Below, in pieces: positions 1 through 64,000 of a stretch of 64,000 bases of DNA. The stretch spans positions 186,001 to 250,000 of the forward strand of contig NZ_CP078078.1 of NCBI RefSeq assembly GCF_023101205.1, given 5' to 3'. Position numbers and translations under genes: made by a program. Under the pieces are notes generated by a model that made no database searches, was not told the DNA's origin, and saw only the letters and a program-made list of their open reading frames with translations. The stretch comes from Microbacterium aurugineum (lineage in GTDB: Bacteria; Actinomycetota; Actinomycetes; Actinomycetales; Microbacteriaceae). The number at the start of each line of letters is the position of its first letter. Within the stretch, counting starts at the first letter, position 1.

Positions 1-729
1 GAAGATGATCGCCCACACCGCGCAGCCGACCGCGATCAACCGGTAGGCGAGTCCGTTGTCTGTGGACATCCCGAACCAGTCGAAGGTGTCCAGCACCACG
101 ACGATCACCAGTGCGATGATGCCGCCGAGATAGCCGAAGCCCCATCCGAGACCGGAGATGCGGCCGACGTTCCGCGGGGTGGCGATGCCGATGAGCATCG
201 CGTTGGAGTTCACCGCCGCGATCTCCTGGAACACGGTCGCCGCGGAGATGAGCGCGACGCCCAGCCAGAACAGACTCGGGGCCGGCTCCACGAACCACAG
301 TCCCAGCATGCAGAAGATCAGGGCGCCGGTGCCGATCCCGAGCCAGAGCTTCTGCCGACCCGCGGCATCGGCGCGCTGTCCGAGCACCGGCGCGAGGAGC
401 AGGATGCCGAAGGCCGCGATGGTGGACCCGAGGCCGAGCCCGGATGCGAGGTCCGCCTCCGCCGCGAGCCGGGCCGGATCGTCTTCGCTCAGAGCCGCGA
501 TGTCGGCGGGGAGGAAGGACTCGCTGACCAGGTAGAGCGCGGTGAAGACGAACGTCAGGATGACGGTGTTGAACGGTTGAGTCGCCCAGTCCCACAGCGC
601 CCACGAGTAGACCTGCTTCCTGGGGGCGGGGGTCTCGCCACGCAGATCGAGGCCGACGACGGCGACGGCACCGCTGTTGGCGGTCGCTGCGGGCTCGGGG
701 ACGCCAGGGCGAGATTCGGGTTCGCTCAT
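1..729 (-). CDS. UMF1-family MFS transporter (N-terminal part, cut by window edge)
   Basis: Reading the minus strand from an ATG at 729 gives 243 in-frame codons to the window edge without a stop, so the gene continues to the left. After about 40 hydrophilic residues comes YSWALWDWATQPFNTVIL, the start typical of UMF1/Atg22-like major facilitator proteins, then several hydrophobic membrane segments (for example around GLGLGSTIAAFGILLLAPVLG and LGWGFGYLGGIIALVIVVV). The family is thought to export small solutes across the cytoplasmic membrane; the substrate cannot be told. The Lrp-type regulator gene lies upstream in the same direction, separated by a hairpin element, so it is probably a separate transcription unit. 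Confidence 0.8.
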   Translation of the reverse strand, partial: MSEPESRPGVPEPAATANSGAVAVVGLDLRGETPAPRKQVYSWALWDWATQPFNTVILTFVFTALYLVSESFLPADIAALSEDDPARLAAEADLASGLGLGSTIAAFGILLLAPVLGQRADAAGRQKLWLGIGTGALIFCMLGLWFVEPAPSLFWLGVALISAATVFQEIAAVNSNAMLIGIATPRNVGRISGLGWGFGYLGGIIALVIVVVLDTFDWFGMSTDNGLAYRLIAVGCAVWAIIF

Positions 730-788
730 GGGGGAAGTCTGGCGGCCCCCGGTGAACGTCCGGTGACGGCGCGCCGCGTCGACACGCC

Positions 789-851
789 CGGTGCGGGATC
801 AGAAGTGCGCCTCCGACGGCCCGCAGCGGCGCGTTTTCGAGCCCGCACCGG
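789..851 (-). repeat. Imperfect palindromic element 3' of the Lrp gene (copy 1)
   Basis: Two 23-base arms (789-811 and 828-850) are near-complementary: CGGTGCGGG at one end pairs with CCCGCACCG at the other. It starts about 24 bases after the stop codon of the Lrp gene. A second copy, in the same orientation relative to its upstream gene, is at 42319-42382. A transcription terminator without a T-tract or a REP-like dispersed repeat are both possible. Confidence 0.6.
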
Positions 852-874
852 TGCGGGTGCTGCGCGGAGGGGGC

Positions 875-1771
875 TCAGTCCGTACGGAGGGGGCGGAGCG
901 TGCGGGCGTAGTCCTCCTTCAGGACCGCCAGGTGGAGCCAGGCTTCGATCCGGGTGACGCCGGGCAGAGCGCGCAGGCGTTCGAGGCTCGCATACAGCGC
1001 ACCGGCCGAGGGCTCGACCAGCGTCGCCACCGCATCGAACCGCCCGAGTGTTCGTGCGGCGAAGTCCACTCCGCGTCCGCGCCGGAGCTCGTCGATCACG
1101 GCCCCGTCGTCGTCGCCGAGCGTCATCCCGACTCCCATCGACAGCTGCCGGTGCGCGAGCCCGCGCGCCTCGACGGCGCTGATCTTGATGACCCCGGCGT
1201 CGATCAGTCGCTGCACCCGGGTGGCGACGGCCGAGGGGGAGAGGCGCACCTCTTCACCCAGGGCGCGAAAACTCTCCCGTCCGTCCGCCTGGAGTCGCTC
1301 GATCAGGGCTTCGTCGATCACGTCGAGGGTGACGTCACCGTGGTACTCGGACACGAAGAAGCCCTTGATCACGGTCGAGTAGATGATGGTGCTGATGTCG
1401 TGCACGCCGTCGATCGCACGGATGAGCGCGAGCAGATCGTGCAGCTCCGACATCGACCCGACGCGCACCTCGGTGACCACGTCGTGCGAGCCCCCGACCG
1501 CCGAGACCAGCACGGTCTCGCTCATGTCGCGCAGGTGCTCGGCGACGTGTTCGACCGTGCCGTCGGTGCGGAGGGAGACGTGGGCGAGCACGTGCTGCCC
1601 GAGGAAGACCGGATCGACGGCCGCGACGACCCGGACCGTGCGGTCGGCGAGCATCGTCCGCAACCGCGCCGCGACCGCCGCCCGCGACTGTCCGAGCCGT
1701 TCGGCGAGTGAGAGGATGCTGGCACGACCGTCTTCCTGCAGCGCGCGGATGAGTTCGGCGTCGAAATTCAT
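875..1771 (-). CDS. Tandem Lrp/AsnC-family transcriptional regulator
   Basis: The 298-residue protein is twice the usual Lrp length and contains two copies of the Lrp plan. A helix-turn-helix begins at MNFDAELIRALQEDGRASI, followed by a ligand-binding RAM-type domain; a second helix-turn-helix begins at VIDEALIERLQADGRESF, followed by a second RAM-like region. The ATG at 1771 is chosen because GAGGG stands eight bases before it; an in-frame GTG at 1807 would add 12 residues without a visible ribosome binding site. The gene is divergent from the MHS transporter operon, so it probably senses the substrate or product of that operon (inference). Lrp proteins often answer to amino acids. Confidence 0.85.
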   Translation of the reverse strand: MNFDAELIRALQEDGRASILSLAERLGQSRAAVAARLRTMLADRTVRVVAAVDPVFLGQHVLAHVSLRTDGTVEHVAEHLRDMSETVLVSAVGGSHDVVTEVRVGSMSELHDLLALIRAIDGVHDISTIIYSTVIKGFFVSEYHGDVTLDVIDEALIERLQADGRESFRALGEEVRLSPSAVATRVQRLIDAGVIKISAVEARGLAHRQLSMGVGMTLGDDDGAVIDELRRGRGVDFAARTLGRFDAVATLVEPSAGALYASLERLRALPGVTRIEAWLHLAVLKEDYARTLRPLRTD

Positions 1772-1992
1772 GGTCGCCCTCGATTCGTCAGATTCCCGCG
1801 AACGCACGGATCGCCGCGCGCTTGTTCAGTCTAGAAGCGCTTGTGCCGTCGAGAAGGGAAGCATTGCATGGTTTCATGATCAGAAATCCAGTGAATGCTC
1901 ATTCTCGCTGGAGTTCTGACCTTGCCGACTGCTCCGCACGTCCGTAGCATCCTTCGCTATCCGACATCTTCCGCAAAGGAGCGGGCACCCTC
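1772..1992. promoter_or_regulatory. Divergent promoter region between Lrp-type regulator and guanidino operon
   Basis: This 221-base gap holds a stretch (about 1861-1910) that is markedly AT-richer than its surroundings, with short inverted elements (GCATT 1861-1865 against AATGC 1894-1898, and TGATCA inside). This fits an Lrp-type operator or promoter, but no clear -35/-10 pair is assigned. AAAGGAG at about 1975 is the ribosome binding site of the + strand gene. Confidence 0.4.
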
Positions 1993-3330
1993 ATGACCTC
2001 CACACCCAGCACCGGTACCCACAGCCGGGCACGACGCGCCGGCATCGCCGCCTTCGTCGGCACCACGATCGAGTGGTACGACTTCTACGTCTACGCGACC
2101 GCGGCGGCGCTCGTCTTCGGTCCCCTCTTCTTCCCGAGCGGCGACCGACTCGCCGAGACCGCAGCGGCCTTCGCGACCTTCGCGGTCGCCTTCCTCGTCC
2201 GCCCCCTCGGCGGCATCATCTTCGGCCACATCGGCGACAAGCTCGGACGCCGGGTGTCGCTCGTCATCACGCTGCTGATGATGGGCGCGGCCACGGTGCT
2301 CGTGGGCTGCCTGCCGACCTACGAGAACATCGGCATCCTCGCCCCGATCCTCCTGATCCTGCTCCGTGCGGTGCAGGGCCTCGCGGTCGGCGGCGAGTGG
2401 GGCGGCGCGGTGCTCATGAGCGTCGAGCACGCCCCCGAGAAGTCCAAGACCTTCTACGGCGGCTTCACGCAGCTCGGCAACCCGGCCGGTGCGCTGCTGG
2501 CGTCGGGAATCTTCGCCGTCATGACGCGCATGGGCGACGACTTCATCATCAACGGCGGATGGCGCATCCCCTTCCTGCTCTCGATCGTGCTGGTCGGCGT
2601 CGGGTTCTGGGTGCGCTACCGCGTCGAGGAGTCCCCGGTCTTCGAGGCGAAGATCGAGGGCCGCAAGCAGTCGATGCCACTCGCCTTCGCGCTGCGCACC
2701 AACTGGCGTCCGATCCTCCTCGGCATCGGCATCCTGCCGATCTCGACCGGCGGCTACTACCTGGCCACCACCTTCGCCACGGCGTACGCCACCGGCGACA
2801 CGGTCGCGATCAGCGAGCAGGTCATCCTCGACGCCATGACGATCGCCTCCTTCGTGGAGTTCGTGGTGACGCTTCCCGTCGCCTGGCTGGGTGACAAGTG
2901 GGGCCGGAAGAACGTCATGTACCTCGGACTGCTCACTTCGGTGCTCACCTTCGTGCCGTTCCTGCTGATCCTGCCCGGCCGAGTCGAACCGCTCATCTTC
3001 CTGTTCGCCTCCCTGGTGCGCATCGCGATGAGCGCCACCTACGCGCCGATCGCCGCCCTGCTCTCGCAGATGTTCCGTCCGCAGGCTCGCTACACCTCGA
3101 TCGCGCTGTCCTACGGCGTCGGCGCGGCGGTCTGGGCCGGGTTCTCCCCGTGGTTCGCGACCCAGCTCATCGCCTGGACGGGCAGCATCTGGTCGGTCAT
3201 CGCGATGTTCATCGGTATGGCCCTCATCGCCGGTGTCTGCACGCGTCTCGCGCCGCAGCACTCCGACGAGGCCCCCGTCACCGCCTCCTTCACCGCCCGC
3301 ACCGACACGACCGCGAACAGGCTGCCATGA
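1993..3330 (+). CDS. MFS transporter, metabolite:H+ symporter (MHS) type
   Basis: The 445-residue protein has the plan of MHS-family major facilitators (ProP/ShiA/KgtP relatives) with about 12 membrane segments. Family features seen are TTIEWYDFYVYATAA in the first helix, FLVRPLGGIIFGHIGDKLGRR in the loop between helices 2 and 3, and GLAVGGEWGGAVLM in helix 4. It should import an organic acid or amino-acid-like solute with protons. AAAGGAG about 12 bases upstream supports the ATG. It is the first gene of an operon; its stop overlaps the next start (ATGA). From that context the cargo is probably a guanidino or amino compound used by the downstream enzymes (inference). Confidence 0.88.
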   Translation: MTSTPSTGTHSRARRAGIAAFVGTTIEWYDFYVYATAAALVFGPLFFPSGDRLAETAAAFATFAVAFLVRPLGGIIFGHIGDKLGRRVSLVITLLMMGAATVLVGCLPTYENIGILAPILLILLRAVQGLAVGGEWGGAVLMSVEHAPEKSKTFYGGFTQLGNPAGALLASGIFAVMTRMGDDFIINGGWRIPFLLSIVLVGVGFWVRYRVEESPVFEAKIEGRKQSMPLAFALRTNWRPILLGIGILPISTGGYYLATTFATAYATGDTVAISEQVILDAMTIASFVEFVVTLPVAWLGDKWGRKNVMYLGLLTSVLTFVPFLLILPGRVEPLIFLFASLVRIAMSATYAPIAALLSQMFRPQARYTSIALSYGVGAAVWAGFSPWFATQLIAWTGSIWSVIAMFIGMALIAGVCTRLAPQHSDEAPVTASFTARTDTTANRLP

Positions 3331-4994
3331 GAAAGCTCACCCCCTTCGACCGCTCCGCGCAGGAGACACCCGTCCTCCTGACGGCGCAGGCGATCCACAC
3401 CGCGGATGCCGCAGCCACCACGGCCACGGCCATGCTGACCGACCGGGGACGGATCCTCGCGATCGGCACCCCCGCGGAGTGCGAGGCGGCGGTCGAACGG
3501 GCGGGGCTCTCCCCAGAGCGCATCGACCTCGGTGACGCGGTCGTGGTCCCCGGGTTCGTCGACGCCCACGCGCATCCGCTCATGTTCGGGCAGATGATGA
3601 CCTGGGTCGACTGCGGACCCGAGAAGGCCGGCAGCATCCCCGAGATCGTGGCACTGCTGAAGGCGGCGGCCGCCGACCTGCCCGCAGGACGGCCGGTGCG
3701 CGGCTACGGCTACGAGCAGCGGAACCTGGCGGAGAAGCGGCACCCCACCCGCTTCGAGCTCGATGAGGTCGCGAGCGATCGCGAGGTGTACCTCATGAAC
3801 GCGTCCGGCCACGGCGGTGTCGTGAACTCGTACACCCTGCAGGCGGGCGGCGTCGACCGGGACACCCCGAACCCGGACGGCGGCGAGTTCTTCCGCGACG
3901 CGGAGGGCGAGCTGACGGGTGAGCTGTCGGACGCCGCCTGCAACATCCTCACGGGCGTGCACGGCGTGAAGATCGGCCACCACGGCCCGAACTTCCACCT
4001 CGCGGATGAGCCGGAGGAGCACCTGCGCCAGCTGGATGCCGCGACGCAGCGCTTCCTCGCCGGCGGTGTCACCTCGATCGGCGACTGCCAGGTCACGCGC
4101 CGCGAGTTCGACATGTACCTGCGTCTCGCCGAGGCCGGGCGCCTCGAGCTGCGGGTGTCGATGTACCTGCTGTCGCACCTGCTCGACGAGGCGCTCGAGA
4201 TGGGACTCGTCGGTCAGTTCGGCAACGCGCACCTGAGTTTCGCGGGCATCAAGTTCTACGCCGACGGGACGCTGGGTGGCTGGACCGCGTACTTCCCGGA
4301 TGGCTACGTGGGTGACCCCTGCCGCACCGGGCAGTTGTACCACGAGCCTGCCGAGTACGCCGGGCTCATCCGCAAGGCGCACGCCGCGGGCCTGCAGACG
4401 GCCACGCACGCGCAGTCACCCACCGCGATCGAGATGGTCGTGTCGGCGATCGAGTCCGCGCTCGCCGAGCATCCGGATGCCGATGCCCGGCACCGCATCG
4501 AGCACTGCGGTCTGCCGACTCCCGAGCAGATCGCGCGGATGGCGGCCTCGGGCATCCGTCCGGTCAACCAGACGCAGCACTACTTCAACTGGGGCGAGGG
4601 CGTCGAGGAGGCGATCGGCACCCCGGGTGAGCGCTTCAACCCGCTCGGGGAGTTCGAACGGGCCGGCGTGCCGATCACGATCTCCTCGGATGCGCCGGTC
4701 GCGGAGCCGATCCCGCTCGAGGCCATCCAGACCGCCGTCACCCGCGTCACCCGGCGCGGACACACGCTCGGACCGGATGACCTGCGGATCTCCGCGCTCG
4801 CCGCGCTGCGCGCCCACACGATCGAGGGCGCCGCGTCGATCGGCCGCGACGACGATCTGGGCTCCCTCGAAGTCGGGAAGTACGCCGACTTCGCGGTGCT
4901 GTCCGGCGATCCGCTGTCCGTTCCGGCCGAGGAGATCTCGGCGATCACCGTGCGCGAGACCTGGGTCGACGGCGTTCGTCGTCACCGGGTGTGA
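3327..4994 (+). CDS. Amidohydrolase, YtcJ-like metal-dependent hydrolase
   Basis: A 555-residue amidohydrolase-superfamily protein. The N-terminal metal motif is GFVDAHAHP (His81, His83); later candidates are RIEHCG and SSDAPVAEP, the latter carrying the usual C-terminal-side aspartate. The closing PAEEISAITVRETWVDG is typical of YtcJ/LAF3-type enzymes. Such proteins hydrolyse C-N bonds, but the substrates of most are unknown. The start is the ATG overlapping the transporter stop (ATGA), indicating translational coupling. Its place between a transporter and a ThDP decarboxylase/ureohydrolase pair suggests it removes an acyl group from an imported guanidino compound (inference). A further-upstream start in this frame would lie inside the transporter gene and is not used. 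Confidence 0.83.
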   Translation: MRKLTPFDRSAQETPVLLTAQAIHTADAAATTATAMLTDRGRILAIGTPAECEAAVERAGLSPERIDLGDAVVVPGFVDAHAHPLMFGQMMTWVDCGPEKAGSIPEIVALLKAAAADLPAGRPVRGYGYEQRNLAEKRHPTRFELDEVASDREVYLMNASGHGGVVNSYTLQAGGVDRDTPNPDGGEFFRDAEGELTGELSDAACNILTGVHGVKIGHHGPNFHLADEPEEHLRQLDAATQRFLAGGVTSIGDCQVTRREFDMYLRLAEAGRLELRVSMYLLSHLLDEALEMGLVGQFGNAHLSFAGIKFYADGTLGGWTAYFPDGYVGDPCRTGQLYHEPAEYAGLIRKAHAAGLQTATHAQSPTAIEMVVSAIESALAEHPDADARHRIEHCGLPTPEQIARMAASGIRPVNQTQHYFNWGEGVEEAIGTPGERFNPLGEFERAGVPITISSDAPVAEPIPLEAIQTAVTRVTRRGHTLGPDDLRISALAALRAHTIEGAASIGRDDDLGSLEVGKYADFAVLSGDPLSVPAEEISAITVRETWVDGVRRHRV

Positions 4995-5004
4995 GGATGA
5001 TCCG

Positions 5005-6621
5005 ATGAACTCCGACACCACGACGGCCGAGCAGTACGCCGACACCGCGGGCCGGGCGGTCCTGGAGACGATCCGCGCCTACGGCGTGACCGCGATCTTC
5101 GGCATCCCCGGCACCCACAACCTCGAGTTGTACCGGCCGCTCGCCGAGCTCGGGATCCGTGCCGTCACGAACCGTCACGAGCAGGGCTCCGGCTACGGGG
5201 CCGACGGCTGGGCACAGCAGACCGGACTCCCCGGCGTGGTCATCACCACGTCCGGTCCCGGCCTGCAGAACGCCATGAGCGCGATCGGCACCGCGTTCTG
5301 CGAATCGCGACCCCTCATCGTGCTCTCCCCGGGAGTGCCGCTCGGCGCCGAGTTCGCCGACGTCGGCACGCTCCACGAGACGAAGGATGCCACGGCCATG
5401 GTCGGCGCGATCGCCGAGTGGTCGCGTCGGGTGACCGGTGCCGCCGAGGCGGTGGATGCCGTGCACGACGCGTTCGCGCTGTTCCGCACCGGGCGTCCCC
5501 GGCCCGTGCACATCGAGATCCCCCTCGACGTGCTGGAGGCGCCGGCCGACGTCTCCGCCGAGGCGCGCCGCTCTCGTCCGGTCCCGGCCCGCGCGTCCGG
5601 GGATCCGGCAGCGCTCGCCGAGGCGGCGGATCTGCTCCTCGCTGCGAAGACCCCGGTGATCGTCGCCGGTGGGGGAGCGGTGGATGCCGCGCACGAGGTC
5701 ACGACCCTCGCCGAGCGACTCGGCGCTCCGGTGCTCACCACCCTGAACGGCAAGGGCGTGGTCGATGAGCAGCACGCGCTCTCGCTCGGCTCGAATCTGC
5801 GCCTCGCTGCGGCCCGCACCGTCGCGGAGGATGCCGATGTGCTGCTCGTGGTCGGCTCGAAGCTCGGTGAGGCCGAGCTGTGGGCACCGCGGCTCGAAGC
5901 CCGCGGATCCGTGATCCGGGTCGACATCTCGCCGACGCAGCGCGACAAGAACCTCGCCGCGACGGTGGGGATCACGGGCGACGCGGCTGCCGTCGCGGAG
6001 GCGCTGCTGGCCGTCGTCCCGGACGAAGCCCGCCCGCCGCGCGACCTCACTGCCGAGCGGAGCGCGATCGCCGCCGAGATGCGCGAGACCGCGCCCGAGG
6101 CGGTCGCCCTGGCCGAGATCATCGCCGATGCCCTTCCCGAGGATGCGATCGTCGCGGGCGACTCGTCCCAGATCGTCTATCTGGCCCTCGGCAGCGTGCT
6201 GCAGTCGGCCCATCCGCACTCGCTGCTCTACACGCCCACCTATGCGACGCTCGGCTACGGCCTCCCGGCGGCGATCGGCGCCAGAATCGCGCAGACGGAG
6301 CATCCGGTCGTCACGGTGATCGGCGACGGCGCGCTGATGTTCTGCGTGAACGAGCTGGTCACCGCGGTCGAGCAGCGTCTCGACGTCACGATCGTGTGCG
6401 TCGACAACGGCGGGTACGCCGAGATCCGTCAGAACGAGGTCGATCGGGGCATGACCCCCATCGGCGTCGACCTGGTGCAGCCCGACTGGGCGGCGCTCGC
6501 CACGGCCTTCGGCGCGACCGGGCGCCGGGTGGAGCGCCGCGAGGACATCGCCTCGAGCATCCGGGCCGCGATCGCCGAGGGCGGCGTGCAGCTGGTGCAC
6601 CTCCCGCAGAGCGCCCTCTGA
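5005..6621 (+). CDS. Thiamine diphosphate-dependent decarboxylase, probably 5-guanidino-2-oxopentanoate decarboxylase (AruI-like)
   Basis: The 538-residue protein has the three-domain order of the acetolactate synthase superfamily: PYR domain with catalytic Glu59 (NRHEQGSGYGADGW), central domain, and PP domain with the thiamine diphosphate motif from GDG (440-442) to Asn468. The N-terminus reads FGIPGTHNLELYR rather than the FGxPGG of true acetolactate synthases; to my memory this is like AruI, the 2-ketoarginine decarboxylase of the Pseudomonas arginine transaminase pathway. The downstream ureohydrolase would then act after oxidation of 4-guanidinobutanal. GAGGATG before the ATG is the binding site; only 10 bases separate it from the previous stop. 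No small acetolactate synthase subunit gene is nearby, which argues against a biosynthetic role. Confidence 0.7.
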   Translation: MNSDTTTAEQYADTAGRAVLETIRAYGVTAIFGIPGTHNLELYRPLAELGIRAVTNRHEQGSGYGADGWAQQTGLPGVVITTSGPGLQNAMSAIGTAFCESRPLIVLSPGVPLGAEFADVGTLHETKDATAMVGAIAEWSRRVTGAAEAVDAVHDAFALFRTGRPRPVHIEIPLDVLEAPADVSAEARRSRPVPARASGDPAALAEAADLLLAAKTPVIVAGGGAVDAAHEVTTLAERLGAPVLTTLNGKGVVDEQHALSLGSNLRLAAARTVAEDADVLLVVGSKLGEAELWAPRLEARGSVIRVDISPTQRDKNLAATVGITGDAAAVAEALLAVVPDEARPPRDLTAERSAIAAEMRETAPEAVALAEIIADALPEDAIVAGDSSQIVYLALGSVLQSAHPHSLLYTPTYATLGYGLPAAIGARIAQTEHPVVTVIGDGALMFCVNELVTAVEQRLDVTIVCVDNGGYAEIRQNEVDRGMTPIGVDLVQPDWAALATAFGATGRRVERREDIASSIRAAIAEGGVQLVHLPQSAL

Positions 6622-6669
6622 ACTCCGTGACCTCCCTCTCTTGACCTCCCCGACGAACAGGAACGAGCC

Positions 6670-7626
6670 ATGACCGAGAACGTGGGCCCCATCGACGCGT
6701 CCGTGAACCCCCGCTACTCCGGTATCGCCACCTTCGCGCGGCTGCCGCGGATCGAAGATGTTCCGCGCGCCGACATCGCGGTCGTGGGCATCCCGTTCGA
6801 CTCGGGCGTCAGCTACCGACCGGGCACGCGGTTCGGTCCGTCGCACGTGCGCGAGTCCTCGCGACTGCTGCGGCCGTACAACCCCGCGCAGGACGTGTCG
6901 CCGTTCGCGATCGCACAGGTCGTGGATGCGGGTGACATCCCGGTCAACCCCTTCGACCTCACGGAAGCCGTGACCGAGGTCGAGCGCGCGGCCCTGGCCC
7001 TCGGCGAGCAGGTGCAGCGCATCGTCACGATCGGCGGGGACCACACGGTCGCGCTGCCCCTGCTGCGTGCGGTCGCCGCGAAGCACGGCCCCGTCGCCGT
7101 GCTGCACTTCGACGCACATCTCGACACGTGGGACACCTACTTCGGGGCACCCGTCACCCACGGCACCCCCTTCCGCCGTGCGAGCGAGGAGGGACTGATC
7201 GACCTCACCTCCAGCTGCCACGTCGGCACGCGAGGCCCCCTGTACTCGAAGCAGGACCTCGAGGACGACGAGCGCCTGGGCTTCTCGATCGTGTCGAGCG
7301 AATACATCGAGGAGCACGGCGTCGAGGCCGGCATCGCCCGCATCCTCCAGCGCATCGGCGACAAGCCGCTGTACGTGTCGATCGACATCGACGTGCTCGA
7401 CCCCGCCCACGCGCCCGGCACCGGTACGCCCGAGGCCGGGGGGCTCACGAGCCGGGAGCTGCTGAGGATCCTGCGTGCCCTGACGTCGCAGAACATCGTC
7501 GGCGCGGACGTGGTCGAGGTGTCACCCGCCTACGACCACGCGCAGATGACCGGCATCGCCGCGAGCCACGTGGTGTACGAGCTCGTGACGCTGCTGGCCG
7601 CCCGCGTGGCGTCTGACTCTCAGTAG
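6670..7626 (+). CDS. speB: Ureohydrolase, agmatinase/guanidinobutyrase-like
   Basis: A 318-residue arginase-family enzyme with the full manganese set: GGDHTVALP (His115), [10 protein letters not shown] (Asp138, His140, Asp142) and [19 protein letters not shown] (Asp229, Asp231). It should release urea from a guanidino compound. Length and the [15 protein letters not shown] stretch fit the agmatinase/guanidinobutyrase branch rather than arginase. Beside an AruI-like decarboxylase, 4-guanidinobutyrate is the more likely substrate (inference), giving GABA. It lies 48 bases after the decarboxylase gene on the same strand. Its last seven bases overlap the end of the convergent RIO kinase gene. The symbol denotes the family only. 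Confidence 0.85.
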
Positions 7627-8492
7627 AGCGCCGCGAGAAGCTCGGCGAACAGTTCCTCGGGGTCGGCGTCGACGCGGCGTCGGGTGAACCAGTCGCAGAT
7701 GTTCACGCAATCGCGATGCAGCAGGTCGAGCCCCTGCGGGTTCGCGATGATGTCGACGATCTGCGGCAGGTCGATCACCCGCACCCGGCCCTCATGCAGG
7801 AGCAGGTTGTACGCGGAGAGGTCGCCGTGGGCGAAGCCTGCTGCGGCGAAGATCCGCATCAGATCGACGACCTGCGCGTAGCACTCCTGAAGCGCGGCAC
7901 GGTCGCCGCGTGACTGGGCGAGCCGGGGTGCGGCCGTGCCGTCGGCGTCGCCGAGGAACTCCATCAGCACCTCGGTGCCGTTCACCTGCACGGGGTACGG
8001 CACCGGCGCGCCGAGCTCCCACATCCGGCACAGCGCCTCGAACTCGGCGAAGGACCACTGCGCGGCTGCGACGTCGCGACCGTGGCTCGACTTCTTGGCG
8101 AGGGCGCGGGTGTCACGGGTGTTCCGGGTGCTGCGCCCCTCCGTGTACGTCGAGGACCGGTGGAAGCTGCGGTGCTCGGCGCTGCGATAGCGCTTCGCGG
8201 CGAGCAGGGTGTGCTGCGCCGGATTACCGGGCACGGCGCGCTCGATCAGGAACACGTCGGCCTCTTTGCCGGTCTTGAGGACGCCCCGTTCGGTGTCGAG
8301 CGCACCGGCCGAGGTCACCACCCACGCGGGCCACGGCTCGGGCCCGCGCTCGGACGGGGTGATCGCCGGCCACGTGGACCAGCGCTGGCCCTCACCGGGG
8401 TCGACGTCGGCGAAGGAGAGTTCGGTTTCGAGGGTTTCGAAGGAGGAGGCGTCGAACGACGCGGCTTCCGAGGAAGCGGAGGGATCAGACAA
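7620..8492 (-). CDS. RIO-type serine protein kinase-like protein
   Basis: The 290-residue protein has RIO1-type kinase motifs: [13 protein letters not shown] (nucleotide-binding region), LLAAKRYR (lysine), [13 protein letters not shown] (catalytic loop Asp and Asn) and [10 protein letters not shown] (metal-binding Asp). Bacterial RIO kinases are found in some actinobacteria; their targets are largely unknown. A TTG start at 8492 is preferred because CTCCTGGAG stands about nine bases upstream and it yields a normal RIO length. Longer reading would run back through the leader ORF and the next gene. The C-terminus overlaps the convergent ureohydrolase gene by seven bases. Confidence 0.8.
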
Positions 8493-8524
8493 GTGTGGCT
8501 CCAGGAGGCGAGGCCACGCCAGGA

Positions 8525-8587
8525 TCAGGAGCGGGTGGCCTCGAGGGGAAGGTGGTCGGCGGAAAGCGCGACAAAGACCGTGTTCAT
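8525..8587 (-). CDS. Possible 20-residue leader peptide upstream of the RIO kinase
   Basis: MNTVFVALSADHLPLEATRS followed by TGA, on the minus strand. AAGGAG lies seven bases before its ATG, the strongest ribosome binding site in this gap. It ends 32 bases before the TTG start of the RIO gene. I know no homologue; it may be a translated leader or chance. Confidence 0.4.
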   Translation of the reverse strand: MNTVFVALSADHLPLEATRS

Positions 8588-8679
8588 GTCTTCGGCTCCT
8601 TCCGCTCGGGCTTCCCGGGCGCGTCCCGGTGCGTCGTCGAGCATAGGGCCTCCCCGGCGAGCGTGTCCAGAGGCGGAGG

Positions 8680-9789
8680 TCAACGCCCGACCGGCGGAGT
8701 GAGCCGGACGAGCACGCCGTCGCCTTCTCCGCCGGTCGCGACGATCCAAGAGCCACCCGTCCACGCGGCGGCGTTCGCGCCGCACAGGAACGGCAGCGGA
8801 TGCTGTCCGGCGGCATCGGCGAGGCGGAGCCCGTCGCTGCTCGGCGCGGTCGCCGGGCAGTCCCTGCGGTCCTCGACGGCTGCCCGCGCTTGCGCGGAAC
8901 CACCCACGATCACACTCTGCGCTGCGGTCTGCTCCGGCGCTCCGCCCCACCACAGCGCCGTTCCGTCGGGAGCGACGGCGACCAAAGGACGGCTCGCGAC
9001 CTGGGGTTCTCTGCGCAATTCCGTCCCGTCGGCGGCGAGCACGATCCGTGCGGAAGGGGTCGCGAGATACACCCGTCCGGCATCGTCGACATCGATGCCG
9101 ATCGGAGGGACCCCGGGCCGGGCGCCCGGTGCATCATCGAGTTCGATCGGTTCGCTGTGCAGCAGGCTTCGTGCGCCGCTGTCGAGGTCGACGCGGAGCA
9201 CCTCGTAGTCGAGGTACTCGGTGGGAGGGCGCGGCTGGTACCGCACCACGATCGCGTCGCCGTCGTGCACGGCCACGTCGCCGAACTCGAAGTCTCCATA
9301 GTCGAAGTCGCCGTCGTCGCCCACGTCGTCGCCCGGCAGGTCCCGTGTCGTCATGGTGGTCATGTCCACCACGGAGATCACCGGCATCACGTGAGCGCGA
9401 TCCCCGCGCAATACAACGAGCTCGGTCGCCGAAAGCGGGGCCATCGCCGAGACCGTCGTGAGCGGGTCGTCGGGTTCGGTGTCGAACCGGGCGAGCGTCT
9501 CGCCCTCAGCCCCGACGTGCAGCCACGACCCGGCAGATGCGGTCCAGAATCCGCCCTCCCCATCGGCCGACAGCACGTGCATCCCGTAGGCCAGATCGAT
9601 CGGGTGCCCGGCCGGCTCAGCGTGCGCCCCGGATCCGGTGAAGGAACTCTGGAAGGGGACGGGCTCCAGCGCCCAGTCGTCCGGACCGACCACGGGTTGC
9701 GGGGTGCAACCGGCGACGAGCATGATCCCCGCGATGGTCAGGGCACCGCGCACCGTCCGTCGCCGTGCTCCGGTATCCCGTTCCTGCAT
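8680..9789 (-). CDS. Hypothetical secreted lipoprotein, beta-propeller-like
   Basis: A 369-residue protein with a lipoprotein signal: RRRTVRGALTIAGIMLVAGC, lipobox Cys28. The mature part has spaced repeats of the kind DDAGRVYLATPSARIVLAADGTELRRE and PDGTALWWGGA, which suggests NHL/WD-like propeller blades, and a very acidic stretch (GDDVGDDGDFDYGDFEFGD). No catalytic motif is seen. Start: the ATG at 9789 places the basic n-region correctly; the ribosome binding site is weak, and a longer reading would put extra residues before the signal. It is divergent from the MFS pump gene, 115 bases apart. Function unknown; perhaps an exported sensor or binding protein. Confidence 0.72.
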   Translation of the reverse strand: MQERDTGARRRTVRGALTIAGIMLVAGCTPQPVVGPDDWALEPVPFQSSFTGSGAHAEPAGHPIDLAYGMHVLSADGEGGFWTASAGSWLHVGAEGETLARFDTEPDDPLTTVSAMAPLSATELVVLRGDRAHVMPVISVVDMTTMTTRDLPGDDVGDDGDFDYGDFEFGDVAVHDGDAIVVRYQPRPPTEYLDYEVLRVDLDSGARSLLHSEPIELDDAPGARPGVPPIGIDVDDAGRVYLATPSARIVLAADGTELRREPQVASRPLVAVAPDGTALWWGGAPEQTAAQSVIVGGSAQARAAVEDRRDCPATAPSSDGLRLADAAGQHPLPFLCGANAAAWTGGSWIVATGGEGDGVLVRLTPPVGR

Positions 9790-9904
9790 GCCGACCACTC
9801 TGCGGGGTCCGGCTGAGAACCCGCCGGGATCGCTCCGGACGATCGGTCGGATGCCGCGGACGCCTGGTCGGGCGGCGGTATCAGGATCCTGCGAGCGTGG
9901 AACC

Positions 9905-11101
9905 ATGACCACGACAGCCCCCGTTCCCACCGTGTCTTCCTCTGCGGCGCCCCGCATCCGCTACGGCGGGTTGATCGTGCTCATGCTGATGGGCTTCCTG
10001 CTGGTCACGGCCGAGTTCCTGCCCAACGGTGTGCTCACCGAGATGGCCGACGGCCTCGGGGTCACCCCGGGCCAGGCAGGACAGACCGTCACCGTGACCG
10101 CGCTCGTCGGACTCGTCGTCGCCCCGACGGTCGGACTGATCTTCCCGCGCCTCGACCGCCGGTCGCTGCTGCTGTGGATGGCGCTCGCCGCGGCCGTGTC
10201 GAACCTCATCGTGGCGATCGCGCCGAGTCTGATCATCGTGCTGCTGGCGCGCTTCCTGCTGGGCGCCGCGATCAGCGCGTACTGGGCGATGTCGATCACC
10301 GTGGCAGCGCGCCTCGCGGGACCCGCGAATCTCGGCCGCGGCGTCATGTTCACCTCCGCCGGGGTGTCGCTGGCGACGGTCGCGGGCGTGCCCCTCGGCG
10401 TCATGCTCAGTGAGCTCATGGATTGGCGGACCGTCTTCGCCCTCGCGGGCGTGCTCATGGTCGTGCTCGCGGCCGTGCTGCGGTTCGCGCTGCCGTCCGT
10501 TCCGGCGGAGCAGGCGTCGAGTCTGCGACTGCTCGTCGACACCCTGCGCCGCCCGGGCATCGGCCTCGGCATGGTCGGGCATGTGCTCGTGGTCCTCGGG
10601 CACTTCCTCGCCTACACCTACGTGCGCCTCGCGCTGGAGCGCATCCCTGACGTCGACGCCTCGACCATCGTCGTGCTGCTCGCGCTGTTCGGCGTCGGCG
10701 GACTGCTCGGCAACATCACGATCGGGCTCGTCATCGACCGCACGTTCGCCTTCTTCGCGGTGTTCGCGCCGTTGGTGATCGCCGTGTCGGTGACCGCGAT
10801 GATCCTCTTCTCCGGATCGATCGTCGGCGTGGGCATCGTCGTGCTGGTGTGGGGCTTCTTCTTCTCGTCCTGGCTGATCGTCGTGAACACCTGGGTCGGA
10901 CACCGGATGCCCGATCGGCTCGAAGCCGGGGGCAGCCTGGTCGTCGTGGGGTTCCAGGGTGCGATCACGCTCGCCGCAGGCATCGGTGGGCTGCTCGTCG
11001 ACACTCTGAACGTCGAACTGGTCTACGTGATCGGTGCCGTCGCGCTGCTCGCTGGCGCGGTGCTGTTCGGCGCATCGAATCGGGTCAGCAGCAGAGCTTG
11101 A
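9905..11101 (+). CDS. MFS transporter, DHA1 type (AraJ/drug-efflux-like)
   Basis: The 398-residue protein shows about 12 membrane segments. LVTAEFLPNGVLTEMADGLGVTPGQAGQTVTVTALVGLVVAP in helices 1-2 (position about 25-65) is the pattern of the AraJ/YdhP sugar-efflux and drug:H+ antiporter group, with the loop PRLDRRSLLLW after helix 2 and WRTVFALAGVL after helix 5. It probably exports drugs or sugars; the substrate is unknown. The ATG at 9905 gives a short 20-residue N-terminal tail, as is usual. It is convergent with an AraC-type regulator only 16 bases away. Confidence 0.85.
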   Translation: MTTTAPVPTVSSSAAPRIRYGGLIVLMLMGFLLVTAEFLPNGVLTEMADGLGVTPGQAGQTVTVTALVGLVVAPTVGLIFPRLDRRSLLLWMALAAAVSNLIVAIAPSLIIVLLARFLLGAAISAYWAMSITVAARLAGPANLGRGVMFTSAGVSLATVAGVPLGVMLSELMDWRTVFALAGVLMVVLAAVLRFALPSVPAEQASSLRLLVDTLRRPGIGLGMVGHVLVVLGHFLAYTYVRLALERIPDVDASTIVVLLALFGVGGLLGNITIGLVIDRTFAFFAVFAPLVIAVSVTAMILFSGSIVGVGIVVLVWGFFFSSWLIVVNTWVGHRMPDRLEAGGSLVVVGFQGAITLAAGIGGLLVDTLNVELVYVIGAVALLAGAVLFGASNRVSSRA

Positions 11102-11117
11102 CCCGGGCGGGTGCCGC

Positions 11118-12038
11118 TCAGGCCGGGACGGGAGTGCGGTTGGCGAGGCGCCAGGACGAGGGGGTCTGCCCGGTGCGGCGTCGGAATGCGCGGCTGAATC
11201 CTTCGTCCGAGGCGTAGCCCAGCTCGCGGGAGATGTCCGAGACGGAGCGTCCGGCATCGAGCATCCGCTTCGCCGCATCGACCCGCACCTCGGTGACGTA
11301 GTCGGCGGGTGAGCGTCCGACAGCGCTGCGGAACCGCTCGGCGAAGGTCGAGCGCGACATCGCCCCGATCCCGGCGAGGCGCTCGACCGTCCAGTCGCGG
11401 CCCGGCTCCTCGTGGATGGCGTCGACCACGCGGTCGAGGAAGGGGTCGCTCGACAGGGAAGGCCAGCCGGTGGGCGCGCAGCCGTTCGCCGCCCAGGCGC
11501 GGATGACCGACAACAGGACGGTCGTCGCCATCAGGCGGCAGATCACCGGGTCCCCCTGGCGGGCGGGTGTGACCGTGTGGTCGATCACCCCCATGTTCAG
11601 GGCGAGGGCGGCGGCGGCGGGCTCCACGGCGTCGAAGCCGGTCACGGTGAGGAACGGGGGCAGCAGTGCGGGGAGGGGCGACGCGACATCTGCGAGCTCG
11701 ATGTCGGCGATCATGAGGATCGTCTCGTCGTGTGCCTCGAGCGCGAACGGCGACCGGCCGAGGGTCAGGAACGCATCGCCCGTCACGAGCAGGTCATGGC
11801 GCGCCTCCGTGCTGTCGAGCCGGAGTCGCCGTGAATCGGGATCGACGTCGAGACGGCAGCCGTCTCCGAGCGGAGGATGCCCCCGCACGGCGCCCGCGAC
11901 GATGTAGACCAGGGTGATGGTGTCGGTGGGGATCGGCAGCAGCGCTCCCGCGGCGAGCGACGATCGGCGTCCGATGCCGACGCGGAGATCGACCGCACCG
12001 AGCACGTGCGAGAGCGCATCCGCATCCACTGTCACCAT
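11118..12038 (-). CDS. AraC-family transcriptional regulator (cupin-type N-terminus)
   Basis: The 306-residue protein has an AraC/XylS DNA-binding domain at the C-terminus (about 205-300): WTVERLAGIGAMSRSTFAERFRSAVGRSP for the first helix-turn-helix and ISRELGYASDEGFSRAFRRRTG for the second. The N-terminal 170 residues look like the cupin_6 domain of RipA/YqhC-type regulators. Convergent with the MFS pump and divergent from the DUF3817 gene; a pump repressor or activator role is plausible but not shown. Confidence 0.85.
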   Translation of the reverse strand: MVTVDADALSHVLGAVDLRVGIGRRSSLAAGALLPIPTDTITLVYIVAGAVRGHPPLGDGCRLDVDPDSRRLRLDSTEARHDLLVTGDAFLTLGRSPFALEAHDETILMIADIELADVASPLPALLPPFLTVTGFDAVEPAAAALALNMGVIDHTVTPARQGDPVICRLMATTVLLSVIRAWAANGCAPTGWPSLSSDPFLDRVVDAIHEEPGRDWTVERLAGIGAMSRSTFAERFRSAVGRSPADYVTEVRVDAAKRMLDAGRSVSDISRELGYASDEGFSRAFRRRTGQTPSSWRLANRTPVPA

Positions 12039-12104
12039 GCCTTCGGCAACGTCGTCGCGCGGGCTGCTATTCCGCCGTCGGTGCGCGAGACGGGTCGCAC
12101 CGTC

Positions 12105-12132
12105 TTGACGGACTCAACCATTCGGTTGATTC
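12105..12132 (+). promoter_or_regulatory. Promoter -35 with an overlapping 6-4-6 palindrome upstream of the DUF3817 gene
   Basis: TTGACG (12105-12110) resembles a -35 box. It is followed directly by TCAACC-ATTC-GGTTGA (12114-12129), which extends to nine-base arms with one mismatch (12111-12132). A bound dimer would cover the spacer and -10. No good -10 box is seen, so the promoter part is tentative. The binding regulator is unknown. Confidence 0.5.
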
Positions 12133-12183
12133 GAGGGGGATGGAGGGACGGATACGGTGGAAGCACCCCACCCGAGGAGTACC

Positions 12184-12645
12184 GTGTTCCGCACCCCCGA
12201 CCGTCTGTACCGAGTCCTCGCGATCGCGGAGGCGATCACCTGGACGATCCTGATCGGCGCGATCATCGCCCGCGCCGTCGGCGCCCCCGGCGTGGTGGTG
12301 ACCGTGGGTGGAGGCATCCACGGATTCATCTTCCTGAGCTATGCGGCGACGGCGATCCTGGTCGCCCTGAACCAGCGCTGGCATGTCGGGGTCGGCGTGC
12401 TCGCCGTCGCGAGCGCCGTCGTGCCCTACGCGACCATCCCGATGGAGATCTGGCTGCACCGCACCGGCCGGCTCACCGGAGCCTGGCGCCTCGCGGCGAC
12501 TGAGGATCCGCGTGATCGACGATGGTACGACCGGCTGATGCGGTGGTTCCTGCAGCGGCCGTGGGTGCTCGCGGTGCTGCTCGTGGTCGGCATCGTCGCG
12601 CTCTACGTCATCCTGCTGCTGATCGGTCCTCCCGGCGGTAAGTGA
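12184..12645 (+). CDS. DUF3817 family integral membrane protein
   Basis: The 153-residue protein begins FRTPDRLYRVLAIAEAITWTIL, the usual start of DUF3817 proteins, and has three predicted membrane helices in the first 85 residues, then a cytoplasmic stretch and a final helix (VLAVLLVVGIVALYVILLLI). The GTG at 12184 is chosen since GAGGAG lies just before it and the family begins here; a GTG at 12157 would add nine residues. The role of the family is unknown. It stands alone between the AraC gene (divergent) and the MerR gene (convergent). Confidence 0.75.
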   Translation: MFRTPDRLYRVLAIAEAITWTILIGAIIARAVGAPGVVVTVGGGIHGFIFLSYAATAILVALNQRWHVGVGVLAVASAVVPYATIPMEIWLHRTGRLTGAWRLAATEDPRDRRWYDRLMRWFLQRPWVLAVLLVVGIVALYVILLLIGPPGGK

Positions 12646-12674
12646 GCCCGCACACCTTCAGTGCGTGATTCCGC

Positions 12675-13475
12675 TCAGGCGCGTCGGACGGGCTGCTGCA
12701 GTTCGGTGACCCAATCGGACTGGTCGTCGCCGACGGCGCGGACGTAGAGCTCCCTGCACGGACCGTCGTGCACGAGGCCGCGAGCGAAGATCTCGGCGTG
12801 GATCGCCTGCCAGCTCTCCGCGATGTGCTCCATCGAGCCGAGGTGGATGCCGCAGACGGCTTCATCCGCCGCAGGGAGCTCGATGATGTCGAACTCCTCA
12901 CGCGCGGGGCCCGCATAGGTGTAGCCGACGATGACCTCCAGTCCGTCGTCGAGCGTCGTGTACTGGGCGATCGGTGTGGTCAGGGGATGTTCGCCGCCGA
13001 TGGCGTCCGCCACCGCGTCGAAGGCGGAACCGACCACACCGGCGACGGCCGGCTGATCGGGGACGACCGTGCGGACGGCGGCGAGCCGGACGGCGGGCAG
13101 GGGCTTCTCGACGATCTCGATCCGTGACATGTGCTTCTCTCTCTCGATGAGGTGGAGGCGCCTCTCCACGTCGACGAGTCTCTCCGCGGCGATCCGATGC
13201 TCCTGCTCGACCTCTGCCCGGCGGATCCGCAGCAGCGAGGCGATGCGCTCGGCATCGACTCCCCGTTCGAGGATGGCCGAGATGTCGTCGAGGCCGAAGC
13301 CCAGCTGGCGCAGGGCGACGATCCGGTGCAGCCTTTCCAACTGCGACGGGTCGTAGGAGCGGTAGCCGTTGAACTCGTCCACGTGGGCGGGCACGAGCAG
13401 TCCGGCCGTGTCCCAGTGCCGCAGCATGCGGTGGGTCACCTGGCCGATCTGCGCGAACGCTCCGATGGACAACAT
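12675..13475 (-). CDS. MerR-family regulator with GyrI-like effector domain
   Basis: The 266-residue protein has a MerR DNA-binding domain (GAFAQIGQVTHRMLRHWDTAGLLVP, about 5-30, then the winged part with GYRSYDPSQLERL), a long dimer coiled coil (about 75-115) and a C-terminal GyrI-like domain of the type that binds small drug-like ligands (BmrR/BltR-like plan). GGGAG nine bases upstream supports the ATG. Its own promoter carries a MerR-like dyad (13492-13512), suggesting autoregulation. No obvious target gene is adjacent apart from the DUF3817 gene, with which it converges. Confidence 0.85.
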   Translation of the reverse strand: MLSIGAFAQIGQVTHRMLRHWDTAGLLVPAHVDEFNGYRSYDPSQLERLHRIVALRQLGFGLDDISAILERGVDAERIASLLRIRRAEVEQEHRIAAERLVDVERRLHLIEREKHMSRIEIVEKPLPAVRLAAVRTVVPDQPAVAGVVGSAFDAVADAIGGEHPLTTPIAQYTTLDDGLEVIVGYTYAGPAREEFDIIELPAADEAVCGIHLGSMEHIAESWQAIHAEIFARGLVHDGPCRELYVRAVGDDQSDWVTELQQPVRRA

Positions 13476-13491
13476 ATGTCTGTTCTCCCGT

Positions 13492-13512
13492 CTGCCACCG
13501 TGTCAGGGTCAA
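13492..13512 (-). promoter_or_regulatory. Promoter -35 and dyad of the MerR-type gene
   Basis: On the minus strand, TTGACC (13512-13507) is followed by CTGACAC-G-GTGGCAG (13506-13492), an inverted repeat with one mismatch just downstream of the -35. MerR-type activators bind dyads in this spacer, so this is probably the autoregulatory site. Confidence 0.55.
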
Positions 13513-13646
13513 GTATCGCCTCGATCCGGTCTGAGGTCGGCTCGTCCTGGGCGGAGGGGAAGGTCCGCCTCGCCCCATTCCGGTATCTTGGTTTCCGGGG
13601 CTGATCTGGGTGTTTCAATGTCGGTGGTCCCTGGTTCACTGAAGGT

Positions 13647-14978
13647 ATGACAGCGCTGGCCGATGCAACCCTCGAGCAGGTGGATGCCCTCGCTGCGCTC
13701 ACCGAGATGCTCGTCGAGGTCGAGCGCACGATCAGCAGTCTGCAGGCCGCGCGAGACGGCATCCTGGCGGTCGGGTCGCGGCTCGCGCTCGATGTAGCCG
13801 CGCAGGCGGAGCATCCCGACCACGGAGACATGTCGGCCCGCACGGTCGCCGCGGAGTTCGCCACGGCCCTGCGTGTGAGTGATCGAACGGTGCAGCGCCG
13901 GATGGCCGACGCGGCCTGGGTCGTGGAGCACTTCCCGCTGGTCTGGGAGGCGCAGGGGGCGGGTCGCATCAGCGCGGCGCACGCCCGAGTCGTCTGCGAA
14001 GCGGGCGAGCACCTCCCCGATGCGGCGAGCCGCGCCGCCTATGCGGCTCAGATCATCCCCTTCGCCGAGATCGAGTCTCCCGCTCGTGTCGGCCGAATGG
14101 CTCGGCGGGTGGCTGAACGGTTCCAGGCGCGGTCGATCGATGAGCGGCACCTCGATGCGCGGGAGAAGAGATCCGTGTGGGTGAAAGACGTCGGAGACGG
14201 GATGACGCAGCTCGGCCTGCTCGGTCCGTCGGCGCTCGTGCACGGGGTCTTCGAGCGGCTCACGCAGATGGCCGAGGCGGTGCAGGAGCACGAGTCCCCG
14301 GAGCGTGAGTACCCGGAGCGTGAGTTCACGGAGCACGAGTCCCCGGAGCTCCCGGCTCCGGAGCCGGACGAGCGCACCCTCGCGCAGCGCCGCGCCGATC
14401 TCGCTCTCGACCTGCTCCTCACCGGCGCTCCGGCCGGACACGATCGCGGCGAGGGGCTCCTGGCGGCGATTCGCGGAACGGTGTCGATCACGGTCCCCGT
14501 CACGACGCTGGTCGGCGAGGATTCGACTCCGGCCGAGCTGAACGGCCGCACTCCGGTCGACCCCACGACCGCCCGCCGGATCGCCGGCGCGGCGGTGGGG
14601 TGGGACCGGATCCTCACCCACCCCATCACCGGCGCGGTGCTTGCGGTCGACCGCTATCGTCCCGGTCCGGAACTGAAGCGGCATCTGAGGGCGAGGGATC
14701 AGCGGTGCCGATTCCCCACCTGCGGGTACGCGTCCGTGGACTGCGACATCGACCATCATCACGAGGCCGCGCTCGGGGGAGCCACCGAGGAGTCGAACCT
14801 CGGTCACCTGTGTCGTCGCCATCACGTGCTCAAGCATCATTCGCCGTGGGCGGTCGAGCCCCTGGGTGGTGGCGTCTACGCCTGGACGAGCCCGACCGGG
14901 AAGGTCTACGTCGACCGGCCCCCTCCCCAGAACACCGTCACGTTCACGGAGGATCCGGCGATTCTCGCGCCCTTCTGA
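13647..14978 (+). CDS. DUF222 / HNH endonuclease domain protein
   Basis: A 443-residue member of the actinobacterial 13E12-repeat family: N-terminal DUF222 (about 20-330), then an HNH nuclease domain with RCRFPTCGYASVDCDIDHHHE and a following N-x-H pair (ESNLGHLCRRHHVLKHH). The zinc-binding Cys pairs of HNH are partly present. Residues about 215-240 hold short repeats rich in Glu and Pro (EHESPEREYPE...). Members occur in many paralogous copies in actinobacteria; a role in DNA cleavage is assumed but biology is unknown. The gene ends four bases before the first HAIR element of dnaK. Confidence 0.85.
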   Translation: MTALADATLEQVDALAALTEMLVEVERTISSLQAARDGILAVGSRLALDVAAQAEHPDHGDMSARTVAAEFATALRVSDRTVQRRMADAAWVVEHFPLVWEAQGAGRISAAHARVVCEAGEHLPDAASRAAYAAQIIPFAEIESPARVGRMARRVAERFQARSIDERHLDAREKRSVWVKDVGDGMTQLGLLGPSALVHGVFERLTQMAEAVQEHESPEREYPEREFTEHESPELPAPEPDERTLAQRRADLALDLLLTGAPAGHDRGEGLLAAIRGTVSITVPVTTLVGEDSTPAELNGRTPVDPTTARRIAGAAVGWDRILTHPITGAVLAVDRYRPGPELKRHLRARDQRCRFPTCGYASVDCDIDHHHEAALGGATEESNLGHLCRRHHVLKHHSPWAVEPLGGGVYAWTSPTGKVYVDRPPPQNTVTFTEDPAILAPF

Positions 14979-14982
14979 AAAA

Positions 14983-15003
14983 GTTGAGTCAACTCGTATC
15001 AAG
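14983..15003 (+). promoter_or_regulatory. HAIR element 1 (HspR site) upstream of dnaK
   Basis: GTTGAGT-N7-TATCAAG, matching the HspR inverted repeat CTTGAGT-N7-ACTCAAG with a few mismatches. It sits just upstream of the dnaK -35 box. Confidence 0.65.
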
Positions 15004-15008
15004 TTGAT

Positions 15009-16980
<1,972 letters not shown>

Positions 16981-16982
16981 TC

Positions 16983-17636
16983 ATGACGGACAAGAACTTC
17001 GACGAGAACCAGAATCCTGAGTCCGCCGAAGGTCGCAGCGAGGGGTCGGACGCTCAGGCGTCCGGCCCCGCGCCGCAGAACCCGGACTCCACCGAGGCGA
17101 AGGCCGCCGAGGGGTCGGACGAGACTCCCGAAGACGGTGTCGATGACCTCACGGTCGATGACATCCTCGGAGCGACGCAGACCGGTGAGGCCGCGGCGGA
17201 GGACGCCGTGCTCGCCGACCTCGAGTCGACGCTGCTGAACGACCTCAAGCGCCTCCAGGCCGAGTACGCGAACTACCGTCGTCGCACCGAGGAGCAGCGC
17301 CAGGTCGAGATCGAGCGGGCGAAGGGCGAGGCCGCCAAGGGCCTCATCCCGGTGCTCGACGACCTCGACCGTGCCGCTCAGCACGGCGACCTGGTCGAGG
17401 GCACGCCCTTCGCCGTGATCGCCGAGAAGGTGCGTGCGGTCGTGGAGCGTCTCGGGGTGGCCGCATACGGCGAGAAGGGCGAGGAGTTCGACCCTCAGCG
17501 CCACGAGGCCATCTTCCAGCAGCCGACCCCCGGCGCCGAGAAGACGACGATCCTCGAGGTCGTCGAGGTGGGCTACCGCCTCGGTGACATCGAGCTGCGC
17601 CCCGCAAAGGTCGTCGTCGCTGTCCCTGCGGAGTAG
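16983..17636 (+). CDS. grpE: Nucleotide exchange factor GrpE
   Basis: 217 residues. An acidic, low-complexity N-terminus (about 1-75, rich in Glu, Asp, Ser, Ala) leads into the GrpE coiled coil (LKRLQAEYANYRRRTEEQRQ, about 85-105) and the C-terminal beta domain with GEEFDPQRHEAIFQQP and EVVEVGYRLGDIELRPAKVVVA, the family signature. It dimerises and releases ADP from DnaK. It starts two bases after the dnaK stop and is followed by dnaJ after seven bases. Confidence 0.96.
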   Translation: MTDKNFDENQNPESAEGRSEGSDAQASGPAPQNPDSTEAKAAEGSDETPEDGVDDLTVDDILGATQTGEAAAEDAVLADLESTLLNDLKRLQAEYANYRRRTEEQRQVEIERAKGEAAKGLIPVLDDLDRAAQHGDLVEGTPFAVIAEKVRAVVERLGVAAYGEKGEEFDPQRHEAIFQQPTPGAEKTTILEVVEVGYRLGDIELRPAKVVVAVPAE

Positions 17637-17643
17637 GTGATCG

Positions 17644-18627
17644 ATGGCCAGCCAGGATTGGTTCGACAAGGACTTCTACAAGACCCTCGGGGTCTCCAAG
17701 GACGTCAGTGATGCGGATCTGAAGAAGACGTATCGCAAGCTTGCGCGGAAGTACCACCCGGACTCCAATCAGGGTGATGCCAAAGCAGAGGCGAAGTTCA
17801 AGGAGATCAGCGAGGCCTACTCGGTGCTCTCCGACGCCGAACAGCGCAAAGAGTACGACGAGATCCGCGCGATGGGCTCCGGCGCCCGCTTCACGGCGGG
17901 CGGCCAGGGTGCCGGCGGCTTCGAAGACGTGTTCAGCCGGTTCGGCCAGCAGGGCCGAGGGCAGACGGCCGACTTCGAGGACATCTTCGCGATGTTCAAC
18001 CAGGGGCAGGGCGCGAGCTTCGGAGGCGGACGCTTCGGGCAGCCGAGCGGTGGCTACCGCGGCTTCGGCGGACCGCAGCGTGGTGCCGACGTCACCGCCC
18101 GCACGACGCTCGACTTCGTCACCGCCGTGCAGGGCGAGACCATCTCCCTGCAGGGCGATGACGGCAAGCCGTTCAAGGTGAAGATCCCTGCGGGCGTGGC
18201 AGACGGGCAGAAGATCCGTCTGCGCGGTCGTGGCCGTCCCTCACCCGACGGCGGGGAGAGCGGCGACATCGTGGTGCAGATCTCGGTGCGCCCGCACCCC
18301 GTCTTCACGCGTGACGGGCTCAACCTGCGCGTCGTGGTCCCGGTGACCTTCACTGAAGCGACCCTCGGCGCGACGATCGAGGTCCCGACGCTCAGCGGTG
18401 ACGTGGTCAAGCTCCGCGTCGCTCCCGGCACCCCCTCCGGGCGGGTGCTGCGCGTCAAGGGCCGTGGTGTGGCGACGGCGAAGGGAACCGGAGACCTGCT
18501 CGCCGAACTCCAGGTCGCCGTGCCCACGCACCTCGACGACGCCGCGCGGGAGGCCCTGGAGAAGTTCCAGGAGCTCGAGCCCACGGAGAATCCGCGGGCG
18601 GAGCTGATGGCGAAGGCGCGTCGATGA
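17644..18627 (+). CDS. dnaJ: DnaJ-family co-chaperone without zinc-finger domain
   Basis: 327 residues. J domain (about 8-75) with the HPD motif in RKYHPDSNQG, then a Gly/Phe-rich region (about 80-145), then two C-terminal substrate-binding beta domains. The CxxCxGxG zinc repeats of type I DnaJ are absent; there is no cysteine cluster between the Gly/Phe part and the C-terminal domains, so this is a type II (CbpA-like) J protein although it lies in the dnaK operon. It delivers substrates to DnaK and triggers ATP hydrolysis. It is followed by hspR after 40 bases. Confidence 0.93.
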   Translation: MASQDWFDKDFYKTLGVSKDVSDADLKKTYRKLARKYHPDSNQGDAKAEAKFKEISEAYSVLSDAEQRKEYDEIRAMGSGARFTAGGQGAGGFEDVFSRFGQQGRGQTADFEDIFAMFNQGQGASFGGGRFGQPSGGYRGFGGPQRGADVTARTTLDFVTAVQGETISLQGDDGKPFKVKIPAGVADGQKIRLRGRGRPSPDGGESGDIVVQISVRPHPVFTRDGLNLRVVVPVTFTEATLGATIEVPTLSGDVVKLRVAPGTPSGRVLRVKGRGVATAKGTGDLLAELQVAVPTHLDDAAREALEKFQELEPTENPRAELMAKARR

Positions 18628-18667
18628 CCGAGCGTCGAAGTGGGCACCGGGGTCGGAGGCGTTCGTG

Positions 18668-19081
18668 ATGAACGCTGACACCCCGGTGTTCGCGATCGCG
18701 GCGGCGGCCGAGCTCTCCGGTCTCCACCCGCAGACCCTGCGGCAGTACGACCGCATCGGACTCGTGGTCCCCGGACGGACGTCGGGCGGCTCGCGTCGGT
18801 ACTCCGCCCGCAACATCGAACAGCTGCGCGAGGTCGCCCAGCTCTCTTCGGAAGGTGTGAGCCTCCCCGCGATCGCGCGTCTGCTCGACCTCGAAGACGA
18901 GAACCGGGCGCTGCGCAACCGCATCGCGGTACTCGAGAGCGCTCTACGCACCGAGCGCGAGAACCGCCCCGGCGTGCGGGTGTTCGCCGCCGGATCCGCG
19001 GGGGTGGTGCCCGTGCCGAGCGGCCGTCGCATCCGCCGCTCGACCGACGTCGTGCTCTGGGATCCGCGCGGACACGCCTAG
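18668..19081 (+). CDS. hspR: HspR, MerR-family heat-shock repressor
   Basis: 137 residues. MerR-type helix-turn-helix (FAIAAAAELSGLHPQTLRQYDRIGLVVP, about 8-35), wing with GGSRRYSARNIEQL, then a short coiled coil (EDENRALRNRIAVLESAL). This is the HspR plan; HspR binds HAIR elements, with DnaK as co-repressor in Streptomyces and relatives. GGAGG eight bases before the ATG at 18668 supports that start; a GTG three bases earlier is also possible. As last gene of dnaK-grpE-dnaJ-hspR it closes an autoregulatory loop on the HAIR sites at 14983 and 15036. Confidence 0.95.
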   Translation: MNADTPVFAIAAAAELSGLHPQTLRQYDRIGLVVPGRTSGGSRRYSARNIEQLREVAQLSSEGVSLPAIARLLDLEDENRALRNRIAVLESALRTERENRPGVRVFAAGSAGVVPVPSGRRIRRSTDVVLWDPRGHA

Positions 19082-19100
19082 ACACCGATCTCGTGGTGTG

Positions 19101-19122
19101 TATCCTGTCAACAGTTAACAGG
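19101..19122 (+). promoter_or_regulatory. -10 box and operator of the GntR-type regulator
   Basis: TATCCT (19101-19106) is a plausible -10. The imperfect palindrome CCTGTCAACAGTTAACAGG (19104-19122) lies over the start point and runs into the ribosome binding site GGAGG (19121-19125). The core TGTTAAC matches the palindrome upstream of tctC (19838-19863), so both are probably bound by this regulator. Confidence 0.7.
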
Positions 19123-19130
19123 AGGTCACC

Positions 19131-19793
19131 ATGACGCAGACCGTCACGCGCGGAGAATCCCTCGGCGCCCAGGTGGCACGGGTGCTCCGCCAGCGCATCG
19201 TGCGCGGCGAACTCGCCCCCGGCGCGCGGATCACCGAGGAAGCGCTCGCCGAGGAGTTCTCGGTCAGCCGTGGCCCCGTGCGCGATGCGCTCACCCAGTT
19301 GAGCTTCGAGAAGCTCGTCGAGGTGCAGCGTCCCCGCGGCGTGTACATCGTGGGACTCACGGGGGATGACGTCGATCAGCTGTACAGCCTGAGGGGTGCG
19401 CTCGAACAGCTCGCCCTCTCGCGGGCCATGCGTGTCGACGACGAGGCGCGCTGGGCCGCGATGGCGGCGGCCGTCGAGCGCATGGGCGAGGCCGCGGACC
19501 GCGGCGACCATGCCGCATTCGTCACCGCGGATCTCGAGTTCCACTCGCAGATCTACGCGCTCGCCGATCACCCGCGTCTCGAGGGTGCGTGGAATCAGTA
19601 CCTCCCGACGTTCACCGCGCTGCTCGAGGTCACGATCAACCATGACGAAGATCTGCACGAGTCTTCCGATGATCACGTGACGCTCATGGAGGTGATGCGC
19701 ACCGGCACGCCGGCGCAGGCGGCGAAGGTACTGTCCGAGCATCTCGACGGTGCTCGTCGACGCATGCTGAGCGAGATCGCCACCCACGCCTGA
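19131..19793 (+). CDS. GntR-family regulator, FCD subfamily
   Basis: 220 residues. N-terminal winged helix (LRQRIVRGELAPGARITEEALAEEFSVSRGPVRDAL, about 18-55) and a C-terminal all-helical FCD ligand domain with the metal-binding type residues (Asp in DLEFHSQIY, His in EHLDGAR and DDHVTLMEVM). FCD regulators usually respond to organic acids or sugar acids and repress the catabolic operon next to them. GGAGG before the ATG supports the start. Palindromes before this gene and before tctC share TGTTAAC, implying autoregulation and control of the transporter operon. Confidence 0.9.
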   Translation: MTQTVTRGESLGAQVARVLRQRIVRGELAPGARITEEALAEEFSVSRGPVRDALTQLSFEKLVEVQRPRGVYIVGLTGDDVDQLYSLRGALEQLALSRAMRVDDEARWAAMAAAVERMGEAADRGDHAAFVTADLEFHSQIYALADHPRLEGAWNQYLPTFTALLEVTINHDEDLHESSDDHVTLMEVMRTGTPAQAAKVLSEHLDGARRRMLSEIATHA

Positions 19794-19837
19794 GTGCGGG
19801 GCCGTGCCTGCGGCCCTTGCGGCGCACCTGTCGTCCG

Positions 19838-19871
19838 AGTGTTGACTGTTAACAGTCAACACTGCTACGGT
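19838..19871 (+). promoter_or_regulatory. 26-bp perfect palindrome and promoter of the tct operon
   Basis: Positions 19838-19863 form an exact palindrome with half-site AGTGTTGACTGTT. TTGACT (19842-19847) inside it can serve as -35 with TACGGT (19866-19871) as -10, 18 bases apart. A bound GntR-type dimer would cover the -35. Its core matches the site before the regulator gene. Confidence 0.8.
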
Positions 19872-19914
19872 CGGGGGAGTCGACAACAAGGTCGACCCAC
19901 GTAGAGGAGCAAAG

Positions 19915-20883
19915 ATGCCCCGCAAGCGCATCACCCGGGCGGCTGCCGCGATCGCCGCCCTCGCAGCCACCGCTCTCATCGTCTCGGCCTGCACCAAGGT
20001 CGAAGAGGGCGAGGGCGCCGAATCGACCTACCCGGAGAAGGACATCCGGCTCATCATCCAGGCCAACCCCGGGGGAGGATCAGACCTCTCGTCGCGCGCA
20101 CTCGCCACGGAGCTCGAGAAGATCCTCGACGTCAGCGTCATCCCCGAGAACATGCCGGGTGCCGCCGGAGCGCTCGCGATGGAGTACGTCGGTGCGCAGG
20201 ATCCCGACGGCTACGTGATCGGATTCGCGCCCGTCGAGATCGCGATGCTGAACACCACGCAGAGCGCGGACGTGCTGCCGGACGACTTCGACCTGCTCGG
20301 CCAGATCATGCTCGCGCCCGGTGTCGTCACCGTCGGCGCGAACAGCGGGATCGAGACGCTGGAAGACCTCGTCGCCCAGGCGCAGTCCGGTGCCGTCACG
20401 GTCGCGAACTCCGGCGCCGGCTCCATCTGGGAGGCGGCGACCCTCGGACTCGGTGCCGCGACCGACGCCGACTTCACCCCGGTGCCCTACGACGGCGGAG
20501 CGACGGCCGTCGCCGCAGCCGCATCCGGCGAGACCGTCGCGGCCGTCTCCGGCCTCGGCGAGGCTCTCGCCCAGGGCGACGCGGTGCATATCCTCGCCGT
20601 CATGAACGACGAGCGCCACCCCGACGCAGAAGACGTCGAGACGGTCGAAGAGGCCATCGGCGAAGACGTCGTCTTCGGGGGCTGGGGCGGCATCTACGCG
20701 CCCAAGGGTCTGCCCGACGACGTGAAGTCGACGCTCGAAGCCGCCGTCAAGGAGGCCGTCGAATCCGACAGCTACCAGAAGTTCCAGGCCGACGCCGGAA
20801 ACCTGGTCGTGTACCGCGACTCCGCCGAATGGACGACGTTCGTCGACGAGCAGTTCGACCTCTTCAAGGACCTCCTGGGCTGA
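19915..20883 (+). CDS. tctC: Tripartite tricarboxylate transporter substrate-binding lipoprotein (TctC/Bug family)
   Basis: 322 residues. Lipoprotein signal RKRITRAAAAIAALAATALIVSAC with lipobox Cys26. The mature part has the Bug-family fold signatures: YPEKDIRLIIQANPGGGSDLSSRALATELEK near the start and MPGAAGALAMEYVGAQDPDGYVI, which contact a carboxylate ligand in relatives. It captures a solute outside the membrane and passes it to TctBA. It is first in the operon after the 26-bp palindrome. A strong hairpin follows it, which would favour more copies of this binding protein than of the membrane parts. Confidence 0.9.
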   Translation: MPRKRITRAAAAIAALAATALIVSACTKVEEGEGAESTYPEKDIRLIIQANPGGGSDLSSRALATELEKILDVSVIPENMPGAAGALAMEYVGAQDPDGYVIGFAPVEIAMLNTTQSADVLPDDFDLLGQIMLAPGVVTVGANSGIETLEDLVAQAQSGAVTVANSGAGSIWEAATLGLGAATDADFTPVPYDGGATAVAAAASGETVAAVSGLGEALAQGDAVHILAVMNDERHPDAEDVETVEEAIGEDVVFGGWGGIYAPKGLPDDVKSTLEAAVKEAVESDSYQKFQADAGNLVVYRDSAEWTTFVDEQFDLFKDLLG

Positions 20884-20900
20884 GAAGCCCGGTAGAGAAG

Positions 20901-20934
20901 ACTGCGGGGCCGGGCTCATCACCGGCCCCGCAGT
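20901..20934 (+). terminator. Intercistronic hairpin between tctC and tctB
   Basis: A perfect 13-bp stem (20901-20913 with 20922-20934, arm ACTGCGGGGCCGG) and eight-base loop. No T-run follows, so it is more likely an mRNA 3'-end stabiliser or partial terminator that lowers tctBA expression than a full stop. Confidence 0.7.
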
Positions 20935-20970
20935 GCTCTCCTTCACTTCTCGGATCACGAAAGGAGCATC

Positions 20971-21549
20971 ATGTCGACCTCTGCATCGGACGCCTCCGCA
21001 GCGGACGTCTCCGCATCGGACGCCTCCGCGGGCGATGTCTCCGCGGGCGACGAGTACCAGGGTGCGACCGCCTCGCGACCGCTCGAGATCGTCTTCGCCG
21101 TGCTCGCCCTGGCGTTCACCGCCGGATATCTCTTCCTCTCGACGCAGATCCCGCTGCGCCGCGAGGCTGCTCCGGGTCAGATCGATGCCCGCTTCTGGCC
21201 GCTCGTCATCGGGGTCACCGGAGTCGTCGTCGCCATCGCGCTGCTCGCCATCGCGATCACCCGCCCCGCACCCGGCCGTGACGACCTCGAGCGCATCCAG
21301 CCCGGAGGCTTCCTGCGCGTGATCGCCACGCTGGTGATCACGGGCGCCTTCATCGCACTGTGGTCGCTGGGATCGGTCATCCTCTTCGGGTACCGCATCG
21401 AGGTCTTCCCGATCGCCGCAGCCCTGCTGATGGCCTCCCTCATGCTCCTCTACGGTCACCGCCGCTGGCTGAGCCTGATCATCTACTCCGCCTCCGTCAC
21501 GGCGTTCGTCTACGTCGTGTTCGGGCTGCTCCTGAGGATCCCCCTGTGA
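20971..21549 (+). CDS. tctB: Tripartite tricarboxylate transporter small membrane subunit (TctB)
   Basis: 192 residues with four predicted membrane helices (about 38-55, 75-98, 113-135, 145-190), as in TctB. The N-terminal 28 residues are unusual: short repeats of SDASA/ADVSA/GDVSA type encoded by imperfect 15-base direct repeats. Relatives lack such an extension as far as I recall. ATG follows GAAAGGAG at a good distance. It overlaps tctA (GTGA). Confidence 0.82.
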   Translation: MSTSASDASAADVSASDASAGDVSAGDEYQGATASRPLEIVFAVLALAFTAGYLFLSTQIPLRREAAPGQIDARFWPLVIGVTGVVVAIALLAIAITRPAPGRDDLERIQPGGFLRVIATLVITGAFIALWSLGSVILFGYRIEVFPIAAALLMASLMLLYGHRRWLSLIIYSASVTAFVYVVFGLLLRIPL

Positions 21550-23201
21550 ACGCGCTCCTGGAGGGGCTGAACTCGCTCCTCGACATCTCGATCCTGCTCT
21601 ACATGCTCGTCGGCCTCATGCTCGGCTTCATGGTCGGCGCCTTCCCCGGCATCACCGCGACCATGGCCGTCGCCCTCGCCGCGGGATTCACCATGACCCT
21701 CGAGCCCGTGCAGGGCCTCGCCGTGCTGCTGACGATCTACGTCGCGGCGAACTTCGGCGATCGGGTGCCGTCCATCCTCATCAACACTCCGGGAACGCCC
21801 GCCTCCATCGCCACCACCCTCGACGGCTATCCGATGGCCAAGCAGGGCAGGGCAGGTCTCGCACTCACCATCTCCGCAATCGTCTCGGCCGTCGGGATCC
21901 TCGCCTCGCTGGTGCTGTTCGCGGTCGCGGCCGTCCCGATCGCCAGCTTCGCCCGCGACTACTTCAAGTCCCCCGAACTGTTCGCCCTCGTGGTGTTCGG
22001 CATCTCGATCATGATCGGCATCTCGTCGAAGTCGATGCTCAAAGGCATCCTCGCCGGGCTCTTCGGCCTCATGCTCGGCACCGTCGGCACCTACGCCGCG
22101 ACGGCCGATCAGCGCTTCACCTTCGGGGTGCTCGACCTCGTCGAGGGCGTGAACTTCATCGCCGTGATCATCGGCCTCTTCGGCATCGCGGAACTCTTCG
22201 ACCAGTTGCTCACGCATCGCGCGTCCCGCGTGCGTCCCATCTCCAGCCTCGGTCGCTGGCTGCCGAACAGGTCCGAGCTGAAGCAGAGCGGTCGTGCCAC
22301 GGCGGTCGGCGGCGCGGTCGGACTCGGTGTCGGTCTCATCCCCGCCGCGGGCGGTGACATCGCCGGTCTCATCGGGTGGGAACGGGCACGCAAGGTGTCG
22401 AAGCGTCCGGAGATGTTCGGCAAGGGATCGATCGAGGGCGTCGCCGCGTCCGACAGTGCTTCCAGCGCGACCTTGGGCGGCTCCCTCACCACGACCATGG
22501 CACTCGGCATCCCCGGCGACTCCGTGATGGCCGTGATGATCGGCTCCATGATCATCTGGGGCATCACACCCGGACCCACCCTCTTCACGAACCGCCCCGA
22601 CCTGGTCGTCTCGATCGTCGGCATCATGCTGATCGCGACGATCCTGTCCCTCGCTCTGAGCCTGGTGCGGATGAAGGGCATGGTGAAGCTGCTCGACGTG
22701 CCGCAGCCGTACCTGTGGAGCGGCATCCTGATCTTCTGCATCATCGGCACCTACGCCACCTCCAACAGCCTCTCGACCGTGGTGACGATGCTCGTCTTCG
22801 GTGTGATCGGGGTGATGCTCAAGCGCATGCAGGTGCCGGCCGGCCCCGTGGTGCTCGGGCTCCTGCTCGGACCGCTCGCCGAAGAGAACCTCGCCCGCAC
22901 GCTGGCCATCCTGCCCACGCGTCCGTTCTTCGAGGTCGTCAGCCCCATCGCGCTCGTGCTCCTCGCCCTGGCGGTGCTCTCGATCGTGATGCCGGCGATC
23001 CGTGCCGCTCGTCGCCCCCGTGCCGACCGCGGCTCCCTCGCGGATTCGATCCTCCACGACGACAGCATCCAGCAGATCGAGAAGGCGCACGACGAGCTCG
23101 CCGCGCAGCCCGACCTGCTCACCTCCACCGTCCGCAACATCGACGCCCCGAAGCGTCGAGCCCGCACGTCCCGCAAGAACTCCGAGGAGACCGAGAAGTG
23201 A
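21546..23201 (+). CDS. tctA: Tripartite tricarboxylate transporter large membrane subunit (TctA)
   Basis: 551 residues from the GTG at 21546, which overlaps the tctB stop. About 11-12 membrane helices. TctA signatures are present: MVGAFPGITATMAVALAAGFT, ILINTPGTPASIATTLDGYPMAKQG and TTMALGIPGDSVMAVMIG. It forms the ion-coupled permease with TctB. The C-terminal 50 residues are a basic/acidic soluble tail (RRPRADRGSL...KRRARTSRKNSEETEK). The stop overlaps the start of the DapA-like gene (GTGA). Reading from further upstream would run into tctB and is rejected. Confidence 0.93.
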   Translation: MNALLEGLNSLLDISILLYMLVGLMLGFMVGAFPGITATMAVALAAGFTMTLEPVQGLAVLLTIYVAANFGDRVPSILINTPGTPASIATTLDGYPMAKQGRAGLALTISAIVSAVGILASLVLFAVAAVPIASFARDYFKSPELFALVVFGISIMIGISSKSMLKGILAGLFGLMLGTVGTYAATADQRFTFGVLDLVEGVNFIAVIIGLFGIAELFDQLLTHRASRVRPISSLGRWLPNRSELKQSGRATAVGGAVGLGVGLIPAAGGDIAGLIGWERARKVSKRPEMFGKGSIEGVAASDSASSATLGGSLTTTMALGIPGDSVMAVMIGSMIIWGITPGPTLFTNRPDLVVSIVGIMLIATILSLALSLVRMKGMVKLLDVPQPYLWSGILIFCIIGTYATSNSLSTVVTMLVFGVIGVMLKRMQVPAGPVVLGLLLGPLAEENLARTLAILPTRPFFEVVSPIALVLLALAVLSIVMPAIRAARRPRADRGSLADSILHDDSIQQIEKAHDELAAQPDLLTSTVRNIDAPKRRARTSRKNSEETEK

Positions 23202-24067
23202 CCCGCTACGACATCCTGACCGCCGTGCCCACCGCGTTCCACCGCGACGGCACCCTCGACATCGAGGGTTCGCGTGCGATCTTCCGATTCGTCGCCGACT
23301 CGGGGAACGAGGGGGCCTTCGTGCTCGGAACGACGGGGGAGTTCCCCGCTGTGGACGCCGGCGAGTTCGCGGCCATCGTGGAAGCCGCTCTGGCCGAGTT
23401 GAAGGAGCGGATGCGCGTGGTCGTGCATGTCGGTCGGCCCAGTACCTTCGAGGCCGTGCGCCTCACCCGCATCGCCCGTGAGCTGGGCGCTGTCGAGTTC
23501 GCCGCGCTCACGCCCTACTACCTGAAGGCGACGGACGACTCGATCTTCGAGTACTACCGTGCGGTCTCGGACGCCGTCGGCGACGGGCGCCTGTACGTGT
23601 ACATCTACCCGGCGCGGAGTGGAAACCCGGTGTCGCCGGAGCTCCTCGTGCGGCTCGCGGAGCTGCCCAACGTCGTGGGAGCCAAGATCAGCGAGCTCTC
23701 ACTCGACGACATCGCCGCCTACCGTGCCGTCGTGCCCGCCGACTTCGAGCTCTACACCGGCGCCGACCGCGACCTGATCGCTGCCGTCGAGGTGGGCGCC
23801 CAGGGTGTCGTCTCCGGGGTGTCATCCGTGACGCCGAAACCGTTCCGCGCGCTCGCCGACGCCGGGCGGTCGGGGGATGCGGCAGCCATCACCGCTGCGC
23901 AGGCCGCGGTCGACGATGTGGTCGCCCTCATCGGCGGCGACATGGCGCGCATGAAGGAGGCCTACCGCGTGCTCGACGTGGTCGACACGCACTGCCGTAT
24001 GGCGATCGCCGAGCCGAGTGCCGCCGAGCGCACCGCCGTCGCCGAGGTGGTGGCCGCGCACCGGTGA
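23198..24067 (+). CDS. DapA/N-acetylneuraminate lyase-family aldolase or dehydratase
   Basis: 289 residues of the class I DHDPS/NAL family, a TIM barrel using a Schiff-base lysine: Lys163 in VVGAKISELS, Tyr137 in LYVYIYPARSG, and the GTTGEFP carboxylate-binding loop (about 49-55). A true biosynthetic DapA is unlikely since the gene is translationally coupled to the transporter (GTGA overlap with tctA). Members near sugar-acid transporters act as 2-keto-3-deoxy-sugar-acid aldolases or 5-keto-4-deoxy-glucarate dehydratases; which applies here cannot be told. Confidence 0.82.
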   Translation: MTRYDILTAVPTAFHRDGTLDIEGSRAIFRFVADSGNEGAFVLGTTGEFPAVDAGEFAAIVEAALAELKERMRVVVHVGRPSTFEAVRLTRIARELGAVEFAALTPYYLKATDDSIFEYYRAVSDAVGDGRLYVYIYPARSGNPVSPELLVRLAELPNVVGAKISELSLDDIAAYRAVVPADFELYTGADRDLIAAVEVGAQGVVSGVSSVTPKPFRALADAGRSGDAAAITAAQAAVDDVVALIGGDMARMKEAYRVLDVVDTHCRMAIAEPSAAERTAVAEVVAAHR

Positions 24068-24140
24068 GACGGCTGCCGGTGAGACGACGCTGGTGCGCAC
24101 GCGCAGGCGGAGAGCTCTCGGTAGCGGCTTTGCGACCCTG

Positions 24141-24152
24141 GCATCGATTTCA
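24141..24152 (+). promoter_or_regulatory. Possible operator upstream of the LacI-type gene
   Basis: GCATCGATTTCA resembles one half plus centre of the exact GAAATCGATTTC palindrome at 25283-25294. It lies about 95 bases before the regulator start and would allow autoregulation. Confidence 0.35.
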
Positions 24153-24243
24153 CCCACGCAACGAATTCCGGTCCCCGCGCGATACTGTTGCAGCACCGGC
24201 CGCGGTCGGTGGGAGTAGGTGTCAGCGGGGAGCAGGGGAGCGC

Positions 24244-25230
24244 ATGGCAACGATCTACGACGTCGCCGAACTCGCGGGGGTCTCGCCCGCGACAGTCTCG
24301 CGCGTGTTCAACGGGACGAACGTGTCCGAGGAGAAGGTGGCAGCCGTGCGCAACGCCGCGGAGAAGCTGAAGTTCACTCCCAATCGCACCGCCCGCACGC
24401 TACGGCGTCAGAGTTCCGAGGTCATCGCGCTCGTGATCCCCGACATCGAGAATCCCTACTTCACCGAGATGGCGCGCGGCGTGGAGGATGTCGCCTCCGA
24501 GGCCGGATACTCGGTCGTGCTCTGCAACTCGGACGCGCAGGTGGAGAAGGAGGCCACCTATCTGCGGATCGCGATCGCCGAGAACATGTCCGGAGTGATC
24601 ATCGCGACGGCCGATGAGCGCTCCGACCTCGACGGTGTCCTCGCCACCGGCCGTCCTGTCGTGGCCGTCGATCGCAGCACGAGCTACGACATCGACAGCG
24701 TCACGATGGCCAATCGGTCGGCGGGAACATCAGCCACGCGGAGCCTGATCGACGCCGGGCACCGCCGCATCGCCTACATCGGGGGCCCCGCGCACATCGA
24801 CACCGCCGCTGAACGCGCCGCGGGCTGGCGCTCTGTGCTCGCCTCGGCGCACCCCGGTCACGCCCTCGACGAGCTCGAGCGCTTCACGACGTTCCGCGTC
24901 GACGGTGGTCGGTCGGCGATGGAAGAGCTGCTCGCGCTTCGCGAACCGCCCGATGCGGTCGTCGCGGGCAACAACCTCATCGGTGTGGGAGCTATCCAGG
25001 TGCTCACCGAGCACGGTCTCACCCCTCCTGAGGTCGGCGTCGCGGTCATCGGCTCGCTGCCGTTCACGACGCTGTCACCCACGGCGGTCACGGTGGTGCG
25101 ACTGCCCGCGCGGCACATGGGCGTGACCGCGGCGCGGATGCTGCTCGATCGGATCGACGGCGATACGCAACCGGCTCGCACTGTCGTGCTGCGCAACGAG
25201 GTCCAGCCGGCCAGCGCCACCCGGCGCTGA
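24244..25230 (+). CDS. LacI-family transcriptional regulator
   Basis: 328 residues. LacI helix-turn-helix ATIYDVAELAGVSPATVSRVFNGTNVSEEKV at the N-terminus and a periplasmic-binding-type effector domain (IALVIPDIENPYFTEMARGVEDVASEAGYSVVL and the later AYIGGPAHIDTAAERAAGW). GGGGAG shortly before the ATG at 24244 supports this start; a longer frame would reach into the preceding gene. It is upstream of the kinase/isomerase pair, and an exact GAAATCGATTTC palindrome in their promoter is probably its site. Confidence 0.9.
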   Translation: MATIYDVAELAGVSPATVSRVFNGTNVSEEKVAAVRNAAEKLKFTPNRTARTLRRQSSEVIALVIPDIENPYFTEMARGVEDVASEAGYSVVLCNSDAQVEKEATYLRIAIAENMSGVIIATADERSDLDGVLATGRPVVAVDRSTSYDIDSVTMANRSAGTSATRSLIDAGHRRIAYIGGPAHIDTAAERAAGWRSVLASAHPGHALDELERFTTFRVDGGRSAMEELLALREPPDAVVAGNNLIGVGAIQVLTEHGLTPPEVGVAVIGSLPFTTLSPTAVTVVRLPARHMGVTAARMLLDRIDGDTQPARTVVLRNEVQPASATRR

Positions 25231-25273
25231 GCGGACCGCGACCGGAAGGGTCGATGCGGGAGCGCGCACGCCC

Positions 25274-25303
25274 TTGCATCATGAAATCGATTTCGCGTAC
25301 AGT
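25274..25303 (+). promoter_or_regulatory. Promoter with LacI-type operator before the FGGY kinase
   Basis: TTGCAT (25274-25279), 18-base spacer, TACAGT (25298-25303). The exact 12-bp palindrome GAAATCGATTTC (25283-25294) lies in the spacer, so repressor binding would exclude RNA polymerase. Confidence 0.7.
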
Positions 25304-25349
25304 GTCGAACAAGCCACGGACTCGGTCGTCCCGGCAGGAGGAGGACTCC

Positions 25350-26873
25350 ATGCGCTGCACCCTCGGGGTGGACATCGGCACGTCCAGCAGCAAGGGCGTG
25401 CTGGTGGGGCCCGACGGCGTCATCGCGGCATCCGCGACCAGGGCGCATGACGTGGAACGACCGCACTCCGGCTGGGTCGAGATGGACGCCGCGATCTGGT
25501 GGGAAGAGTTCGTCGCGATCGTGCGCGAACTGCTCGCCGGAGTCCCGGAGGCCGAGATCGTGGGGGTGGGGGTCAGTGGCATGGGACCCTGTGTCCTGCT
25601 CGTCGATGAACGGGACGCCCCCGTGCGCCCCGCGATCCTGTACGGGGTCGACACCCGTTCGACCGCGCAGATCGAGCGTCTCACGCATGAGCTCGGTGTC
25701 GAGGAGATCACGCGTGTCGGAGGGTCGACACTGACCTCGCAGGCGGGCGGACCGAAGATCGCGTGGGTTGCGGAGGAGGAGCCCGAGGCCTGGGAACGCG
25801 CACGACGTCTGTACATGCCGGCGTCCTGGCTCGTCCGTCGGCTCACGGGAGCGTACGTGCTCGATCACCAGTCCGCCAGCCAGGTTTCTCCTCTCTACGA
25901 CATCGAGGGGGAGCGGTGGCACGACCCGTGGTGGGAGCGGTACGCCGGGGGCATCGAGCAGCCGCGCCTGCAGTGGGCGGGGGAGATCGCCGGAGAGGTG
26001 ACGGCTGAGGCAGAATCGGTCACCGGGATCCCTCTGGGAACGCCCGTGATCGCGGGGACGATCGATGCCTGGACGGAAGCTGTCAGCGTCGGCGCGCACG
26101 AGCCCGGCGACCTGATGCTGATGTACGGCACGACCATGTTCCTCGTGGCCACCGGTGAAGAGACCCTGCGGACCCCGTCCATGTGGACCACGGCGGGGGC
26201 CTTCGCCGGTACGCGTAGCCTCGCCGGCGGGCTGTCGACATCCGGGGCTCTGACCGCCTGGTTCAAAGGGCTGACCGGTGCCGACTATCCTGAACTGCTC
26301 GCCGAGGCTGCCGCGTCGGGTGCCGGAGCGCGCGGCCTTCTCGTGCTGCCCTACTTCGCGGGCGAGCGCACGCCGATCCAGGACCCGGACGCCCGGGGCG
26401 TGATCGCCGGGCTCACACTCGAGCACACGCGCGGCGACCTCTACCGAGCGATGCTAGAAGCGACCGCACTCGGTGTGCGGCACAACGTCGAGACCATGCG
26501 GGCGGCCGGCGCCGACATCCGCCGCATCGTCGCGGTGGGGGGCGGAACACAGGGTCGGCTTTGGCTCCAGGTCGTGTCCGACGTCACCGGCCTCGTCCAG
26601 GAGGTGCCTGCGACCACGATCGGCGCGAGCTACGGAGCGGCCTTTCTCGCGGCGACCGCGACGGCGGTGCCCGACGAGCGCCCGGCGATCACGGAGTGGA
26701 ACCCCATGTCAGAGCGGATCCGCCCGGATGACGGGTTGCGACCGTTCTATGACTCCCTGTTCGCGCGCTACCGGCGGCTCTATGAGGGATCCCGACCCGT
26801 GGTGCACCAACTCGCGGCCGCACAGCGAGGCGGCTCCCCGCTCACCCCGACCCCAACACCGGAGGAATCATGA
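25350..26873 (+). CDS. FGGY-family carbohydrate kinase (xylulokinase-like)
   Basis: 507 residues of the FGGY sugar kinase family. N-terminal phosphate motif TLGVDIGTSSSKGVLVG, the conserved GWVEMDAAIWWEE, the central IAGTIDAWTEAVSVGAHEPGDLMLMYGTTMF region with the catalytic Asp (TIDAWTE), and the C-terminal nucleotide motif RIVAVGGGTQGRLWLQVVSDVTG. It phosphorylates a sugar or sugar alcohol; the exact one is unknown. AGGAGGA before the ATG at 25350 fixes the start. Its stop overlaps the start of the isomerase-like gene (ATGA), so both proteins are made together. Confidence 0.87.
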   Translation: MRCTLGVDIGTSSSKGVLVGPDGVIAASATRAHDVERPHSGWVEMDAAIWWEEFVAIVRELLAGVPEAEIVGVGVSGMGPCVLLVDERDAPVRPAILYGVDTRSTAQIERLTHELGVEEITRVGGSTLTSQAGGPKIAWVAEEEPEAWERARRLYMPASWLVRRLTGAYVLDHQSASQVSPLYDIEGERWHDPWWERYAGGIEQPRLQWAGEIAGEVTAEAESVTGIPLGTPVIAGTIDAWTEAVSVGAHEPGDLMLMYGTTMFLVATGEETLRTPSMWTTAGAFAGTRSLAGGLSTSGALTAWFKGLTGADYPELLAEAAASGAGARGLLVLPYFAGERTPIQDPDARGVIAGLTLEHTRGDLYRAMLEATALGVRHNVETMRAAGADIRRIVAVGGGTQGRLWLQVVSDVTGLVQEVPATTIGASYGAAFLAATATAVPDERPAITEWNPMSERIRPDDGLRPFYDSLFARYRRLYEGSRPVVHQLAAAQRGGSPLTPTPTPEES

Positions 26874-28504
26874 CCACCTACACCCTGCCGGCCCCGGCAT
26901 CGCGTCCGGTTGCCGCCCCGAAGACGGCCTACCTCATCACCTCGGGCGATCTGCGAGAGTCGGCGAACGTCGCGGGCTGGCCCACCCAGGTCGAGCTCGA
27001 GATCGGGGTCACCGATGTGCTCGACGACCTCGGATGGCAGGTGATCCGTCCCTTCGGCGTCGACCCCGCCACCGGTCACGGGTTCATCTCCAGCCAGCGC
27101 ATGGGGCTCGAGGTCTTCCGGAGCATCCCGGTCGACGCGCCTCTGATCGTCGCGATCGCCAACTGGCAGTACTCGCACCATGTGCTCGCCGGTCTGCGCA
27201 CCCACGAGGGCCCGATCCTCACGGTCGCGAACTTCGCCGGCGATTGGCCCGGCCTCGTCGGCCTCCTCGGCTTGAACGCCGGCCTCACCAAGATGGGCAA
27301 GCCGTACGCCACGACCTGGTCGGTCGACTTCACCGACGAGTGGTTCCGCAACGGCATCCGGGAGTGGACCGAGACGGGCTCCATCGCGCACGACGCCTCG
27401 CACGTGCGTCCCCTGCCGGAGCTGCCGGACAGCCCCGAGAAGCAGCTGGGCGAGGCGCTCGCCGCGGAGCTGCTCGCCGAGAAGGCCATCATCGGCGTGT
27501 TCGACGAGGGCTGCATGGGCATGTACAACGCGATCTTCGACGACGAGCTGCTCAACAAGACGGGCATCTACAAGGAGCGGCTGTCGCAGTCGGCGCTCTA
27601 CGCCGAGATGCTCACCGTCACCGAAGACGAGGCGGACGCCGCGTACGACTGGCTGATCGATGCGGGCATGACGTTCCGCTTCGGGCCGGATGCCGCCACC
27701 GAGCTCACGCGCGAGCAGGTGCAGTGGCAGTTGAAGATGTACATCGCCGCGCTTCGTATCGCGGACGACTTCGGCCTCGACGCCGTCGGGATCCAGTACC
27801 AGCAGGGTCTGAAGGACCTGGTACCGGCGTCCGACCTGGCCGAGGGCATCCTGAACTCGACGGAGCGCCCGCCGGTGAGGTCGCGCGACGGTGCCCGGGT
27901 GCTGCACGAGGGACGCGCCTTCCCGCACTTCAACGAAGCGGATGAGGGCGTGGCGGTCGACGCGCTGGTGACCGACCGCGTGTGGCGTGCGATGGGACTC
28001 GTGCCGGACAACACGCTGCACGACGTGCGGTGGGGTGAGGACTACGACGGGGAGTTCGTGTGGGTCTACGAGATCTCCGGCTCCGTCCCCGCCTCGCACG
28101 TGGGCGGGTGGCAGAACGCGGAGGGATGGCGTCAGGGCCACGTGTTCTTCCCGGCGGGCGGTGCGACGATCAACGGGGTCTCCCAGCCGGGGGAGATCGT
28201 GCTGTCGCGGGTGTTCATCGCCGACGGCGTCCTGCAGGCCGACATCTTCCGTGCCTCGGTCGTCGAGCTCCCGGCCGACGAGACGCAGCGCCGGAAGGAT
28301 GCCACGAACCCGGAGTGGCCGATCGCGCACGTGGTGCTGCACGGCGTCTCACGGGATCAGTTCATGGCCCGCCACAAGGCCAACCACGCGCAGCTCGTCT
28401 ACGCACCGGATGCCGAGACGGCCGACCGGGCACTCATCGCGAAAGCCTCGATGTTCGCGGGGATGGGCATCCAGGTGAATCTGGTGGGCGACGTCACCCT
28501 CTGA
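26870..28504 (+). CDS. L-fucose/L-arabinose isomerase-like protein
   Basis: 544 residues. I recognise it as a member of the fucose isomerase-like family: an N-terminal region around residues 85-140 (LIVAIANWQYSHHVLAGL, GPILTVANFAGDWPGLVG), a central VFDEGCMGMYNAIFDDELLN (about 205-225) holding acidic residues fit for a metal, and a C-terminal part. It should interconvert an aldose and a ketose. Coupled (ATGA) to the FGGY kinase, it would supply the ketose for phosphorylation, as FucI-FucK or AraA-AraB do. The substrate is not known and the sequence is far from textbook FucI. Confidence 0.65.
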   Translation: MTTYTLPAPASRPVAAPKTAYLITSGDLRESANVAGWPTQVELEIGVTDVLDDLGWQVIRPFGVDPATGHGFISSQRMGLEVFRSIPVDAPLIVAIANWQYSHHVLAGLRTHEGPILTVANFAGDWPGLVGLLGLNAGLTKMGKPYATTWSVDFTDEWFRNGIREWTETGSIAHDASHVRPLPELPDSPEKQLGEALAAELLAEKAIIGVFDEGCMGMYNAIFDDELLNKTGIYKERLSQSALYAEMLTVTEDEADAAYDWLIDAGMTFRFGPDAATELTREQVQWQLKMYIAALRIADDFGLDAVGIQYQQGLKDLVPASDLAEGILNSTERPPVRSRDGARVLHEGRAFPHFNEADEGVAVDALVTDRVWRAMGLVPDNTLHDVRWGEDYDGEFVWVYEISGSVPASHVGGWQNAEGWRQGHVFFPAGGATINGVSQPGEIVLSRVFIADGVLQADIFRASVVELPADETQRRKDATNPEWPIAHVVLHGVSRDQFMARHKANHAQLVYAPDAETADRALIAKASMFAGMGIQVNLVGDVTL

Positions 28505-28528
28505 GAGAACACGGGAAGCCTGAAGGGG

Positions 28529-28768
28529 TCACTGCGAGCGCCAGAACCGCACGGCGAGGTTCGTGAGCTCCTTGTCGAGGTCGTCGACCTTCGCCTCGAT
28601 GCGGTCGAGGCGGTCGACGACCGCGTCGATGCGCGCGGAGAGCGTGCCGTGGATGCGATCGGTCTCGGCGCGGATGATGCGACTGAGCTGCGTGGTCATG
28701 AGCGTCATCCCGCCGAGCATGACGGCGGCGAACACTCCGATCAGCGTCCATACCTGCGGGTCGTTCAA
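28529..28768 (-). CDS. Small membrane-anchored coiled-coil protein
   Basis: 79 residues: one N-terminal membrane helix (VWTLIGVFAAVMLGGMTLM) followed by a coiled coil (RAETDRIHGTLSARIDAVVDRLDRIEAKVDDLDKEL). A TTG at 28768 is preferred since GGAGG lies seven bases before it; the ATG at 28774 follows that GGAGG by one base only, which is too close. Function is unknown; it stands alone between the isomerase-like gene and the endoglycosidase gene. Confidence 0.6.
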   Translation of the reverse strand: MNDPQVWTLIGVFAAVMLGGMTLMTTQLSRIIRAETDRIHGTLSARIDAVVDRLDRIEAKVDDLDKELTNLAVRFWRSQ

Positions 28769-28922
28769 GCGCATGCCTCCAGTGTCGTTCCGGAAGGTCA
28801 CGATGTCACGGTATTCCGGTTCCGGCGCGTGGAGAACCCGGCGCACGTGCACAACCCACGGATCGCTGACCGGGTGCAGGAACAGACAGGTGTCGTCCTC
28901 CGTCCGGTCTGTACGGGCTTCT

Positions 28923-28938
28923 ACTTAATCGATATAGT
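28923..28938 (+). promoter_or_regulatory. LacI-type operator of the N-glycan locus, site 1 (endoglycosidase promoter)
   Basis: ACTTAATC|GATATAGT, fitting RCTNNANC|GNTWTAGY found at five places in this locus. The right half contains TATAGT (28933-28938), a likely -10 box of the endoglycosidase gene, so binding would block transcription. Confidence 0.72.
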
Positions 28939-29000
28939 CGGCGGCAGGTCGCTCTGATGCGGCCTGATCTCGATTTCGATGAAGAGGGAGACGATCTGCC

Positions 29001-30209
29001 ATGAGTCGGCCACATTCCAGGAAGCTTCACCGTCTACGACAGGGATTCACTGTCGCTGCGAGTGCGGTGATCGCGATGTCCTTCGTCGCGACCGCCTCAC
29101 CCGCGACCGCCGCCGTGGGGGCGGAGGCGGATCCCCAGCTCGCCGTCTATGTCGAGGTGAACTCGAACGATTTAGCCAACGTCGCCGATTACACGCTCGC
29201 GGATTCCGGGCGCGCCGCCGTCGACCTCGCGATGATCTTCGCCGCCAACATCAACTACGACGGAGAGAAGGCGTATCTGCACCTGAATGATCGGGTCACC
29301 GAGACGCTCCAGGACGCAGAGAACCAGATCCGTCCGCTGCAGGCACAGGGCACGAAGGTGCTGCTCTCCGTGCTCGGCAACCACCAGGGTGCGGGTTTCG
29401 CGAACTTCACCTCGTTCGCCGCGGCGGACGCCTTCGCCGCAGAGCTGGCCGATGCGGTGACGACCTACGGCCTCGATGGGATCGACTTCGACGACGAGTG
29501 GACGAACTACGGCGCGAACGGCACCCCGCAGCCCAACGCGCAGTCGTTCGGCTGGCTGGCGACCGCGCTGCGCGAGCGCCTGGGATCGGACAAGATCATC
29601 AGCCTCTACGCGATCGGCCCGTCCTACACCACCACCGACTTCGATGCGTTCGACGTCGACGGCGTGATCGACTACGCCTGGAACCCCTACTACCCGACGT
29701 ACGACGCCCCCACGGTGCCCGGGCTCGAAGATCGCACCCGCCTCGGTGCCGCTGCGATCGACCTGGCGAACACGAACGCGGCGACCGCCGCGGACTTCGC
29801 CCGCCGCACGGTCGCCGACGGATACGGGGTCTACGTGGCGTACAACCTCACCGCGACGGATCAGTCGGCGTACCTCTCGGGGATCACGCAGGAGCTCAAG
29901 GGGGAGCGGACCGAGTATCGCGCCGTTCCGCGGGATCGCACGGCTCCGACCGTGACCGTGAAGCCGGGGGAGGCGTTCACGACGGGATCTCCCGACGCGT
30001 ACTCGAAAGTCAGCTTCAAGCTGTACGACGCCGGCAACGTCGACAGGCTGTCGGTCAACGGTGTGCCGAAGGACCTGACCGACAACGCCTGGAGCGACCT
30101 GAACTTCGTGAAGCCGGGTGTCTTCGGTGCGGTGGCCGGAACCAACGTGCTCGAGGTGTTCGATGCGTCGGGAAACCGCACCGAGGTGCTCTTCACCCTC
30201 ACCGGGTGA
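29001..30209 (+). CDS. Secreted endo-beta-N-acetylglucosaminidase, GH18 Endo H type
   Basis: 402 residues. Signal peptide (about 1-38) with basic start, hydrophobic core VAASAVIAMSFVATA and an ATA-A cleavage site. The catalytic part (about 45-310) has the GH18 motif DxxDxDxE in LDGIDFDDEW, with Asp164 and Glu166 matching the Endo H catalytic pair, and further Endo H-like stretches GTPQPNAQSF, DKIISLYAIGPSY, IDYAWNPYYPTYD and DFARRTVADGYGVYVAYNL. Endo H cuts the GlcNAc-GlcNAc core of high-mannose and hybrid N-glycans. A C-terminal domain (about 315-402) looks like a small beta-sandwich. GAGGGAGA precedes the ATG. It ends one base before the convergent GH92 gene. Confidence 0.88.
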   Translation: MSRPHSRKLHRLRQGFTVAASAVIAMSFVATASPATAAVGAEADPQLAVYVEVNSNDLANVADYTLADSGRAAVDLAMIFAANINYDGEKAYLHLNDRVTETLQDAENQIRPLQAQGTKVLLSVLGNHQGAGFANFTSFAAADAFAAELADAVTTYGLDGIDFDDEWTNYGANGTPQPNAQSFGWLATALRERLGSDKIISLYAIGPSYTTTDFDAFDVDGVIDYAWNPYYPTYDAPTVPGLEDRTRLGAAAIDLANTNAATAADFARRTVADGYGVYVAYNLTATDQSAYLSGITQELKGERTEYRAVPRDRTAPTVTVKPGEAFTTGSPDAYSKVSFKLYDAGNVDRLSVNGVPKDLTDNAWSDLNFVKPGVFGAVAGTNVLEVFDASGNRTEVLFTLTG

Positions 30210-33200
30210 TCACACGAGGTCGAAGAGCTCGATCTGACGGATCGTGACCTCGGACTCCGCACGCACGCGGAGCGCCGGGGTCACGGTCCGCTCGACCAGG
30301 GTGAACGGCGTCGTGCGGTCGGCCCGCAGTTCTTCCCGATGCGTCAGCGCCAGGGGCCGCCAGTGCCCATCCGGGCCGAGGACCTCCCAGTGCAGCGCGG
30401 CCGAGGAGGCGGAGCCGGTCGTCGTCACCGTGACGTCGCTGACCCCGCGAGCCTCGGGGAACCGCCACCCCACCCAGTCGCCGGGGCGCAGGACGACGCC
30501 CGGACGACCCGAGGGGGCCCCGTCGTCGAACACCCGCTCGGGGTGGGCGACGAGAGCCGAGGCGATCACCTCGCCCTCGGTCGCGGTCAGATCGGCGCAC
30601 CATGGGACCGCAGGGAGGACGGGAGAGCGCCCGGACATCTCGAGCGCGGACGCCGGGTCGTCCCCGAACGTGAGGTCGAGGACGGCATCCCCCACGAGCG
30701 CATCGATCGGGAGGTCGGCGGAGGCGAGGGGCACGTCGTCGAGAGACGCCTCCTGCAGGATGTGGGCCCCGGCGGACCGTCGCCGGGAGCGGATCCGGAG
30801 GGAGGAGCCGTCCCCCCGATCCACCCGGATGTCGTCGTAGAGCGGCGAGCCGATCCGCAGGTGGCCCGATGCGAGCTCCAGCGGGTACAGCCCGAGTGCG
30901 CCCCACAGCCACCAGGCGCTCATCTCCCCGTTGTCCTCGTCGCCCGGGAAGCCCTGACCGATGTGGGCCCCGGCGAACAGCCGCCCCGCGAACTCATGGA
31001 CGAGCGGAGCCGACTGCCACGGACGGTCGCTGAACGCGTACATGAACGGGATGTGGTGTGCCGGCTGGTTGGAGAGCGCGCACATCCCGGAGCGCAGGGC
31101 CCTGGCCTCCCGTTGCTCATGGATCACGGTGCCGTATGCGCCGGCGAACCGTTCGTCCGCGGTCTCGGGTTCGGCGAACAGGGCATCGAGGTGACGGCCG
31201 AGCCCGACAGGTCCGCCGTGGAGGGCGGCGAGCCCGGCTCCGTCGTGCACCGCCCCCACCGACATCCCCCAGGCATTCGTCTCGACGTTGTCCCCGCCCC
31301 AGGCCCGCGGGTCGAACTCCGGAGCGAACGCCCCGCGCGAATCCCGCCCGCGGAAGAACCCGGTGCCGTCGTCGAAGAGCTGTCGATACGACCGGGAGCG
31401 GTTGGCGAAGTAGCGTGCGAAGCAACGGTAGCGAGCGGCTTCCTCGGCCGGTCCGGCGCCGGCGGCGAGCTGCAGGGCGAACCGGCCGAGGGCGGCATCG
31501 CTGAGTGCGTTCTCGATGCTCCAGCTCATGCCCTCGGGCGTCTCCGACGAGATGTAGCCGGTGAATCGGCCGCGTTCGATGCCCTTGCGTCCCCGTCGCG
31601 CATCCGGACCCGGCTCGCACGCGTTGCGCCATCCGCTGTCGAACGCGGTCTCACGGTCGAAGCTCACACCCCAGCGCGCGGCATCGGCGAAGATCTGGTC
31701 GCTGGACGTGCCGACCATGCTGTCCACGTAACCGGGCGCGCTCCACCGCGCCATCCATCCTCCGCGTCGATACTGTTCGAGCTGGCCGTCGAGGAGCCTG
31801 CCGGTCGATGCGGGATCGAGCAGGGCGAGTGCCGGCCACTCGGTGCGGTAGGTGTCCCAGTAGCCGTTGTTCACGACGAGTTCTCCGTCGGCGACCGTGT
31901 CGACGGAGTCGGAGAAGACATCCGCGAATCGCCGGCGCGGCTCCGCCGCGGTCCCGAGGTTCTCCCCGGCGCTGTTGGGGTACAGGTGCATCCGATGCAG
32001 TGCTGCGGCGATCCGGGCGCGGTGTTCCTCATCGGCGAGACCGCGGTAGGGGATCTCCTCCGCCGGCAGCGGGGGGATCGACACCCGGCCCAGCAGGCGA
32101 TTCCAGATCGCGGCGCCCTCGGCGCGCAACTCCTCGAAGGGACGGGTCGGGGGCGCCTCGGTCTCCAGGGCATGCCTGGCCTGGGCGACGGAGAGGAAGG
32201 AGATCCCGATCCGTAGTTCGAGCGATCCGCGTCCGCCCACATACCCGGCGACCCGACCGCGTCCGTCGTCGTCGAGCGGTCCGCGCTCGATCACGCCGTC
32301 GTCCGTGCGGCGCAGGGCGGTGCCGGCGAAGAAGCACCGGGGAGCGTTGCCCCAGTCCGCCGAGCCCTCCGGGATCCATCCCTCGAACCCGTCTGCGCCG
32401 GTCCAGGCGAGCTGGCCTTCACCGGTGAGCTGATCGATGACGAAGCCGATCGGGGCGTCGGGGTCCGCGCACCGCACCCGGAAGGCGGCAGCGTGCATCG
32501 TCGCGGTCATCTCGACGGTCAGACCATCGCCGAGGTCCGCCGCGTACTCGTGCGGACGCGCGCGTTCGGACCCCGGGACGATCCAGCGCCGGCGTCGCTC
32601 GCGGCTCGACACAGGATCTGCCAGATAGGGCATCAGCTGCAGCACCGAGCGATCACCGATCCAGGGACTCGGCTGGTGGGAGAACTGGAGGGCTTCGAGT
32701 CGGCGTCCCTGCGCGTCGTCGTGCACGAAGGGCCGGTACGGCCACCGGGAGTCGGCTGCGTCGGTGGCCGGCGTGACGAAGGTGAACCCGTGCGGGAGAG
32801 CCACGGCGGGGATGGTGTTGCCCCGCGAGAAGCGCGGTCCCGCATGCGTGCCGCGTCGGGTGTCGACGCGTTCGACGGGGGTGGGGGTGAGATCGCCCGG
32901 CGCGATCCGCTCCTCGGCCAGGACCTGCACGAAGCCGGTGACGCCTCCGGCATCCGCCTCGTCGGACAGCGCGTCGGCGCCGAGCACGAGTTCGACCGTG
33001 CCGCGTCCTCCGGTGCGGGGAGCGAGCGAGACGGTGTTCGCATTCCACTGCTCCGGCATGCTCCAGCGCGCGGCGAACTGGGCATCGGCGGTGATCGGGA
33101 AGTCGTAGCGGTCGCGGACCGCGGAGTCGTCGCTCAGCCGTGATCCGTCGTCGAAGCGCACGTCGGCCGAGACCGCGAGGGCGGCGTGCGGCGCCAGGGT

Positions 33201-33410
33201 CGCTGCCGGGCCGTCGGCGTAGAAGGTCCAGTGCAGCACCGTGTGGGGTGTGATCTCGATGTCGGCGAGACCCGGGGCATCGATCCGCTGCACCCCGCCG
33301 GTCGGGTCGAAGGCGAAGGCGAACACCGCACCCGGGAGCACTCCCGAGCGCGGTCGGGAGGACGGGGGATCGGCCGGCCCGTCCGCCGGGAGGAGCTGCA
33401 CGGCGTTCAC
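30210..33410 (-). CDS. GH92 family alpha-mannosidase, apparently cytoplasmic
   Basis: 1066 residues. The two-domain GH92 plan is seen: an N-terminal beta-sandwich (about 1-330) and a C-terminal (alpha/alpha)6 domain with VVNNGYWDTYRTEWPALALLD, YVDSMVGTSSDQIFADAARWG, and DEDNGEMSAWWLWGALGLYPLE, the last being a highly conserved acidic motif of the family. GH92 enzymes are calcium-dependent exo-acting alpha-mannosidases on N-glycan arms. No signal peptide or lipobox is present, unlike many bacterial GH92 proteins. The GTG at 33410 overlaps the stop of the upstream permease gene (GTGA). The frame stays open upstream to 34367, inside the permease, but that is a shadow. Confidence 0.85.
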   Translation of the reverse strand: MNAVQLLPADGPADPPSSRPRSGVLPGAVFAFAFDPTGGVQRIDAPGLADIEITPHTVLHWTFYADGPAATLAPHAALAVSADVRFDDGSRLSDDSAVRDRYDFPITADAQFAARWSMPEQWNANTVSLAPRTGGRGTVELVLGADALSDEADAGGVTGFVQVLAEERIAPGDLTPTPVERVDTRRGTHAGPRFSRGNTIPAVALPHGFTFVTPATDAADSRWPYRPFVHDDAQGRRLEALQFSHQPSPWIGDRSVLQLMPYLADPVSSRERRRRWIVPGSERARPHEYAADLGDGLTVEMTATMHAAAFRVRCADPDAPIGFVIDQLTGEGQLAWTGADGFEGWIPEGSADWGNAPRCFFAGTALRRTDDGVIERGPLDDDGRGRVAGYVGGRGSLELRIGISFLSVAQARHALETEAPPTRPFEELRAEGAAIWNRLLGRVSIPPLPAEEIPYRGLADEEHRARIAAALHRMHLYPNSAGENLGTAAEPRRRFADVFSDSVDTVADGELVVNNGYWDTYRTEWPALALLDPASTGRLLDGQLEQYRRGGWMARWSAPGYVDSMVGTSSDQIFADAARWGVSFDRETAFDSGWRNACEPGPDARRGRKGIERGRFTGYISSETPEGMSWSIENALSDAALGRFALQLAAGAGPAEEAARYRCFARYFANRSRSYRQLFDDGTGFFRGRDSRGAFAPEFDPRAWGGDNVETNAWGMSVGAVHDGAGLAALHGGPVGLGRHLDALFAEPETADERFAGAYGTVIHEQREARALRSGMCALSNQPAHHIPFMYAFSDRPWQSAPLVHEFAGRLFAGAHIGQGFPGDEDNGEMSAWWLWGALGLYPLELASGHLRIGSPLYDDIRVDRGDGSSLRIRSRRRSAGAHILQEASLDDVPLASADLPIDALVGDAVLDLTFGDDPASALEMSGRSPVLPAVPWCADLTATEGEVIASALVAHPERVFDDGAPSGRPGVVLRPGDWVGWRFPEARGVSDVTVTTTGSASSAALHWEVLGPDGHWRPLALTHREELRADRTTPFTLVERTVTPALRVRAESEVTIRQIELFDLV

Positions 33411-34342
33411 CCCTTGATCGCGCCCTCCTGCACGCCCTTGAAGAAGAACCGCTGCGTGAAGGAGAACATGATCACGATCGGCACGAGGGCGATCATGGTG
33501 CCGGCCGCGATGAGGCGCGGATCCACGGAGAAGCTGCTGTTGAGGTAGGCCATGCCCACCGTCAGTGTGTACTTCGAGGGATCGGACAGGACGATGAGCG
33601 GCCACAGGTAGTCGTCCCAGGCACCGATGAAGGCGAAGATCGCGACCACGGAGACCATGCCGCGGATGTTCGGCCAGACGATGTGGCGGATGCGCTGCCA
33701 CGTGGTGGCCCCGTCGACCGTCGCGGCGTCCAGCACGTCCTTCGGGATCATGCGGCACGCGGTGGCGATCAGGAGCACGTTCATCGCGCTGATCGCTCCG
33801 GGGAGGAAGACGCCCCAGAGGGTGTCCGCGAGTCCCAGTGCGCGGATGGTGAGGAAGTTGCTGGTCACCGTCACCTCGCCGGGGAAGAGCAGAGTGGACA
33901 GGAGGATCCCCATCACGATCCACTTGCCCCGGAATCTCATGCATCCCAGCGCGTATCCGGCGAACGTCGACAGCACGACGTTGCTCACGACGGTCCCGAC
34001 CGAGACGAGCAGCGAGTGCCAGGCGTAGAGGTAGACCGGGACGATGTCGGCGACCTTGCTGTAGTTCTGCAGCGTGGGTTCGCGGGGGATGAGCTCGGGC
34101 GGGAAGGAGTAGATGTTCTCCTGAGGGCCCTTGAAAGAGGTGGACAGCTGCCAGACGAACGGCCCGATCACGAGGAACAGGACGAACAGCAGCAGCGCAT
34201 AGCGCCCGATCAGTCCGCCGAGGCTGGGTGTGCTGAAGTCTCCGGAGCCGCGACGGCGGAAGATGCGCTCGCGCGTGGGCGACACAGGGCCGTCGGTGGA
34301 CCGGGTGTCGTCGGCCGGGCGCTGCGGGGTGAGGGTGCTCAT
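33407..34342 (-). CDS. Sugar ABC transporter permease, MalG type (CUT1)
   Basis: 311 residues with six predicted membrane helices after a 45-residue cytoplasmic tail. The CUT1 permease EAA loop is seen as DAATVDGATTWQRIRHIVWP (about 210-230). It pairs with the upstream MalF-type permease to import an oligosaccharide. It overlaps the MalF gene by four bases and its stop overlaps the GH92 start (GTGA), so the importer and mannosidase are co-translated. The ATPase of this importer is not encoded here; a shared MsiK-type ATPase elsewhere is likely (family knowledge, inference). Confidence 0.92.
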   Translation of the reverse strand: MSTLTPQRPADDTRSTDGPVSPTRERIFRRRGSGDFSTPSLGGLIGRYALLLFVLFLVIGPFVWQLSTSFKGPQENIYSFPPELIPREPTLQNYSKVADIVPVYLYAWHSLLVSVGTVVSNVVLSTFAGYALGCMRFRGKWIVMGILLSTLLFPGEVTVTSNFLTIRALGLADTLWGVFLPGAISAMNVLLIATACRMIPKDVLDAATVDGATTWQRIRHIVWPNIRGMVSVVAIFAFIGAWDDYLWPLIVLSDPSKYTLTVGMAYLNSSFSVDPRLIAAGTMIALVPIVIMFSFTQRFFFKGVQEGAIKG

Positions 34343-35265
34343 GCGGAGACCTTCGCCTTCTTCTCACGGTTCATGACGGCGATCGCGGCGAGGGGCACGA
34401 GGGTGAGCAGGAACAGCGCCACGCTGATCGCGGAGGCGTAGCCGATGTTCCCGTTCAGGCCGGACCCCACCTGGCGGATGAGCATCACGAGCGACATGTC
34501 GTACCCGCCGGGCCCTCCGGTGCTCTTTGACAGCACGTCGAGTTCGGCGAAGACGCGCATCGCGGACACGGCGATGAGCACCGCGATGAGGAGCATGGCT
34601 CCTCGCACCGACGGGATCGTGACTGAGAGGAAGCGGCGGAAGGCCCCGGCGCCGTCGAGCATCGCGGCCTCGTGCAGCTCCTTGCCGACGTTCCCGAGCG
34701 CGGCGAGGTACACGACCATGTAGTAGCCCAAGCCCTTCCAGACCGTGAGCAGGATCGCGCAGCCCAGCAGCAGCCAGCGATCGACGAGGAAGGCCATCGG
34801 CTTGTCGATCAGACCGAGGAACTCCAGCGTCTGGTTGATGATGCCGCGGCTGTCGAAGAGCCAGGTCCAGATGAGGGCGACCACGACCACCGAGGCGATC
34901 ACGGGGAAGTAGAACGTGGTGCGGAAGAACGAGATGCCCGGGAGCTTCTTCTGCACCAGCAGGGCGAGCAGGAGGGGGAGGATCGTGAGCAGGGGCACGC
35001 ACACGACCACGTAGATGAGGCACGTGGTCAGCGCATTCCAGAACATCTCGTCGCCGAACATGCGCTCGTAGTTCGCTCCCCCCACGAACTCGGGCGTCCG
35101 CAGCGGCCGGGCGTCGGTGAAGCTGAGGAAGACCGTGTTGAGGAACGGCCAGAGCGCGAACACCAGCACCCAGGCGACGGCGGGGCCCAGCAGCAGCCAC
35201 GGAGTGAACCATCGGTGGGATCTCATCGACGATCCGCGGTCGCGGATGCCGGTGTTCGCGCGCAT
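34339..35265 (-). CDS. Sugar ABC transporter permease, MalF type (CUT1)
   Basis: 308 residues, six predicted membrane helices (first FTPWLLLGPAVAWVLVFALWPFL). The EAA motif reads EAAMLDGAGAFRRFLSVTIP (about 195-215). It starts three bases after the binding-protein stop. With the MalG-type gene it forms the channel of a carbohydrate uptake (CUT1) importer. Confidence 0.92.
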   Translation of the reverse strand: MRANTGIRDRGSSMRSHRWFTPWLLLGPAVAWVLVFALWPFLNTVFLSFTDARPLRTPEFVGGANYERMFGDEMFWNALTTCLIYVVVCVPLLTILPLLLALLVQKKLPGISFFRTTFYFPVIASVVVVALIWTWLFDSRGIINQTLEFLGLIDKPMAFLVDRWLLLGCAILLTVWKGLGYYMVVYLAALGNVGKELHEAAMLDGAGAFRRFLSVTIPSVRGAMLLIAVLIAVSAMRVFAELDVLSKSTGGPGGYDMSLVMLIRQVGSGLNGNIGYASAISVALFLLTLVPLAAIAVMNREKKAKVSA

Positions 35266-35268
35266 GGC

Positions 35269-36570
35269 TTACTGGTCCACGCGGTTGGCGTTGGCGTACT
35301 CGACGATCTTGTCGAGCTGGGCCTTGGCGTCCGCTTCACCGTTGACGGCGAGGGCGATCTGCTGGGTCATGTAGGTCGCCATGTCGGAGGTCCACTGGAA
35401 CGGCAGGGCCTTCGCATCCTTCATCGCGCCGAACACGGTGTCGATCGCCGCGAGCTGCTTCTCGTCGGTGACGGAGGACGCGATGTTCTCGACGACCTCA
35501 TCCCCGCCGTTCGCGGTGCCGGGAGCCGTGCCGACGGCGAGCGACGAGAAGGCCACCTGGTTCTCCTGGTTCGTCGCGAACTCGGCGAACGCGAGTGCGG
35601 CCTCCTTGTTGTCGGAGTCGGCCGAGACGTTGAGACCCTGCACATAGAGGGGTGCGACCCCGAGGCGAGGGGTCGCCACCGTGTTCTCGAGCAGTGCGGG
35701 TGCATCCTTCTGCAGGTCGGTCGTGAAGCCGGTGCCGCCCGTCGTGAAGGCCACCTTCTCCTGGATGTAGGCTTCGGCGTTTCCGCCGTAGTCGCCGGTC
35801 AGGGCCTCGGCGGGCATGGCTCCGGCTGCGTAGGCGTCGGCGTACTTCTGGATGATCGCGGCGGCTTCGTCGGTGTTGAAGTCGAACTCGCCGTCGGCGT
35901 TGATGACCTCCATGCCCGCCGCCGTGAAGGTGTCGAGCGCGGGGATGGAGGACAGGAGCTGGACCTTGCCGCCGGATTCCGTGGCCACCTCCTCGGCGAG
36001 GGTGAGGAGCTCGTCGACCGTGGTCGGGAGGTTGTCCTCCGTGACGCCGTACGGGGCGAGCTGCGCGAGGTTCCACCACGAGGCGTCGCTGGAGAGGTAC
36101 CAGGGCAGGCCGTAGGTGCCGTCGATGCCCGGGTACGCGCTGTACGCCTCCCACGCGCCGGCGTTGTAGGCGGACTCCAGCTCGGGATCGGCGGTCTGGA
36201 GGTCGACGAGCTTGCCCGCAGCGACCAGCGGATACGCGATGTCCGGCGGCAGGTTCAGCACGTCCGGGAGCGTGTCGGCGTTCGCCTGGCTCAGGATCTT
36301 CTCCTGGTAGCCGTCTCCCGGCTGGTCGAGCCACTCGACGGTGACGTCCGGGTGCTCCTTCTCGAACGCATCGATCAGATCCTCGAAGTACGGGGTGAAC
36401 TTCTCGTTCTTGAGCGACCACGTCTGGAACTGGATCGTGCCGCTCAGCTCGCCCGACGTGTCGATGGGGCCCGAGGCGCCGGATGCCCCTCCGCCTCCCG
36501 TGCAACTGGTCAGCGCCAGAACGCCGATGCTGAAGGCTGCCAGAGCGACAATGCGTGTGGGAGATTTCAT
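35269..36570 (-). CDS. Sugar ABC transporter substrate-binding lipoprotein
   Basis: 433 residues. Lipoprotein signal with lipobox at Cys23 (VLALTSC), a Gly/Ser linker, then a type 1 extracellular solute-binding protein (MalE family): FQTWSLKNEKFTPYFEDLIDAFEKEHPDVTVEWLDQ near the start and KEAALAFAEFATNQENQVAFS late. The expected ligand is the N-glycan oligosaccharide freed by the Endo H-like enzyme (inference from the locus). First gene of the minus-strand operon; an operator (36620-36635) and promoter (36638-36666) precede it. Confidence 0.92.
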   Translation of the reverse strand: MKSPTRIVALAAFSIGVLALTSCTGGGGASGASGPIDTSGELSGTIQFQTWSLKNEKFTPYFEDLIDAFEKEHPDVTVEWLDQPGDGYQEKILSQANADTLPDVLNLPPDIAYPLVAAGKLVDLQTADPELESAYNAGAWEAYSAYPGIDGTYGLPWYLSSDASWWNLAQLAPYGVTEDNLPTTVDELLTLAEEVATESGGKVQLLSSIPALDTFTAAGMEVINADGEFDFNTDEAAAIIQKYADAYAAGAMPAEALTGDYGGNAEAYIQEKVAFTTGGTGFTTDLQKDAPALLENTVATPRLGVAPLYVQGLNVSADSDNKEAALAFAEFATNQENQVAFSSLAVGTAPGTANGGDEVVENIASSVTDEKQLAAIDTVFGAMKDAKALPFQWTSDMATYMTQQIALAVNGEADAKAQLDKIVEYANANRVDQ

Positions 36571-36619
36571 CGTGCTTCTTCCTCGAGGCGGGCGATTCCG
36601 CGTGGTGTCCGGTCGATGG

Positions 36620-36635
36620 ACTACAACGCTTTAGC
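36620..36635 (-). promoter_or_regulatory. LacI-type operator of the N-glycan locus, site 2 (importer-GH92 operon)
   Basis: ACTACAAC|GCTTTAGC, fitting RCTNNANC|GNTWTAGY. It lies two bases downstream of the proposed minus-strand -10 box, over the start point of the importer operon. Confidence 0.7.
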
Positions 36636-36637
36636 AG

Positions 36638-38092
<1,455 letters not shown>

Positions 38093-38096
<4 letters not shown>

Positions 38097-39124
38097 TCGG
38101 TGCGCGTGGGCGGGGCCGTGCTCTCGCGCGCCGTGAGCACAGGAGTCGGGCCTTCGACGCTCGGCAGGTTCGCGCCCGCTTCAATCTGCTGGAGCAGCAG
38201 GGTGGCGGCGCGCTCGCCGAGTTCGAAGGTGTCGCGCGTCATCGCCGTGATCGACGGGTTGATGAGCCCCGCGATGACCGAGTCGTCGAAGGAGGCCAGC
38301 GAGACGTCGCGGGGAACCCTGCGTCCCATCTCCTGTGCGACGCGGAGACCGGCGACCGCCATCACGTCGTTGTCGTAGACGATCGCGGTGGGCCGCCGCC
38401 GTCCGGAGAGCAGCGCCCGCGTCACCGCGGAGGCGCGGGCGGGGGAGAAGTCGGTGGTGATGACCTCGCCCTCCACGCCATCGGCCGACAGGCGTTCCAA
38501 GACCTCGGCCCGCAGCCGGGTGTGTTCGAGCTCCGCCGGTCCTGCCACGTAGGCGATGTGCACGTGCCCGAGCGCGGCGAGATAGGAGTAGAGCGTCTCC
38601 GCCACCGTGTCGTCGCCGATCCACACGCTGGGCACCGTCCCGTCGGGAGACGGCTTCGACCCGATCATCACGGCGCGGGCGTCGAGAGCGGCGATGCGGT
38701 CGGCCCGAGGATCGTCGTCGCGCGGGTCGATGAAGATGAAACCGTCGACCTGGTTGGACGAGCGCCACTGCCGATGCACCTCCATCTCCTCCGCGATGTC
38801 CGCCACCAGACGCAGCTGCAGACTGACCTTGCTCTCGGAGAGGCGCGATTCGATGCCCGCGATGAGGTCGGTGAAGAAGGCCTCCGATCCGAGGGAACGG
38901 GCGGGGCGCGCGAGTGCGAAGCCGACGGTGTTCGCCCGCGCGCCGACGAGGGCGCGTGCCGCCGAACTCGGCTGCCAGCCGTTCTCCTCGACGACGGCGA
39001 GGATCCGCTGCCGGGTCTCCTCGCTCACTCCGGGGCGCCCGTTCAAGGCGAAGGAGACGGCGCCGGGGGAGACCCCGGCCATGCGCGCGATGTCGGCGAT
39101 CGTGACGCGCTTCGCCGGACTCAT
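38093..39124 (-). CDS. LacI-family regulator of the N-glycan locus
   Basis: 343 residues. LacI DNA-binding domain RVTIADIARMAGVSPGAVSFALNGRPGVSEETRQRIL (about 6-42) with hinge, and sugar-binding domain (for example GFIFIDPRDDDPRADRIAAL, HIAYVAGPAELEHTR). GAGGGA upstream supports the ATG at 39124. It is flanked by GH5 and GH38 genes, and its own promoter carries one of five matching operators (39138-39153). It presumably represses the whole locus until an imported mannoside binds. Confidence 0.92.
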
Positions 39125-39137
39125 AGTCCCTCACCCT

Positions 39138-39153
39138 ACTTGATCGGTTTAGC
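39138..39153 (-). promoter_or_regulatory. LacI-type operator of the N-glycan locus, site 4 (lacI itself)
   Basis: ACTTGATC|GGTTTAGC, fitting RCTNNANC|GNTWTAGY, 14 bases before the lacI start codon. Implies autorepression. Confidence 0.7.
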
Positions 39154-39190
39154 CCGGTGGAAGGCGGATCGGGTGTGTTCTAGACTCGCC

Positions 39191-39206
39191 ACTAGATCGT
39201 TTTAGT
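39191..39206 (+). promoter_or_regulatory. LacI-type operator of the N-glycan locus, site 5 (GH38 gene)
   Basis: ACTAGATC|GTTTTAGT, the most symmetric of the five (six of eight positions pair). It lies about 80 bases before the GH38 start codon. Confidence 0.75.
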
Positions 39207-39284
39207 AAATCGGATAGCATTCATCACACGGGTTCGCGGCGACGTCCCGCGAACCTGCCCTCACCGTCGAGTCGGAGATCCCCT

Positions 39285-42200
39285 ATGCATGACGACACCT
39301 CGCTCACCGTCGGCCGCGTCAAGCGTGTGCTGGAGGAGCGCATCCGCCCGTCGATCCACTCGGCGTCGGTGCCGCTGCAGGTCGAGATCCACGAACTGCC
39401 CGGGGAGCCGATCGCACCGGCGGAAGGGCTCGCCCTCGACTACACCGCCGGCTCCGTGGGCGCCCCGTGGGGACCGGCCTGGGGAACCACGTGGTTCAAG
39501 CTCACCGGGCGGGTGCCGTCCGAGTGGGCCGGCCGCAAGGTCGAGGCGCTGATCGACCTCGGGTTCGACGTGAACATGACGGGCTTCCAATGCGAGGCCC
39601 TCGCCTACCGACCGGGCGGCACGGGGTCCGACCCGATCCCGGTGAAGAGCATCAACCCGCGAAACCAGTGGGTCCCGATCGTCGAGACGGCAGCGGGCGA
39701 CGAGCCGGTCGAGCTGTACCTCGAGGCGGCTTCCAACCCGGTGCTCCTGGACTACCACCCCTTCCTCCCGACGCAGGAGGGCGACATCCTCACATCCTCG
39801 AAGGAACCGCTCTACCGCGCCCGGCGGATGGATCTGGCGGTGTTCGAGCAGGAAGTGTTCGACCTGGCGCTCGACCTCGAGGTGCTCTTCGAGCTGCAGG
39901 CGGAGCTGCCGGCAACCTCGCCCCGTCGCATGCGCATCCTGCAGGCCATGGACGATGCGCTCGACGTCCTCGACCTGCAGCACATCGTCGCCACGGCCTC
40001 CGATGCCCGTGCCCGCCTGGCCGAAGTGCTGGCCGCACCCGCCGAGGCGAGTGCGCACCGGATCTCGGCCGTCGGTCACGCGCACATCGATTCGGCGTGG
40101 CTGTGGCCCGTGCGCGAGACGATCCGCAAGGTCGCACGCACCACCTCGTCGATGACGGCTCTGCTGGAGGAGCAGTCCGAATTCCGGTACGGCATGTCCA
40201 GCGCACAGCAGTACGCCTGGATCAAGGAGCACCGCCCCGAGGTCTGGGAGCGGGTCAAGGCCGCGGTCGCCGAAGGGCGCTTCCTGCCCCTGGGTGGCAT
40301 GTGGGTCGAGTCCGACACCGTGATGCCGACGGGGGAGTCGCTCGTGCGGCAGTTCTCGCAGGGGCAGCGGTTCTTCGAGCGGGAGTTCGGCATCCGGTCC
40401 AAGGGCGTGTGGCTCCCGGACAGCTTCGGGTACTCGCCCGCCCTGCCGCAGCTGATGCGCCGCGCCGGGTTCGAGTGGTTCTTCACGCAGAAGATCTCGT
40501 GGAACCAGCAGAACGTCTTCCCGCACCACTCCTTCCTCTGGGAGGGCATCGACGGGTCGCAGGTGTTCACGCACTTCCCGTCGATGGACACCTACAACTC
40601 GCAGTTGAGCGGCATGGAGGTCGCGAAGGCCGCCCGGCAGTTCAAGGAGAACCGGGTCAGCTCGCGCTCGATCGCCCCGGTCGGCTGGGGCGACGGCGGT
40701 GGCGGGACGACCCGCGAGATGACGGGCAAGGCTGAACGCCTCCGTGACCTCGAGGGCAGCGCGCAGGTGGTGTGGGAGCATCCGGACGACTTCTTCGATG
40801 CCGCGAGAGCCGAGCTGCCGCATCCGGCGGTGTGGGTGGGGGAGCTGTACCTCGAGCTGCACCGCGGGACGCTCACCAGCCAGCACGCCACCAAGGCACT
40901 GCACCGCTGGGCCGAGCACGCGCTGATCGAGGCGGAGCTGTGGGCGGCGACGGATACGGTGCGCACCGGTGCCGCCTACCCGCAGGCCGAGTTCGACCGC
41001 TTGTGGCAGACCGTTCTCCTGCACGAGTTCCATGACATCCTCCCGGGGACCTCGATCGCCTGGGTGCACCGCGAGGCCGTCGCCGTGCTGACGGACGTGC
41101 TCTCGGATGCGCAGGACATCGCGGGTGCCGCGCGACGCTCGCTCGCGGGCGAGGGCGATCGCGAACTGCGGTTCGAGCCGACCTCGGTCGGGCGCGCGGG
41201 GGGACAGGGGCACGCTCTCGGCGCGGCGTTCCTTCCCGAGGCGACCCCCGCTGCCGTCTCGCTCTCGCAGGAGGACGACGGTTGGCGGCTGGAGAACGAG
41301 CTCGTCTCGGTGCGCGTGTCCGCCGACGGTCTGATCGTCTCCGCCGTCGACAAGGCATCGGGGCGCGAGGCGGTCACTGCGGGAAAGGCTGCGAACCTGT
41401 TCCAGCTCCACCAGGACTTCCCGAACATGTGGGACGCCTGGGACATCGATCGCTATTACCGCAACAGCGTCGACGACCTCACCGCCGTCACGTCGATCGA
41501 GGCGACCATGGTCGGCACCGTGGCGAAGATCGTGGTCGTGCGCCCGTTCTCGGAGTCGACCATCACGCAGACGATCCTTCTCGCACCCGGCTCGCGGACC
41601 GTGCTGCTGCGCAACGAGATCGATTGGCACGAGACCGAGAAGCTGCTCAAGCTCGCCTTCCCGCTCGACATCCAGGCGGCGCACACCGAGGCCGAGACGC
41701 AGTTCGGCTACCAGTCGCGGGTGACGCACACGAACACCAGCTGGGAGGCGGCGAAGTTCGAGACGTCGATGCACCGGTTCGTCCTGGTGCGCGAGCAGGA
41801 CTTCGGCGTCGCACTCGTGAACGACTCGATCTACGGCTACGACACATCCCGCGAGGTGTCGGATGATGCGGTGACGACCACGGTGAGGCTCTCGCTGCTG
41901 CGTGCCCCGCGGTTCCCCGACCCCGACACCGACCACGGCCACCACGAGATCGAGGTCGGTTTCGTGATCGGGGCGGACGCCGAGATCGCGACGGCCGAGG
42001 GCATCCGGATCAACGCGCTCCCCACCGTCGTGCGGGGTGCGCGCGAGGTCGAACCCCTGGTGTCGGTCCGGGGTGAGGGGATCGTCGTGTCGGCGGTCAA
42101 GCTCGCCGACGACGGATCGGGCGACGTGATCGTGCGCGTGTACGAGGCGCTCGGGCGACGCACGGCCGGCGAGTTGACGGTCGGGTTCGAGCACCACGGG

Positions 42201-42305
42201 GTGCGCGAGGTGAGTCTGATCGAGGACGACATCGAGGACGCGCGTACCGGTGGCGACCTGAGACTGCGTCCGTTCGAGGTGCGCACGCTCCGCATCGCCC
42301 GCTGA
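39285..42305 (+). CDS. GH38 alpha-mannosidase, apparently cytoplasmic
   Basis: 1006 residues, usual for bacterial GH38. The zinc site begins GHAHIDSAWLWP (His265, His267, Asp269) and the nucleophile is probably Asp379 in VWLPDSFGYSPALPQ; HEFHDILPGTSI carries a further conserved His-Asp. N-terminal 230 residues and the C-terminal beta domains match the MngB/Ams1-type plan. No signal peptide. It should remove alpha-mannose from imported oligosaccharide, complementing GH92 linkages. A LacI-type operator is upstream. The gene is followed by a palindromic element (42319-42382) and the rRNA promoter region. Confidence 0.93.
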   Translation: MHDDTSLTVGRVKRVLEERIRPSIHSASVPLQVEIHELPGEPIAPAEGLALDYTAGSVGAPWGPAWGTTWFKLTGRVPSEWAGRKVEALIDLGFDVNMTGFQCEALAYRPGGTGSDPIPVKSINPRNQWVPIVETAAGDEPVELYLEAASNPVLLDYHPFLPTQEGDILTSSKEPLYRARRMDLAVFEQEVFDLALDLEVLFELQAELPATSPRRMRILQAMDDALDVLDLQHIVATASDARARLAEVLAAPAEASAHRISAVGHAHIDSAWLWPVRETIRKVARTTSSMTALLEEQSEFRYGMSSAQQYAWIKEHRPEVWERVKAAVAEGRFLPLGGMWVESDTVMPTGESLVRQFSQGQRFFEREFGIRSKGVWLPDSFGYSPALPQLMRRAGFEWFFTQKISWNQQNVFPHHSFLWEGIDGSQVFTHFPSMDTYNSQLSGMEVAKAARQFKENRVSSRSIAPVGWGDGGGGTTREMTGKAERLRDLEGSAQVVWEHPDDFFDAARAELPHPAVWVGELYLELHRGTLTSQHATKALHRWAEHALIEAELWAATDTVRTGAAYPQAEFDRLWQTVLLHEFHDILPGTSIAWVHREAVAVLTDVLSDAQDIAGAARRSLAGEGDRELRFEPTSVGRAGGQGHALGAAFLPEATPAAVSLSQEDDGWRLENELVSVRVSADGLIVSAVDKASGREAVTAGKAANLFQLHQDFPNMWDAWDIDRYYRNSVDDLTAVTSIEATMVGTVAKIVVVRPFSESTITQTILLAPGSRTVLLRNEIDWHETEKLLKLAFPLDIQAAHTEAETQFGYQSRVTHTNTSWEAAKFETSMHRFVLVREQDFGVALVNDSIYGYDTSREVSDDAVTTTVRLSLLRAPRFPDPDTDHGHHEIEVGFVIGADAEIATAEGIRINALPTVVRGAREVEPLVSVRGEGIVVSAVKLADDGSGDVIVRVYEALGRRTAGELTVGFEHHGVREVSLIEDDIEDARTGGDLRLRPFEVRTLRIAR

Positions 42306-42318
42306 GTGGATATCCGCG

Positions 42319-42382
42319 GCGTGCGGGATCGAAAACGCGCCGGGAAACCGGTGCGGAGGAGCGGTTTCGATCCCGCATGCGG
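42319..42382 (+). repeat. Imperfect palindromic element 3' of the GH38 gene (copy 2)
   Basis: GTGCGGGATCGAAAACGC near one end is complementary, with few mismatches, to GGTTTCGATCCCGCATGC near the other. It begins 14 bases after the GH38 stop. It matches copy 1 (789-851) over about 62 bases when both are read in the direction of the upstream gene. It may end GH38 transcription before the rRNA operon. The rest of 42383-42598 shows no gene. Confidence 0.65.
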
Positions 42383-42598
42383 CGCGGGGACGTGCACGAC
42401 ACGCCCGGCGGTTGAGCCTGATTTGCCCGATCCCCGGGATCCGCGTAACTTATTACCTGTTCGCCCCAAACGGTTGAGCGGAGGTCCTCGGACCGGCTCC
42501 CGTCAAGCAGCTAACACCTCCCGAATCCCAGACACTCACTGAGTGAACAGGATGAAGGTGCTGACTCGTTCCCTCACTCAGGCCGAAGAAAATCGGAC

Positions 42599-42626
42599 TT
42601 GACAACGGAGATGAGATCGGTAAGAT
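42599..42626 (+). promoter_or_regulatory. rRNA operon promoter
   Basis: TTGACA (42599-42604), 16-base spacer, TAAGAT (42621-42626), about 255 bases before the 16S 5' end. Further promoters may lie upstream in 42440-42560, where the sequence is not coding. Confidence 0.7.
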
Positions 42627-42682
42627 AGAGAAGTTGCCCTGCGGGCCTGGTTGTGATGACTGGGTCGTGGGAGCATCCGATC

Positions 42683-42698
42683 CTTGAGAACTCAACAG
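42683..42698 (+). promoter_or_regulatory. rRNA leader boxA-like antitermination sequence
   Basis: CTTGAGAACTCAACAG, the boxA-like sequence of actinobacterial rRNA leaders. A related copy is in the 16S-23S spacer at 44684-44699. Confidence 0.65.
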
Positions 42699-42880
42699 CG
42701 TGCACTTGTCAAATGCCAAATTATCCTCGTCTAGCTTCGGCTGGGTGAGAATTCCTTTGGATCAAAGACCAGCCCTTCCGGGGGCTGGCAATGGATGAAG
42801 TCAGCAATGAATTTGTCTCTTTGGTCAGCATCAAACTCGCTGCGTTCATCGTTTTCCCGGTGTTCGTATGCATTTCTTTT

Positions 42881-47925
<5,045 letters not shown>

Positions 47926-48030
47926 ACCGTTTGTTGGTGCTACGCGTCCACTGAGTGGTTCTCGATGTACGGTCGAGAACCGCATAACAACAATGACTTT
48001 GTTATGTGTTTGATTGAAACATCAATAGTG

Positions 48031-48147
48031 TTTCGGCGGCCATAGCGTGAGGGAAACGCCCGGTTACATTCCGAACCCGGAAGCTAAGCCTCACAGCGCC
48101 GATGGTACTGCAGGGGGGACCCTGTGGGAGAGTAGGACACCGCCGGA
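48031..48147 (+). rRNA. rrf: 5S ribosomal RNA
   Basis: About 117 bases from TTTCGGCGGCCATAGCG to ACACCGCCGGACT, whose ends pair. Conserved CGAACCCGGAAGCTAAG is present. It is the last gene of the rRNA operon. Confidence 0.93.
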
Positions 48148-48159
48148 CTCCTTTTAAAC

Positions 48160-48191
48160 AAAATGGCCACCCAACGCTGGGTGGCCATTTT
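48160..48191. terminator. Bidirectional rRNA/IclR terminator
   Basis: A perfect 14-bp stem (48160-48173 with 48178-48191, arm AAAATGGCCACCCA) with a four-base loop ACGC and T-run on either strand. It ends the rRNA operon and, read the other way, the IclR gene. Confidence 0.92.
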
Positions 48192-48201
48192 GCGTTAAGT
48201 C

Positions 48202-48975
48202 TCACCGTCTCAGCCGAGACTCCAGCAGGGCTGCGGTCTCCTGCACAGCCCTGGCCAGAAGAGCTTCGTCCAACTCTTCGATGCCCCAGGTCACGGCGAC
48301 GGCTGCGACCGGCCATCCCGAGGCATCGAGGACGGCTGCGCCGACGCTGCGCAGGCCCACCGCGACCTCACCGTCCTCGGTCGCGTATCCCCGCGCTCGA
48401 ACCTCGCGCAACAGCTCCCGCAGCTCGCGTGGTGTCTGCGGCCCCTGGCCCGTGCGAACCGGGAACGCAGACGTATCGGGGTAGAGCGCGCGCACCTGTT
48501 CGCGGGGCAGCGCAGCCAGCATGGCCCGGCCCGACGCGGTGAGGTGAGCCGGAAGGCGGACTCCGACGTCGGTCACCAGTGCGGGGCGGCGTGGCGCACG
48601 CTCCTCGACGATGTACAGCACGTCCCCACCACTCATCACTGCCAGGTGGGCGCTCTCGCCCAGGCGGTCGGACAGCGCCGCGACCAGGGGAGCGCCTCGC
48701 CGAGCGAGCGGCTGCTGTCGGGTGTACCCGCCGGCGAGCTCGAACGCCGACGTGCCGAGGCCCCAGCGGCGCTCCTCCTGCAGGTGGAGCACGAAGCCGT
48801 GAGCCGCCAGCGTGGACAGCAGGTGGTACACGGTCGAGCGGGGCAGCTCGAGCTCCCGCGCGATCGCCGACGCCGCCACCGGGGCGGGGCGTCCCGCGAG
48901 ATAGCTCAGAATGCGCAGCGTGTGGTCGGCGGCGGGGACTTTCGCGGCCTCTGGCTTGTCTGGGATCACAGACAC
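48202..48975 (-). CDS. IclR-family regulator of histidine utilisation (probable)
   Basis: 257 residues. IclR winged helix (RILSYLAGRPAPVAASAIARELELPRSTVYHLLSTLAAHGFV, about 20-60) and C-terminal GAF-like effector domain ending AVQETAALLESRL. The GTG at 48975 leaves a 52-base gap to hutH; a GTG six bases on is also possible, while longer frames would overlap hutH. As it is divergent from hutH it is probably the hut regulator (inference from context). The ribosome binding site is weak. Confidence 0.83.
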   Translation of the reverse strand: MSVIPDKPEAAKVPAADHTLRILSYLAGRPAPVAASAIARELELPRSTVYHLLSTLAAHGFVLHLQEERRWGLGTSAFELAGGYTRQQPLARRGAPLVAALSDRLGESAHLAVMSGGDVLYIVEERAPRRPALVTDVGVRLPAHLTASGRAMLAALPREQVRALYPDTSAFPVRTGQGPQTPRELRELLREVRARGYATEDGEVAVGLRSVGAAVLDASGWPVAAVAVTWGIEELDEALLARAVQETAALLESRLRR

Positions 48976-49027
48976 AGCATGGCACGAACCGGTGTCCTGC
49001 AGGCCCCACCGGGTGTGGAATCGAGTC

Positions 49028-50561
49028 ATGACCGAACTCGCCCCCGTGCTTGTCGGAGCGGCCCCGCTGTCGCCTGCCGACGTCGTCGCCGTCGCCCGCC
49101 ACGACGCTCCTGTGTCGATATTCCAGGATGCACTCACTCGGGTCGCCGAGACCCGTCGAGTGATCGACGGTCTCGCTGCCGATCCGAATCCCCACTACGG
49201 CGTCTCCACAGGCTTCGGTGCCCTCGCGACCACCTTCATCGCGCCGGACCGTCGTTTCCAGTTGCAGGCGAGTCTGATCCGGTCGCACGCCGCGGGCACC
49301 GGCGCCGAGGTCGAGCGCGAGGTCGTACGCGGGCTTCAGCTCCTGCGTCTGCAGGCCCTCGCTTCGGGGCGCACGGGCGTCCGGCCGATCGTCGTCGAGA
49401 CCTACGCGGCGCTGTTGAACTCCGGTATCACGCCGGTCGTTCGCGAGTACGGCTCGCTCGGCTGCTCGGGCGATCTCGCCCCCTTGGCCCACATCGCCCT
49501 CGCCGCGATGGGAGAGGGGGAGGTGCGTGATGCTTCCGGGGAGCTGGTACCGGCCTCCGCTGCCCTCGCACGCGCCGGGATCGAGCCCCTGACCCTCGTC
49601 GAGAAGGAAGGGCTCGCTCTCATCAACGGCACGGACGGCATGCTCGGCATGCTGGTGCTGGCCCTGCACGATCTCGAGACGCTCCTCGTCACCGCCGATG
49701 TCGCCGCGGCGATGTCGGTGGAGTCCCAGTTGGGGACCGACGCGGTGTTCGCTGCCGACCTGATGGCGCTGCGACCGCAGAGAGGTCAGACGGAGTCGGC
49801 CGGCAACCTGCGCCGGTTCCTCGCGGACTCGCCGATGGTCGCCAGCCACAAGGGACCGGATGACGGGCGTGTCCAGGACGCGTACTCGCTGCGGTGCTCG
49901 CCCCAGGTGCACGGCACGGCGCGCGACACGATGGCACACGCCGCGATGATCGCCGACCGCGAGCTCGCCAGCGTGATCGACAATCCCGTGATCACCGTCG
50001 ACGGACGCATCGAGTCCAACGGGAACTTCCACGGTGCTCCGGTCGCGGCCGTCCTCGACTTCCTCGCGATCTCGGTCGCCGATGTCGCTTCCGTCTCCGA
50101 GCGGCGCACGGACCGCGCCCTGGATCCCGCCCGCAACCACGGTCTGCCCCCCTTCCTCGCGGACGAGGTCGGTGTCGACTCCGGCCTGATGATCGCGCAG
50201 TATGCGGCTGCCGGTATCGTCTCCGAGCTCAAGCGCCTGGCCGTGCCGGCGTCGGTGGACTCGATCCCGTCCTCCGCCATGCAGGAGGACCACGTCTCGA
50301 TGGGGTGGGCCGCCGCCCGCAAGCTGCGGCGCGCGATCGACGGCCTCGGCCGAGTGCTCGCCATCGAGATCCTCACCGGCGCGCGTGCTCTCGACCTGCG
50401 GGCGCCATTGGAAGCCGGACCCGTGACCGGCGCCGTGCGCGATCTCGTCCGCACCGTCGCAGCGGGTCCCGGACCCGACCGCTTCCTCTCCCCGGAGATG
50501 GAGGCCGTCACCGCCCTCGTCCAATCGGGCGCCGTCGCCCGCATCGCAAAGGAGCACATCC

Positions 50562-50569
<8 letters not shown>
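49028..50569 (+). CDS. hutH: Histidine ammonia-lyase
   Basis: 513 residues, normal for HutH. Reaction: L-histidine to urocanate and ammonia. The MIO cofactor site is [14 protein letters not shown] with Cys146-Ser147-Gly148 in place of the usual Ala-Ser-Gly; the family pattern allows Cys here. Active-site Tyr in [10 protein letters not shown] (about 58) and [16 protein letters not shown] are present. The ATG at 49028 matches the family start and follows a short divergent promoter region shared with the IclR gene. It overlaps hutU by eight bases. Confidence 0.95.
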
Positions 50570-52256
<1,687 letters not shown>

Positions 52257-52268
52257 GAGGCTCAGGAC

Positions 52269-53444
52269 ATGGCAACGCTCCTCACGAACATCGCGGAATT
52301 GACCACCAACGTCGCGCTGCACGGCGACGGGCCCGGTGACCGTACCGGAACCCTGACCGACGCGGCCGTGCTGATCGAGGGCGAACGGATCGCCTGGGCG
52401 GGCGCCGCTGCGGATGCGCCCGCGGCCGAGGAGGTGATCGATGCCGGCGGGCGCGCCGTGATCCCCGGGTTCGTCGACAGTCACAGCCACCTGGTCTTCG
52501 GCGGCGAGCGCGCGGCCGAGTTCGAGGCCCGCATGGCAGGGCAGAAGTACGCCGCCGGTGGCATCCGCTCGACCGTGGCCGCCACGCGTGCCGCAACCGA
52601 GGATGAGCTGCGTGCACGTCTGCGCGGCTTCCTTGACGAGATGCTCGCGCAGGGCACGACGACCGTCGAGATCAAGAGCGGCTACGGGTTGAGCGTCGTC
52701 GACGAGGAGCGCCTGGTGCGCCTGGCCGCCGAGGTGACGCCCGAGGTGACGTTCCTCGGCGCGCACGTGGTCCCCGCCGAGTATGCCGAGCGGTCGGACG
52801 AGTACGTCGATCTGGTCACCGGGCCCATGCTCGATGCCTGCGCTCCGCACGCAAAGTGGATCGACGTGTTCTGCGAGACCGGAGCCTTCACGGTGGCGCA
52901 GTCGCGTCGGGTGCTGGAGGCCGGCATCGCGCGCGGACTCGCGCCCCGGGTGCATGCGAGCCAGCTCGGCCCGGGCGACGGCGTTCGCCTGGCGGTCGAG
53001 CTCGGCGCGGCGTCGATCGACCACGGCACGTATCTGACGGATGCCGATGTCGGAGCGCTCGCCGGCTCCGACACCGTGCTCACTCTGCTGCCGGGTGTCG
53101 AGTTCTCGACGCGGCAGCCGTATCCGGACGCGCGGCGCCTGATCGACGCGGGCGTGACCGTGGCGCTGGCGTGCGACACGAACCCGGGGTCGAGCTTCAC
53201 CTCATCGATGCCGTTCTGTATCGCCGTGGCCGTCCGGGACATGGGGATGACCCCGGGGGAAGCCGTGTGGGCGGCGACGGCCGGCGGAGCGAAGGCACTC
53301 CGCCGGGACGACGTCGGGGTGATCGCCCCCGGTGCCAGGGCCGATCTCGTGCTGTTGGACGCACCGACCAGGATCCACCTCGCGTACCGGCCGGGGGTCC
53401 CGCTCGTGCGGCAGGTGTGGAAGGACGGCGACCCGGTGGGGTGA
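52269..53444 (+). CDS. hutI: Imidazolonepropionase
   Basis: 391 residues of the amidohydrolase superfamily. Metal motif [13 protein letters not shown] (His-x-His), later histidines in [10 protein letters not shown] and [26 protein letters not shown], and the metal Asp in [11 protein letters not shown]. It opens imidazolone-propionate to N-formimidoyl-glutamate. Starts 12 bases after hutU. It converges with the kinase gene, leaving five bases between the stops. Confidence 0.95.
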
Positions 53445-53449
53445 CGCCG

Positions 53450-53986
53450 TCACTCCGCGATGGCCTCGACCAGCGTGGCCAGCCGCGTCTCACCGTCCCC
53501 GGCGACCGTGAGGAGACGCACTCCGGTGTCCTGCGCGAGATCGTCCGCGAGGTCGAACAGAGCCTGGTCCATCGCCTCGCGCAGTGCGGGGTCTTCGTCC
53601 GCGGGGATGCGGATCGACCGGCGTTCATCGAGCGGGACGAGCACGACCAGATCGACGCGAGCGAGAGAGTCCTCGGCGATCGCGATCGCACGTTCCACGA
53701 GTGCGCCGTCGCTCCGCCCGAGCCGTTCGAGGGCGATGAGGTAGGCGGCGAAGTCCAGCGGTCCCCGCTCGGCGATCACGTCCTGCTGACCCGCCGTGGC
53801 GTGCAGGCGTCCGGCCGCTATCCGCAGCTGGCCGGCGAAGCTCGCCTCCCCGGACGGGTCGACCGCCTCCTCCTCGAGGTCGTCGAACGGGTCCCCGAGC
53901 GAGAGATACTCCGGATGCGCGGCGAGGAAGTCCGCGATCAGAGTGCTCTTGCCACTCGCGTGCGTACCGGAGACGACGATCCTCAT
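53450..53986 (-). CDS. Small P-loop nucleotide-binding protein, kinase-like
   Basis: 178 residues. Walker A loop in MRIVVSGTHASGKSTLIADFL (residues 7-15), then a dNK/AAA_28-like plan with VIAERGPLDFAAYLIAL (about 65-85) and DLVVLVPLDERRSIRIPADED. A small nucleoside/shikimate-type kinase is suggested; no substrate is clear. The ATG overlaps the stop of the hutG-like gene (ATGA), so it is co-translated with it. Confidence 0.75.
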   Translation of the reverse strand: MRIVVSGTHASGKSTLIADFLAAHPEYLSLGDPFDDLEEEAVDPSGEASFAGQLRIAAGRLHATAGQQDVIAERGPLDFAAYLIALERLGRSDGALVERAIAIAEDSLARVDLVVLVPLDERRSIRIPADEDPALREAMDQALFDLADDLAQDTGVRLLTVAGDGETRLATLVEAIAE

Positions 53987-54915
53987 CGGCGGGACGCGAG
54001 GCCGGCCAGCAGCTCGAGCACGCACAGCGCCGCCAGACGGACGGTGCGGGCGTCCTCCGCGTCCGTGGTCGCATCGACCTCGGCGAGGTCGGCGCTGACG
54101 ACGCGCCCATCCGCGGCGACGGCACGCGTGAGGGCACGCAGCTCCCACGCGTGGAGCCCACCGGGGACGCTCGCTGGGCAGCCGGGCGCGACCGACCGGT
54201 CGCAGACGTCGACGTCGATGTCGAGGTGCACACGCGGGGCCGCCCCCGCACCGGCGAGCTCGAGCGCCTCGGCGACGACGTCGTCGATGCCGCGACGGCG
54301 CACCTCGTCGAGCGTGACGACGCGGATGCCCCAGTCGGCCGCGCGCCGCGCATAGGCGGCGGAGTTCGCGAAGTCGGCGATGCCGATCTGGACGATCCTG
54401 GTCGGGTCGATCCGGGTGGTCGTCAGTGCGGACGCGGTCGGGACGTCTTCCACGAGGCGTCGTACCGGTGTGCCGTTGGAGACGCCGTCGCGCAGGTCGA
54501 AGTGCGCGTCGAACGTGATGAGGCCCGTGGCTTCGGCGCCGAGCGCGACCGGATACGTGAGCGAGTTGTCGCCGCCGAGTGCGATCACGAGCTTCGTCGC
54601 CTCGGCGAGTTCACGCACGCGGGAGATGACCCTCGCCTCGCCGTCCGCGCCGTCCGGATCGCTCACATCGCCGGCATCCGCGATGCGCAGAACCTCGTCG
54701 AGTTCGAGCACCGGCGGACCCATCAGCGTCGTCCCGTAGCGGGGAAGCGCTTCGCGGATGGCGGCCGGGGTCGCGTGGGCTCCGGTCGGCGAGAGTGACG
54801 TGCGCCAGGTCGGCACCCCGAGCAGCACGGCATCGGCCGTAGCCGTGAAAGCGGGCCAGGAGCCGGCGCGGGGCCAGAGCGGGTCGTGACTCAACGGTCG
54901 GGAAGTGGGCGTCAT
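53983..54915 (-). CDS. hutG: Arginase-family hydrolase, probable formimidoylglutamase
   Basis: 310 residues. Metal motifs: ALGGDNSLTYP (Asn117 where most family members have His), TFDAHFDLRDG (Asp136, His138, Asp140) and HLDIDVDVCDRSVAPG (Asp232, Asp234). Near hutHUI this is the likely last step, N-formimidoyl-glutamate to glutamate and formamide. It is on the opposite strand, so it is not in the hutHUI operon. The ATG at 54915 lies two bases after the DUF445 stop. The Asn change is either a subfamily trait or a loss of one metal. Confidence 0.78.
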   Translation of the reverse strand: MTPTSRPLSHDPLWPRAGSWPAFTATADAVLLGVPTWRTSLSPTGAHATPAAIREALPRYGTTLMGPPVLELDEVLRIADAGDVSDPDGADGEARVISRVRELAEATKLVIALGGDNSLTYPVALGAEATGLITFDAHFDLRDGVSNGTPVRRLVEDVPTASALTTTRIDPTRIVQIGIADFANSAAYARRAADWGIRVVTLDEVRRRGIDDVVAEALELAGAGAAPRVHLDIDVDVCDRSVAPGCPASVPGGLHAWELRALTRAVAADGRVVSADLAEVDATTDAEDARTVRLAALCVLELLAGLASRR

Positions 54916-54917
54916 GG

Positions 54918-56195
54918 TCAGACTCCGGGGATCAGGGCGTGGGCGAGGGAGAAGATGGCGAGACCCGCGAGGGCGCCGACGAAGGTGCCGTTCAGGCGGA
55001 TGTACTGCAGGTCGCGGCCGACCATGAGCTCGATCTTCTCGGTCGTCTCGGCGGGGTCCCAGCGTTCGACGGTGTCGGTGATGATCGAGGCGATGTCGTG
55101 CCGGTAGCGGTCGACGAGGAACACGGCGACGTCCGACACCCAGGTGTCGACGCGGTGCTGCAGCGCGACGTCGGTGGTCAGGCGCTCGCCGACTTCCTGC
55201 AGCGCCTGCACGGCACGGCGACGCAGCCCGCTGTCGGGGTCGGCGAGAGCGGTCAGCAGGCCGTTCTTCGCGGTGTTCCACGCTTCAGCCGCCAGAGCGC
55301 CGACCCGCGGGCTGTCGAAGAGCGAGGCCTTGGCGTTCTCGAGCTTGGCGCGCGTGGCCGGATCGTTCTGCAGGTTGTCCGCCAGGCGGGTCAGGTAGCC
55401 GTCGACCGCGATGCGTGCGGGGTGATGCGGATCGGCCTGCACCGCATGCACGAACTTGACCGCCTCGTGGTAGACCGTGTCGTCGACGAAGCGATGGGCC
55501 AGCTTCGGCACCCAGCCGGGGAGACGCCGAGAGACGAGCCCGGTGAACGATGCGGCGTTCGCGTCGAGCCACCGGGCGATGCTGTCGGCGGCGAGGTCGA
55601 CCGCGCCGTGATGGGCCCCCGCGTCGACGATCTTCTCGAGCCAGGCGCCGGCCGGCGGCCCCCACTCCGGAGCCACCAGGTGCTCGCGGGCGAGGTCGGT
55701 GATGAGGTCGCGCACGTCGTCGTCACTCAGCGCGCCCAAGACGGCGGTCGCGATCGTGGCTCCTTCGGCACCCACCCGCTCGGCATGCGGAGGCTCGCGC
55801 AGCCACTCTCCGGCGCGCAGCGCGATGTGCGTGCTGGAGAGCTTGGTGCGCACGACGTCTCCGGCCAGGAAGTTGGTCTCGACGAACTCTCCGAGCGTGC
55901 GTCCGATCTCGTCCTTGCGGTTGGGGATGATCGCGGTGTGGGGGATCGGCAGCCCGAGCGGACGGCGGAACAGCGCGGTGACGGCGAACCAGTCCGCGAG
56001 CGCGCCGACCATCCCTCCCTCGGCGGCGGCGCGGACATAGCCGAGCCAGCCGACCCGCTGCTGGAAGGCGAACGCGATCACGAACACGACGGCCATGAAC
56101 AGCAGTGCTCCGAGGGCGACCGCCTTCATGCGCCGGAGCGCGCGGAGGCGCTCCTGGTCGGAGGGCGAGAGCTGCGTCATCGGTGTTCGCGGCAT
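54918..56195 (-). CDS. DUF445 family membrane protein
   Basis: 425 residues. Two N-terminal hydrophobic segments (about 25-45 and around 52-72) flank the conserved VRAAAEGGMVGALADWFAVTALFRRPLGLPIPHTAIIPNRKDEIG, the DUF445 signature, then a long soluble part and a final hydrophobic segment with DLQYIRLNGTFVGALAGLAIF. Function of the family is unknown; an inner-membrane role is expected. It leads the minus-strand set DUF445-hutG-kinase with gaps of two bases or less. Confidence 0.88.
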   Translation of the reverse strand: MPRTPMTQLSPSDQERLRALRRMKAVALGALLFMAVVFVIAFAFQQRVGWLGYVRAAAEGGMVGALADWFAVTALFRRPLGLPIPHTAIIPNRKDEIGRTLGEFVETNFLAGDVVRTKLSSTHIALRAGEWLREPPHAERVGAEGATIATAVLGALSDDDVRDLITDLAREHLVAPEWGPPAGAWLEKIVDAGAHHGAVDLAADSIARWLDANAASFTGLVSRRLPGWVPKLAHRFVDDTVYHEAVKFVHAVQADPHHPARIAVDGYLTRLADNLQNDPATRAKLENAKASLFDSPRVGALAAEAWNTAKNGLLTALADPDSGLRRRAVQALQEVGERLTTDVALQHRVDTWVSDVAVFLVDRYRHDIASIITDTVERWDPAETTEKIELMVGRDLQYIRLNGTFVGALAGLAIFSLAHALIPGV

Positions 56196-56264
56196 GACGT
56201 CATCCTTTCACGGTGGGCGTGGGCGGGAGGTCTCGCTTCGCAGCGGGCGGAGTACCCTCAAGGG

Positions 56265-56537
56265 GTGATCGAAGACATCAAGAAGCGTGCTCTGCACCGC
56301 ACCAGCATCCTCGAGGGGCAGATGCGCGGTGTCGCGCGGATGATCGAGAACGAGGAGTACTGCATGGACATCATCACGCAGTCCCGGGCGATCCAGCGCT
56401 CCCTCGAATCGCTGAACCGGCTGCTGCTCGAGAACCACCTGCGCACGCACGTCACCCACATGTTCGATGAGGGCGGCGAGGAGCGCGACAAGGCCGTCCT
56501 CGAACTGCTCAAGGCCTTCGACTTCGACCGCAAGTAG
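56265..56537 (+). CDS. CsoR/RcnR-family metal- or formaldehyde-sensing repressor
   Basis: 90 residues from the GTG at 56265, preceded by an AAGGG-like site. The all-helical DUF156 fold is clear: ALHRTSILEGQMRGVARMIENEEYCMDIITQ. The metal positions are Cys33, His58 and His62 (NHLRTH), spaced as the Cys-His-Cys of CsoR, but the last Cys is His. That set resembles RcnR-type (Ni/Co) rather than copper CsoR. No metal exporter is adjacent, so the target is unknown. Longer frames starting in the DUF445 antisense are rejected. Confidence 0.82.
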   Translation: MIEDIKKRALHRTSILEGQMRGVARMIENEEYCMDIITQSRAIQRSLESLNRLLLENHLRTHVTHMFDEGGEERDKAVLELLKAFDFDRK

Positions 56538-56580
56538 GAGATCACCCCGAGGCGCTAATCGGTCGCAGGTTTCGAGAATT

Positions 56581-56597
56581 GCAACGGATACCGTTGC
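56581..56597 (+). promoter_or_regulatory. Palindromic operator upstream of the polyamine-type ABC operon
   Basis: GCAACGG-ATA-CCGTTGC, perfect seven-base arms, with AATT on both sides. Just upstream of the possible promoter at 56601-56631. The regulator is unknown. Confidence 0.6.
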
Positions 56598-56600
56598 GAA

Positions 56601-56631
56601 TTGATCAAGAGACTTCCGATTTCGCTATACC
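56601..56631 (+). promoter_or_regulatory. Possible promoter of the polyamine-type ABC operon
   Basis: TTGATC (56601-56606) and TATACC (56626-56631), 19 bases apart. The spacing is long, so this is tentative. Confidence 0.4.
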
Positions 56632-56685
56632 TGAGGCCCTTCCTGTGACAGACTCGCCGCAAGCGATTCTCAATGGGGAGGCTCC

Positions 56686-57846
56686 ATGCCCGGCACTCTG
56701 CCCGCGTCTTCGGCGACGCTCGACACACCCACAGCCACCGGTGCGGTACGCATCGACCGCGTCACCAAGCGCTACGGCACCGCCGTGGCCGTCGACGATC
56801 TGACCCTCGACGTGCAGCCGGGGGAATTCCTCTCGCTGCTCGGACCCTCGGGCTGCGGCAAGACCACGACGTTGCGCATGATCGCGGGCTTCGAGTATCC
56901 GGACGCCGGTGACATCAGCATCTCGGGCCGGAGCGTGCTGAGTCTGCCGCCGTATCGACGCGAGGTGAACACGGTCTTCCAGGCCTACGCGCTGTTCCCG
57001 CACCTGTCGGTCGCGGAGAACGTGGCGTACGGACTGCAGCAGCGAGGCGTTCCCAAGTCGGAGCAGCGGACCCGGGTGAGCGAGGCGCTCGACATGGTGC
57101 AGCTGCGCAGCTTCGCCGATCGCAAGCCCACCCAGTTGTCGGGCGGTCAGCAGCAGCGCATCGCCCTCTCGCGAGCCCTCATCAACCGCCCCAGCGTGCT
57201 CCTGCTCGATGAGCCGCTCGCCGCCCTCGACCGGCAGCTGCGCGAGGAGATGCAGCTCGAGCTGAAGCTCCTGCAGGCGCGACTCGGCACCACGTTCGTC
57301 TTCGTCACGCACGATCAGGCCGAGGCGCTGTCGATGAGCGACCGGATCGCCGTGATGCGTGCGGGCCGGATCGAGCAGCTCGATGAGCCGGCGGCGATCT
57401 ACGCGGAACCGGCATCCGCGTATGTGGCCTCGTTCATCGGCCAGCAGAACTTCGTACACGGCACCGTCCGTTCCGACGAAGATGCCGTCGACACCGCGAT
57501 CGGTGCGATCTCCGGGCGCTGGGGCGGGGAGCGGGTCGCTGCCGGGCAGCCCGCCGTCGCCGCGATCCGCCCGGAGTATGTGCGGCTCGAGCAGGGGGAA
57601 GGCACCGGCGCGCGCGGTCGTGTGCTCGGTGTCTCGCATCTCGGCGAGACCATGCAGGTCGCCGTGCGCGTCGGCGAAGATGCGACGTTCCTCTCGAGGA
57701 TGCCGGCGCCCACCGCGCCGCGCGTCGGAGTCGACGAGGAGGTTCGCTGCGTGTGGGATCCCGCGGATGTGCGACTCTTCGCCGCCGACGGCATCCCGAC
57801 CACCGCCACGCACGTGATCGCGCTTCCCAAGGAGGGAGGCCGGTGA
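56686..57846 (+). CDS. potA: ABC transporter ATP-binding protein, spermidine/putrescine type
   Basis: 386 residues. Walker [10 protein letters not shown], signature [15 protein letters not shown], Walker [15 protein letters not shown]-loop VTHDQAEAL, then the TOBE domain (about 280-380) typical of PotA-like ATPases. It drives import through the two permeases below. GGGGAGG before the ATG. Its stop overlaps the next start (GTGA). The symbol shows the type; polyamine specificity is not proven. Confidence 0.88.
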
Positions 57847-59021
57847 CGGGCGCTCCTCCGGTCCGCGTGCTCGCGCACCGGAGCGCCGCCCGCGTGATCC
57901 GCACCGAACTCTCCCGTCGCGGGTTCCTCGCCACCGCGCTGCTGGCGGGCGGGGCCGTCGTGCTCACCGCCTGCACCCCCGGCCAGAACGCTGCGGCGGT
58001 GCACGCCAAGGGCGGACCGCTGGAGGACAAGCTCTCCATCTACAGCTGGGGCGATTACGACGCGCCGGAGGTGCTCGAGCAGTTCACGGCCGAGAACGGT
58101 CCGCGGATCGTGCTCGACGCCTTCAACTCGAACGAGGAGCTGATCGCCAAGCTGGTCGCAGCCCGAGGCACGTCGGGGTACGACATCGTCGTGCCGACCG
58201 GAGTCTTCGTGGGGCCGATGGCCGAGAACGGGCTGCTGCAGAAGTTCAACCTCGACCTGCTGCCGAACATGAAGCACGTCGCCCCGGAGTTCCGCGGGCG
58301 CGCCTGGGATCCGGGCAACGAGTACTCGGTGTGCAAGGCATGGGGCACCACGGGGTTCGTCTACGACAAGCGGGTGATCTCGCGGGAGCTGACCACCTGG
58401 AACGACTTCATCGACGCCGCACAGAACGAGGCGTCCGGTTCCACCTCGGTGCTGGATGACCCGGCGCCGTTGCTCGGCATCTACTTCTGGGCGAACGGCA
58501 TCGACTGGACGACGACCGACCCCGACGACCTGGACGCGGTCGAGGACTTCCTGGTGAAGGATCTGGCGCCGCACATCTCGGCGTTCGACTCCTACCCGGG
58601 GGGCTCGTCGATCCCGCAGGCGTCGCACGCTCTGCTGCAGTCCTACAACGGCGACGCGCGCCTGGGCATCTTCGAGTCCGACGACCCCGACCGCTGGCAA
58701 TGGGTGCTCGGGAGTCCGGCCACCGAACTATGGATGGACAACTGGGCGATCGCCGCGGGCGCGCCGCACCCCGAGGCGGCGCACGCGTTCATCAACTTCG
58801 TCCTGCAGCCCGATGTGCAGCTCGCGCAGGTCGACTACATCGGCTATGACACGGGCATCTCCGGCGTCCGCGAAGCCGCGGAGGCCGCGGGTCTGGAACG
58901 GCTCGACATGGTGTTCTTCGACGAGGAGCAGGTGCAGACCATGCATGAGGGCAAGCTGACGGACGCTCAGGACCGGGTCGTCGCGATCTGGAACTCGATG
59001 AAGGCGGCCGCCGGTGCCTAA
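57843..59021 (+). CDS. potD: ABC transporter substrate-binding protein, PotD/F-like, Tat lipoprotein
   Basis: 392 residues. Twin-arginine motif SRRGFLA (24-30), hydrophobic segment, and a lipobox Cys44 (VLTAC), so a Tat-exported lipoprotein is likely. The mature protein has the PotD/PotF plan: [35 protein letters not shown], and an aromatic stretch [10 protein letters not shown]. Ligand is a cationic amine or similar. Start GTG overlaps the ATPase stop, and the C-terminus overlaps the permease gene by eight bases. Confidence 0.86.
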
Positions 59022-59898
59022 GCTCAAGTTCGGTCTCGCGATCCCCGCCTGGGTGTGGCTGCTGATCTTCTTCGTCGCCCCCATCGGCATGGTCATCGTC
59101 TTCAGCTTCGGCTACAAGCCGAGCATCTTCGCCACCCACGCCCTCGACCACCTCTCCTTCGACCGCTACCTCGAGGCCCTCTCGCCCACGTTCTTCAGCA
59201 CCTTCCTGAACACCCTGTGGATCGGCATCCTCGGCACGCTGCTGTGCCTGGTGATCGGGGCGCCGGTCGCGTACTGGATCGCCGTGAAGGCGCCGCCGTC
59301 GAAGCGCGGACTGCTGCTGGCCCTCGTCATGGTGCCGTTCTGGACGAACTTCCTGGTGCGCACGATCGGCTGGCAGGTGATCCTCGCCCCGGAGGGCTGG
59401 CTGTCGCAGCTGCTCCAGGGCATCGGCGTGATCCCGGGTCCCCTCGACCTGCTGTATTCGCGGGGTGCGGTGCTGCTCGGCGTGGTCTACAACTACCTGC
59501 CGCTCATGATCCTCCCGCTGTTCGTCGCGTTCGACCGGGTCTCGGGTCCGCTGCGCGAGGCGAGCAAGGACCTGGGCGCGAACAGCGCGACGACCTTCGT
59601 CCGGGTGACCGTGCCCCTGGCCCGACCCGGCATCATCGCGGGCGTGCTGCTCGTGTACATCCCGCTCATGGGCGACTACATCACCGCGACCGTGCTCGGT
59701 GGCGCGAAGGGCAACATGATCGGGCAGGTCGTGGCGAGTCAGTTCCAGACCGCGCAGAACTGGGCGTTGGGTTCGGCGATGGCGGTGCTGCTGATCATCG
59801 TCATCATGATCTCGATCGCCGTCGCGGCCGGGCTCCTCTGGCTCGTGACACTGCCGCTCAGACAACGCAACCGACTCGTCCTGGGGGAGAGCTCATGA
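59014..59898 (+). CDS. potB: ABC transporter permease, PotB type
   Basis: 294 residues with six predicted membrane helices. The EAA loop reads EASKDLGANSATTFVRVTVP (about 182-202). A GTG start overlaps the binding-protein gene. Its stop overlaps the next start (ATGA). Together with PotC it forms the channel. Confidence 0.9.
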   Translation: MPKLKFGLAIPAWVWLLIFFVAPIGMVIVFSFGYKPSIFATHALDHLSFDRYLEALSPTFFSTFLNTLWIGILGTLLCLVIGAPVAYWIAVKAPPSKRGLLLALVMVPFWTNFLVRTIGWQVILAPEGWLSQLLQGIGVIPGPLDLLYSRGAVLLGVVYNYLPLMILPLFVAFDRVSGPLREASKDLGANSATTFVRVTVPLARPGIIAGVLLVYIPLMGDYITATVLGGAKGNMIGQVVASQFQTAQNWALGSAMAVLLIIVIMISIAVAAGLLWLVTLPLRQRNRLVLGESS

Positions 59899-60740
59899 GT
59901 TCACGTCGTGGAGCAGCACGTCTCCTGCTGCCGATCTGGGCAGGACTCGTCTTCCTGTTCCTGTTCCTGCCGATCCTGGTGATCATCGTCTACTCGTTCA
60001 ACGTCGGCCGCCTGCTGGTCTCGTGGGACCACTTCGGCTTCGACTCGTTCCTCGCGATCGTCAACAAGCCGGCGATCCGCGACGCGGTGCTGGTGTCGGT
60101 GCGCACCGGCCTGCTGGCCGCCCTGCTCGCGACCGCGCTCGGAACCCTGGCCGGCATCGCGATGGCCCGCAACCCCGGCAAGTGGGTGTGGTGGTTCCTC
60201 GGGCTCCTGCTGCTCGTCTCGGTCACCCCGGAGATCGTGGATGCCGTCGCGCTGCTGCCCTGGCTGGTCTTCCTCGGCCAGGACGCCGGGATCGGGATCT
60301 TCAACGACGGAACGATGAGGCTCGTGGTCGGGCAGTCGCTGTTCTCGATCGCGATCGTGTCGTACATCGTCCGGGCGCGACTGGTCGGACTCGACGCCCG
60401 CCTGGAAGAGGCCTCCGCCGACCTGTACGCCCCGCCGGTGCGGACCTTCCTGAAGATCACGCTGCCGCTGGCGATGCCGGCCGTGCTCGCCGGGTTCCTG
60501 CTCTCGTTCACGTTGAGCCTCGACAACACGGTCGTGTCGGCGTTCGTGCAGGTGTCCGGCACGACACCGTGGCCGGTGTACGTGCTCAGCGCACTGCGTA
60601 GCGGACTCCGTCCTGAGATCGCGGCGGTGTCGACCATCATGCTCGTGCTCACCCTCCTCGCTCTGGCGCTGGTGGCGGTGGTGCTCAAGCGTGCCGGTGA
60701 CTCGGCGACCGAGATCGCCCGCACGATGGCGGGAGGCTGA
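59895..60740 (+). CDS. potC: ABC transporter permease, PotC type
   Basis: 281 residues, six predicted helices (first LLLPIWAGLVFLFLFLPILVIIVYSF). EAA loop EASADLYAPPVRTFLKITLP (about 174-194). GGGGGAGAG lies before the ATG at 59895. The much longer open frame upstream overlaps potB and is a shadow. Two bases separate its stop from the amidohydrolase gene. Confidence 0.9.
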   Translation: MSSRRGAARLLLPIWAGLVFLFLFLPILVIIVYSFNVGRLLVSWDHFGFDSFLAIVNKPAIRDAVLVSVRTGLLAALLATALGTLAGIAMARNPGKWVWWFLGLLLLVSVTPEIVDAVALLPWLVFLGQDAGIGIFNDGTMRLVVGQSLFSIAIVSYIVRARLVGLDARLEEASADLYAPPVRTFLKITLPLAMPAVLAGFLLSFTLSLDNTVVSAFVQVSGTTPWPVYVLSALRSGLRPEIAAVSTIMLVLTLLALALVAVVLKRAGDSATEIARTMAGG

Positions 60741-60742
60741 GC

Positions 60743-62461
60743 ATGAGAGTGGCAGACCTCGTCTTCACCGGTGGTTCCCGCGGCGGGAGGGCGTTCCTCT
60801 CCGATGCAGCGCGGTCCACCGCTCGCGCCGTCGCGGTCACCGACGGCCGCATCAGTGCGATCGGCCACGACCTGTCGGAGATGATCGGCCCGGACACCGA
60901 GGTCGTCGATCTGGCCGGTGGGCTCCTCGTGCCCGGGTTCCAGGACGCGCATGTGCACCCGGTGTGGGGCGGACTGGACATGCTCCGGTGCGACCTCTCG
61001 GGCCTCGCGACGCGTGAGCAGTATCTGGCGCGGATCGCGGAGTACGCCGCGGAGCACCCCGACGACGAATGGATCCTGGGCGGTGGCTGGCAGATGTCGG
61101 CCTTTCCCGGAGGTACGCCGACGGCCGCGGATCTGGATACGGTCGTGCCCGATCGCCCCGCCTTCCTCCCCAATCGCGATGGGCACGGCGCCTGGGTGAA
61201 CTCGCGGGCGCTCGCGCTCGCCGGGATCACCGCGGAGACCCCGGATCCCGCGGACGGACGCATCGAACGCGACGCGGGTGGTGCCCCGAGCGGAACCCTG
61301 CACGAGGGAGCGATGGGCCTGGTGAACCGGCTGCTCCCGGCCGAGCCCGTCGAGCGTCTGGTGGAGGCGCTCGTCCAGGGGCAGCGGTACCTGCACTCCT
61401 TCGGCGTCACCGCCTGGCAGGATGCGATCGTCGGCACCGAGTACGGCGACGCGGGTGACCCGCTGCCCGCGTACCGTGCCGCGGCAGCCACCGGGGAACT
61501 CACCGGTCGGGTCGTGGGCGCCCTGTGGTGGGACCGCTCGCGCGGCCTGGAGCAGATCGAGGACATCGTCGAACGGCGCGCTGCCAGCTCCGTCGGTCGC
61601 TTCCGTGCCCGCAGCGTGAAGATCATGCAGGACGGTGTGGCCGAGAACTTCACCGCCGCGATGCTCGAACCCTATTGCGACGGCCACGGGCATCCGCGTG
61701 AGGACTCCGGCATCTCGTTCGTCGAGCCGGAGCTGCTCAAGGAAGCGGCGACCCGGCTCGATGCCCTCGGGTTCACGCTGCACTTCCACGCCATCGGCGA
61801 CCGTGCCGTGCGCGAGTGCCTCGACGCGGTCGAAGCCGCCCTCCTGCACAACGGTCCGCGCGGGAACCGGCACCACATCTCGCACATCCAGGTCGTGCAC
61901 CCGGACGACGTCCCCCGGTTCCGAGCGCTCGACGTGACGGCGAACATGCAGATGCTGTGGGCCACACTGGAGCCGCAGATGGTCGACCTCACGATCCCCT
62001 TCCTCGGGGACACGCGCAGCGCCTGGCAGTACCCCTTCGGTGATCTGCTGCGCTCCGGAGCCGTGCTCGCCGCGGGCAGCGACTGGTCGGTGAGCACCCC
62101 GAATCCGCTCGCCGCGATGCACGTGGCCGTGAACCGCCGGTCGGCTCCGACCGAGTGGGAGGGGGATTATCCGCCGTTCCTGCCGGAGCAGGCGATCGAC
62201 CTCGGGACCGCGCTCGCCGCGTACACCTCGGGATCCGCGTACGTGAACCACCTCGACGACACCGGCACGATCGCGGTGGGGATGCGGGCGGACCTCGCCC
62301 TGCTCGACCGCGACCCGTTCGCGCACCCCGTCGAGGAGATCGGGCTCACCGAGGTGCACGGCACCTGGGTCGAAGGCGTGCGGGTGTACGACGCGGCCGA
62401 CGGGGTCGCGGGGGACTCCCGCGGTCGGTCAGGCGGGGTCGAGGCGCAGGACCTCGGGTGA
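60743..62461 (+). CDS. Amidohydrolase, YtcJ-like metal-dependent hydrolase
   Basis: 572 residues. Metal motif GFQDAHVHPVW (His70, His72), LHFHAIGDRAVRECLDAVEAA, HISHIQVVHPDD and AAGSDWSVSTPNPLAAM, all usual for YtcJ/LAF3. It is the last gene of the polyamine-type ABC operon (GGAGG before the ATG, two bases after potC), so it probably hydrolyses the imported compound, for example an acylated amine (inference). The last 11 codons overlap the convergent hypothetical gene; the C-terminal tail rich in Gly and Arg looks unconserved. A second YtcJ-like gene is at 3327-4994. Confidence 0.86.
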   Translation: MRVADLVFTGGSRGGRAFLSDAARSTARAVAVTDGRISAIGHDLSEMIGPDTEVVDLAGGLLVPGFQDAHVHPVWGGLDMLRCDLSGLATREQYLARIAEYAAEHPDDEWILGGGWQMSAFPGGTPTAADLDTVVPDRPAFLPNRDGHGAWVNSRALALAGITAETPDPADGRIERDAGGAPSGTLHEGAMGLVNRLLPAEPVERLVEALVQGQRYLHSFGVTAWQDAIVGTEYGDAGDPLPAYRAAAATGELTGRVVGALWWDRSRGLEQIEDIVERRAASSVGRFRARSVKIMQDGVAENFTAAMLEPYCDGHGHPREDSGISFVEPELLKEAATRLDALGFTLHFHAIGDRAVRECLDAVEAALLHNGPRGNRHHISHIQVVHPDDVPRFRALDVTANMQMLWATLEPQMVDLTIPFLGDTRSAWQYPFGDLLRSGAVLAAGSDWSVSTPNPLAAMHVAVNRRSAPTEWEGDYPPFLPEQAIDLGTALAAYTSGSAYVNHLDDTGTIAVGMRADLALLDRDPFAHPVEEIGLTEVHGTWVEGVRVYDAADGVAGDSRGRSGGVEAQDLG

Positions 62462-63016
62462 TTCGCCGCCCGTGAGGTCGTCGGCGATGCGGAGGCTGCG
62501 GGCCAGGTCGTCGAGCGCGCCGGTCAGCGTGCCGAACCGCTCCTTGTCGCTGCACACCGCCGTCAGCGTGACCAGATGCGTCCCGGTGTCCCAGGTGTAG
62601 GTGGCGAACGGGGGAGACGCGGGAGACGGCGGCATCGGCACGAGGAGCTTCTCGCCCACGCCGAGTCGGCTCGGAAAAGACTCGGTGTCGTCGTAGTCCA
62701 TCGGCATCGAGGCGCGGGCGATGCGGACCTCCGGTGTCAGTACCTGCGCCGTCGCCATCGCCACGACCAGCTCCGGCTCCGCCTTCCACGTCCACACCAG
62801 CACGCGCCCGTCGGCCCGCTTCATCAGCATCGGTGCCGCCTGGCTCATCGCCCAGGCACCGAACCTCGAGCCGGGGCGCTCGGTCGCACCGACGGCGGCG
62901 TTGACCTGGCCGAGCAGCATCCGGATCGCCGCCTTCCGGTGCCGGCGCCCCTTCCATCCGAGCGAGTCCGTCACGGGAATCCACAGCTGGGGATCGGCCT
63001 CGGCAGTCAGTCGCAT
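62429..63016 (-). CDS. Conserved-looking hypothetical protein
   Basis: 195 residues, no signal peptide or membrane helix. Acidic and hydrophobic residues alternate; no motif I recognise. Coding bias and convergence with the amidohydrolase gene support reality. GGGAG stands one base before the ATG at 63016, which is closer than usual. The 33-base tail-to-tail overlap with the amidohydrolase suggests that one of the two stop codons has shifted. Confidence 0.6.
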   Translation of the reverse strand: MRLTAEADPQLWIPVTDSLGWKGRRHRKAAIRMLLGQVNAAVGATERPGSRFGAWAMSQAAPMLMKRADGRVLVWTWKAEPELVVAMATAQVLTPEVRIARASMPMDYDDTESFPSRLGVGEKLLVPMPPSPASPPFATYTWDTGTHLVTLTAVCSDKERFGTLTGALDDLARSLRIADDLTGGESPEVLRLDPA

Positions 63017-63141
63017 GCTCCCACGTTAACGGCTGAGGCTGAGGGGATGCCGGTACGCCTCGGCCGTGGAATCAGGGCGCTCGGGTAGAGTGGCCAGCGC
63101 CCGACCAGGGCTCCTCCTTGGCCGCCACATCGTAAGGCAGC

Positions 63142-64000
63142 ATGTCTGTGACCTCCTCCGACGATCCGACCGATCCGTCGCGCGGCCCCGCCGCCGAATC
63201 CGCGCCCCGACCGTTGAAGATCGTGATCGGCTGCGACACGTTCGCGCCCGACATCAACGGCGCCGCCCGTTTCGCCGAGCGCCTCGCCGCCGGCCTCGTG
63301 CAGCGCGGCCACGACGTGCACGTCGTGGCGCCCAACCAGGCGTATCGCCGTGCCCAGCCGCACACCGAGGTCATCGAGGGCGAGCCGATGACCCTGCACC
63401 GGTTGCCGTCGGTGCGCTGGGCGCCGCACGACTGGCTGCGGTTCGTGTGGCCGTGGCGATCGAAGCACTATGCCCGCAAGGTCCTGGATCAGGTGCAGCC
63501 GGATGTCGTGCACATCCAGTCGCACATCGTGATCGGGCGCGGACTCGCGTACATCGCGAACGAGCGCGGCATCCCGGTCATCGCGACCAACCACGTCATG
63601 GCCGAGAACATCCTCGACCACACCACCATGCCGAAGTTCATCGACGACCTCGTGCTGAAGTTCGCGTGGGCGGACGCCAAGCGCACGTTCGACAAGACCC
63701 GTGCGATCACCACACCCACCCGCCGTGCCGCCGACTTCCTCGAGAAGACGGTCGAGGTGAAGGGCGTGATCCCGGTCAGCTGCGGTATCGATCGCACCCA
63801 GTACACGCCTGTCCTCGCCCCGCGCGACGAGAACCGGATCATCTTCGTCGGCAGGCTCACCGCCGAGAAGCAGGTCGAGGTCATCCTCAAGGCGATGACG
63901 AAGCTCGACCCCGCACTCGACACCACCTTCGACATCGTCGGCGGCGGCGACCAGCGCAAGCAGCTGGAGCACCTGACCGCCCAGCTCGGACTCGCCGATC
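63142..64000 (+). CDS. GT4 family glycosyltransferase (N-terminal part, cut by window edge)
   Basis: 286 codons from the ATG at 63142 without a stop to the window edge. After a 20-residue Ser/Asp-rich tail, the GT-B fold starts PLKIVIGCDTFAPDINGAARFAERLAAGL; the N-terminal domain continues to about residue 190 and the linker reads ISCGIDRTQY-like (VIPVSCGIDRTQYTP), with the C-terminal donor domain beginning IIFVGRLTAEKQVEVILKAM. This is a PimB/alpha-mannosyltransferase-type GT4 enzyme, likely for cell-wall glycolipid. AAGG upstream supports the start. Confidence 0.88.
   Translation, partial: MSVTSSDDPTDPSRGPAAESAPRPLKIVIGCDTFAPDINGAARFAERLAAGLVQRGHDVHVVAPNQAYRRAQPHTEVIEGEPMTLHRLPSVRWAPHDWLRFVWPWRSKHYARKVLDQVQPDVVHIQSHIVIGRGLAYIANERGIPVIATNHVMAENILDHTTMPKFIDDLVLKFAWADAKRTFDKTRAITTPTRRAADFLEKTVEVKGVIPVSCGIDRTQYTPVLAPRDENRIIFVGRLTAEKQVEVILKAMTKLDPALDTTFDIVGGGDQRKQLEHLTAQLGLAD

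What the first reader, a model, noticed from the sequence alone, without database searches (positions are those of the whole stretch)
28923..42305. Probable high-mannose N-glycan utilisation locus in an actinobacterium
One 13-kb block contains a secreted Endo H-like GH18, a CUT1 sugar importer, GH92 and GH38 alpha-mannosidases, a GH5-like enzyme with a beta-mannosidase context, and a LacI regulator. Sequence shows the motifs, and only the GH18 has a signal peptide, while the other three hydrolases appear cytoplasmic. Known biology: Endo H-type enzymes free high-mannose glycans, and bifidobacteria take up and trim such glycans with a similar set that uses GH85 instead. Inference: Microbacterium uses GH18 outside, imports whole glycans and removes alpha- then beta-mannose inside. 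I do not know of this exact arrangement being described here.
Basis: partly seen in the sequence, partly recalled or inferred. Interest (0 to 1): 0.78.

Follow-up and report, generated by a model that had tools for sequence, protein, structure and literature searches.

The report
High-mannose N-glycan utilisation locus in Microbacterium
A bacterium of the genus Microbacterium carries a compact gene set that appears to cut sugar trees off glycoproteins outside the cell, import them whole and digest them inside; among its relatives the cutting and import parts seem to be exchanged according to the kind of sugar tree eaten.

Summary
The block is real and largely as described: a secreted Endo H (GH18), a CUT1 importer, GH92, GH38 and GH5_18 hydrolases and a LacI regulator, in Microbacterium. 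The core idea is known (GH5_18 N-glycan loci of actinobacteria). (1) A palindromic LacI-type operator, CTnnAnCGnTnnAG, lies before all three transcription-unit groups; the six locus copies outscore the 17 other exact matches in the genome. One copy lies inside the Endo H coding sequence, held by a TTA leucine codon in 21 of 21 close relatives, the only site with TTA in the aligned genes. (2) In 247 Microbacterium genomes, Endo H (32 of 33) and an EndoS-like GH18 (12 of 12) occur with GH5_18, never together. (3) A constant core (GH5_18, GH38, LacI, operator) carries either Endo H + GH92 + importer A or EndoS-like + GH20 (sometimes GH29, sulfatases) + importer B. Importer trees need one A/B change, core trees 6-10. 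I read this as a release-and-import cassette exchanged to match high-mannose or complex N-glycans. Activities, ligands and the cytoplasmic place of GH92 are inferred, not measured.

The parts
28924..28937 (.). LacI-type operator before Endo H gene (CTTAATCGATATAG)
   Evidence: runs into a TATAGT -10-like hexamer (read by eye)
29001..30209 (+). Endo H-type GH18 endo-beta-N-acetylglucosaminidase, secreted; extra C-terminal module about residues 303-402
29162..29175 (.). Intragenic operator inside the Endo H coding sequence, including the gene's only TTA codon
30210..33410 (-). GH92 alpha-mannosidase, alpha-1,2-type; probably cytoplasmic (crude rule ambiguous)
33407..34342 (-). CUT1 ABC importer permease 2
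34339..35265 (-). CUT1 ABC importer permease 1
35269..36570 (-). Sugar-binding lipoprotein (SBP, type A)
   Evidence: lipobox read by eye
36621..36634 (.). Operator in the SBP / GH5_18 divergent region
36689..36702 (.). Second operator in the SBP / GH5_18 divergent region; runs into TATAGT (by eye)
36747..38057 (+). GH5_18 exo-beta-1,4-mannosidase (Man-beta-1,4-GlcNAc type), no signal peptide
38093..39124 (-). LacI-family regulator
39139..39152 (.). Operator in the LacI / GH38 divergent region
39192..39205 (.). Second operator in the LacI / GH38 divergent region
39285..42305 (+). GH38 alpha-mannosidase, no signal peptide

Best explanation
This is a LacI-controlled high-mannose (and probably hybrid) N-glycan utilisation locus. 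Endo H is secreted and cleaves the chitobiose core of glycoproteins, freeing Man(n)GlcNAc. The SBP/CUT1 importer, powered by an ATPase encoded elsewhere, takes the glycan in. Inside, GH92 removes alpha-1,2 mannose, GH38 removes the remaining alpha mannose, and GH5_18 splits Man-beta-1,4-GlcNAc into mannose and GlcNAc. LacI represses all units, including Endo H, through operators that mostly come in pairs, one of them inside the Endo H gene. Shown here: gene content, homology, conserved catalytic residues, signal peptide on Endo H, operator conservation, co-occurrence. Inferred: activities, order of steps, import of the intact glycan, cytoplasmic GH92, repression, and an inducer common to both glycan classes (such as Man-beta-1,4-GlcNAc), since the same LacI and operator serve both locus types.
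For: Endo H equivalog and PDB match. GH5_18 match to solved enzymes whose N-glycan-core role is stated in passages of PMC6160142 and PMC12691653. GH38 match to solved bacterial alpha-mannosidases; 7ufu has Ala where the window has Asp in WLPDSFGY, which I take for a nucleophile mutant. GH92 residues aligned by eye with 7nsn at the catalytic Glu, the two Asp and the His-Glu pair named in passages of PMC10167667. Signal peptide rule: Endo H 33 of 33, EndoS-like 10 of 10, GH5_18 0 of 69, GH38 1 of 55, GH20 0 of 22, sulfatases 0 of 7 and 0 of 7. Operators: 6 in the window, all in the locus, 0.64 expected, 0 of 100 shuffles reach 6; they score 19.3-24.3 bits, the 17 other exact matches in the genome 7.2-15.8. 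Endo H with GH5_18 in 32 of 33 genomes that have it, out of 247, 4.5-8.4 kb apart in the 30 of these where both lie on one fetched stretch.
Against: No activity, ligand, binding or expression data. The same crude rule flags GH92 in 12 of 30 homologues, the window's included, and GH29 in 3 of 3, and the hydrophobicity scores of GH92 (0.87-2.15) overlap those of Endo H (1.79-2.72); I discount this because the stretch is conserved in sequence and follows a proline-rich, hydrophilic start, but GH92 could be exported, as in S. pneumoniae (passage). The nearest solved SBP relative scores only 103 bits and its ligand was not checked. Three relatives (G211, G135, G126) keep importer and GH92 but have no Endo H match, so Endo H is not obligatory. 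No ATPase gene was called in the locus; two MalK-type matches lie elsewhere. Sites with a mismatch to the operator pattern were not searched. One Endo H genome lacks GH5_18 (G208).
Confidence: 0.82

Rival explanations
1. The locus serves fungal alpha-mannan or O-mannosyl glycans, with N-glycan cores only a minor substrate.
For: GH92 and GH38 also act in yeast mannan loci (passages of PMC10154615; PMC10167667).
Against: Endo H and GH5_18 act on the N-glycan core, which mannan side chains lack (family knowledge). No GH125 in the genome. GH76 and GH99 were not searched for.
Confidence: 0.1
2. GH92 works outside: it is exported and trims the glycan before or after Endo H, and only the trimmed core is imported, as in S. 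pneumoniae (GH92 outside, passage of PMC10154615).
For: A crude rule flags a signal-like stretch in 12 of 30 GH92 homologues, the window's included.
Against: The other 18 of 30 are not flagged; the stretch GVLxGxVFAFxFDP is conserved in sequence and preceded by PADPPSSRPR, unlike a signal peptide; the same rule also flags GH29 in 3 of 3, where it reads a conserved FHFGLNTF stretch.
Confidence: 0.12
3. The A/B split reflects descent of two old locus lineages, not exchange of cassettes.
For: On the flanking isomerase tree (30 rows) only 3 A/B changes are needed and B as one clade is not rejected (p-AU 0.07). Labels are clustered on the GH5_18 tree.
Against: Core genes need 6 (GH5_18), 6 (LacI) and 10 (GH38) changes and one-clade trees for A are rejected (p-AU 2e-7, 2e-4, 2e-4), while SBP and both permeases need 1 (quick trees, GH5_18 tree already seen with 5 changes). 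G002 (B) and G077 (A) are fully supported sisters on the flank gene.
Confidence: 0.25
4. The invariant TTA codon in Endo H is kept for translational control by a rare leucine tRNA, as with bldA in Streptomyces (recalled), not as part of an operator.
For: TTA is used once among 494 leucine codons in ten window genes.
Against: The AAC and GAT codons before it are also invariant in 21 of 21, together they form the same palindrome as the five intergenic sites, and 17 of 18 more distant Endo H genes use neither GAT nor TTA there.
Confidence: 0.07
5. GH5_18 and partners act on another beta-mannoside, not on N-glycans.
For: GH5 relatives of this clade, GimA and GimB, decompose the sporangium matrix in Actinoplanes (title and passage of PMC12691653).
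Against: Linkage to two kinds of endo-beta-N-acetylglucosaminidase: 44 of 45 genomes that have either also have GH5_18.
Confidence: 0.04

Closest known systems
GH5_18 N-glycan loci of gut and soil actinobacteria (Higgins et al. 2021, ACS Chem Biol; seen only as reference entries; abstract recalled; text not held)
   Same: GH5_18 core beta-mannosidase in a Gram-positive locus with importer and partner genes (recalled)
   Different: Whether Endo H/GH92 versions, the operator or the A/B exchange are in that paper could not be checked
Bifidobacterium longum high-mannose system (Cordeiro et al. 2022; not held; known here through passages of review PMC10154615)
   Same: Whole glycan imported, then demannosylated inside by GH38; GH5_18 for the core disaccharide (passage)
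   Different: There three GH38 plus GH125 in one operon; here one GH38 in the locus plus GH92 and an Endo H-type GH18, and no GH85 or GH125 in the genome
Cutibacterium acnes N-glycan locus 1 (PMC6160142, passages)
   Same: GH38/GH5_18 pair, SBP and permeases, regulator, GH20 and GH18 in strain 266
   Different: That GH18 has no signal peptide and resembles EndoT; the paper does not mention GH92 (0 occurrences)
Bacteroides thetaiotaomicron operon with GH18 BT3987 and three GH92 (PMC10154615, passages)
   Same: GH18 release enzyme and GH92 enzymes acting inside
   Different: Gram-negative; one GH92 plus GH38 and GH5_18 here; that the other lacks GH5_18 is recalled
Streptomyces Endo H
   Same: Same enzyme family, about 50-58% identity
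   Different: In the Streptomyces-titled loci kept no GH5_18 or GH38 match lies in the fetched flanks; one (L066) has a weak GH92 match

Membership tests
Endo H (NCBIfam NF045482) | Score over curated equivalog cut-off of 300 bits | tested here: met
   361.6 bits
Endo H (NCBIfam NF045482) | Catalytic DGxDFDDE motif and secretion signal | tested here: met
   (signal by crude rule)
Endo H (NCBIfam NF045482) | Cleaves high-mannose and hybrid N-glycans | not testable with these tools
   needs enzyme assay
GH5 subfamily 18 | Closest to characterised GH5_18 over nearly the full length | tested here: met
   9y4v, ScGH5_18, BlGH5_18, exo-beta-1,4-mannosidase 6gvb; dbCAN not available
GH92 alpha-1,2-mannosidase | Catalytic Glu and Asp pair, His-Glu at +1 subsite | tested here: met
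   read by eye from the alignment to 7nsn with residue roles from PMC10167667 passages
GH38 alpha-mannosidase | Four GH38 domain models over cut-off; Asp in the WLPDSFGY stretch | tested here: met
Actinobacterial GH5_18 N-glycan locus | GH5_18 with GH38, CUT1 importer and endo-glycosidase in one block | tested here: met
Actinobacterial GH5_18 N-glycan locus | Supports growth on N-glycans | not testable with these tools
   needs culture
B. longum-type high-mannose system | GH125 (review passage) and GH85 (recalled) present | tested here: not met
   0 matches in own genome; 1 of 14 control genomes rings for each
Yeast alpha-mannan locus | GH76 / GH99 endo-mannanases | not tested
   no search run for these families

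The most novel reading that the evidence does not exclude
Microbacterium keeps one N-glycan locus with a constant core (GH5_18, GH38, LacI and its operator) whose release-and-import cassette is repeatedly exchanged: Endo H + GH92 + importer A for high-mannose glycans, or EndoS-like GH18 + GH20 with GH29 and sulfatases + importer B for complex glycans. The regulator stays the same because it senses a late intermediate common to both, such as Man-beta-1,4-GlcNAc. In the Endo H type of the window's clade one operator has been written into the enzyme's own coding sequence.
Probability: 0.55. Interest if true: 0.65.

Novelty: new variant of a known kind. Interest (0 to 1): 0.52.

Why it matters
It gives an Endo H, a familiar laboratory reagent, a visible physiological role as the first step of a regulated feeding pathway. 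It suggests that import specificity and release specificity travel together while the core and its regulator stay put. That would make the ligands of uncharacterised sugar-binding proteins predictable from the neighbouring endoglycosidase, and it makes the LacI inducer directly testable.

Tried and rejected
Considered and rejected: GH18 as an ordinary chitinase (ChiD-type score 27.5 bits against a cut-off of 750); a 450-aa neighbour of core-only loci as an MFS transporter (it is DUF2252; my label 'MFSb' is wrong); other genome sites as strong operators (the 17 other exact matches score lower; sites with a mismatch were not searched, so a wider regulon is not excluded). The adjacent isomerase/kinase/tricarboxylate-transporter operon has no exact operator match and is taken as a neighbour. 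Seven operator-pattern matches inside SBP_B and one inside SBP_A were not followed.

Limits and dropped rows: one search kept the best 80 of 206 relatives. Several fetched stretches end at contig ends, so absences may be artefacts of short stretches. One search left out seven distant genomes (G043, G221, G216, G096, G060, G085, G205), genomes with neither SBP type, and short fragments; its trees are quick and without the mixture model. One search, with the mixture model and all 69 rows, gives 5 A/B changes for GH5_18 against 6. One search left out L108-L110, L151 and L153; its 'intergenic' means outside matches to the 14 query genes; of 21 Endo H loci named for the codon control, 18 printed a match. 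One search left out LacI matches under 48% identity or not starting near residue 1 (57 rows counted); its 194 training sites are all pattern matches in the stretches of genomes with a LacI match (four stretches and the window excluded beforehand or by name), the same-species genome G186 included. One search used 30 of the 34 loci with the isomerase. SBP type was assigned by best score, so the single change on the SBP tree is partly by construction; the permease trees and endoglycosidase labels are independent of it. Fisher tests do not correct for relatedness. The distances mixed gene ends and were redone.
Full report
WHAT IS THERE. The window lies at C1:186001-250000 of a one-contig 3.63 Mb genome. 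The locus is 97-100% identical, gene by gene, to one in Microbacterium sp. CBA3102 (L001, where GH38 is cut by the stretch end). Eight genes lie in 29001-42305: Endo H-type GH18 (+); GH92, two CUT1 permeases and a sugar-binding lipoprotein (-), overlapping or nearly touching; GH5_18 (+); LacI (-); GH38 (+). An rRNA operon follows at 42880-48148. On the other side lie tricarboxylate-transporter, DHDPS-like, LacI, FGGY kinase and fucose-isomerase-like genes.

ENZYMES. GH18 passes the Endo H equivalog cut-off (361.6 against 300 bits) and matches solved Endo H at 290 bits with the catalytic motif kept. It is the only PF00704 match in the genome. The GH5 gene has no Pfam or NCBIfam match at E 0.001 but matches PDB 9y4v at 933 bits, ScGH5_18, BlGH5_18 and the exo-beta-1,4-mannosidase 6gvb. 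GH92 is the only one in the genome. Aligned to 7nsn it keeps, by eye, the general acid, the two Asp residues and the His-Glu pair that PMC10167667 assigns to catalysis and alpha-1,2 specificity (passages). GH38 matches solved bacterial alpha-mannosidases at 782 bits. A second GH38 lies at C1:361145 with its own importer genes. GH125 and GH85 are absent.

WHERE THE ENZYMES WORK. A hydrophobicity scan and then a fixed rule were used in place of SignalP. The rule flags Endo H in 33 of 33 and EndoS-like in 10 of 10 homologues, GH5_18 in 0 of 69, GH38 in 1 of 55, GH20 in 0 of 22 and the two sulfatases in 0 of 7 each. It also flags GH29 in 3 of 3 and GH92 in 12 of 30, the window's included. I take both for false: in GH92 the stretch GVLxGxVFAFxFDP is conserved in sequence and follows PADPPSSRPR. 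So release outside and core digestion inside are well founded, and the place of GH92 is less sure.

OPERATORS. CTnnAnCGnTnnAG occurs six times in the window, all in this locus, with 0.64 expected and 0 of 100 shuffles reaching six. The whole genome has 23 sites; the same pattern read backwards has 43. A matrix trained on 194 sites from other stretches gives the six locus sites 19.3-24.3 bits and the other 17 genome sites 7.2-15.8 bits. Five sites are intergenic: one before Endo H and pairs in the SBP/GH5_18 and LacI/GH38 divergent regions. In two of them the operator runs into TATAGT, a -10-like hexamer (by eye). The helix-turn-helix stretch VSPGAVSFALNGR of LacI is identical in 52 of 57 counted relatives, in loci of both types.

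OPERATOR INSIDE A GENE. The sixth site, 29162-29175, is in the Endo H coding sequence. In 21 of 21 Endo H genes of the window's clade (80% identity or more) the codons AAC GAT TTA are invariant; over the 193 columns with a near-invariant amino acid the commonest codon has a mean share of 0.79. TTA makes up 21 of 468 leucine codons in the aligned part, and this site accounts for all 21. In ten window genes TTA is 1 of 494 leucine codons, again this one. Of 18 more distant Endo H genes printed, 17 use neither GAT nor TTA there; L020, which has an operator match just upstream, has GAT TTC. The distance to the upstream operator is 232-238 bp in the window's clade. I infer a looping or roadblock operator.

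DISTRIBUTION. In 247 genomes of the genus GH5_18 is in 69 and the Endo H catalytic part in 33 (24 further genomes match only the C-terminal module). An EndoS-like GH18 is in 12. Endo H co-occurs with GH5_18 in 32 of 33, EndoS-like in 12 of 12; both together in 0. Endo H and GH5_18 lie 4.5-8.4 kb apart in the 30 genomes where one stretch holds both. In the 80 named loci kept, 25 of 28 Microbacterium-titled and 17 of 19 Curtobacterium-titled loci have GH5_18 near Endo H; no Streptomyces-titled locus shows a GH5_18 or GH38 match in its flanks (my count).

TWO CASSETTES. Neighbourhoods of the 69 GH5_18 genomes and of G208 were fetched and typed. Of these 70, 37 have SBP type A and 17 type B, none both. 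With A: Endo H in 32, GH92 in 34, GH20 in 6, EndoS-like in 0. With B: Endo H 0, GH92 0, EndoS-like 10 in the fetched stretches, GH20 16, GH29 3, two sulfatases 7 each. The two further EndoS-like genomes, G127 and G163, are also type B with the gene on another contig. One EndoS-like protein (L084) scores 288 bits to the EndoS TIM-barrel family; its best solved matches are an entry named chitinase (6kpl, 223 bits), then CP40 and EndoS/EndoS2-type enzymes. Importer trees need one A/B change each; GH5_18 needs 6, LacI 6, GH38 10, and one-clade trees for A are rejected. The flanking isomerase gene is found in 34 of 76 stretches: 22 A, 6 B and 6 core-only; gene order differs between types. On a tree of 30 of these the A/B split needs 3 changes, and one clade for B is not rejected (p-AU 0.07), so exchange at the site is likely but not proven.

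MECHANISM. Endo H frees the glycan, the importer brings it in, GH92 and GH38 strip alpha-mannose, GH5_18 splits the last disaccharide. The ATPase is probably a shared MalK-type protein; two matches lie elsewhere. Because LacI and its operator are the same in both types, the inducer is likely a common late product; this is inference.

WHAT IS KNOWN. GH5_18 loci with GH38, importer and GH18/GH20 are described in C. acnes (PMC6160142, passages). B. longum and B. thetaiotaomicron systems are summarised in PMC10154615 (passages). Higgins et al. 2021 was seen only as a reference entry; its text is not held. Listings of searches with Microbacterium or N-glycan locus terms show no title on this locus; PMC10167667 mentions a Microbacterium GH92 with a CBM32. 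No paper held five of six terms for a LacI N-glycan regulon. The library holds open-licence papers only, and long lists were cut.

VERDICT. The finding is right in substance and a variant of a known kind. The operator set, the operator inside the gene and the cassette split are the parts that I could not find in print.

Noticed in passing
window 29907-30206 (Endo H residues about 303-402); L101:5945-6214: The C-terminal module of this Endo H recurs in large proteins of other Microbacterium genomes, and in tandem in a 1488-aa GSDH/laminin-G protein of this genome; Pfam shows nothing over it at E 0.001. Only 10 of 33 Endo H matches extend to its end (my count).
   Followed up: partly
L081, L082, L083 (G211, G135, G126): Loci that keep importer A, GH92, GH38, GH5_18 and LacI but whose genomes show no Endo H catalytic match; possibly users of glycans released by neighbours.
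   Followed up: partly
L085:7304, L088:6939: Perfect palindrome CTGAAGCGCTTCAG matching the operator pattern inside the SBP_B coding sequence; may be chance held by protein conservation.
   Followed up: no
L102 (G000:C1:355000-368000): Second GH38 gene with its own SBP, permeases, a MalK-type ATPase match and an aldehyde dehydrogenase, without an exact operator match.
   Followed up: partly
L093, L096, L099: Core-only loci with GH5_18, LacI and operator but no close importer or GH38 match nearby; a gene of the DUF2252 family (tested in L093 and L096) lies beside GH5_18.
   Followed up: partly
window 25254-28504: FGGY kinase plus fucose-isomerase-like protein with tripartite transporter genes upstream; substrate unknown; the isomerase gene marks the locus site in 34 of 76 stretches.
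   Followed up: partly
L029: Record titled Enterococcus sp. ZJ1622 carries an Endo H 56% identical to this actinobacterial one; possibly a mislabelled record.
   Followed up: no
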